Assembly: GCA_026399755.1 (NCBI GenBank)
Contig: JAPLQI010000040.1
Span: 1 to 33,852 of the forward strand
DNA length: 33,852 nucleotides
Origin: Pseudomonadota bacterium
GTDB taxonomy: Bacteria; Pseudomonadota; Gammaproteobacteria; Burkholderiales; Chitinibacteraceae
Reading direction: 5' to 3'
The position numbers and the translations under genes were made by a program. The number at the start of each line of letters is the position of its first letter. Positions within the stretch are counted from its first letter, which is position 1. Of the stretch, positions 1 through 33,852 are shown in pieces. The notes under the pieces are model-generated. The model searched no databases and was not told the DNA's origin. It saw nothing but the letters and a program-made list of their open reading frames with translations.

Positions 1-2
1 CC

Positions 3-110
3 ATCATCTCTGTTGGTTATAGCGTAAATTCAAAACGAGGTACGCAGTTTCGGCTATGGGCGACAGGCGTACTCCGTGAGCATCTTTCGCAAGGCTGGAC
101 ACTGGATTGA
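3..110 (+). pseudogene. RhuM-family 3' fragment (copy 1)
   Basis: The open frame entering from the window edge reads IISVGYSVNSKRGTQF and continues to a stop after LSQGWTLD. This is the conserved core of the RhuM (virulence protein RhuM) family. Family members normally run on well past this point, so the fragment is 3'-truncated; its 5' part lies outside the window or is lost. A near-identical fragment with the same premature stop lies on the opposite strand near 7.4-7.6 kb, so the truncation happened before the duplication. It is followed immediately by an intrinsic-terminator-like hairpin. No function is expected. Confidence 0.7.
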
Positions 111-140
111 GTACGATTTGACCGTAATTCGAAAAACGAA

Positions 141-167
141 AAGCCGCAAACCATCAGGTTGCGGCCT
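141..167 (+). terminator. Intrinsic-terminator-like hairpin after RhuM remnant
   Basis: A 7-bp inverted repeat, GCCGCAA (143-149) and TTGCGGC (159-165), flanks a 9-nt loop and is followed by a short T/A-rich run. Related hairpins occur at 7323-7351 and, imperfectly, at about 7703-7732. The hairpin therefore travels with the RhuM remnant and is part of a repeat. Confidence 0.5.
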
Positions 168-338
168 TAATCATTTTAATGAGGTGCCAAAGCTGTTCGG
201 CCATTACAGCCACTCAAGCTAGCTGTATCCTATGAAGGTTCTACTTCTAATCGCAGTTAATTTCCGAGAGGATGACCAAGGGGTTACCAACTCATATCCT
301 AATATTTAAATGCGTTCGGTAATTACTCATTTATTTTA

Positions 339-1184
339 TTAAAATTCATCGTCAGGAAGACTGAATGCCACTTCCTCTTTGATACCAAAATCCTCAATAA
401 GGGATTGACGCAGCATATCAAATTGAATTGGAGTTGATATTTCTGTACCATCTATTTGGCGGGTTGCACGATGCCCGCGAACTATGCCTTCAATTCGGTC
501 GGGATGAGCCAAACGAATAATCACCCCCTGATTAAAACGGCTCAGCTTTCGGCTGTGTTCATGCCAAGCGGCAAATGTGCTTAGAGAAACGTCAAATTGC
601 TCAATACGACAATATACAGCTGGACGTATTAATGGCTTCCATTGCAAATACCACAGCTCATTGATTTGCTGATTACGTCCTCCCCATAGAGGGCTAAATC
701 GCTCCTCTATTTGTAACCGAATTGGCTGATCATGCATGATAGTCGCGTCAACGACTAGCGGACCATCACCAAAATTGACGATTACGGTTCCATGCTTAGG
801 CGCATGGGCTTCAATTACTAGTGAACTGGGCACCATCATTGAAATACCTAGTTTGGCAGGAAAACCAAGAGACTGGAGCAATGCACATAATCCACCATTG
901 CCTGCCCAGCAAGTGCCCCCCGCTCCTGTTGCCATCCAAGTATTAAAAAAATCAGCGGGCTGGCTGCCAGGTAATGGTTCGCTGTTCCTCGTACATGCTT
1001 GCACCCGTTTGAGGATATTGTCGAAGGGGATGTGCTGACACCATTTTTGATAAAGTAAAGTGAGACCTGTGTAATCAATGCTTGGTCGTTCGTGTAAGCC
1101 AAATTTCTCCAAAACCTGTTCAATAAGTAGTGGAGAGATAGAATTTGGATGTTGCACTTGGATAGCCTTATTATGACAATACAT
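339..1184 (-). CDS. Arylamine N-acetyltransferase-like acyltransferase/amide synthase
   Basis: A 281-residue protein with a NAT-fold signature. Counting from a possible TTG start at 1190, it has GGTCWAGNGG with Cys94, a histidine in PKHGTVIV (His133) and an aspartate in LVVDAT (Asp148). The Cys-His-Asp spacing (39 and 15) matches the NAT family triad. NAT enzymes acylate arylamines through a Cys acyl intermediate; some relatives close amide bonds in natural products. The usual RGG before the Cys is GAGG here, so the substrate may be unusual. It is the last gene of a five-gene minus-strand set, 95 bp after the exporter gene. The start is uncertain: ATG at 1184 is preferred over TTG at 1190, and neither has a clear ribosome site. 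The triad is seen; the role in biosynthesis is inferred. Confidence 0.7.
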   Translation of the reverse strand: MYCHNKAIQVQHPNSISPLLIEQVLEKFGLHERPSIDYTGLTLLYQKWCQHIPFDNILKRVQACTRNSEPLPGSQPADFFNTWMATGAGGTCWAGNGGLCALLQSLGFPAKLGISMMVPSSLVIEAHAPKHGTVIVNFGDGPLVVDATIMHDQPIRLQIEERFSPLWGGRNQQINELWYLQWKPLIRPAVYCRIEQFDVSLSTFAAWHEHSRKLSRFNQGVIIRLAHPDRIEGIVRGHRATRQIDGTEISTPIQFDMLRQSLIEDFGIKEEVAFSLPDDEF

Positions 1185-1279
1185 ACACAAGTTAGAGCGG
1201 CGTCAATTTGGTAAATACTCACCGCACTCCCGATTTCGACCCCAATAACAAGCAGGGACCTTGTAATTTGCAGTTCCCG

Positions 1280-2536
1280 TTAGGTAATTGTTTTTAGGGG
1301 GGAGAGAGAGAGGGCCCTAATATGCATTGTGATATAGGCTAGCGCAGTTATACACATAATAAGTCCTGCTGTTTGATACGCAAAAGTAATGCCATATATC
1401 TCGGCAACCTTACCCCAAGTAATGCTGCCTAATGTGAGGGCTCCAGCAAAAACAAGGGAGTAAATCGCCAGTGCTCGTGCTCGCATATCTGTAGAGAAAA
1501 CAGCTTGAGCGCCAGAATTCATCGTTGAGACTATGCTTGCCCATGAAAAACCAGCCATAAAAGCGGCTAGCAGCAGCGAGTAAGACCCACTTAAGTAACT
1601 AAAACATAACAGCATAAGTCCGTATACCGCTATTGCTGAACTAAGAAGGTAGGATCGGTGCAATAGATGGCGTAAGCTAGGTAATACAAATGCAGCCAGT
1701 ACCGCTCCACTACCAAAGGCTGCCATTAAGCTGCTAAGCATGGATTCATCTGCAGTTAGAATGACTTTGACATAAACAGGCAGGAGCGATTGAAATATTG
1801 AAACCGCAAAAAAAAGTATAAAAGTTAAACCAAGGATTTTGCGAAATACGATTGAACCAAAGCTATTTTTTACGCCTTTTTTTAAAGATAAGAAAAAGGA
1901 TTCATTTGATTTTTTTTGGATTGATGATTGTATTTCCTTCGGTACATCAACTCGCCAATACAAAATAATCAAGCCTAGAAAGGAAAGTGCGTTAGCTAGA
2001 TACAAAGAAGCTGGACCAGCCAACGTAAATAAATACCCACCAAGAATAGGGCCGATAATAGAAGCTAGGTTGTAGCTTAAACCATTCAATGTGGCTGCCG
2101 CTTCAATCTCATTAGGCTCTACTAAACTAGACATTGAAGCTTGCCACGCAGAGACTTTAAAAGCAGCTCCAACTCCAATAATAAAAGTAAGCGTGATAAT
2201 GATCATTGCTGATGGCGTGGTATGAAAGGTTAAAATAGCTAGCAATGCTGCGGCAATAATCATTTGTATATTCACCATCAGCAAATATCGTGACTGATTC
2301 ATTCTGTCAGCAATAACACCACCAAATAAAGCGAATAGAAAGATTGGCGCTTGTGCAGCCGTTTGAGCTAAAGCAGCTGCTCCTGCAGAATTGGACTGTT
2401 TGGCTAGTAACCAACCTGTAGCAAAAATCTGCATCCACCCCCCAATATTAGAGATAAAATTAGCAATACAGAGATTTCTGAATTGAGCATGTCGAAACGG
2501 GAAAAAAAGAGGCGTTTTAGTTCTTAAATGTTGCAT
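1280..2536 (-). CDS. MFS transporter (EntS-like MFS_3 type exporter)
   Basis: A 418-residue inner-membrane protein with about 12 hydrophobic segments. The N-terminal region (FRHAQFRNLCIANFISNIGG) and the loop 2-3 motif GGVIADRMNQSR are typical of the MFS_3/EntS-like group, which exports siderophores and other small molecules by proton antiport. It lies between the ATP-grasp ligase gene (88 bp upstream) and the NAT-like gene on the same strand. Exporting the product of this cluster, or giving self-protection, is the likely role (inference). Nothing looks truncated. Family assignment is firm; the substrate cannot be told. Confidence 0.85.
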   Translation of the reverse strand: MQHLRTKTPLFFPFRHAQFRNLCIANFISNIGGWMQIFATGWLLAKQSNSAGAAALAQTAAQAPIFLFALFGGVIADRMNQSRYLLMVNIQMIIAAALLAILTFHTTPSAMIIITLTFIIGVGAAFKVSAWQASMSSLVEPNEIEAAATLNGLSYNLASIIGPILGGYLFTLAGPASLYLANALSFLGLIILYWRVDVPKEIQSSIQKKSNESFFLSLKKGVKNSFGSIVFRKILGLTFILFFAVSIFQSLLPVYVKVILTADESMLSSLMAAFGSGAVLAAFVLPSLRHLLHRSYLLSSAIAVYGLMLLCFSYLSGSYSLLLAAFMAGFSWASIVSTMNSGAQAVFSTDMRARALAIYSLVFAGALTLGSITWGKVAEIYGITFAYQTAGLIMCITALAYITMHIRALSLSPLKTIT

Positions 2537-2624
2537 TGAGACCTCTAGGCAGCAATATCAAAATAGCCTATCTAAAGCACTACTAGTGATTGGCGACAAC
2601 TAGTAGTGCGATGTTCACATATTT

Positions 2625-3851
2625 TTATTGATAAACAACAGGTGTAAATTCGTTAACTAGGTAGTGAAAAGCTTTTAATGCGTCAATTTCATTATCGGTA
2701 CAAACAAAAGCTTTTCCAGCGAAGTCAATATTGGTCGTCGTAGCGCTGACGCGTTCACCTTCGGCAACTTGCCAGTCGATTTCAACGTGACCATTTAATT
2801 TTGGCTGATTGAGAGTTACGACGGTCCCGTTAATTTTGGGAAATACAACAAAGAATGCTGGGCGGCTTTGATACCCTTTTGGCGCTTGGGCGAGGACTGA
2901 GGCATCAATGTTTGATTGAATTAGTAACTCTATGTCATATAGGTTGATACCTTCCCAAGATTGATAAGCAGGAACCGTCATCAAACCGGGAGAACGGGCG
3001 GCAACTTCAAGAAACACAAGCTCATCGTTTATTGAATGAAAGAGTTCCATATGAAAGCAGCCATTCACTGCACCGAGGGCTTGTACACATTGCAAACCAA
3101 AAGTGCTAATTCTAGAATGTAGTTCTAATTCCCTACTGATCATAATTGATCCCAGAGTCCGGCCCTCTTGCAAATCCGCCATTGGACAACTGTAACGGCT
3201 AATGGCGCTGTAGATGATCTTTCCTTCTTGAATGGCCAGATCGTACTCGTATAGATCCCCTTCGATAAACTCTTCAGCTTCATAGCGACATTCATCACCA
3301 GCACTTTCTGTTAAAAAGCGATCAAAATCAGCTTCATGCGCAATTTTGTATACTCCGCGGCTTCCTACTGAGGCGCAAGGCTTGATGATAAACTTACCTT
3401 TTAATGTTTTGTGTAAGTTTTCATAATCATTAACTGACAGAGAAGAGCTGAGCTCAGTGTAGGTTGGAGCACGCAAGCCCGCCCTAAGAACGATTTCTTT
3501 CATCGTCAGTTTATTGCGGAAGTTTTCTACGTTACCATTCAGGTGGTCATAGAGTGAGAAGTGCTCGCGAATATGATCTGCAACTTCCAAATTTGCTTCT
3601 TGATTACAGAATACTCTAAAATTACTACTGGTAACTAATGGTGTAAGTTGAATAATTGCTTCATCAATGTCTAAACAAAAAGTTTTTGAGTTGTAATCAT
3701 AAATTTCTTCAACTCTAATTACTGTGCTTGATGTGATAAGCCAATCTGGTAGTTTTTGTGATTTACTTATTAGTAGTATTTTTTTTTGTTTATCAAGTAT
3801 AACTCTGCTAAAAAAATCAAAATTTTTAGTACCCACAAATATTATTTGCAT
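2625..3851 (-). CDS. ATP-grasp family carboxylate-amine ligase
   Basis: A 408-residue cytoplasmic protein with ATP-grasp landmarks in order: a lysine-bearing helix NKLTMKEIVLRAGL (about 113-126), the P-loop-like strand KPCASVGSRGVYKI (about 157-170), EEFIEGDLYEYD (about 192-203), and the metal/ATP-binding segment CFHMELF with FLEVAARSPG (about 266-290). This is the layout of L-amino-acid ligases and related enzymes that activate a carboxylate as acyl phosphate and join it to an amine. It is the most likely bond-forming enzyme of the cluster. The N-terminal about 100 residues are a poorly conserved pre-ATP-grasp domain. The upstream gap (116 bp) is AT-rich. Which acid and which amine are used cannot be read from sequence. 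Confidence 0.8.
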   Translation of the reverse strand: MQIIFVGTKNFDFFSRVILDKQKKILLISKSQKLPDWLITSSTVIRVEEIYDYNSKTFCLDIDEAIIQLTPLVTSSNFRVFCNQEANLEVADHIREHFSLYDHLNGNVENFRNKLTMKEIVLRAGLRAPTYTELSSSLSVNDYENLHKTLKGKFIIKPCASVGSRGVYKIAHEADFDRFLTESAGDECRYEAEEFIEGDLYEYDLAIQEGKIIYSAISRYSCPMADLQEGRTLGSIMISRELELHSRISTFGLQCVQALGAVNGCFHMELFHSINDELVFLEVAARSPGLMTVPAYQSWEGINLYDIELLIQSNIDASVLAQAPKGYQSRPAFFVVFPKINGTVVTLNQPKLNGHVEIDWQVAEGERVSATTTNIDFAGKAFVCTDNEIDALKAFHYLVNEFTPVVYQ

Positions 3852-3967
3852 AATTTTCTTAAAACCTTTTTTTGAAAAAAGAAAAAATAACGGACATTAT
3901 TAAATTTAAAATAAAAATGAAGGTAAAAATACTAGATTCTTAGCAACTTTTATACCATAAATACTTA

Positions 3968-4843
3968 TTAAGTTATAATGGAAGTAAATATTATATAAAC
4001 AGGAATAGCCACAATACTTATACAAGTCCCCCATGCAATCATACTCGCAGATCTCCCACTCTTCATGTAATGAGTTTCAAGTACAATAATATTAGCGGCA
4101 GGAGGGAGAAGGCAAATTAAATATAAAGTAGGTATGTTTTTACCAACTAAATTCACTTCAAAATATTTACAAATAATTATAAAAATACTCATTAATATAA
4201 AAAACAAAAGTGAACGAATAAGGAAAATGAATAGCGAATTTTTTAAATCTACTTTTTGCAATGGCATTTTAGACAGCCACGCCCCTAATATCACCATACC
4301 TAAGAAGCCCATTATGAATTTAATTATTTCATAGCTAGGTTTTCCAAAGTCCATAATTTGACTACTAAATGGAGTGAGAACAACTCCAATGAGTAATGCC
4401 AGAACTGGTGGAGCTTTGAGAGTTTGAATTATTCTAGTTTGAATATTTTTCCCATGGGCCATCAATCCAACGCCAACTGAATTTCCAAAAAGTGAACTCC
4501 CAACATACGCAGAAATAATAACGGTTGCTGCTTCATTTCCAAAACTTGAGCTGGCAATAGGCAAACCAAGCCACCCTATATTTAAGTAACAAAAACATAA
4601 GTTTTTCACAGGATCTTTTTCAATAGACCGACTAATTGTCAGCATAATCAACATAATCAAAACAATGCTAGCCATAACAATAAATACATCAGACTTATTT
4701 GTAGAGATATTATAAATAATAACCAAAGGTATTATTATCTTTGTAAGAAGTGCTGACGCACGATTTTTTATTTCAAATGAAGATCGTCCTAAAATAACCC
4801 CTATTATTAAGTATAAAAATGGATAAAAAATAGAAATTGGCAT
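3968..4843 (-). CDS. AEC-family (auxin efflux carrier-like) permease
   Basis: A 291-residue, very hydrophobic protein with about ten membrane segments. It has a half-repeat pattern with breaks typical of the AEC/bile-acid-sodium-symporter fold: NIGWLGLPIASSSFGNEAA in the first half and LPPAANIIVLETHY in the second. AEC proteins move small organic acids or amino-acid-like compounds. It is noticeably more AT-rich than the genes on either side of the cluster. It sits between the FAD enzyme (100 bp upstream) and the ATP-grasp ligase. It could import a precursor or act as a second exporter; direction and substrate are inference. The start ATG at 4843 begins the first membrane helix, as usual for the family. 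Confidence 0.75.
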   Translation of the reverse strand: MPISIFYPFLYLIIGVILGRSSFEIKNRASALLTKIIIPLVIIYNISTNKSDVFIVMASIVLIMLIMLTISRSIEKDPVKNLCFCYLNIGWLGLPIASSSFGNEAATVIISAYVGSSLFGNSVGVGLMAHGKNIQTRIIQTLKAPPVLALLIGVVLTPFSSQIMDFGKPSYEIIKFIMGFLGMVILGAWLSKMPLQKVDLKNSLFIFLIRSLLFFILMSIFIIICKYFEVNLVGKNIPTLYLICLLPPAANIIVLETHYMKSGRSASMIAWGTCISIVAIPVYIIFTSIIT

Positions 4844-4943
4844 ATTAATTGACTTTATATAATTTAAAAAATTCTTACCCCATCAATCAGTCTAATATTT
4901 GATATGATTTATTTTTTCAAGTACCAAATATTTTTTGAATGAA

Positions 4944-6386
4944 TTAAGCGATTTTCATGTTTTCCTGAGTCATTTCAATTGCCCACTGTCTTGCCCAGTG
5001 GCCTGCACATTGTGCGTTAAACCAAAATGCATTGGTTGAGAATAAGCTACCCTTACTTAATGGCCCAAGATTGTAAAGATTCAGTATAGGCTTTCCATGA
5101 ACTTGACATTGATATGTGAGAGGATGAATATCTACCCCTCCGCATGGATGAGCTTCAATTAGTCGTTGCTGTATAAGGTTCTTTAATAAAGGGGAATCAA
5201 TTGAGTCGATGCGGTTTGTTCCACCAGTACCATCAACCAGATATTTTGTTTTAATAATTTTTCCATTATCTGATTCAAGTATAAATTGCTTATTTTCCCA
5301 GCGGGGTGAGGCAGTGGCTTGGTGAATATGTAAGCGACCTTCTCTTGACGCGGATGCCAATTCAGAAACTACATCATATGGAATAGGGTGCCGCCACGCC
5401 GCCCAACTTGCACCATAATTTATATTAAAAGAAATACGATCTGCTATTGACATGGATCGCCATAATTTATGCATGTAAGGGCGAGTAGAAACTAAGATAT
5501 CTTGATAAGGCAGATCTGCATTTTTTGATTTTCCCATTAGATATTCAAAATAACTGGTTAAACCTTCCTTCTTATTTATATATGTTGCATTTTTTCGCTC
5601 CCCCCCATCCGGAATCAGCTGACATTCTTCTTTTAATATATCTAAAAAACTTTGTAATCTGACCGTCCCCGATTTTTCTTTTAGCAAATTTTGCCAAAGT
5701 AAAACTTTAGGGGAGTATCTATTTTCTGAACTGAGGCACGTAGGAGCATGCCCGTGCCTTGAAAACAAATGAATCTCATTATTTTTCTTGCAGTCTAGAG
5801 ATCTAAATGCATCGATTGCAGTTAGTCCGCTTCCGGCTATCAATACAGCGTTTTCCTTGATTCCAGAAAATTGCTTGTAATGCTCAATAAAGTTAGGATT
5901 GCCTTCAAATTTTTTAAATATAGGACCGTGCAAAGATCCTAGACAAAGAACAACTTTATGTGCAGTTATCGTTTTGTTATGTGTTTGTAATTTATAACCA
6001 ACATTTAGAGGTGTGATAGATGTAACTGCCTCATGTATTTCATCTATCTTCAACAAACCAGAGTCTAAAATGCTTTGGTAAGTTTCCTGCAAAAATTTTG
6101 AATATGTCACACGACTTGGAAAATCTTCATTAGGTTTCCCAAGGTTTTTCATCCAATTTAAAAACCCTTGTGGTTCAGAATCTGAAATGGATAGCATTCT
6201 AGGTGGCGTATTAACCTTATATATTTCATCTGAATCTCCAAAAGCCTTTCCTCGTGCAAAATCTTCAGATGGAGATAGTAAAACAACTTTATTATTTTTG
6301 ATCCCAGTTGCAAAAACTTGATCTTGAATTTGTTTAAGAAGGCTAATTCCAGTTGCACCAAAACCAACAATAGCAATATCAAACAT
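4944..6386 (-). CDS. FAD/NAD(P)-binding oxidoreductase (NAD_binding_9-like)
   Basis: A 480-residue cytoplasmic protein. It has an N-terminal dinucleotide-binding motif VGFGATG (about 7-13) after a short hydrophobic strand, and a second glycine-rich motif IAGSGLTAIDAF (about 184-195), as in enzymes that bind FAD and NAD(P)H. Near the C-terminus YLVDGTGGTNRID resembles the conserved late FAD contact. Together with KVNTPPRMLSIS this fits the FAD-NAD(P)-binding family of the YdhS/pfam13454 type, loosely related to N-hydroxylating monooxygenases. It is probably the first gene of the cluster transcript, facing a long AT-rich leader. An oxidation or N-hydroxylation step is inferred. A weak ribosome site (AGAGAG) precedes the ATG. 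Confidence 0.75.
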   Translation of the reverse strand: MFDIAIVGFGATGISLLKQIQDQVFATGIKNNKVVLLSPSEDFARGKAFGDSDEIYKVNTPPRMLSISDSEPQGFLNWMKNLGKPNEDFPSRVTYSKFLQETYQSILDSGLLKIDEIHEAVTSITPLNVGYKLQTHNKTITAHKVVLCLGSLHGPIFKKFEGNPNFIEHYKQFSGIKENAVLIAGSGLTAIDAFRSLDCKKNNEIHLFSRHGHAPTCLSSENRYSPKVLLWQNLLKEKSGTVRLQSFLDILKEECQLIPDGGERKNATYINKKEGLTSYFEYLMGKSKNADLPYQDILVSTRPYMHKLWRSMSIADRISFNINYGASWAAWRHPIPYDVVSELASASREGRLHIHQATASPRWENKQFILESDNGKIIKTKYLVDGTGGTNRIDSIDSPLLKNLIQQRLIEAHPCGGVDIHPLTYQCQVHGKPILNLYNLGPLSKGSLFSTNAFWFNAQCAGHWARQWAIEMTQENMKIA

Positions 6387-7322
6387 GGAAACTCTCTAAA
6401 TTTATGTGCCGTTAATTAATGATTGCAGATTCAATCAGTATATTTTTTCTATTTATAATGAAATAACATATTAATTAATTTTGATGTTTGAGGTTTAAAA
6501 TTAATAGTCCGCATTTAAAATAATTAAATAATATTTAGAATGGATGCTGATTATCCCTCTTGTTTAATTCCTTTACGAAATGGAAGTGGCCATGTAGTTT
6601 CTACATAAAATCAGAATAAATTAACTTACTTCATACTATTCTCTCAGTCGTCTCAAAGCAGTCATGCTCTTCATTGAGTAAGAGGAATGATCATATATTT
6701 TTTTGATGCTTAGTAAGTTGAGAACAATTGATGACTGTAAGCTTAAAAATAACTCAAAAATTCTTTCAAAAAAAAAACACAAACAAACTGTATTCTTTCG
6801 TTTTGCTTTTTTATACTGCTGTTAATACTTATTGCGACAGAAAGAATGCCGTGGTCATGCGAAAAACACAAGAGAGGATAGTTTTTTAAAAATTCTTAAT
6901 CGTTGTTTTTATTGAAAAATATATAACATAGCAATTAAGTTGCACTATTTATAATGTATTTTCAAAAGTTGAAAATACAACAGGTTTCAGTAATATTTTT
7001 TATTTTTTTGTTCGTTTTCTATTAAACCTAGAATACTTTTTGGTGACTAACAAAAAATATAGAACAGAGGTGGTGCGTAAAATATTTATCACAATGGTCA
7101 TTTTAACCTGCACAAAATGACTAGATGAGTAATTAAAGTGTAAGTAAATGAGGAAATAATCTCGATTTATGGTCTCGCTTTGGTTTGCTGTACTTTTGAT
7201 TTTTTGGAGTAGAAACATGCATGTTCGGTGATCTAATCTTGGCTTGGTTAATCCCCCCACGATTTCTAGACGCTCCAATGTCTGCAAAGGCCGAACAACA
7301 CTTGCTTGACCCAAACATAATG
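6387..7322. other. AT-rich stretch without a convincing gene
   Basis: About 0.9 kb upstream of the FAD gene has only short, frame-poor ORFs on either strand and long A and T runs (for example at 6766-6778). It must hold the promoter for the minus-strand cluster, but I cannot single out one hexamer pair: many TATAAT-like strings occur. A 22-codon plus-strand ORF (6540-6608) is too short and has no ribosome site. The right edge (about 7263-7300) resembles the widespread intergenic repeat containing a 'GTCTGCAAAGGCCG' type core. Confidence 0.5.
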
Positions 7323-7351
7323 AAGGCCGCAATTTGATGGTTTGCGGCCTT
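7323..7351 (-). terminator. Intrinsic terminator hairpin after RhuM remnant copy 2
   Basis: A perfect 10-bp inverted repeat, AAGGCCGCAA (7323-7332) and TTGCGGCCTT (7342-7351), with a 9-nt loop. It lies just beyond the stop of the minus-strand RhuM remnant. It is the counterpart of the hairpin at 141-167 in opposite orientation. Confidence 0.55.
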
Positions 7352-7492
7352 TCGTTTTTCGAATTATGCTCAAATCGTACTCAATCCAGTGTCCAGCCCT
7401 GCGAAAGATGCTCACGGAGTACGCCTGTCGCCCACTGCCGAAACTGCGTACCTCGTTTTGAATTAACTCGATATCCAACAGAAATAATAGAG
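7323..7492 (-). repeat. RhuM-tail/terminator repeat, copy 2 (inverted)
   Basis: The reverse complement of this segment matches about 1-167 with only scattered substitutions, including the same stop codon after LSQGWTLD and the following hairpin. With copy 1 it forms an inverted pair enclosing the five-gene cluster. Confidence 0.75.
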
Positions 7493-7602
7493 TCAAGGTT
7501 GTAATGCTTGGTTTGATAGGTTTTGCCATCATCCGCAGTATGTGCAAAATTTGCACATACTGAATTATCAATAAGCTCACCCTCTTTACAAATATTTTTC
7601 AA
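7381..7602 (-). pseudogene. RhuM-family fragment (copy 2)
   Basis: The minus-strand frame reads NICKEGELIDNSVCANFAH, then the HYNLDSIISVGYRVNSK core, and stops after LSQGWTLD. This is the middle of RhuM family proteins. Family-like residues (ERSVITRHLK) continue upstream of the first possible start to about 7632, so the true 5' end is missing and the region runs into an unrelated repeat. The stop is shared with copy 1 at 3-110, so both derive from one already truncated ancestor. RhuM proteins occur in mobile and pathogenicity islands and their function is unclear. It is unlikely to be functional here. Confidence 0.7.
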
Positions 7603-7627
7603 GTGCCGCGTTATAACCGAACGCTCA

Positions 7628-7680
7628 CTTTGCTTCTGGTCGCCGCCAATGGTATCTATGTTAACGACAGGCCGATTTGT
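7628..7680. repeat. 53-bp direct repeat, left copy
   Basis: The segment starting CTTTGCTTCTGGTCGCCGCC matches 10388-10440 at about 45 of 53 positions in the same orientation. The two copies bracket the whole cassette array. The core resembles a common proteobacterial intergenic repeat, so it may be a dispersed element rather than an attachment site. Confidence 0.6.
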
Positions 7681-7693
7681 CGATGCCGATCCT

Positions 7694-7766
7694 TGAAAAA
7701 CGAAAGGCGGCTAACCATCAGGTAGCGGCCTTAATTATTTCAGAGTCATACCAAAGCTACTCGGCC
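7694..7766 (+). repeat. RhuM-tail/terminator repeat, copy 3 (diverged)
   Basis: This matches 130-203 in direct orientation (GAAAAACGAAA, the CCATCAGG loop, CGGCCTTAAT, CCAAAGCT, TCGGCC), but the hairpin arms have mismatches. Only the part after the RhuM stop is present. Confidence 0.6.
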
Positions 7767-7820
7767 AAAGCAGAAATTCATGCTCGGCTTTTCAATGTAG
7801 GCTTGCCATCACATTGCAGA

Positions 7821-7878
7821 CACTAACGTTTGAATTCAGCGGACGCCGAAGGCGGTCCGCTGGAATGATGGGTTGGGC
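7821..7878 (-). repeat. attC integron recombination site
   Basis: The minus strand reads R'' GCCCAAC (7878-7872), then an imperfect palindrome of about 40 nt with arms around GCGGAC and GTCCGC, then R' GTTAGTG (7827-7821). The order and the GAATGATGG / TTTGAATTC outer arms match known integron attC sites read on the minus strand. It follows the stop of the 7880-8257 gene by one base, as expected for the cassette recombination site of that gene. Confidence 0.8.
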
Positions 7879-7879
7879 G

Positions 7880-8257
7880 TCATATCGAGCCTGTACCCTG
7901 AATAACCTTTGTGAAGCCGCCGGAATGCGCACAAATAACTTGAGGCCCCGCAAACTGAGCAATGCCTCCGACGACAGTTTCGATAAGCGCACTTTCACCA
8001 CCACGAAAATGAAAGTCGCATGGTTCGGAGTCGCTGCCCGGGCTCCCAATGATAATGGTGGAGTTCATTCCCGAAACTGAACTAACTATCCCATCAAAAA
8101 AATCGGGGCCATTGCTCCAGTTAGCGGAAATTCCTGACAACGACGCAACGATATCTTTTAGTTCTCGAAGAGTGACTGGCTTGCCATCAGTTGCTGGCGC
8201 TTCAATTCCCTCGCTGCCAAGCCCGTTGCGGACCTCGGGTGAGAGTGGAAGGACATG
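7880..8257 (-). CDS. Cassette-encoded hypothetical protein (start unclear)
   Basis: The frame is open from just after a GTTAGGC-like core (8257-8263) to a stop directly before an attC site. It gives up to about 125 residues with SPEVRNGLGSEGIEAP, PVTLRELKDIVASL and a Gly-rich GMNSTIIIGSPGSDSE stretch. No family is recognised. The only ordinary in-frame start is TTG at 8140, which would discard residues that look coding. An ATG next to the core is in another frame. So the N-terminus may be frameshifted, chimeric or started from a rare codon. The small size, strand and flanking sites identify it as integron cassette cargo; function unknown. Confidence 0.5.
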   Translation of the reverse strand, partial: HVLPLSPEVRNGLGSEGIEAPATDGKPVTLRELKDIVASLSGISANWSNGPDFFDGIVSSVSGMNSTIIIGSPGSDSEPCDFHFRGGESALIETVVGGIAQFAGPQVICAHSGGFTKVIQGTGSI

Positions 8258-8263
8258 TTAGGC
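8257..8263 (-). repeat. Degenerate attC half-site
   Basis: GCCTAAC on the minus strand (R''-like) follows the stop of the 8298-8696 gene, as an attC should. I find no matching palindrome and R' partner within the next about 150 bases. It looks like a decayed or truncated attC, or a recombined junction. Confidence 0.4.
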
Positions 8264-8297
8264 CGGTGATAGGCTCTCGAATGCTCATGAGATACAC

Positions 8298-8696
8298 CTA
8301 TGGTTCAGATTTGAAGCGAGCTTTTTCCGCGATCTCTAGCGGCGCGCGGAATACCCAGTGTCTGGATATATCCAGCTTCGTTGTTCCCTGCTTGACGGCC
8401 AACTCTGCGCTACCTCTCAGTTCAGCTTCGTTTGTCGCGTGAACTAGTTCTGGACCGTACTGATCAGGCGGAAGTATCTTTATACGCACGACCGAAACCG
8501 CACCTTCCTGCCACAGAAGTGCCACGGTGCCTGAAGCGACCTTCTGGTTTTTGGGTTGCCCTAGACCGTTGAACTCCAGGACCTCTAGTTGACGCGAGGA
8601 ACTCATGGTTGTCTTAGATGGGTTGAACACTTCACCTGCTCGCGGAGACGTTGCAGAAAGCAGTACGATCCCGAGAACGAACAGCCGTAATTGCAT
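8298..8696 (-). CDS. Cassette-encoded secreted hypothetical protein
   Basis: A 132-residue protein that starts with MQLRLFVLGIVLLSATSPRAGE, a short positive N-terminus, hydrophobic core and small residues: a Sec-type signal peptide with likely cleavage near residue 20. The remainder is a small, soluble, beta-rich-looking domain with no recognised family. A longer frame to 8822 exists, but its extra 42 residues are only the translated attC site (8702-8799), so the ATG at 8696, 6 bases past that site, is chosen. A periplasmic or outer-membrane location is inferred. Cassette cargo on the same strand as the other cassettes. Confidence 0.65.
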   Translation of the reverse strand: MQLRLFVLGIVLLSATSPRAGEVFNPSKTTMSSSRQLEVLEFNGLGQPKNQKVASGTVALLWQEGAVSVVRIKILPPDQYGPELVHATNEAELRGSAELAVKQGTTKLDISRHWVFRAPLEIAEKARFKSEP

Positions 8697-8701
8697 AGGA
8701 A

Positions 8702-8799
8702 GCCTAACGTTTGAGTTAAGCGTGACGCATTTGGGCCAGAATGAAATGAAGCCCAAATGCGGCATGCCGCAATGGATCCGCTTGAACGATGGGTTAGGC
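8702..8799 (-). repeat. attC integron recombination site (long form)
   Basis: The minus strand has R'' GCCTAAC (8799-8793) followed by CCATCGTTCAAGCGGATCC. It has a long palindromic middle with arms GCATTTGGGC and GCCCAAATGC (8727-8736 and 8751-8760), then R' GTTAGGC (8708-8702). About 98 bp. It closes the cassette carrying the 8834-9331 gene. Confidence 0.85.
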
Positions 8800-8833
8800 C
8801 TTTGGCGAAATGTTGACCGCATCGTTAGCTACC

Positions 8834-9331
8834 CTACTGTTGTGACCAATCGTGGACACAGAAGCACGATATCGTTTGCTCGGAGTCAGCTTCGAGTGCG
8901 GCGCTACTTCCACCGAATGCTATGCCAGGCAGAATTTCACCATCACCATTGTCTACGTAGCTCATCTCATCGCCGTCGTCGAACAGGAGTTGGTGCAGTG
9001 CGTTCGCTTGCTTTAAGGGTGTGCCGATGCGAATACTTTGACGATAGGCTCCACGATAGCCATTAAACAGAAATATGCAGTAGAGCTGGCCTTCTGCGTT
9101 GAAAACCAGGCGAACTTTATCGTCGCCGAAGAATACAGCTTTGGCCGCGTTAGATGGGGCTATGACGACCAACACTCCGGAGTTCGCGCGGAGCTCTGCG
9201 ACGCTCGGTGAACGGTGCAGGATGGCGGCGCTATTGATAATGGCGTCAACTTCAGAGACGTGCATGCCGAGCTTAAATCCAGCAGCCGAGTCTCCTGAAA
9301 GGATTTCGGCATCGAGGTCTAGAGATCTCAT
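8834..9331 (-). CDS. Cassette-encoded hypothetical protein
   Basis: A 165-residue soluble protein with no signal peptide or membrane segment. It starts at ATG 9331, only 8 bases after the R' core of the preceding attC, typical of cassette genes. Visible features are GFKLGMHVSEVDAI near the N-terminus, VRLVFNAEGQLYCIFLF in the middle (a beta-hairpin-like stretch) and an acidic SYVDNGDGE. The GFKLGM/GxPLxxA pattern resembles small proteins seen repeatedly in cassette arrays, but I cannot name a family or function. It ends 34 bp before its attC. Confidence 0.65.
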   Translation of the reverse strand: MRSLDLDAEILSGDSAAGFKLGMHVSEVDAIINSAAILHRSPSVAELRANSGVLVVIAPSNAAKAVFFGDDKVRLVFNAEGQLYCIFLFNGYRGAYRQSIRIGTPLKQANALHQLLFDDGDEMSYVDNGDGEILPGIAFGGSSAALEADSEQTISCFCVHDWSQQ

Positions 9332-9338
9332 CTTGAAG

Positions 9339-9398
9339 GCCTAACGTTTGAATTAAGGGGCTGGCTTTAGCTAGCCCCGCTTGAATGATGAGTTAGCC
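9339..9398 (-). repeat. attC integron recombination site
   Basis: The minus strand has R'' GGCTAAC (9398-9392), TCATCATTCAAGCGGGGC, the arm partner GCCCC (9359 region), then TTAATTCAAAC and R' GTTAGGC (9345-9339). Length 60 bp, close to classical sites in class 1 integron cassettes. It closes the cassette with the 9413-9607 gene. Confidence 0.9.
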
Positions 9399-9412
9399 CA
9401 AATTTTCATTGC

Positions 9413-9607
9413 TTAAGCTGGCCTCTTGGGTTCAACCCAGCCTGGCCTCAACCCAAGCTCGAACTCTTGGCGTACTTTCTCTAGTGATGGCTCATGTCCC
9501 ATGTTGACTTCCATTTCACCAACGCACCCCCAGCAGTCGCCGCCACAATCAATCGAAAGTGGGTCGTTGCTCATATTTAATTCTCGACTGCAAATATTGC
9601 ACTTCAT
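9413..9607 (-). CDS. Cassette-encoded small Cys-rich protein
   Basis: A 64-residue protein beginning MKCNICSRELNMSNDP with five cysteines: a CxxC at residues 3-6 and C21, C25, C28 in DCGGDCWGCVG. This spacing suggests a small zinc- or metal-binding knuckle. A longer frame to 9679 only reads through the neighbouring attC, so ATG 9607, 4 bases after the R' core, is chosen. Similar tiny Cys-rich proteins are frequent in cassette arrays. I know no function. The tail (LRPGWVEPKRPA) is basic and proline-rich. Confidence 0.7.
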   Translation of the reverse strand: MKCNICSRELNMSNDPLSIDCGGDCWGCVGEMEVNMGHEPSLEKVRQEFELGLRPGWVEPKRPA

Positions 9608-9610
9608 AAG

Positions 9611-9676
9611 GGCTAACGTAGAAGTGAGCGGCCTGCGCGGCTTCTTGCGCAGGTCCGCTCGACTGCCGAGTTGGGC
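9611..9676 (-). repeat. attC integron recombination site
   Basis: The minus strand has R'' GCCCAAC (9676-9670), TCGGCAGTCGAGCGGACCTG, arms CCTGCGC and GCGCAGG around AAGAAGCC, then GCTCACTTCTAC and R' GTTAGCC (9617-9611). 66 bp. It closes the cassette with the 9705-10061 gene. Confidence 0.85.
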
Positions 9677-9704
9677 CACGGGTCAAGGTTCATGATAACT
9701 GCCC

Positions 9705-10061
9705 TTAGCCTTCTTCGGCCAAGGGGCCGATTGCTTCTAACAGTTCACCATCGCGGAACCGACGAAGCCATATGTCCCCAAACTCTTCGCCAAGGCCGCG
9801 TGCAAAGAAAGTAACATTGGGGAGTTGTCTTGAGATCTGTTGGAGCATGTCAATAAGTGCAAAACTCGGAATTCCGTTGAAGCCTGGCTCCGACGAACCG
9901 AACCCCCGTGTTGCGGACTCAATGTCTTTCAAGACATCAGAGTGCCAGCCGCTGGCTTCCAAATAGGGCGCAGCCGCATCCGTGATGTCTTTAGCGGAGA
10001 TGCTTCCCTTTGGATAGTCAGAGTCGTCCCATGCAAGGTCAAGAATGGAGTAGTAGCTCAT
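9705..10061 (-). CDS. Cassette-encoded hypothetical protein
   Basis: A 118-residue acidic protein starting MSYYSILDLAWDDSDYP, preceded by a good ribosome site (GAAGGA, 7 bases before ATG). This decides the start over an upstream in-frame Met at 10130. Conserved-looking parts are DAAAPYLEASGWHSDVLKDI and FFARGLGEEFGDIWLRRF. The latter resembles small immunity or regulatory proteins that read 'RGxGEEFGDxWxR', but I cannot assign a family with certainty. It is the most upstream cassette gene of the array and carries its own ribosome site, so it may be expressed from a cassette promoter or by read-through from the GMT operon. Confidence 0.65.
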   Translation of the reverse strand: MSYYSILDLAWDDSDYPKGSISAKDITDAAAPYLEASGWHSDVLKDIESATRGFGSSEPGFNGIPSFALIDMLQQISRQLPNVTFFARGLGEEFGDIWLRRFRDGELLEAIGPLAEEG

Positions 10062-10108
10062 GAAATTTCCTTCAAGGATAAGCCGATCGGGGCAAGGAAT
10101 GAGCAGGA

Positions 10109-10160
10109 GCCCAACGTGAAATTTACACACGGGAACGTGTGTAAATTTCTATTGTTTGTG
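10109..10160 (-). repeat. Possible attC site with perfect palindrome
   Basis: A perfect 13-bp inverted repeat, GAAATTTACACAC (10118-10130) and its complement (10137-10149), encloses a 6-nt loop. It is flanked on the minus strand by CACAAAC (10160-10154) and GTTGGGC (10115-10109), which fit R'' and R' cores. Position (just upstream of a cassette gene) and strand fit an attC. The perfect stem, lacking the usual unpaired bases, is atypical; a terminator or operator is the alternative. Confidence 0.4.
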
Positions 10161-10587
10161 TGTAGAACACAGGATACTACGCTTACCACCCCTTACGCAT
10201 CAAGCTTTCAAAGGTAGTTATGTTTGAAAGTACGCAGCAAGATGGGACTGCCGCACCGCGCTTGCTGGATGTGCTACGGGTAGGATGACCTAACAACCGA
10301 AGCAGTACATCAATTGGATAGGGCGCTTTGCGCTTTCACCATCAAAGGTCCCCGCTGGCCAGCGTACGATACTGCATCGAGTGTCGGCTTTGCTTCCGGT
10401 CGCAGCCAATGATATCGATGATATCGACAGGCCGCTTTGGCCGAATTGCAGACAAAAAGACGTTGGTCAAGAACGGATGGATCATGGCGATCCGAATACT
10501 TGCTCCGCTTTTCGGTACGAGCCAGCAACCGGTAACTTACGATCATTCGGATTCAAGAGCAGCAAGCCCGGTTCTGTTGTCACCGAC
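10161..10587. other. Intergenic region between cassette array and gmtX
   Basis: About 430 bp without a convincing gene. It holds the right 53-bp direct repeat and a GACCTAACAACC string (about 10286) resembling an isolated attC R' core without partner. I see no integron integrase, attI site or clear GMT end sequence. Confidence 0.45.
10388..10440. repeat. 53-bp direct repeat, right copy
   Basis: This segment matches 7628-7680 at about 45 of 53 positions in the same orientation. It includes the tandem GATATCGATGATATCGACAG not present as such in the left copy. It lies between the last cassette and gmtX. Confidence 0.6.
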
Positions 10588-11250
10588 CTAGTTCGTTGCC
10601 TTGCTCGCAGAGGTCTCGCCCTCGCCGATGATCTTACGGATTGCCGTGACATAGCCTGGCTTGAAGATAACCCGACCGGCCTCGTTGCGAACGCGCCCTT
10701 CGGCATCCGTCGTCCAGCCTTCATCCTGTAGCAAGCGATCGCTGATGGCATGGCGCAATGCCTCAATCTCGGAGGGATACAGACCCATCGACGCGGGAAG
10801 GATCTGTACCGCTTCACGCGGCTCGGCAAGCTTTGGGCGCATGTCGATCACCCGATTCCCTTCTGCCTTGAGCAGTGTTATTTCCCGGCGCATGTGCCGA
10901 TTCTCGGCCAGGATGCCATTCATCATCGAACGTAGCGCTGGATTCTCGATTTTTTCGATCAGCGCAGCGTAGGGATTCTCGCTGACCTGACGCACCTTGC
11001 GGGTGACGCCCCCTGTATGCTCGGCCCAAGCCTTGATCAATCCTTTATAGTCATCACCCGTCTTGTTGTGGATCGCACCCTTGCTGGGGCCGCCCCGGTC
11101 CTCCACAATACGGGCAATGGTCGCTACGGAGAAGTCACGACTGCCACGCTCGTACTGTTCCTTGCAAACCTCGTAGATTAGGTCGAGGGTCTTTTGCTTG
11201 CGCGGCGTCCCGGTTTTCTTGAGCTGCTCGAGTAGATCGTCAGGATGCAT
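10588..11250 (-). CDS. gmtX: Gamma-mobile-trio protein GmtX
   Basis: A 220-residue protein, third gene of the GMT operon. It starts MHPDDLLEQLKKTGTPRKQK, has a winged-helix-like N-terminal part (KTLDLIYEVCKEQYERGS, VATIARIVEDRGGPSKGAIHNK), then a helical stretch with a coiled-coil look around MMNGILAENRHMRREITLLK. This matches GmtX of Gamma-Mobile-Trio elements and is comparable in place to TnpC of Tn554-type triads. It probably assists the two recombinases in DNA binding (inference). The ATG at 11250 overlaps the end of gmtZ by 11 bp, indicating translational coupling; longer in-frame starts lie inside gmtZ. No obvious terminator follows. Confidence 0.8.
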   Translation of the reverse strand: MHPDDLLEQLKKTGTPRKQKTLDLIYEVCKEQYERGSRDFSVATIARIVEDRGGPSKGAIHNKTGDDYKGLIKAWAEHTGGVTRKVRQVSENPYAALIEKIENPALRSMMNGILAENRHMRREITLLKAEGNRVIDMRPKLAEPREAVQILPASMGLYPSEIEALRHAISDRLLQDEGWTTDAEGRVRNEAGRVIFKPGYVTAIRKIIGEGETSASKATN

Positions 11251-14188
11251 CGTCAATGGAATCATCCTTGGGCGGGGTAAGCATCCGCTTGGTTTGGGCA
11301 TGATCAAGTAGAACCCGGGCTTTGACTTGGGCAATCTCATTGAGTACTTGGTCGTTGAGCAGACCAATTTCCTTGAGCTTTTGCCTGCATTCGGCATAGG
11401 GCAGTGCGCCCCTGATCGAGCCGGTGCGCGCCTGGATCAGCTGCATCACGGCATTGCCGATTAGCAACTGTTCTTCTGGATCAAGGTACATCAGCACCGG
11501 GGCCATGCCATTGTAGCGCAGCATGCCATCGAGCATCTGTGACCGCCGAATGGTGGCAAAGCCTGCATCGGTCTCAGGGTAAATTACGGCGTTTTCGCAG
11601 ACGACTTCCAGTTGGTGCAGTACCGACTGCGACTCGATGAAACCTACCTGAAGGTCAGCCATACCTCCCTTTGCCACGAGCTTCACGCCGTCTGTAATCT
11701 TGTCATCGGCGATCTGGATCGAACGCTGAATCAGGTGATGGGTGGCCTGCAGGTCGTTCATGTATTTGTTTAGGATCAGCGCCTCGGCCTCGACGTACTT
11801 GTTCAACTGATCAAGTTCACGTACTCGCAGGAAGGGCTGGCTCTCCCGTTCGCCCTCGCGTTGCTGATCCTCAAGGATGGTCAGCTTGTCCTGCAAGGCA
11901 CGGTAGCGCGCGCTCTGGCTGTGGATTTTTTCGCTGACTGTGTTGAAGTGCGCGATCAGGCCGGGCAAGAAGGCGGGGCCGGTCAGGAAGAAGCGACAAC
12001 AGACGCAGTTACGCTCCTCCGGGAAGCCGGGGACAGGTGAATGTAATTGCTCAGTTTTACGGCCGGTGAGCTTTTCCCCGCCAACATCGCAGAGCGTCGC
12101 GCCATTGGGGCAGATGCCCTTGTCGTCGAAGACGAAGGAGGCCATCGCTCCTTTATTGGCAACTGCCGTCCGTACCGCATCCTCGGACACGTAGGCGAAA
12201 CGCTGGCTTACCTGCTCGAAGCTCGCATTTTGCAGAAAGCGACGGTGGTTGGCTTGCTCGGCTTCCAGTTCGTTCTTTTCCGCCTCGCTCAAGACCTCGC
12301 GCAGGTAGGACTTGCCGAACTTGGTGTAGTACAGCGTCATGATGATGATCGCGTGGCCAGCGATCATTTTCGACACCACAGCAATCGGCAGCTTGAGATC
12401 AAGAATGAAATAGCTGATCAGCGAGACGCGCAGGGCGTGCAGCGGGAAGGCGGTTCTCTGTTTGGAATTCGGATCGAGAAAGCGCAGCGGCGTGCCGTCG
12501 TCCAAGGTCTCGCTCTGCTCGGCGCAGCGCTGTTCCAGCCTTGAGAGCAACTTGTACCAAATCGGATTTAAAGAACTGCAGTCCAGCGGCTTGTCGCCCT
12601 CACCATCGGTGGGATTGCGGAACAGGAAATAGGCCGCACCGCGTTGCACCAGCACCTCGGGATGAGGTGGGGCGTAGCCGAAATGCTTGTGTTCCAATTC
12701 CATCCACGGTGTCGGAGCTGCAATCGGGTTGTAGCGTTCCTGCCAATTGCGCAGCTTTTCCAGCCAGTACAGCACCGCGTCGTTGGACCAGGGGATAACG
12801 TAGCCCTTGTCGTTCTCGGCCTTGTTGATGTCGGAGGTCTTGTTGGTGTTGATGTAGAAGCCCGCCTCCTTCTCGTTTGCGCTGCGATGGAACACACCGC
12901 GCTGGGATGGGCGTTTTTCACTCCCCGTGGCGAGCGGGCCATCGTTGAGCACGAACGCCCCGCCGCCGGGTGAGTGAACGTAGCGCCAGGTATCGGCCTC
13001 GCCGGAATCCAGCATGCGAACCTGGAAGGTGCGTAGCGGCAGTTCCAGCTTCAGGTACAACGCCACGGCGCGCACGGGCGACCACAGTTCCCAAACTTGA
13101 GCAGGGTATCTCTTGGTCTTTATTTCGTAGTCGCTCCCATCTCGCTGTCGGTAAACGCAGTCGGGATCGTTGAGATTCACGCGCTCCGGCTCAACCACGA
13201 ACCAGTCACCGCCGTTCCGTCCTTCCTCCATCGCCTGCTGCGCCCAAGCCCAGTCGCGGAAGTGAAGCCCTTCGGCCAGCATGCTGCGCAGTTCACGGAT
13301 GTAGCGGATGGAGAGCGCGGCCTTGTCCGATTGGGTGGTCGTGGCCAGACCCGATTTCGTTAGCCGCGCAATGGGGTTGTGAAACCGGGAGGTATCCCAT
13401 GCGCCGGTCTCGGGATCACCCAGCTTAGTCACCAACACCCAGTCGAGGAAATCTGCAGCATAATTGGCCGATCTGATATTGTCCGCTTGCAGCGTCTGCG
13501 TGCCTTTGCGTTTGGCGGCAACGATCACTTGGGCGAAATCCGGCTTCTCAATCTCGCGCAGCAGAAAGCGCCCAAAATTGCGTTCCAGATTTTGACCGTG
13601 GATGTAGCGAATGAGGAACCTGTCGAGGGCGTTGCGGCACAAACCGACAGCGCTTTTCTGATTCGTTAACCATTCGGCGGCGAGGCTGCGCCAGTCCTCC
13701 AGTTTGGGATCGAGGTGCAGCACATGGGCGAAGCTGAGGTCATTCACCTTCCCTTGCTGCTTGACCCGCATTCGCGGGAAGGGATTGGCGAGGTGCGGAG
13801 GGACCACGCGGTTACCGTCGGCATCGAGCACGGAGAGCTTTTGGCGAAGAACCCAGTCAAGGAAGTCGCTGACCCTGTCGTGTTTTTGCTGAGCTCCCGC
13901 TTCGGACGATAACAATGCCAAGCCCAAGGCCGCATCGGCTGCGGGCATGACGCCCATTCTGGCGAAAAATGCATCGGCTGACAAGGTATGCAGCCCGTGG
14001 CCATGCAGGTAGGTCACGAGGAAGGCAGTAAGGGCTGTTTGGATGCTGCTGTTTGTCTTGGGCAAGCCCGCCCAATATTCCGCTACCCACGCCCTCCAAC
14101 CTTCCAGTGCCGGATCGAGATTGAGCAGAAAGTGGAATTCGGGGTCGAATTTTTTGGCGACTGTTTGTCCTTTTGGCATCAGTTTCAC
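11240..14188 (-). CDS. gmtZ: Gamma-mobile-trio integrase GmtZ
   Basis: A 982-residue protein, central gene of the trio. The catalytic part is tyrosine-recombinase-like, with FPLHALRVSLISYF (His584, Arg587), AGHAII (His612) and a Tyr at 620/621. The first catalytic Arg is not obvious. Two similar N-terminal segments (about 18-118 and 152-255) each carry L-DP-L--WR and end in DFLDWVL--KL, an internal duplication of a core-binding-type domain. A later Cys cluster (693, 700, 728, 730, 731, with CRFFLTGPAF) looks like a zinc site and resembles Tn554 TnpB-type proteins. The start is GTG 14188, overlapping the gmtY stop by 4 bp; ATG 14179 is an alternative. Excision or integration of the island is the family role. 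Confidence 0.85.
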   Translation of the reverse strand: MKLMPKGQTVAKKFDPEFHFLLNLDPALEGWRAWVAEYWAGLPKTNSSIQTALTAFLVTYLHGHGLHTLSADAFFARMGVMPAADAALGLALLSSEAGAQQKHDRVSDFLDWVLRQKLSVLDADGNRVVPPHLANPFPRMRVKQQGKVNDLSFAHVLHLDPKLEDWRSLAAEWLTNQKSAVGLCRNALDRFLIRYIHGQNLERNFGRFLLREIEKPDFAQVIVAAKRKGTQTLQADNIRSANYAADFLDWVLVTKLGDPETGAWDTSRFHNPIARLTKSGLATTTQSDKAALSIRYIRELRSMLAEGLHFRDWAWAQQAMEEGRNGGDWFVVEPERVNLNDPDCVYRQRDGSDYEIKTKRYPAQVWELWSPVRAVALYLKLELPLRTFQVRMLDSGEADTWRYVHSPGGGAFVLNDGPLATGSEKRPSQRGVFHRSANEKEAGFYINTNKTSDINKAENDKGYVIPWSNDAVLYWLEKLRNWQERYNPIAAPTPWMELEHKHFGYAPPHPEVLVQRGAAYFLFRNPTDGEGDKPLDCSSLNPIWYKLLSRLEQRCAEQSETLDDGTPLRFLDPNSKQRTAFPLHALRVSLISYFILDLKLPIAVVSKMIAGHAIIIMTLYYTKFGKSYLREVLSEAEKNELEAEQANHRRFLQNASFEQVSQRFAYVSEDAVRTAVANKGAMASFVFDDKGICPNGATLCDVGGEKLTGRKTEQLHSPVPGFPEERNCVCCRFFLTGPAFLPGLIAHFNTVSEKIHSQSARYRALQDKLTILEDQQREGERESQPFLRVRELDQLNKYVEAEALILNKYMNDLQATHHLIQRSIQIADDKITDGVKLVAKGGMADLQVGFIESQSVLHQLEVVCENAVIYPETDAGFATIRRSQMLDGMLRYNGMAPVLMYLDPEEQLLIGNAVMQLIQARTGSIRGALPYAECRQKLKEIGLLNDQVLNEIAQVKARVLLDHAQTKRMLTPPKDDSIDDAS

Positions 14189-15660
14189 CTCACCAATTTG
14201 GGGCTCGGGCCAGAGAACAGGCCGAGCGGATCAACGTCCTTGAAGCCATAGGCAAGGAAGTCGGGGGGAAGTAGAGCCTTACCGTCCTCAGCGTTTTCCA
14301 CACGAGTCATTGCGGCTGAGATAGCGCGGTTGAGTTTCACGCGATCCGGCTCGGTGTATACGAGTTGTGATTCAAGTGACTTGTGATGCAGCGCCTTCTT
14401 TAGGAAGATTGCATCAAGACCAAGATCGGAGAGTCGCTGGCCATAGGCATGTCGGTGGCCATGTGGCGTGGTGCCGAGCGCCTTGGCCGGCACCAGTCCG
14501 ATGCGATTGACCGCCTTGGCATGCGCGTCCTCGAAAGCATCAATGCTGTAGGGCTTGCCTTCACGGGTAACAAATGCGTAGGGATGATCAGGGTTGAGCT
14601 GATCGCGCTGTGCCATGTAGAACACCCACAGCTTCCAGAACAGCCCCCCTGCCCAGCGCGGAGACCAATGCACATGCATGAAGTGCTGCTTGCTGTCGAG
14701 CGCGTTACCCTTCCAGCCAGCATGCAGGGTGTGTGAACTCTTGTACTCCGTCCTAGGCAGCAGCCCGTACTTGTCGCGCAGGTAGGTCGCGCGGTTACAG
14801 TGCACCGGCTTGCCCTTGGCATCGTACAGATCGGGCGGAGCCAGCCCCAGACTGGGGTGATAGACCTTGACCAACGCCTCACTGGAAGACGTGTAGTCAG
14901 GAATCACGTCGTGGATGTAAAGATGGAATGGCTCGCTCATGCGTAGTCCACCAAAGTGCAATAGCATCGTGATTAGGATGTCACGCAGGTTTAGCCGCTC
15001 TTCGATGCGCAGACTCTTTTGCTTGCCCGGCACGATGAAACCCTTAAATAGCAAATCGTCCATGCGATCAGCTGGGAAAAACTTGACCGCATCGTGATCG
15101 ATAACCGGGTTTCGTTTAAGTAAGACGCTGCGGGCTTGGCTGACTTGTAGTGACGGAACATCAATGCCCATAGTGTGGCCTAGGAAGGCGCGACTCTTTT
15201 TGTGTTGCCACGCCGCCCACGCTAGTTGCTCTTCGGCCCGTGTAGCTTCCCGCCACGGATTGAGTGGTCTGGTGCCTTGTTCTTGCGCCATCCAGTCGCT
15301 GAACTTGGATAGGTGATTAACCAATACGCGCACCACGGCTGGGCTGCGGCTGTCCCAGTAGAGATCGCTATGATCATCGCCATCGATACCTATCGTACCG
15401 CTGTAGAGGCGCTGAACGAAGATGTTGAACAGATCATCTGGGTTATCAAAGGCCGGATGATTGGCTTCCATGTAGTCGATCAGGAGGCCCACCGCCTGCA
15501 CCAGCTTGTTGGTATTGCTCTCCGAGAGCATGTGCCGATGCTTGAGGATGTAGTGAATTAGCGGATGGAGTGGGCCGAATTCAGTGAGGATGACTGGAAT
15601 TTCTTCATGAATGCCAGTGTAGTCGCGTGCAACTTTGTAGTAGACAACGGAACGGGGCAT
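14185..15660 (-). CDS. gmtY: Gamma-mobile-trio recombinase GmtY
   Basis: A 491-residue tyrosine recombinase, first gene of the trio. The N-terminal about 170 residues form a core-binding-like helical domain (SNTNKLVQAVGLLIDYMEAN). The catalytic domain shows Arg240 in FGGLRMSEP, TPHGHRHAYG with His400/Arg403, LHHKS (His425/426) and Tyr435 in LVYTEP. The full R-H-R-H-Y set is therefore present and the enzyme should be active. GmtY defines the Gamma-Mobile-Trio family of mobile islands that carry anti-phage defences, toxins and resistance genes. The gene faces a promoter region shared with a divergent helix-turn-helix gene. Its base composition is clearly more GC-rich than the defence operon. 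Confidence 0.88.
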   Translation of the reverse strand: MPRSVVYYKVARDYTGIHEEIPVILTEFGPLHPLIHYILKHRHMLSESNTNKLVQAVGLLIDYMEANHPAFDNPDDLFNIFVQRLYSGTIGIDGDDHSDLYWDSRSPAVVRVLVNHLSKFSDWMAQEQGTRPLNPWREATRAEEQLAWAAWQHKKSRAFLGHTMGIDVPSLQVSQARSVLLKRNPVIDHDAVKFFPADRMDDLLFKGFIVPGKQKSLRIEERLNLRDILITMLLHFGGLRMSEPFHLYIHDVIPDYTSSSEALVKVYHPSLGLAPPDLYDAKGKPVHCNRATYLRDKYGLLPRTEYKSSHTLHAGWKGNALDSKQHFMHVHWSPRWAGGLFWKLWVFYMAQRDQLNPDHPYAFVTREGKPYSIDAFEDAHAKAVNRIGLVPAKALGTTPHGHRHAYGQRLSDLGLDAIFLKKALHHKSLESQLVYTEPDRVKLNRAISAAMTRVENAEDGKALLPPDFLAYGFKDVDPLGLFSGPSPKLVR

Positions 15661-15791
15661 TTCGCGGACCTCTGTTATACAAATACCTACGGATGTAAAC
15701 TACGAATCTTAAAAACGAGGCATGCTTAACCGTATATACGATACGTATTTACGTTTTGTATATACACTACATCAGCCAGGGGTTTTAGTCA
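15661..15791. promoter_or_regulatory. Divergent promoter region with paired palindromes
   Basis: This 131-bp gap separates gmtY (minus) from the small HTH gene (plus). It contains two related perfect 10-bp palindromes, CGTATATACG (15731-15740) and TGTATATACA (15757-15766), with centres 26 bp apart. A further perfect 8-mer, ATACGTAT (15741-15748), lies between. A partial relative, TGTTATACA, lies near 15674. This is the layout of an operator pair that could control both directions. Which regulator binds is unknown; the adjacent HTH protein or the XRE protein are candidates. Confidence 0.5.
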
Positions 15792-16175
15792 ATGAACTTG
15801 AATGCAGGAATACACACGCTTGATGATTTGCCCGAAGACGTTCAGATTCCGCCTGAACTATGGGATGGGGAGAGAGGCTCAATAAGCTGGTTACTAGCCT
15901 TGGATCGCCTGAAACAATCAACTGGCATAGTCGAAGAAAAAGAATTTGCGAACTACCTTAATATTCCCTCTTCAACACTTTCAGACGTGCGTAGGGGAAA
16001 GATGGAAATCAATCCACGCATAAAATGCCAAATTTTGAACTTTCTTGGATTCCACTCGCTTACCACTGTAATGCAGCTTTTGCTCAACGAAGAACGGGCA
16101 GCAGCGTTGAAGCGTACTATCCAGCGGCAAGCAAAAAAAATTGCCGCTTCTAATGCGGCAAAGAATGGTGATTAG
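15792..16175 (+). CDS. Small helix-turn-helix protein beside GMT
   Basis: A 127-residue protein. The middle (about 45-85: EEKEFANYLNIPSSTLSDVR, RGKMEINPRIKCQILNFLG) has the spacing of a lambda-repressor-like helix-turn-helix. The C-terminal third is basic (KRTIQRQAKKIAAS). It lies head-to-head with gmtY across a palindrome-rich gap, so it is a plausible regulator of the trio (inference). AGGGG lies 11 bases before the ATG. Its stop overlaps the stop of the convergent XRE gene by 3 bases. No named family recognised. Confidence 0.6.
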   Translation: MNLNAGIHTLDDLPEDVQIPPELWDGERGSISWLLALDRLKQSTGIVEEKEFANYLNIPSSTLSDVRRGKMEINPRIKCQILNFLGFHSLTTVMQLLLNEERAAALKRTIQRQAKKIAASNAAKNGD

Positions 16176-16495
16176 ATGTTTGATTCAGGCTTTGCAACCT
16201 GTAGTTGCTCCAATAATTTCTTTTTATCGTCTTCACTCAGGTGGCTTATTACTTTGACGAGCTGAGCTTCTACTGGGCTCTCACAAAAAAAATACGCCAC
16301 CGGCACTCCTAGCTCATCGGCCATGCGCTTCATGGTGTCGTAATCGGGCGCATGTTTGCCCTTCTCATATTGATTCATACGTGCACTCGCACTGTTAGTA
16401 TCCATTCCTAACTTCAAACCTAGCTGTAGTTGAGTTAAGCCTTTGATTGTCCGCGCTTCTTTTAGGCGGGCAGGAAATGGGGATTGCAGAGGCAT
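16172..16495 (-). CDS. XRE-family transcriptional regulator
   Basis: A 107-residue protein with a clear HTH_3 domain at about 8-70 (FPARLKEARTIKGLTQLQLG, ARMNQYEKGKHAPDYDTMKR, ADELGVPVAYFF) and a short C-terminal helical tail. ATG 16495 is chosen over GTG 16507 because HTH_3 proteins usually begin a few residues before the first helix. Transcribed away from the defence operon, across a gap holding two 15-bp palindromes. This resembles controller genes of restriction-modification and phage-like modules. Autoregulation is inferred. Confidence 0.85.
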   Translation of the reverse strand: MPLQSPFPARLKEARTIKGLTQLQLGLKLGMDTNSASARMNQYEKGKHAPDYDTMKRMADELGVPVAYFFCESPVEAQLVKVISHLSEDDKKKLLEQLQVAKPESNI

Positions 16496-16523
16496 TACGT
16501 GAATCACTATGAAGGTGCAATGC

Positions 16524-16572
16524 CTAAGATTTTCTTAGTTCCATCACATAAGATATACTAAGGAATTCTTAG
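16524..16572. promoter_or_regulatory. Paired palindromic operator candidates
   Basis: Two palindromes, CTAAGATTTTCTTAG (16524-16538) and CTAAGGAATTCTTAG (16558-16572), share CTAAG-N5-CTTAG and have centres 34 bp apart. A partial copy (ATAAGATATACTAAG) lies between. They fill the gap between the XRE gene (minus) and the next plus-strand gene, so they are likely binding sites of the XRE protein controlling both promoters (inference). Confidence 0.6.
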
Positions 16573-16586
16573 TTTCAAATACTGCC

Positions 16587-16865
16587 ATGAAAAAATTCTA
16601 CCAAAATCATTTTAAAATTGAGACCTTGCAGTATCTACGCAAGGTTGGAAGCCTACCAAAAACGGCGCTACGGTTTGATGTTCACCCATCAACGCTAGCC
16701 ACCTGGCAGCGAATCGGGCTCGAAGAATTTATGAAACGTGAATCTCAACATGCACATTCAATTGAACCACTAAAATTTCAGCAGCCACATGAGTTACGCA
16801 TTCAGCGGCTAGAGCAAGAAAACGCGGTGCTACGTCAGGCGGCACGATTGTTTTTCATGTATTGA
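16587..16865 (+). CDS. Orphan transposase OrfA-like HTH/coiled-coil protein
   Basis: A 92-residue protein with a transposase-type helix-turn-helix (LPKTALRFDVHPSTLATW, about 23-40) followed by a leucine-zipper-like coiled coil (LRIQRLEQENAVLRQAARLF, about 70-89). This is the layout of IS3-family OrfA. No OrfB, programmed frameshift signal or terminal repeats follow; instead a strong terminator lies about 55 bp downstream. It is either an IS remnant or a domesticated DNA-binding protein regulated by the neighbouring operators. The ATG lies 15 bp from the second palindrome. Confidence 0.55.
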   Translation: MKKFYQNHFKIETLQYLRKVGSLPKTALRFDVHPSTLATWQRIGLEEFMKRESQHAHSIEPLKFQQPHELRIQRLEQENAVLRQAARLFFMY

Positions 16866-16918
16866 TTCGTGCTGGAAATATCGCACCTGCATCATTCGCC
16901 CTCAGATTTCTCAACATT

Positions 16919-16946
16919 AAGCCACGCAGACTTGCGTGGCTTTTTT
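16919..16946 (+). terminator. Intrinsic terminator
   Basis: AAGCCACGCA (16919-16928) pairs with TGCGTGGCTT (16933-16942) across a 4-nt loop and is followed by a run of six T (16941-16946). It separates the OrfA-like gene from the restriction operon, so the operon needs its own promoter. Confidence 0.85.
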
Positions 16947-16975
16947 ATGCAGTAACGGAAAAGAAACGAATATTG

Positions 16976-17005
16976 TTGACAGCATCTGTTAGGAATGGAT
17001 ATTCT
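16976..17005 (+). promoter_or_regulatory. Sigma70-like promoter of the defence operon
   Basis: TTGACA (16976-16981) and TATTCT (17000-17005) are separated by 18 bp, just after the terminator and 29 bp before the first hsdS start. The -35 box is a perfect consensus match; the -10 box is moderate. This is the only good promoter in the gap. Confidence 0.55.
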
Positions 17006-17033
17006 GCAGCATCGACAATGAAACAAAAAAAGC

Positions 17034-17660
17034 ATGCTACTCAAATACCTTGCCAATATTTCTGCCGGGCACCCCTTTCGGGGCAAAATTCCTGAGTCAC
17101 TAGGCTCTGGAATTGTGGCTGTGCAGATGAAAGATGCCTCATCGCAAGATGGCGTCAATTGGGCTGAGTGTATAGAAACAGAGCCAACAGGTCGGCGTGA
17201 TGACTGCCTGCAAGTCGGCGATATTCTGGTCGCCGCACGAGGCAACCGCAATTATGCGGTACATATCGACGACACTCTAAACGACACTGGCAAACAAGCC
17301 ATTGCAGCGCCACAGTTTTTTATTGTGCGCATTAATGCTTCGAGCATCCTGCCCGAATACCTCTGCTGGTTTTTAAATCAGCAACCTTGCCAGCGTTATT
17401 TTGATCTGAATTCAGAGGGTACTCTTACCAAGGCCATTAAACGCAATGCTTTGGAAGAGATACATATCGCAATACCTTCGCTCGACAAACAGCAAGCCAT
17501 TGTCAAACTCGCCAATACATTGAAACAAGAGCTGCGCCTGATCGAACAGCTGCGTCGCAATGGCGAGCAAATGCTCGCTGCTATTGCCGCCGATTTGCTC
17601 GCCGATGCGACTCAAGAAAACTATCTCGTTAAGAATTTGCCATCCAAGGAAAAACCATGA
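17034..17660 (+). CDS. Half-length type I restriction specificity (HsdS-like) protein
   Basis: A 208-residue protein with one target-recognition domain and one conserved coiled-coil arm. LLKYLANISAGHPFRG starts the TRD, IPSLDKQQAIVKLANTLKQE is the typical TRD-to-spacer transition, and IEQLRRNGEQMLAAI forms the helix. Full HsdS has two TRDs and two helices, as does the downstream 379-residue hsdS. Half-size S proteins can act as homodimers or as an alternative specificity partner (known for some type I systems). The stop overlaps hsdM by ATGA, so it is translationally coupled. The start has no good ribosome site; an out-of-frame ATG lies 16 bp upstream. Confidence 0.75.
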   Translation: MLLKYLANISAGHPFRGKIPESLGSGIVAVQMKDASSQDGVNWAECIETEPTGRRDDCLQVGDILVAARGNRNYAVHIDDTLNDTGKQAIAAPQFFIVRINASSILPEYLCWFLNQQPCQRYFDLNSEGTLTKAIKRNALEEIHIAIPSLDKQQAIVKLANTLKQELRLIEQLRRNGEQMLAAIAADLLADATQENYLVKNLPSKEKP

Positions 17661-19180
17661 CCGATCAAATCAATCAAGACGATATCAATAAGGCGCTATG
17701 GGCTGCCTGCGATACGTTTCGCGGCACCATCAGCGCCGATACCTACAAAGACTTCGTGCTCACCATGCTGTTCCTGAAATACATCAGCGATGTATGGCAA
17801 GACCACTATGACGGTTACCAAGCCCAATACGGTGATGAGCCGGAGCTGATTACAGAAATGCTCAAAAACGAGCGTTTCGTGCTGCCTAAAGACGCCAGTT
17901 TCTATGTGTTGCATGACCGCCGCCACGAGCCGGGCAATGGCGAGCGCATTGATCAAGCACTGCACGCAATTGAAGAAGCCAACGGCACCAAGCTCAAAGA
18001 CGCAGGCAAAAGCGTGTTTCAAGACATCAGCTTCAATACCGACAAGCTGGGCGAAGAAAAGCAGAAAAACACCATTCTGCGCCATCTGCTGGAAGACTTT
18101 GCCAAGCCAGAGTTGAGCCTAAAGCCTTCGCGGGTCGGCACGCTTGACATCATCGGCAACGGCTATGAGTTTTTGATCAAAAATTTCGCCGCCAGCGGCG
18201 GCCAGAAAGCCGGTGAATTCTATACCCCGCCTGAAGTGTCCGAACTGATCGCCGAGCTGCTCGACCCGCAGCCGGGCGACACCATTTGCGATCCGGCCTG
18301 CGGCTCGGCATCCCTCCTAATGAAGTGTGGCCGCAAGGTGGTCAGCAATCACGGTAGTAAACAATATGCGTTGTACGGGCAGGAAGCTATTGGTTCGACG
18401 TGGTCGCTGGCCAAGATGAATATGTTCCTGCACGGCGAGGATAATCACAAAATCGAATGGGGCGACACCATTCGCAACCCAAAGTTACTGGATAAAAACG
18501 GTGACCTGATGCTGTTTGACATTGTGACCGCCAATCCACCGTTTTCGCTGGAAAAATGGGGACATGACGAAGCTGAGCACGATAAGTTCGACCGTTTCCG
18601 CCGTGGCGTTCCGCCCAAAACCAAGGGCGACTATGCCTTTATCCTACACATGATCGAAACGCTAAAACCCGGCACTGGCCGTATGGGTGTGGTCGTGCCG
18701 AATGGTGTGCTATTCCGAGGTAGCAGCGAAGGCGTTATTCGCCAAAAATTGATCGAAGAAAACCTGCTTGATGCGGTCATTGGCCTACCGGAAAAACTGT
18801 TTTACGGCACCGGTATCCCGGCTGCGATCTTGATTTTCTCGAAAGACAAATCTGACACCAATGTGATCTTTATCGATGCCAGCAATGAATGTAAAACCGG
18901 TAAAAACCAAAATGTGCTGACCGATGAGAATATCGCTAAAGTCGTTGCCACCTATCGCGATGGCGTAAGTATTGATAAATACGCGTATGTTGCGAGCTTT
19001 GATGAAATCAAAGAAAACGGCTTCAACCTGAACATTCCACGCTACGTCGATACTTTTGAAGAAGAAGTAGAAATCGACCTGCTAGCTGTGCGCGCAGAGC
19101 GTGAGCAGTTGAAAGTGCAATTGAACGTACTGGAAACTGAAATGGAGAAATATCTGCAGGAGCTAGGTTATGTTGCCTAA
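17657..19180 (+). CDS. hsdM: Type I restriction-modification methyltransferase subunit HsdM
   Basis: A 507-residue N6-adenine methyltransferase. It has an N-terminal HsdM helical domain (DDINKALWAACDTFRG, FLKYISDVW), SAM-binding motif I DPACGSASLLMK (about 212-223) and catalytic motif IV ANPPF (about 291-295). The Ala in place of the usual third Gly of motif I is tolerated in other HsdM proteins. A C-terminal coiled coil (EEEVEIDLLAVRAEREQLKVQ) should contact HsdS. With HsdS it methylates the recognition sequence and protects the host. It overlaps the half hsdS (4 bp) and the full hsdS (11 bp). Full length for the family. Confidence 0.95.
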   Translation: MTDQINQDDINKALWAACDTFRGTISADTYKDFVLTMLFLKYISDVWQDHYDGYQAQYGDEPELITEMLKNERFVLPKDASFYVLHDRRHEPGNGERIDQALHAIEEANGTKLKDAGKSVFQDISFNTDKLGEEKQKNTILRHLLEDFAKPELSLKPSRVGTLDIIGNGYEFLIKNFAASGGQKAGEFYTPPEVSELIAELLDPQPGDTICDPACGSASLLMKCGRKVVSNHGSKQYALYGQEAIGSTWSLAKMNMFLHGEDNHKIEWGDTIRNPKLLDKNGDLMLFDIVTANPPFSLEKWGHDEAEHDKFDRFRRGVPPKTKGDYAFILHMIETLKPGTGRMGVVVPNGVLFRGSSEGVIRQKLIEENLLDAVIGLPEKLFYGTGIPAAILIFSKDKSDTNVIFIDASNECKTGKNQNVLTDENIAKVVATYRDGVSIDKYAYVASFDEIKENGFNLNIPRYVDTFEEEVEIDLLAVRAEREQLKVQLNVLETEMEKYLQELGYVA

Positions 19181-20309
19181 AGGGTGGCGGTTAACCGCAT
19201 TAGATGAAATTGCTGAAGTTAATTCGCCAATAAGGTATGGCGTCGTTCAGATTGGCGAGGACACAGAAGGCGGTATTCCAATTGTTCCTATTAAATTTAT
19301 CAATACGATTAAAACCTCAAAATTACATCGTGCATCCAAGAAAATTGAAGGAAAGTATAAAAATAGCCGAATTAAAGGTGGCGATGTATTAATTTCTGTA
19401 AAAGGCTCTATTGGTGCTGTTGGCATAGTGCCTAATGGATTTGAAGGAAATATTGCGCGTGAAATTGCAAGAATTAGACCGTCCAAGAACTTCGATTCTT
19501 CTTTTATTGCTTTGCAGCTTCAAGCAGACAGTACCCAACGAAGAATTGAAAATTTAACGGTGGGTACAACTAGACGAGAGTTTTCGATTCATGCCGTTCG
19601 GAAATTCTTACTCGAGGTCCCTCCTCTCCTAGAGCAAAAGAAAATCGCCCAAATCCTCTCGACGTGGGATCAGGCTATCTCCACCACCGAGCGCTTGCTC
19701 GACCTCGCCCGCCAGCAGAAAGAAGCACTTTTGCAACAACTACTTTCCGGCAAAAAACGCTTCCCGGGATTTAAGGGGGAGTGGCTAGCTGGTCATTTGT
19801 CTGATATTGCCAAAATCGGCAAGGGAAAAGCATTAAGCAGCAAGGATTTGCTTGAGGGCGATTATCCGGTTATTGCGGGGGGTAAATCGAGTCCCTATTC
19901 GCATGGTGATTTCACGCATGAAAATGCGATCACAGTAAGTGCCAGCGGTGCATACGCGGGATACGTTTCATACCACCCTTATAAAATTTGGGCATCAGAC
20001 TGTTCCGTAGTTGTCGCCAAAGAAAATGCCGATACGCTGTTCCTTTTTCAACTACTAACCGCATTGCAAAACAAAATCTATTCACTGCAAAGCGGTGGTG
20101 CTCAGCCGCACATTTACCCTAAAGATCTTGATTCCATGAAAGTGGCAATTCCACCATTGGAAGAGCAAAAGGAAATTGCAGCGGTACTAACAAATACCGA
20201 CCAAGAAATCGAAACCCTGCAATCACAGCTTGACGGCCTGAAACAAGAGAAAAAAGCCCTGATGCAAACCCTGCTCACCGGCAAGCGCCGCGTTTCTGTT
20301 GATAAATAA
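19170..20309 (+). CDS. hsdS: Type I restriction specificity subunit HsdS
   Basis: A 379-residue S subunit with two TRDs. TRD1 covers about 5-150, followed by VPPLLEQKKIAQILSTWDQA and the first helix (ERLLDLARQQKEALLQQLLSGK). TRD2 covers about 205-330, followed by IPPLEEQKEIAAVL and a second helix ending LMQTLLTGKRR. The repeat of [IV]PPLxEQKxIA and LLxGKxR is diagnostic. It sets the bipartite recognition sequence for HsdM and HsdR. It overlaps hsdM by 11 bp and ends 13 bp before the dCTP deaminase start, so the locus continues as one operon. Confidence 0.95.
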   Translation: MLPKGWRLTALDEIAEVNSPIRYGVVQIGEDTEGGIPIVPIKFINTIKTSKLHRASKKIEGKYKNSRIKGGDVLISVKGSIGAVGIVPNGFEGNIAREIARIRPSKNFDSSFIALQLQADSTQRRIENLTVGTTRREFSIHAVRKFLLEVPPLLEQKKIAQILSTWDQAISTTERLLDLARQQKEALLQQLLSGKKRFPGFKGEWLAGHLSDIAKIGKGKALSSKDLLEGDYPVIAGGKSSPYSHGDFTHENAITVSASGAYAGYVSYHPYKIWASDCSVVVAKENADTLFLFQLLTALQNKIYSLQSGGAQPHIYPKDLDSMKVAIPPLEEQKEIAAVLTNTDQEIETLQSQLDGLKQEKKALMQTLLTGKRRVSVDK

Positions 20310-20322
20310 GAAGGAGTTACAG

Positions 20323-22110
20323 ATGAGTCTGAAATTCACTGGTACTTATGAAGAGTTAAAGCAGAAACTGGGCTCACTTACGGGCGCTTGGGATGATTCG
20401 CAACCCGGAAAAAAAGTCCTTCGCTTTAATGAAGGGGTGATGAATTGGTATGAGTCAACCGGCACAATTCAGTTTCAAGGAAAAGGTGATGGCAGAGCCC
20501 AACTGGAAGCCGAAGTGCCAAAACTGCTGTATCCAGATGAAAACACAGATAGCCTTATGGCTACTGCGGTTGCCTCTGCAAGCGCATCAGCAACCTTAAT
20601 CGTGACCAAGGCTACGGTTGAATCATTGGAGCAACGCTTCCTAACTACTGGAATCAATGAGGGTGAGTTAATTATTGGTATCGTTAGCGCGGTTGGTACT
20701 GAATCAACACGGGTTATAGGTCCTTTAATGGATAGGCTAAAAGGATTTGGCTATAGCGTAGAAGACATTCGCGTTTCATCAATTTTGCCAGCTCCCGCAA
20801 GTTCAACGAGCGAGTATGACCGAATAAAGCACTATATGCGCGAAGGTGATAATTTGCGTGAATCGAGCAAGAATAATGCAATTCTTGCCGCAGGTGTTGT
20901 CCAGCAAATTTCAGAAAAACGTGGCGTAGCACCAACAAAAAAAGCATACATTGTTAATTCTCTAAAACATCCGCGTGAAGTTGAGTTTTTGAGAAAGGTA
21001 TATGGCGATGGCTTTTATTTGATCGGTATTCATGCAGATGTTAAACGACGCCATAAGTTTTTAACTGAAGACAAAAGTTGCACTCAAGAACAAGCCCATG
21101 AGTTGATTAAGATCGATGAAGATGAGAGCTTTGATCATGGCCAAAAAACGCGAGACACTTATCATCTAGCTGATTTTTTCTTGAACTTCGGCAAGAATGA
21201 CGACCAAATTAAAAATGGTTTGCAACGTTTTCTTGAGTTGATTTTTTCCCATCCATACAAAAACCCAACATTTGACGAATTCGCCATGTTTATGGCGTTT
21301 AACAGCTCAGTTCGTTCTGGTGATTTATCACGTCAAGTGGGCGCAGTAATAAGCCGTGAGCGGCAAATTATTGCAACCGGCGCCAATGATGTCCCTCAAT
21401 CTGGTGGCGGTTTGTATTGGGCTGAAATGAACCCCGAAACTGGTGAGGTCAAAGATCGTCCTGATGGCAAAGATTACATGCGGGACATGGACTCCAACAA
21501 GCAGACTCAGGCTGAGATCATCCGCGAGATTGCAATGACACTATTGGATAAGGGCCTTGTATCAGCAGGCAAAGAAATGGATTTGGCTGCTGCACTAAAA
21601 GAAAGCAAAATTTCTGATTTGACTGAATTTGGCCGGATTGTTCACGCCGAAATGGATGCCTTGCTCTCTTGCAGCCGAGCAGGGATTCCAACGGTGGGGA
21701 GCACTTTATATTGCACCACGTTCCCCTGCCATAATTGCGCTAAACACATTATTGCTAGCGGGATTAAGCGCGTTGTTTACGTTGAGCCATATCCGAAAAG
21801 CCGAGCGCTAGAGTTTCACTCTGAAGCAATTGAGCTTAAGTCTGAATTCAATGCCGCAGCGGCAGATAATGGACTAGTGGCATTCGAGCCATTCGTCGGT
21901 GTGGGGCCAAGGCGCTTCCTCGATTTATTCTCAATGAGCCTAGGCTCTGGTTCTAAGTTGCGCAGGAAAAACAAAGATGGCGCAACCGTTGATTGGGACA
22001 AAGCAACTGCGCCGATCCGAACTCCGTTGATTCCAAAGTCGTATTTGGAGATTGAGACTGCCGCGGTTGGAATTTGGAATGATAATTTAAAGACCAAGCC
22101 ACCATTCTAA
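20323..22110 (+). CDS. Anti-phage dCTP/dCMP deaminase (AvcD/DCD family)
   Basis: A 595-residue defence enzyme. The N-terminal about 65 residues (MSLKFTGTYEELKQ, NWYESTGTIQFQGK) form a small extra domain. A P-loop-kinase-like domain follows (GIVSAVGTEST at about 119-129), then a C-terminal cytidine/deoxycytidylate deaminase domain with the zinc motif HAE (441-443) and PCHNC (468-472). DCD/AvcD proteins deaminate dC nucleotides during phage infection and starve phage replication. ATG 20323 is chosen because AAGGAG lies just before it; an upstream in-frame ATG overlaps hsdS and lacks one. It sits between hsdS and hsdR in the restriction operon with no space for its own leader, unlike avcD, which has the AvcI RNA upstream. 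Confidence 0.88.
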   Translation: MSLKFTGTYEELKQKLGSLTGAWDDSQPGKKVLRFNEGVMNWYESTGTIQFQGKGDGRAQLEAEVPKLLYPDENTDSLMATAVASASASATLIVTKATVESLEQRFLTTGINEGELIIGIVSAVGTESTRVIGPLMDRLKGFGYSVEDIRVSSILPAPASSTSEYDRIKHYMREGDNLRESSKNNAILAAGVVQQISEKRGVAPTKKAYIVNSLKHPREVEFLRKVYGDGFYLIGIHADVKRRHKFLTEDKSCTQEQAHELIKIDEDESFDHGQKTRDTYHLADFFLNFGKNDDQIKNGLQRFLELIFSHPYKNPTFDEFAMFMAFNSSVRSGDLSRQVGAVISRERQIIATGANDVPQSGGGLYWAEMNPETGEVKDRPDGKDYMRDMDSNKQTQAEIIREIAMTLLDKGLVSAGKEMDLAAALKESKISDLTEFGRIVHAEMDALLSCSRAGIPTVGSTLYCTTFPCHNCAKHIIASGIKRVVYVEPYPKSRALEFHSEAIELKSEFNAAAADNGLVAFEPFVGVGPRRFLDLFSMSLGSGSKLRRKNKDGATVDWDKATAPIRTPLIPKSYLEIETAAVGIWNDNLKTKPPF

Positions 22111-22711
22111 TGAATTCGATGACGTCCTCTCTCAATTTGTTATCTACGTGCGGAGATCATGTTTTGAACCCATTTCAACAAATAGACAATCAACTCAGCC
22201 AAACTTTTTTGAACTTTTCAAGTTTGGTGGCTGAGCTTAATTTTGAAGAGGTTTGTGAGATCTCTTTACCTTGTGATGTATCCACGCTAAATCAATATCC
22301 CCAGCTCAATACAAAAGGTATTTATTTCTTCGAAATAAATACCGAGGGTAGTGAACTCGAAGGTTTTGATGCATGGTCCGCAGATTTTGTTAGAAAGTGG
22401 ACAGATGCGCGGTTTGAAAAGAAATTTGTAAGCAATCCTAAGAAAAAAGACTAAAGGCTCACTCAACTCTTGGTACGTGGGTTCCTTTGTATATCGGCAA
22501 GTCTAAGAAAGTCGAGCAAAGGCTTCTTGAGCATTTTGGACTTGATCTAGATTCCCATACTTTTGCAATGAAGCTTAATCAAAGACGTGAATTTGAAGGC
22601 GCGAAATTAAGGATCAGCATTGTAAGGCTTGATGTTAATAACTACGACATCATTGCCCCAAGATTAGAGAAAGCGATGCGTGAACGATTCAATCCAATCG
22701 TTGGGCAATAG
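22110..22711 (+). pseudogene. GIY-YIG-type nuclease domain gene, frameshifted
   Basis: Two frames make one protein. The first (22110-22454) ends SNPKKKD and contains the GIY strand (TKGIYFFEIN). The second, open from about 22453, reads LKAHSTLGTWVPLYIGKSKK (the YIG strand), then RLLEHF and a late Glu/Asn segment LEKAMRERFNPIVG. The order GIY, YIG, Arg, Glu, Asn is that of GIY-YIG nucleases. The frames meet at an A6 run (22442-22447); one extra A restores the reading frame. This may be a real disrupting deletion, a sequencing error or transcriptional slippage. The start ATG overlaps the deaminase stop (TAATG), so the gene belongs to the operon. Confidence 0.65.
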
Positions 22712-22729
22712 CGCGACTAAAGGGAAAAA

Positions 22730-22930
22730 ATGCCCTCACTGCACGCCCCAAAATTCCAAAAAGAATACAGCGTTAAAATCACCGCGCTGATGCTGCTAAC
22801 TAACCTTTGCTGGATTTGCCTGCCGCCCGATCAGGCCTTAGCCAAACGCAGTGGCAAGCAGGATGAAGTAGTGTTGTGAGATGAGCTGAGTCAGATTTTG
22901 CATATTCGGAGATTTAGCTTCAGGGGATGA
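22730..22930 (+). pseudogene. hsdR 5'-end remnant
   Basis: From an ATG with a ribosome-like AAAGGG, the frame reads APKFQKEYSVKITAL, LLTNLCWICLPPDQALA and SGKQDEVVL, then a TGA (22877), then DELSQILHIRRFSFRG and another TGA (22928). This aligns residue by residue with the first about 67 residues of the intact HsdR at 26068 (PKFQEEYSAKIPAL, LLTNLGWTFLPPEKAMA, GGKQDEVVLRDEL), at clearly less than full identity. It is the dead start of a related hsdR whose remainder is gone, directly upstream of ravA. Confidence 0.85.
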
Positions 22931-23030
22931 AAATAGGCTTAATCACTAGAGCCTACTCGCAAAATGATGGGCGATATACAAAACCAACACTTACCGAAAA
23001 GAACAATGTACGAAAGCTCAAGGACACAAA

Positions 23031-24590
23031 ATGAACGATAAATTTAGACCCCAGCCAGATCAAAAACAGAAAAAAGAAGCTAAGCCATCGATTCAAACGC
23101 GTATTGGCGCGCTCATCAATGCGGTAAGTGCTGGCATGTATGAGCGCGAAGAGATTATAGCGGTCGCTTTGCTGGGGGCATTGTGTGGGCAAAATACATT
23201 TTTGTATGGTCCACCCGGCACGGCAAAAAGCTTAATTTCACGTCGGATTGCATGCGCTTTTGATCAACCGATATATTTCGAATACCTGATGAATCGATTT
23301 AGTACGCCAGAAGAAGTGTTTGGGCCAGTGTCGATTAAAGCCCTGAAGGAAGATCAGTACATTCGCAAGACGGATTGCTATTTACCTAAGGCTGAGTTTG
23401 CCTTTCTCGATGAGATTTGGAAATCAAGCCCAGCGATTCTTAATACGCTGTTGACTTTGATTAATGAGCACATCTTCCGTAACGGAGAATCCATTGAAAA
23501 AGCCCCCCTCAAGGCTTTAATTGCCGCCTCCAATGAGACCCCAGAGCCTAACCAAGGACTTGATGCGCTATTCGACCGCTTCATCGTCCGTCTGATGGTG
23601 GGGCCTATTTCAGAAGTGAACAACTTTGAGCGATTGCTCAATAGCAAACCCACTGAAGCAGCGATTACGGTGCCAAGCGATTTGATTGTGACACAGTCAG
23701 AATGGAATGAATGGCGGGTTTCAATTGGAAATGTTTCTTTATCAAAAGAAACACTAACGATTATTCATCTGATTCGCGCGGCGCTTGCCGAGCGATATGA
23801 AGAGCTCAAAGTCTATGTGTCCGACAGGCGCTGGCAACGTGCGGCGATGCTGATGAAAGGCGCGGCTTTTTTCAATGGGCGCAGCCAAACCAACCATAGT
23901 GATGCGCTGCTGCTCTCTCATTGCTTGTGGACTCACGCCGACAATCGTGAAGCTGTGATCGACATCGTTGAGCAAGCGATTTTGGATGCTGGACTAGATA
24001 CGGGGATTAGCTTGGCAGAGCTGGACAGAAAAAAAGACCAGTTGGATAAAGAAATCAACGAAGAGTTATATCACACCGAAGATCAATATAATTACAAGAC
24101 TGTTTCAATCGATGGTAAAGATTATTTCCAAGTTGAGTGGGACGATGGTGTTAATCAGGCTAATCGCTTTTATATTTCATCAGAGCAATACAAAAGCCGC
24201 AAAGAATTTCATCCAATAGATAAAAATGGAAATGAGCTCAGAGATTACAAAAGCTTGTTTGATGGGCAAGGCTCTTGCCATATTTATTTCAATAGGCGCA
24301 ATTCTCTGCAGTTCAAACCAGAAATAAAGCTAGAAAAGGGCTCGCAGAAGGAAAATGTTAATCGTAGACTTATTTCATCATTAAAAAATGATGTAAAGGA
24401 GATTAGAAAGAGTTTAGTTTCAATTTTGGAGCAGGTTGAGGCGCAACGATCAGGTTTTGAATCTCAACTTTATTCTGTGTTTTTCTCCTCAGAGAAAACT
24501 GCTATTGCAATACAAAGCATCAATCAACAAATCAACACGCTCAATTTACGCATTCTGGACGGCAGCCGACTGGAAGCACTATGTCGTTAA
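23031..24590 (+). CDS. ravA: RavA-family MoxR AAA+ ATPase
   Basis: A 519-residue AAA+ protein. It has Walker A GPPGTAKS (60-67), Walker B FAFLDEIWK (123-131), INEHIFRNG, a sensor segment LIAASNETPEP (163-173) and ALFDRF. These are the RavA subgroup hallmarks of the MoxR family, and the length is close to E. coli RavA. A C-terminal helical part (RRLISSLKNDVKEIRKSLVS) probably oligomerises. RavA works with ViaA as an ATP-driven chaperone-like pair; in E. coli it affects respiratory complexes and aminoglycoside sensitivity. Here it lies inside a restriction operon, just after an hsdR scar, and overlaps viaA by 10 bp. A defence role is inference from context. Confidence 0.88.
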   Translation: MNDKFRPQPDQKQKKEAKPSIQTRIGALINAVSAGMYEREEIIAVALLGALCGQNTFLYGPPGTAKSLISRRIACAFDQPIYFEYLMNRFSTPEEVFGPVSIKALKEDQYIRKTDCYLPKAEFAFLDEIWKSSPAILNTLLTLINEHIFRNGESIEKAPLKALIAASNETPEPNQGLDALFDRFIVRLMVGPISEVNNFERLLNSKPTEAAITVPSDLIVTQSEWNEWRVSIGNVSLSKETLTIIHLIRAALAERYEELKVYVSDRRWQRAAMLMKGAAFFNGRSQTNHSDALLLSHCLWTHADNREAVIDIVEQAILDAGLDTGISLAELDRKKDQLDKEINEELYHTEDQYNYKTVSIDGKDYFQVEWDDGVNQANRFYISSEQYKSRKEFHPIDKNGNELRDYKSLFDGQGSCHIYFNRRNSLQFKPEIKLEKGSQKENVNRRLISSLKNDVKEIRKSLVSILEQVEAQRSGFESQLYSVFFSSEKTAIAIQSINQQINTLNLRILDGSRLEALCR

Positions 24591-26071
24591 GTCGGGTCAA
24601 GTTTGCTGCCAAAGCGGCTAATGACGATATTTTTGCGAAATTAGATGCGCAAATTACTCAGCAGCCCTCAGTAAAGCAGCACATTGAACAGCAGATTCAG
24701 CGGTGGGAACGACATGCATCAGTGACCTTGGCGGATAGCAATCCATTCACTAAATACGAAAAACAGCTCAATCGATATATTGCACAGTTTCAATCTGAGG
24801 GTATGCAAAGCCCGTCTTTTTCCCTAGCGATAGAGGACTATATTGGCTTTTGTCGAGCAAGTAAATTGCCAGCAAATGAGCAATTTTGGCGTAATTCTAC
24901 CGAGACCATTGCTCAAACTGATAAGGATGGTCTTACCGAGGTCGACTTTTCAGCATCAAGCCAGCTCTTGATCAATGAGTGGCAAAGAGCTTTGGATAAA
25001 GCAAATGCTCAGTGGGAATTAGCAAAAATAGCCCAGATGCGTGAGGCATTGCTCAGCCAATTGGAAAGTTGGCTGGATGTAATAGCACAACTGGCGCGTC
25101 AACTCTCCAGCCTAGGGCTAGATCTAGGTCTTTTATTTGATCTTTCAAACGGCGAACTTTCTCCACAGGATATTGAGGCTTTTAAGCGCTGGCTGGATTA
25201 TTTGAAACAAAGTGAAGGCGTTAAGGCGCTGTGTGATTTACTCGGCAAAATGCGGCAGCTCGAGTTTTCGGAACGTCTTGAAAAAGTCCTTGTTAATCAG
25301 GCGAGAACGATTAATGTGCCTGACTTTAATTCCCGCGAAGAAATTGTTGGCATAAGGCTTGGACGTGATATTGAGCATGCGCTACCCAGTGAATTGGCGT
25401 TGTTATCCGATCCCGATACCGCTCTTTTATTTGATCTCAAATTTGTTGAATCACGCTTAATGTGCTTTGAAATGCAAGGCCAGCAAGCTGAACAAGAAGA
25501 GTTCTCGCAAGAGGAAGAGCGGACGATTTCGGAGCAGGACAAACTTGGGCCAATGGTGATTTGCGTCGACACAAGTAGCTCGATGCAGGGAATGCCAGAA
25601 ACAATCGCCAAGGCAGTGACCTTATTTATGGCTTGCAAAGCCAAAGAGCAAAGTCGAGCTTGTTATCTAATTAATTTCTCAACTGGTATTCAATGCCTCG
25701 ATTTGAGCTTGGGTCTAGAGATGGAAAATCTCATCGATTTTTTGCGCATGTCTTTTCATGGTGGCACCGATCTGGCTCCTGCGCTGAATCATGCCCTAGC
25801 AGTTATGCGAGAAGACAATTATCAAAATGCAGATTTGTTGATCATTTCTGATTTTGTAATGGGTAGTCTTCCGCATGCTATTCAGCAGCGAGTCGAAGAG
25901 CAGCGTGCCTTTGGCAATCAATTTTATTCACTCGTGGTTGGTTCTACTTTTATGTCTGAAAGACTTGCGACTTTATTTGATCACGAATGGATTTTTAACC
26001 CGCACACAAGCCAGATTCATGAGCTGATTTCGTTTAATGAACGAATGTCCGAACTAAGAGTATCCGTATGA
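24581..26071 (+). CDS. viaA: ViaA-family VWA-domain protein
   Basis: A 496-residue partner of RavA. The N-terminal about 300 residues are helical (QRWERHASVTLADS and following). The C-terminal von Willebrand A domain has the MIDAS motif DTSSS at 330-334, GGTD and a later ISDF, all in register with ViaA, and the DHEWIFNP segment typical of its end. ViaA binds RavA and a substrate through the VWA domain. It overlaps ravA by 10 bp and hsdR by 4 bp (ATGA), so all three are translationally coupled. The length fits the family (E. coli about 480). Confidence 0.88.
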   Translation: MSLSRVKFAAKAANDDIFAKLDAQITQQPSVKQHIEQQIQRWERHASVTLADSNPFTKYEKQLNRYIAQFQSEGMQSPSFSLAIEDYIGFCRASKLPANEQFWRNSTETIAQTDKDGLTEVDFSASSQLLINEWQRALDKANAQWELAKIAQMREALLSQLESWLDVIAQLARQLSSLGLDLGLLFDLSNGELSPQDIEAFKRWLDYLKQSEGVKALCDLLGKMRQLEFSERLEKVLVNQARTINVPDFNSREEIVGIRLGRDIEHALPSELALLSDPDTALLFDLKFVESRLMCFEMQGQQAEQEEFSQEEERTISEQDKLGPMVICVDTSSSMQGMPETIAKAVTLFMACKAKEQSRACYLINFSTGIQCLDLSLGLEMENLIDFLRMSFHGGTDLAPALNHALAVMREDNYQNADLLIISDFVMGSLPHAIQQRVEEQRAFGNQFYSLVVGSTFMSERLATLFDHEWIFNPHTSQIHELISFNERMSELRVSV

Positions 26072-29000
26072 ACCAGCCATTTACGCCCAAATTCCAAGAA
26101 GAATACAGCGCCAAAATCCCCGCACTGACGCTATTAACCAATTTGGGTTGGACGTTTCTACCGCCCGAAAAAGCAATGGCATTGCGTGGAGGCAAGCAAG
26201 ATGAGGTGGTTTTACGTGATGAATTGCGCTGCGCTTTACAAGCTCGGCGTTTTCGCTTCGAAGGTCGTGAGCAAGCGCTGTCTGACAAGGCGATTGATAA
26301 GCTGATCGCCGAAGTTTGTAGCCCGGCGCTCAATGAAGGCTTGGCGCATGCGAATGAAAAGCTCTACAACCACATGCTGTATGGCATTTCGGTCACTGAG
26401 TTTGTAGATGGCAAGAAAGCCAACCCAACGATTGCGTTGATCGACTGGCAAACGCCAGAAAACAATAGCTTTCTGTTTACAGAGGAATACAGCATTACTC
26501 GCTCTGGCGGGATCGACTCGCGCCGCCCAGATATTGTGGGTTTTGTGAACGGTATTCCGCTGGTGATCATCGAGGCCAAGCGCCCTGATGGTAATGCAAA
26601 GAAAGGTCCAACGATAACCGAAGGGATTTCACAATCGTTACGCAACCAGCGCCACGATGAAATACCGCGTCTGTTTGCCTATGCCCAACTGATTTTATCA
26701 ATCAACGGCACAGATGGGCGCTATGGTACGTGTGGTACGCCAGCTAAGTTTTTTGCAGCATGGCGGGAAGAAGATATTTCTGATGCGCAGATGTATGCGA
26801 TCAAAAACAAAACAATTAGCCAGCAACAGACTGATACCCTTTTTAATAATCGTCCAGAAAAGGTTTTGACGTGGTATCAATCGCTGCTGGCGGGCGGTGA
26901 GCTTGCCGTAACAGGGCAAGATAAATTGCTGATTAGCCTGTTGATGCCTGCTCGCCTACTGGAAATGGTTCGTTATTTCACCTTGTATGATAAAAAAGTG
27001 GGCAAGATCGTCGCCCGCTATCAACAGGTGTTTGGCATTAAACGCTTGATAGATCGGATCAATACCCGCCGCGCTGATGGCGGGCGCGAAGGCGGCGTAA
27101 TTTGGCATACCACGGGTTCGGGCAAGTCGTTCACGATGGTGTTCTTGAGCAAGGCACTAATCCTGCATGAATTGCTCAAACAATGCCGCATTGTGGTTGT
27201 GACCGACCGCGTCGATTTAGAAACCCAGCTCTCCAAAACGTTTGCTTCAGGTGGTGAACTATCGGGTAAAAAAGATAAAGAGTTAGCCATTGCGACATCA
27301 GGCAAGCGCTTAGCTGAGCAAATTAGCACTGGCACCGAGCGTATTATTTTCTCCCTGATCCACAAGTTCAATACCGCGACCAAGTTGCCCGAATGCGTTA
27401 ACACTAGTGCAGACATCATTGTGTTGATTGATGAAGGGCATCGAAGCCAAGGTGGCGAGAGCAATATCCGCATGAAGCAGGCGATGCCCAATGCCGCCTT
27501 TGTGGCTTTTACGGGTACGCCCCTGCTAAAAGACGACAAAACCACGAGCAAATTTGGCCCTATTGTTCATGCCTATACCATGCAGCGGGCGGTGGAAGAT
27601 GAAGCGGTTACCCCGCTGCTGTATGAAGAACGCATCCCTGATCTCGATGTCAACGAACGTGCTATTGATACTTGGTTTGAACGTATTACCGAAGGATTAA
27701 CGACCGAACAAAGAGCCGATTTAAAACGTAAATTTGCGCGTAAAGGGCAGATTTACAGTGCGGAAGATCGCATTCGATTGATTGCGCTCGATATCGCTAA
27801 TCACTTTGTTAAGAATATCGACGATGGCCTGAAGGGGCAGCTAGCTTGTGACAGCAAAGCATCCGCCATCAAATACAAAAAATATCTCGATGAAGCTGGG
27901 TTGTTTGAATCTGCCGTAGTGATTAGCGCACCCGATACCCGCGAAGGTAATTCGGATGTTGATGAAGCCACGATGCCAGAAGTGACGCAGTGGTGGAAAG
28001 AGAATGTGGGTTCGCAGGATGAACAGGTTTATACCAAGCAAATCATTGAGCGTTTTGATAAGGATGATTCCCTCAAACTGCTGATCGTGGTGGATAAACT
28101 ACTCACAGGCTTTGACGAGCCTAAAAACACCGTGCTCTATATCGACAAGCCATTAAAAGAACACAATCTGATTCAAGCGATTGCTCGTGTTAATCGATTG
28201 CACCCGCTGAAAAAGTTCGGCTTGTTAATCGACTATCGCGGCATTTTGGCTGAGCTGGACACCACCATTGCCAAATATCAGGATCTCGCATCGCGCACCC
28301 AAGGCGGCTACGACATTAATGATATTGCAGGGCTGTATAACCCGATGAGTACCGAATATAAACGCCTGCCTCGTTTATACAAGCAGCTCTGGTCTATTTT
28401 CGAAAACGTTAAAAACAAGAATGATATCGAACAATTGCGGCAAGTATTGGTGCCGAAAACCGAAGATCGAAACGGTGAACTGGTTGATGTGAACCAGAAA
28501 GTGCGTGATGATTTTTACGAAGCATTAACTGAGTTTTCTGCTTGCCTTAAGGTTGCATTGCAATCGGCTACATTCTTTGAGGATAAGAGCTTTAGTGATG
28601 CGGATCGCCAGCACTACAAAGAAGCGGTGAAAGAGTTCTCTAGCCTCCGCATCCTCGTAAAACAGGATTCGGGGGAGATGATTAACTACGATGATTACGC
28701 CGTGCAAGTGAAGAAATTGCTCGACAAGCATGTAGTTGGTGTTGAAGTTCGTGAGCCTGGTGGGACCTACGAAGTGGGTAAAATGGGCAGCAAACCCAAG
28801 CCAGAAGATTGGTCTGAAGAAAAAACGCGCAACGAAACCGACATCATCAAAACCCGTGTTGCCAAGATGATTGAGCAGGAGCTACGCGATGATCCTTATG
28901 CGCAAGAAGCTTTCTCAAAGCTACTCCGCGATGCGATTAGCGAAGCAGAAAAACTGTTTGATCATCCGCTCAAACAATACCTGCTATTCCATTCGTTTGA

Positions 29001-29358
29001 AGAAAAGGTCCAGCAGCGCCAGTTAGATGAGTTGCCCGATGCATTTGCGGGGAACCGCCATGCTCAAGCGTATTTCGGCATCTTCAAGAAAACATTGCCC
29101 GAAGTGTTTGCGATTAGCGATGCTCAAGTTGTCGATAAATGGGTGGGACTGGCATTTCAAATCGACCAAATGGTTGAACAATCCGTCGCCGAGCATTCAA
29201 TTAATCCGCAAAACATCGAGTCGAATATTCGTAAGCAGCTGTTACCTATGCTGTTCACCGAATGCAAAGCGATTGGCGCAGGGATGGATCAAGCCAAGGC
29301 GATGGTTGAATGGGTGGTGCAGATTACCCGCGTTGGTTTGAATGCCGCAGGGGTTTGA
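26068..29358 (+). CDS. hsdR: Type I restriction endonuclease subunit HsdR
   Basis: A 1096-residue motor and nuclease subunit. The N-terminal PD-(D/E)xK nuclease has SRRPDI (Asp155) and IIEAKRPDG (Glu169/Lys171). SF2 helicase motifs follow: Walker A TTGSGKS (about 350-356), DEGH (457-460), AFTGTP (482-487), and LLTGFDEP plus IQAIARVNR further on. The C-terminus is helical and binds the methyltransferase. It translocates DNA and cuts at a distance when both strands of the HsdS site are unmethylated. All catalytic motifs are intact, in contrast to the dead copy at 22730. The ATG overlaps the viaA stop by 4 bp. Confidence 0.95.
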   Translation: MNQPFTPKFQEEYSAKIPALTLLTNLGWTFLPPEKAMALRGGKQDEVVLRDELRCALQARRFRFEGREQALSDKAIDKLIAEVCSPALNEGLAHANEKLYNHMLYGISVTEFVDGKKANPTIALIDWQTPENNSFLFTEEYSITRSGGIDSRRPDIVGFVNGIPLVIIEAKRPDGNAKKGPTITEGISQSLRNQRHDEIPRLFAYAQLILSINGTDGRYGTCGTPAKFFAAWREEDISDAQMYAIKNKTISQQQTDTLFNNRPEKVLTWYQSLLAGGELAVTGQDKLLISLLMPARLLEMVRYFTLYDKKVGKIVARYQQVFGIKRLIDRINTRRADGGREGGVIWHTTGSGKSFTMVFLSKALILHELLKQCRIVVVTDRVDLETQLSKTFASGGELSGKKDKELAIATSGKRLAEQISTGTERIIFSLIHKFNTATKLPECVNTSADIIVLIDEGHRSQGGESNIRMKQAMPNAAFVAFTGTPLLKDDKTTSKFGPIVHAYTMQRAVEDEAVTPLLYEERIPDLDVNERAIDTWFERITEGLTTEQRADLKRKFARKGQIYSAEDRIRLIALDIANHFVKNIDDGLKGQLACDSKASAIKYKKYLDEAGLFESAVVISAPDTREGNSDVDEATMPEVTQWWKENVGSQDEQVYTKQIIERFDKDDSLKLLIVVDKLLTGFDEPKNTVLYIDKPLKEHNLIQAIARVNRLHPLKKFGLLIDYRGILAELDTTIAKYQDLASRTQGGYDINDIAGLYNPMSTEYKRLPRLYKQLWSIFENVKNKNDIEQLRQVLVPKTEDRNGELVDVNQKVRDDFYEALTEFSACLKVALQSATFFEDKSFSDADRQHYKEAVKEFSSLRILVKQDSGEMINYDDYAVQVKKLLDKHVVGVEVREPGGTYEVGKMGSKPKPEDWSEEKTRNETDIIKTRVAKMIEQELRDDPYAQEAFSKLLRDAISEAEKLFDHPLKQYLLFHSFEEKVQQRQLDELPDAFAGNRHAQAYFGIFKKTLPEVFAISDAQVVDKWVGLAFQIDQMVEQSVAEHSINPQNIESNIRKQLLPMLFTECKAIGAGMDQAKAMVEWVVQITRVGLNAAGV

Positions 29359-30115
29359 AGTGAACGTCGCTATCAAGTCCGTCCTCAACAAAGCAAGTCT
29401 GTGTTTCAGTTACGCCGACGAGCAAATCTGTTTTGAACGACTGCCACGATCAGGTAACGCGAGCAAAGTTTTAATTAAGGTTTTGCCAGATTGTCGTGTG
29501 CAAATCAGCGCGCCAGAAACTGCGAGCGATGAGGAAGTCATCGCCGCAGCCAAGCAGCGCGCCCGATGGATTTATCAGCAACTACGCGAGTTTGGTAGCC
29601 GCTTAGAACATGTTCGTCCACGGCAGTACATCAGCGGCGAAAGCCACTACTATCTTGGCAAGCAGTACGTGCTGAAGGTGATCGAAAACCCAGATGTAAA
29701 ACCATCCGTAAAGTTGCTACGCGGAAAGATCGAAGTCACGGTGCGGGAAAAATCAGCAGAGAAAATTAGTGCACTGCTTGCCGATTGGTACAAAGTGCGA
29801 GCTAAAGAAGTATTCGCTCGCAGGCTAGACGCAATGTTGGAACAAGCATTGTGGGTGGGCGAAAAGCCACCACTACGAATCCTAACCATGCAAACCCAAT
29901 GGGGCAGTTGCTCACCAGCGGGACGATTAACGCTCAATCCCCACTTAGTTAAAGCGACTAGAGATTGTATTGATTACGTGATCTTGCACGAGCTATGCCA
30001 TTTAGCCGAACACAATCACAGCGAGCGATTCTATCGGCTAATGGGGCAAGTGATGCCGCAGTGGGAAAAAGTAAAAAGACGGCTCGATGGGATGGCGAAT
30101 ATATTACTGAGTTAA
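29342..30115 (+). CDS. YgjP/DUF45-family zinc metallopeptidase
   Basis: A 257-residue protein with HELCH at 216-220 followed by a nearby acidic/His segment (AEHNHSERF), the DUF45/YgjP metal site. Upstream, QTQWGSCSPAGRLTLNP (184-200) is the conserved strand of the same family. Such genes commonly follow hsdR in type I loci; a protease role in limiting restriction or maturing a partner is unproven. The ATG at 29342 lies 17 bp inside hsdR; GTG 29360 is an alternative start. It is the last operon gene, ending about 100 bp before the terminator. Confidence 0.85.
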   Translation: MPQGFEVNVAIKSVLNKASLCFSYADEQICFERLPRSGNASKVLIKVLPDCRVQISAPETASDEEVIAAAKQRARWIYQQLREFGSRLEHVRPRQYISGESHYYLGKQYVLKVIENPDVKPSVKLLRGKIEVTVREKSAEKISALLADWYKVRAKEVFARRLDAMLEQALWVGEKPPLRILTMQTQWGSCSPAGRLTLNPHLVKATRDCIDYVILHELCHLAEHNHSERFYRLMGQVMPQWEKVKRRLDGMANILLS

Positions 30116-30220
30116 GTTGCAGCCTAGATTTTAAGTGTGTCACTCAGCTTTTATGACTGTTACGGGACTGAACTCATAAAATGACTATTATTACTCCATT
30201 CCTATTTCCGTAACCCATAA

Positions 30221-30254
30221 AAACAACCACCTCAAATGTCTGAGGTGGTTGTTT
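30221..30254. terminator. Bidirectional intrinsic terminator
   Basis: A perfect 14-bp inverted repeat, AAACAACCACCTCA (30221-30234) and TGAGGTGGTTGTTT (30241-30254), with a 6-nt loop, lies between the convergent defence operon and the adhesin gene. It can end transcription from both sides. Confidence 0.88.
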
Positions 30255-30325
30255 AGTGGTTTAAATATTACTATCCAGCGACTCCATATAACAAAAGGAG
30301 CCGTTTGCTTTGCAGGTTTAGAAGC

Positions 30326-33300
30326 TTAATCAACAATCAGCTTATTATTTTGCAATAGATTTTTTAGAATATCTGCATCGCTTGCGCCAGTCAGATCAAC
30401 GCCTTGTAGAATAATGGTTTGGTCTTCTTTACCGGCGCTGTAGCCAGTATTAAATTCCCCTGCCGTGCTGACGTGAATCACCGTGCTACCGCCGGTTTTT
30501 TCAACGTGCAGATAGTTGAGTAGGTTACCAATATCGTTGCTGCCATGCGTTTCACCAATTAGCAAATCACGCATGTCCAGCTTATCGTTATTGCCCGCCG
30601 TAACACTTTGATTAAAGTCCATCACCACATCGGTGGCGGTTTTTACCACGTTGATATTGGCTCCAATGCCAAACTCGTTGCCTGTGCCTGCGGCTGTAGC
30701 ACCTCGTGCAACGGCTTGATCGCCTGGCATCCAGAGGAAGACATCGTCACCGGCATCGCCTCGGAGTACATCGTTACCCGAGCCACCACGCAGTACATCG
30801 TTACCAAGCCCACCGCGTAAGGCATCGTTATCGCTGCCGCCATCAAGGTAATCATTGCCGGTATGGCCATAGAGCAGATCCACTCCTGATTGACCAAAGA
30901 TGGCGTCATGCCCGCTGCCACCGTTGACAACGTCTGCCTTGGGGTTGCTGACGCCTACAGCGGCGCTAAATAACTGCGTGCTGGAATCAACTAAGCCACC
31001 CAGATTAAGCGTCATCAGTTTGTGGCCCAGAATATCTGCAAACTGGTAGCCAGCAGAGTCGCTGTCCCCTGCATAAATCACATCATCGCCACGGCCTGAT
31101 TCAACGTAATCGTTGCCACCACCTGCATCGATCACTTGATCAACAGATTGGGTGTACTGGAAGCGCTGGCCAGGGTTTGGATTAGGTGCACCTATGATTG
31201 CCCCGCCGCCCAATTGCAGATCAATCACCGTGCCTTCTGTTTTCTCATTCGTCCACAGATTGTTTGATTCACCAAACATATCGCCAATCTGGTCGTTATA
31301 GCTGGAGCCCATAATCACCACCGGATCGGTATGGCCCTGAATATTGATCGTGAGAGTGGCTGTGGATGTGCCGCCTTTACCATCGGATGCGGTGTAGGTG
31401 AATTTCTCGCTTAAGGTGTCTCTGTCGTTCAGTGCATTCACGCGTGGGTTGCTATTGTCCAGCGTGTAGCTATAGCCGCCATCTGCATTGATGGTGAGCT
31501 GACCAAATTGGCCACTGATGGCTTTACCCACATTGGCGGCGATGTTGTTGATGGCCTGAACCACCAGCTTGTCGCCATCTACGTCGATATCGTTGCTCAG
31601 CACATTACCGGTAATCGGGTTGGGTGTGCTGTCTTCGCGGATGCTTGCGCTATCGTCGTTGGTCGTAGGCGTATCGTTGGTGTTGGCGACCTGAATCGAG
31701 ACAATGGCGTTATTTGTGGCGGTTTCACCTGTGCTGTTCTCTACGCTGACGGCTTGTAGGCCAACTTTGTATTCACCAAAGAAATCACGAGGCGGTCTAA
31801 TTTGCAGGTTGTTTAAATCCCAGCCTTTTAGATTAAGCACGGAGCCATCACTTGGCACGCTAAAGGTTCGCACGCCATCAAAAACGGTGCTACCCGCTTT
31901 AAGCTCGGTCAGTGAAAGGCTTTGTAAGCTTTCAGAGCCATCGGTGTCGCTTAGCTTGGCCGCTAAGCCAAACAGCTTGATAAAGCTGTCCTCCTGCCCG
32001 CTAATGCCTTGCGGGTAGTAGCCGCCATCGCCTGTTGCCACCAAATTACTGTGCAGGCCGCCGCTGTTTTCAAGCTGGGCAAGGTTGCTGTAGAGCGGGA
32101 AGTTGCTGGTGTTAAAGTCGGCAGCTTTTCCGCCATTGACGCTTACATTCAGATCCAGCGCACCCACGTTGGATGCGTTGTAAACGATCATCTCAACGGT
32201 GTAGTAGCCTGATTTCCCAGGTATAAATGGCGTGGCGGTGAATGTGCCATAGCCATCGTAAGGGCGGTTCATTAGCTCTACGCCGCCAATTTTAAGTAGG
32301 GAAGTATCGTCAACATAGCCGCTGAAGGTGTAGGTTTTACCTTCTTCTAAGTAAACCAGCCCACTGACTCTGTAAGCAGAATCCGTTGCGATGCCGCTTG
32401 GTGCGGAAGCGCCATTCGGTACATACACATCCGGGGTGGTCACGATCGTAGTGCTGGTCGGTACTTTGCCTTCTAGCTCTGTTTCAATGCGCGTTGGCGT
32501 TCTGGCCGTGGTGGTGTTCAGATTATCGTTTGCGTCGGGTGCATAGTATTGCTGGGTGAGCCCATTACCTTTTGGCGGCGTAACGGTTGAGGTCGAGCCA
32601 TTGACTAAGCTGATCCCACCAATCGAAATAATGGGTGCATCGGCAACGGGCTTGATATCTACCCGCATTTCAGCTGAGCTTTTTTGGCTGCCGTCGCTGA
32701 CTTCATAGTTAAATGCGGCGTAATGAGATTTTTGATCCCCTGTTCCTGCGGTATTAAAGCTATTACCACCAGATTCATTGGCATCCGGCACAAAACGCAG
32801 CTTGCCGCCATCAATATCCGATTTGCTAAAGCTATTGTTGCTGCTGATGTTTTCCCAGCCCGTGCCATTAAAGAATTGCAACTTACCATCGGCAGGTAGG
32901 CTGGTGATTTTGATGCTTAAAGCCGAGTCTGCGGAATCCACATCCTTGATATTAAAGCTCGCCCAAGTAAATCCACCTGTGCCAGAAACAAGATAAGTGT
33001 CTTCGCTGCCGCTGATGGTGCCGCCTGATGTTGTTGGCGCATCATTGACCGGAGTGATGTCGATATTCACGATGCTCGTCACCTTGCCACCATGACCATC
33101 ATCGACCAACACGCTAAAGCTATCTTTACCGTTGTAATCTTTACTTGGGGTATAGGTGTAAGTGCCGTCCGCCTTAAAATCGACCGTGCCGTGCGTTGGC
33201 TGGCCAGACACCGTATAAGTCAGCTTGTCGCCATCAGCATCGGTCGCCACAACCTTGCCTTTCACCGCTGTATCTTCTGGCGTGGTATGGGCGTAGTTGC

Positions 33301-33852
33301 CGGTGATTGGATTGAAGCTTTCGCCTGGTAGCTTAGGATCGGTTGGTACGGGGATATCGTTTTCTGGTGTGACATTGACGGTCACGCTGCTATTTACCAC
33401 ATTGCCGTTTTTATCTACGGCGCTGTAGTTAAAGGTCGCATCGCCGTTAAAGTCTTTGGCTGGCGTAAAGGTGACGGTGCCGTCTGCATTTAGCACGACT
33501 GTGCCGTTGCTTGGGTTGCTGACTGAAGTCAACTTCAGCGGGCCGTTATCACCTGCGCTGTCATTGCCCAATAGCTTGTCAGCCGTCAGAACAAGAGCTG
33601 TGTCTTCCTTGGTTGTAGCGGCATCTGGGTTAGCAATCGGTGCATCGCCCGGTGTGAAGTTCAGATCGATCACCGCCGTGGTTGTGCCGCCCTTGCCGTC
33701 AGAAACGCTAACGGTGAATTGATCCTTACCGATGTAATCCAGATTCGGCGTGTAAACATAACTACCATCGGCGTTCACGGTCACCGAGCCGTGAGTCGGT
33801 TGATCTTTTGCACTGAACACCAGCTTATCGCCATCCACATCAGTGGCAACGA
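30326..33852 (-). CDS. Giant RTX adhesin, C-terminal part (cut by window end)
   Basis: The frame continues to the window edge, so only about 1,175 C-terminal residues are seen. In order they show cadherin-like/Ig-like repeats with 'DGDKL', 'G-YTYTP' and 'EDT' signatures, a PA14-like carbohydrate-binding domain (about 32120-32560, LEEGKTYTFSGYVDD), more cadherin-like repeats, glycine-aspartate RTX nonapeptides (about 30743-30925, for example GGLGNDVLRGGSGNDVLRGD), and a C-terminal type I secretion domain (VMDFNQ, DKLDMRDLLIG, VDLTGASDADILKNLL) of the VCA0849 subclass. It would be exported by a type I secretion system and act in surface attachment or biofilm formation. Convergent with the defence operon. 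Confidence 0.92.
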   Translation of the reverse strand, partial: VATDVDGDKLVFSAKDQPTHGSVTVNADGSYVYTPNLDYIGKDQFTVSVSDGKGGTTTAVIDLNFTPGDAPIANPDAATTKEDTALVLTADKLLGNDSAGDNGPLKLTSVSNPSNGTVVLNADGTVTFTPAKDFNGDATFNYSAVDKNGNVVNSSVTVNVTPENDIPVPTDPKLPGESFNPITGNYAHTTPEDTAVKGKVVATDADGDKLTYTVSGQPTHGTVDFKADGTYTYTPSKDYNGKDSFSVLVDDGHGGKVTSIVNIDITPVNDAPTTSGGTISGSEDTYLVSGTGGFTWASFNIKDVDSADSALSIKITSLPADGKLQFFNGTGWENISSNNSFSKSDIDGGKLRFVPDANESGGNSFNTAGTGDQKSHYAAFNYEVSDGSQKSSAEMRVDIKPVADAPIISIGGISLVNGSTSTVTPPKGNGLTQQYYAPDANDNLNTTTARTPTRIETELEGKVPTSTTIVTTPDVYVPNGASAPSGIATDSAYRVSGLVYLEEGKTYTFSGYVDDTSLLKIGGVELMNRPYDGYGTFTATPFIPGKSGYYTVEMIVYNASNVGALDLNVSVNGGKAADFNTSNFPLYSNLAQLENSGGLHSNLVATGDGGYYPQGISGQEDSFIKLFGLAAKLSDTDGSESLQSLSLTELKAGSTVFDGVRTFSVPSDGSVLNLKGWDLNNLQIRPPRDFFGEYKVGLQAVSVENSTGETATNNAIVSIQVANTNDTPTTNDDSASIREDSTPNPITGNVLSNDIDVDGDKLVVQAINNIAANVGKAISGQFGQLTINADGGYSYTLDNSNPRVNALNDRDTLSEKFTYTASDGKGGTSTATLTINIQGHTDPVVIMGSSYNDQIGDMFGESNNLWTNEKTEGTVIDLQLGGGAIIGAPNPNPGQRFQYTQSVDQVIDAGGGNDYVESGRGDDVIYAGDSDSAGYQFADILGHKLMTLNLGGLVDSSTQLFSAAVGVSNPKADVVNGGSGHDAIFGQSGVDLLYGHTGNDYLDGGSDNDALRGGLGNDVLRGGSGNDVLRGDAGDDVFLWMPGDQAVARGATAAGTGNEFGIGANINVVKTATDVVMDFNQSVTAGNNDKLDMRDLLIGETHGSNDIGNLLNYLHVEKTGGSTVIHVSTAGEFNTGYSAGKEDQTIILQGVDLTGASDADILKNLLQNNKLIVD

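What the first reader, a model, noticed from the sequence alone, without database searches (positions are those of the whole stretch)
17034..30115. Composite defence operon: type I restriction with an embedded dCTP deaminase and RavA-ViaA pair
Nine or so plus-strand genes run with overlaps or tiny gaps from one promoter to one terminator: half hsdS, hsdM, hsdS, dCTP deaminase, GIY-YIG gene, hsdR scar, ravA, viaA, hsdR, DUF45 peptidase. Restriction, nucleotide depletion and a RavA-ViaA motor pair share one transcript. Overlaps such as hsdM/hsdS, ravA/viaA and viaA/hsdR (4-11 bp) point to coupled expression. RavA-ViaA is known as a stress/chaperone pair, not as a restriction partner. The arrangement could be a layered or cooperating system, e.g. 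a deaminase backup if restriction fails. Functional cooperation is inference.
Basis: partly seen in the sequence, partly recalled or inferred. Interest (0 to 1): 0.78.

Follow-up and report, generated by a model that had tools for sequence, protein, structure and literature searches.

The report
Restriction operon with swappable defence cargo
A bacterial DNA-restriction operon carries extra genes in a slot that related operons often fill with other anti-virus systems; here the slot holds a nucleotide-destroying enzyme and a RavA-ViaA protein-remodelling pair, which makes that pair a candidate new anti-virus module.

Summary
The gene order is real: an Iodobacter type I restriction operon with half hsdS, hsdM, hsdS, dCTP deaminase, a frame-split gene (weak GIY-YIG match), a 5' hsdR scar, ravA, viaA, hsdR and a YgjP-type peptidase. 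It is not unique: Iodobacter violaceini (L009) keeps the order but lacks about 827 bp with the split gene and scar. In related operons the hsdS-hsdR gap holds other cargo, for example Gabija in a third Iodobacter, AbiD, or CBASS-type genes, or nothing. Defence cargo at this place is already in print (PMC12255303, PMC11411939). I did not see in print RavA-ViaA as such cargo, or this deaminase's extra N-terminal domain, shared with two TIR proteins, one overlapping a partial hsdS. RavA kin outside Iodobacter: none of 12 loci has restriction genes; one pair lies in a type I-F CRISPR transposon with a SIR2 gene, one beside HEPN and GmrSD genes, others look ordinary. Best reading: separate layered modules exchanged by recombination. 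RavA-ViaA as defence is a testable prediction; cooperation with restriction is not shown.

The parts
16976..17005 (+). promoter-like site (TTGACA with 16 or 18 nt spacer)
   Evidence: 10 of 12 matches; consensus match only
17034..17660 (+). half-length hsdS; also found upstream of hsdM in relatives
   Evidence: PF01420 E 1.4e-4, PADLOC Specificity_I 4.7e-19; same place in L009, L094, L095, L098, L105, L108 and others
17657..19180 (+). hsdM, N6-adenine methyltransferase
   Evidence: PF02384 3.8e-102, PF12161 2e-21
19170..20309 (+). hsdS, two specificity domains
   Evidence: PF01420 7.6e-49, two stretches; 38% aa identity to the L009 copy over 375 aligned codons
20323..22110 (+). anti-phage dCTP deaminase (P-loop NTPase-like part plus deaminase part) with an extra N-terminal part of about 110 aa
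   Evidence: NF041025 466 bits against cut-off 400; PADLOC dCTPase 1.1e-169, PDC-S35 8.7e-8 over the N-terminus
20323..20586 (+). N-terminal domain of the deaminase, shared with TIR (CAP12-type) proteins of the PDC-S35 family
22110..22711 (+). gene split in two frames (22110-22454, 22451-22711); second piece weakly GIY-YIG; largely absent from L009
22730..22926 (+). scar of an hsdR 5' end, stopped at 22877-22879
   Evidence: 81% identity to the hsdR starts of L009 and L098, 77% over a shorter stretch to the window's own hsdR
23031..24590 (+). ravA, MoxR-clade AAA+ ATPase with AAA_lid_8 and a beta-rich C-terminal part
   Evidence: PF20030 1.7e-51, AAA_lid_8 6.3e-22; NF010054 338 bits, below its cut-off 681; the four Foldseek matches at E 0.001 or better are E. 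coli RavA
24581..26071 (+). viaA, VWA protein with intact DxSxS
   Evidence: PF13519 5.6e-8, NF008230 251 bits against cut-off 500; D330, S332, S334 invariant in 5 of 5 aligned
26068..29358 (+). hsdR, restriction subunit
   Evidence: PADLOC REase_I 1420 bits, PF04313 and PF18766
29342..30115 (+). YgjP-like zinc peptidase; a gene of this kind follows hsdR in most relatives read
   Evidence: PF01863 4.4e-59

Best explanation
This is a type I restriction-modification operon whose gap between hsdS and hsdR is a cargo slot for anti-phage modules. The flanks (half-hsdS, hsdM, hsdS on one side, hsdR and the YgjP peptidase on the other) stay, while cargo is gained, swapped and lost, most likely by homologous recombination in the flanking hsd genes (inferred from uneven divergence and the scar). 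Here the cargo is a dCTP deaminase, a broken gene, and RavA-ViaA. Likely working: the HsdM-S-R complex restricts unmodified DNA (family knowledge). The deaminase, once triggered by infection, destroys dCTP/dCMP and starves phage replication (known for AvcD relatives, inferred here). RavA-ViaA is most likely a further separate module: an AAA+ ring and a VWA adaptor that bind and remodel a phage or host complex (inferred; substrate unknown). Shared transcription gives shared dosage rather than a joined machine. The confidence given is for the slot with separate cargo; for the step 'RavA-ViaA itself is defensive' alone I would say about 0.5. The passenger rival below differs only on that step.
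For: Other operons with related hsdR carry other cargo at the same place: Gabija in Iodobacter G003 (GajA 3.5e-236, GajB 1.3e-273), AbiD plus PDC-S21 and a KAP ATPase PDC-S20, CBASS-type SMODS plus SLATT in an E. coli, NucS-like plus Abi. In the class sample 15 of 369 genomes have such an hsdR (40-75% identity besides the window); of the 14 besides the window, 10 could be read from hsdS to hsdR, 7 with cargo and 3 empty. Recombination: window against L009 dS is 0.53 deaminase, 0.52 ravA, 0.71 viaA, 0.83 hsdM, but 1.86 hsdR and 1.31 ygjP; the window's hsdR and ygjP are nearer to the Gabija operon (dS 0.82 and 0.65). The scar marks a former hsdR start after the deaminase-GIY piece. Low dN/dS of deaminase, ravA and viaA. 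RavA kin: L012 lies in a type I-F CRISPR-associated transposon (TnsA, TnsB, TnsC, TniQ, Csy3, Csy4 type genes) with a SIR2 gene; L011 lies between a HEPN gene and a GmrSD pair.
Against: RavA-ViaA is found between hsdS and hsdR only in Iodobacter (2 species); 0 of 32 related operons read carry it or the deaminase. More distant kin in Acinetobacter (7 loci) sit beside ordinary genes (three read by eye), as do pairs in two Salinivibrio, an Azoarcus and a Bacteroides plasmid record and in E. coli. L126, inside the closest clade, also sits among ordinary genes. No phage assay, no transcript data. Some slot cargo (YecA, RhuM, Fic, DUF3800) is not proven defence, and the slot is empty in several operons. 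dS values near or above 1 are rough.
Confidence: 0.72

Rival explanations
1. Deaminase, RavA and ViaA form one three-gene system: the MoxR/VWA pair holds the deaminase in check or releases it, as proposed for MoxR-vWA conflict systems with variable effectors. The pair would have swapped effectors over time (deaminase or GIY-YIG, HEPN, NYN).
For: L009 kept deaminase and ravA-viaA while losing what lay between them, with similar dS. Elsewhere an effector-like gene sits just upstream of ravA: HEPN in L011, 11 bp gap; NYN-LOTUS in L010. The deaminase has only 13 bp in front of it, no room in a gap for an AvcI-type RNA antitoxin, and may need some other control. Concept in PMC7159879 (passages).
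Against: The scar suggests that the deaminase and RavA parts came from different operons. 0 of 12 non-Iodobacter RavA loci have the deaminase nearby, and 0 of 17 other deaminase loci have ravA or viaA (flanks of differing length). L012, L125 and L126 show no shared effector.
Confidence: 0.15
2. RavA-ViaA services the restriction complex itself, for example assembling, disassembling or quenching HsdR.
For: 4-bp overlap viaA/hsdR in both Iodobacter operons; E. coli RavA-ViaA is described as a chaperone of other complexes (PMC10585395, search listing).
Against: Closely related hsdR operons carry Gabija, other cargo or none. RavA kin lack hsd genes in 12 of 13 loci.
Confidence: 0.08
3. RavA-ViaA is a passenger: a general stress or membrane pair caught by recombination, with no role in defence.
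For: Ordinary neighbourhoods in Acinetobacter, Salinivibrio, Azoarcus, Bacteroides, E. coli and L126; E. coli RavA-ViaA acts on respiration and aminoglycoside sensitivity (search listings).
Against: Much slot cargo with a recognisable family is defence; the L012 and L011 contexts; low dN/dS in both Iodobacter copies.
Confidence: 0.25
4. The deaminase is a guard of the restriction complex, as PrrC is of EcoprrI: its extra N-terminal domain docks on the complex and lets the deaminase loose when a phage blocks restriction.
For: Position after hsdS; extra N-terminal domain absent from the deaminase relatives seen and shared with a TIR protein whose gene overlaps a partial hsdS. PrrC is embedded in a type IC locus and is activated when EcoPrrI is inhibited (passage of PMC12707154).
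Against: The other TIR protein with this domain, in G281, stands alone. The domain's fold and binding are unknown.
Confidence: 0.12

Closest known systems
RptR-controlled type I RM with embedded DarTG2, E. coli EPEC (PMC12255303, passages)
   Same: Defence module between hsdS and hsdR, metallopeptidase gene after hsdR; [quoted passage not shown]
   Different: Other cargo; the passages read show no deaminase or RavA-ViaA there; RptR was not searched for here
TgvAB inside the V. cholerae VPI-2 type I RM (PMC11411939, passages)
   Same: Two-gene cargo embedded in a type I operon, shown to act on phages by itself
   Different: Cargo is GmrSD-like
Anti-phage dCTP deaminase / AvcD (NF041025; AvcID in PMC10511110, passages)
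   Same: NTPase-like plus deaminase parts; HAE and PCxxC invariant in 6 of 6 aligned
   Different: Extra N-terminal domain; no space for an RNA antitoxin gene in the 13-bp gap in front
E. coli RavA-ViaA
   Same: Gene pair and domain order; the four significant PDB folds are RavA
   Different: 48% identity in the ATPase part and 22% in the C-terminal part; below both NCBIfam cut-offs; here it sits in a restriction operon
MoxR-vWA conflict systems (PMC7159879 and PMC12839542, passages)
   Same: MoxR ATPase with a VWA partner next to effector-type genes
   Different: No VMAP, iSTAND, FtsH or beta-propeller third part recognised
PrrC inside EcoprrI (passage of PMC12707154)
   Same: Effector gene embedded in a type I locus as a second line
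   Different: PrrC is an anticodon nuclease activated by inhibition of the RM enzyme; no such link is shown here

Membership tests
Type I restriction-modification system | hsdM, hsdS and hsdR of matching families in one operon | tested here: met
Type I restriction-modification system | methylation and ATP-dependent cleavage activity | not testable with these tools
   needs methylome and transformation assays
Anti-phage dCTP deaminase (NF041025) | score above the curated cut-off and zinc-binding deaminase motifs | tested here: met
   466.1 against 400 bits; H441, E443, C469, C472 invariant in 6 of 6
AvcID type III toxin-antitoxin | RNA antitoxin (AvcI) with the deaminase | tested here: inconclusive
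   only 13 bp between hsdS and deaminase; no Rfam match in the window, but I did not check that Rfam holds AvcI, and an RNA inside hsdS is not excluded
RavA (NF010054) and ViaA (NF008230), E. coli type | curated equivalog cut-offs | tested here: not met
   338 of 681 bits; 251 of 500 bits
RavA-ViaA, wide sense | MoxR AAA+ with AAA_lid_8 next to a VWA gene, RavA fold | tested here: met
   the model's ATPase core is poor
MoxR-vWA ternary conflict systems | third component (VMAP, iSTAND, FtsH-like or beta-propeller) | tested here: not met
   no such Pfam match in the operon proteins; the bpMoxR match alone does not tell, as E. coli also rings
Embedded defence cargo of type I RM | same hsd flanks with different defence cargo in relatives | tested here: met
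Embedded defence cargo of type I RM | cargo protects against phage | not testable with these tools
   no assay

The most novel reading that the evidence does not exclude
A clade of RavA-ViaA, distinct from the E. coli pair, is a mobile anti-phage module that travels in type I restriction slots and in CRISPR-associated transposons, and uses MoxR/VWA remodelling to sense infection and set loose swappable effectors (deaminase or GIY-YIG, HEPN, NYN, SIR2).
Probability: 0.25. Interest if true: 0.8.

Novelty: new variant of a known kind. Interest (0 to 1): 0.55.

Why it matters
Cargo embedded in type I operons can prove to be active defence (TgvAB, passages). RavA-ViaA is a well studied pair whose cellular role is still debated (my reading of the listings); a defence branch of it would give a new class of anti-phage AAA+ machine and a new way to ask what the E. 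coli pair does. The N-terminal domain shared by a deaminase and TIR proteins could be a common trigger or docking part.

Tried and rejected
Considered and dropped: (a) the split gene and scar as a late insertion in the window: L009 keeps short matches to both ends of the segment, so loss in L009 is simpler. (b) A separate promoter for ravA: no + strand promoter-like site between 22711 and 23031, though consensus scans are weak. (c) A known fold for the deaminase N-terminus: no Pfam match up to E 10, no solved structure below E 0.18, and the model there has pLDDT of about 30-70; I thought of a TBP-like fold (recalled) and did not test it. (d) ViaA kin in viral contigs: 8 stretches matched a pattern, none was confirmed. 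(e) N-terminal domain in plasmids: no match at E 0.01. (f) The RavA model's ATPase core is poor (pLDDT under 50 for residues 81-195), so its C-terminal part and the sequence carry the weight. (g) The RavA tree has long branches and an unstarred, open fork (87/99) around the seven-row clade. (h) N6 methylase genes occur in 10 of the 11 genomes with RavA loci; I could place few of them relative to ravA, and rely on the loci themselves. (i) Listeria and Bernardetia plasmid records hold a RavA-like ATPase with no VWA partner annotated; in the Listeria one an Abi-family gene lies about 1.6 kb further on; not pursued. (j) RavA-like matches in phage records: 21 of 50,697, none covering 80% of the query; not pursued. 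(k) Paper search found nothing; one search listed 20 of 103 papers, none of those with both RavA and 'CRISPR-associated transposon'.
Full report
What is there. The window lies in contig C119 of a 4.95 Mb genome. Profile searches confirm half hsdS, hsdM, hsdS, deaminase, ravA, viaA, hsdR and a YgjP-type peptidase, all on the + strand. The deaminase most likely starts at ATG 20323. The gene after it is split between two frames, and only its second part resembles GIY-YIG, weakly (E 0.005, below the cut-off); that part has one match at 41% identity in 72,556 plasmid records. Between 22730 and about 22926 lies the 5' end of an hsdR with an early stop. A promoter-like site stands before the first gene; inside the operon the scan shows one weaker + strand site, at 21138, and five + strand terminator-like sites inside ravA, viaA and hsdR, with promoter-like sites fewer and terminator-like sites more numerous than in shuffles.

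Is the arrangement conserved? In I. violaceini (L009) the same order is found: half hsdS, hsdM, hsdS, deaminase, ravA, viaA, hsdR, peptidase. Aligned base by base, L009 lacks window positions about 22143-22969, that is most of the split gene and the scar, but keeps short matches on both sides, so L009 looks like a deletion form. dN/dS between the two is 0.11 for the deaminase, 0.09 for ravA and 0.15 for viaA, against 0.06 for hsdM and 0.57 for hsdS. The cargo is thus held by selection while hsdS has changed (38% identity). In 61 genomes near the window, full-length RavA of this kind occurs in 2 (window and G004); three more have partial matches of 25-34% identity. Beyond Iodobacter I found no ravA-viaA between hsdS and hsdR. 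A re-check with the window's own proteins gave: hsd or deaminase genes in 1 of 13 RavA loci (L009); ravA, viaA or hsd genes in 0 of 17 deaminase loci; ravA, viaA, deaminase or the split gene in 0 of 32 related or more distant type I operons read. So the embedded deaminase, too, is seen here only in Iodobacter.

A cargo slot. I compared operons with related hsdR. The family is common on plasmids (650 of 72,556 records at E 1e-50). Within the genus, 3 of 9 genomes have an hsdR above 90% identity. The third, G003 (L098), carries a Gabija pair at the place of deaminase-ravA-viaA. In a class-wide sample 15 of 369 genomes matched at E 1e-180 or better; besides the window eight have 54-75% identity and six 40-41%. 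Of these 14, 10 could be read from hsdS to hsdR: seven have cargo (L105 AbiD plus PDC-S21; L108 Fic; L109 KAP ATPase PDC-S20; L111 RhuM; L114 OLD-like ATPase plus DUF3800; L116 DUF3800; L117 an AAA ATPase plus a small gene) and three are empty (L110, L112, L115). Four are cut by contig ends; of these L106 shows Septu genes and L107 a Fic piece next to hsdR. G047 (L099) from the relatives list is empty. Of the 60 plasmid records listed for hsdR I opened five: YecA (L093), NucS-like plus Abi (L094), AbiZ-like plus a weakly SIR2-like protein, with hsdS broken by another ORF (L095), a GmrSD-like gene with hsdS broken up among transposase-like genes (L096) and a degraded copy of the L094 type (L097). 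Of the 60 E. coli records listed (550 matched) I opened six: one empty, two with YecA, one with YecA plus a cold-shock-domain protein, one with DUF2188, SMODS and SLATT (CBASS-type), and one truncated with an IS before hsdR. More distant type I operons of other Iodobacter genomes hold a DarT and a macro-domain gene (L102; L103 looks the same by eye), an AAA gene plus a small gene (L100), FRG-domain and Abi-like genes (L101, the Abi call by eye) and a DUF1016 nuclease (L104).

Recombination. Divergence is uneven: window against L009 has dS 0.52 to 0.71 for the cargo, 0.83 for hsdM, but 1.86 for hsdR and 1.31 for the peptidase (values near or above 1 are rough). Window against the Gabija operon has hsdM 1.04, hsdR 0.82 and peptidase 0.65. 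So the right flank of the window, not the left, is nearer to an operon with other cargo. The scar resembles the hsdR starts of L009 and L098 (81%) better than the window's own (77%, shorter). The simplest story is that an older operon ended deaminase-GIY-hsdR, and that a second piece with ravA-viaA-hsdR was joined within it (inference).

The deaminase. It passes the curated cut-off of the anti-phage dCTP deaminase family, and its model resembles dCMP deaminases and a kinase-like NTPase. The relatives seen in other genomes, viral contigs and the 40 of 77 plasmid records listed align only from about residue 101-123 of the longer frame; the part before that is extra. It matches the start of the PADLOC family PDC-S35 (E 8.7e-8). 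That family matches in 12 of 369 genomes, but only three of those matches reach its start: the window, G113 and G281; a search with the domain itself gives the same 3 of 369. The G113 and G281 proteins have a CAP12-type TIR domain as second half. In G113 the TIR gene overlaps a partial hsdS by 11 bp, with an M78-peptidase gene, a DUF4411 gene and an hsdR-type gene further on and no hsdM found; in G281 it stands without hsd genes. So one of two TIR relatives is type I linked: suggestive, no more. By analogy with PrrC, embedded in a type I locus and set off when restriction is inhibited (passage of PMC12707154), the domain could be a trigger or docking part; this is a guess.

RavA-ViaA. The Walker-type ATPase motifs (GxPGTAKS, LDE) are invariant in 12 of 12 aligned and the DxSxS of ViaA in 5 of 5. 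The C-terminal part is beta-rich with long helices as modelled, and the four significant PDB matches are E. coli RavA, though with TM-scores of only about 0.4; in that part sequence identity to E. coli RavA is 22%. The tree puts it with L010, L011, L012, L125 and L126 (support 87/99, not starred) apart from Acinetobacter and E. coli. Contexts of the seven rows of that clade: two Iodobacter restriction slots; L012 inside a type I-F CRISPR-associated transposon, with a SIR2 gene and a small HTH gene as the other cargo (Csy2 match just below its cut-off, ends and CRISPR array not looked for); L011 between a HEPN gene and a GmrSD pair; L010 after a NYN-LOTUS gene, otherwise ordinary; L125 after an unidentified 329-residue protein; L126 among ordinary genes. 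So four of seven, counting the two Iodobacter copies apart, are in defence or mobile settings. Of seven plasmid-collection records opened for RavA (89 matched), five show a pair in ordinary neighbourhoods (two Salinivibrio, Azoarcus, Bacteroides, E. coli) and two an ATPase without an annotated VWA partner (Listeria, Bernardetia). There is no control set, so this is no enrichment test.

Literature. The RptR paper describes DarTG2 between hsdS and hsdR and calls the site a potential recombination hotspot (passages). The TgvAB paper shows that such cargo can work alone (passages). PMC10511110 gives the AvcID mechanism (passages). RavA-ViaA as defence or slot cargo was not seen in the listings of searches, nor in the passages found in PMC7159879, PMC7911831 and PMC12839542; the DefensePredictor main text has no mention of RavA, ViaA, MoxR or VWA. 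The Payne preprint on embedded systems is cited by these papers and was not held here. Subscription papers and supplements were not searched.

Verdict. The kind of arrangement, a defence slot in a type I operon, is known. What I did not see in print is the RavA-ViaA cargo, its second appearance in a CRISPR transposon, the deaminase's extra domain and the scar that records the assembly. Whether the parts cooperate is open.

Noticed in passing
L012:1025-18808: Type I-F CRISPR-associated transposon whose sizeable cargo is a 1281-aa SIR2-like protein and a RavA-ViaA pair.
   Followed up: partly
window 17034-17660: A half-length hsdS before hsdM recurs in this operon family; it may form an alternative specificity subunit.
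   Followed up: no
G000:C17:7796-9340 (locus L092): The same genome has a second deaminase of this family (33-37% identity) near an integrase-like gene (by eye), without the extra N-terminal domain.
   Followed up: no
window 8298-15660: Minus-strand block with PF13009 Integrase_2, a phage-type integrase and unknown genes: may be a multi-integrase mobile element beside the operon.
   Followed up: no
window 16172-16942: RstR-like repressor on the - strand and a short gene with a weak IS3-transposase match, followed by a terminator-like hairpin just before the operon.
   Followed up: no
window 30326-33838: Minus-strand RTX adhesin with cadherin/VCBS repeats and a type I secretion signal domain, convergent with the operon.
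   Followed up: no
L087:4056-10715: Partial hsdS, TIR protein with the shared N-terminal domain, M78 peptidase, DUF4411 gene and hsdR-type gene in a row.
   Followed up: partly
L131:371-10034: E. coli PM22 type I operon with a CBASS-type SMODS/AGS_C synthase and a SLATT_6 protein between hsdS and hsdR.
   Followed up: partly
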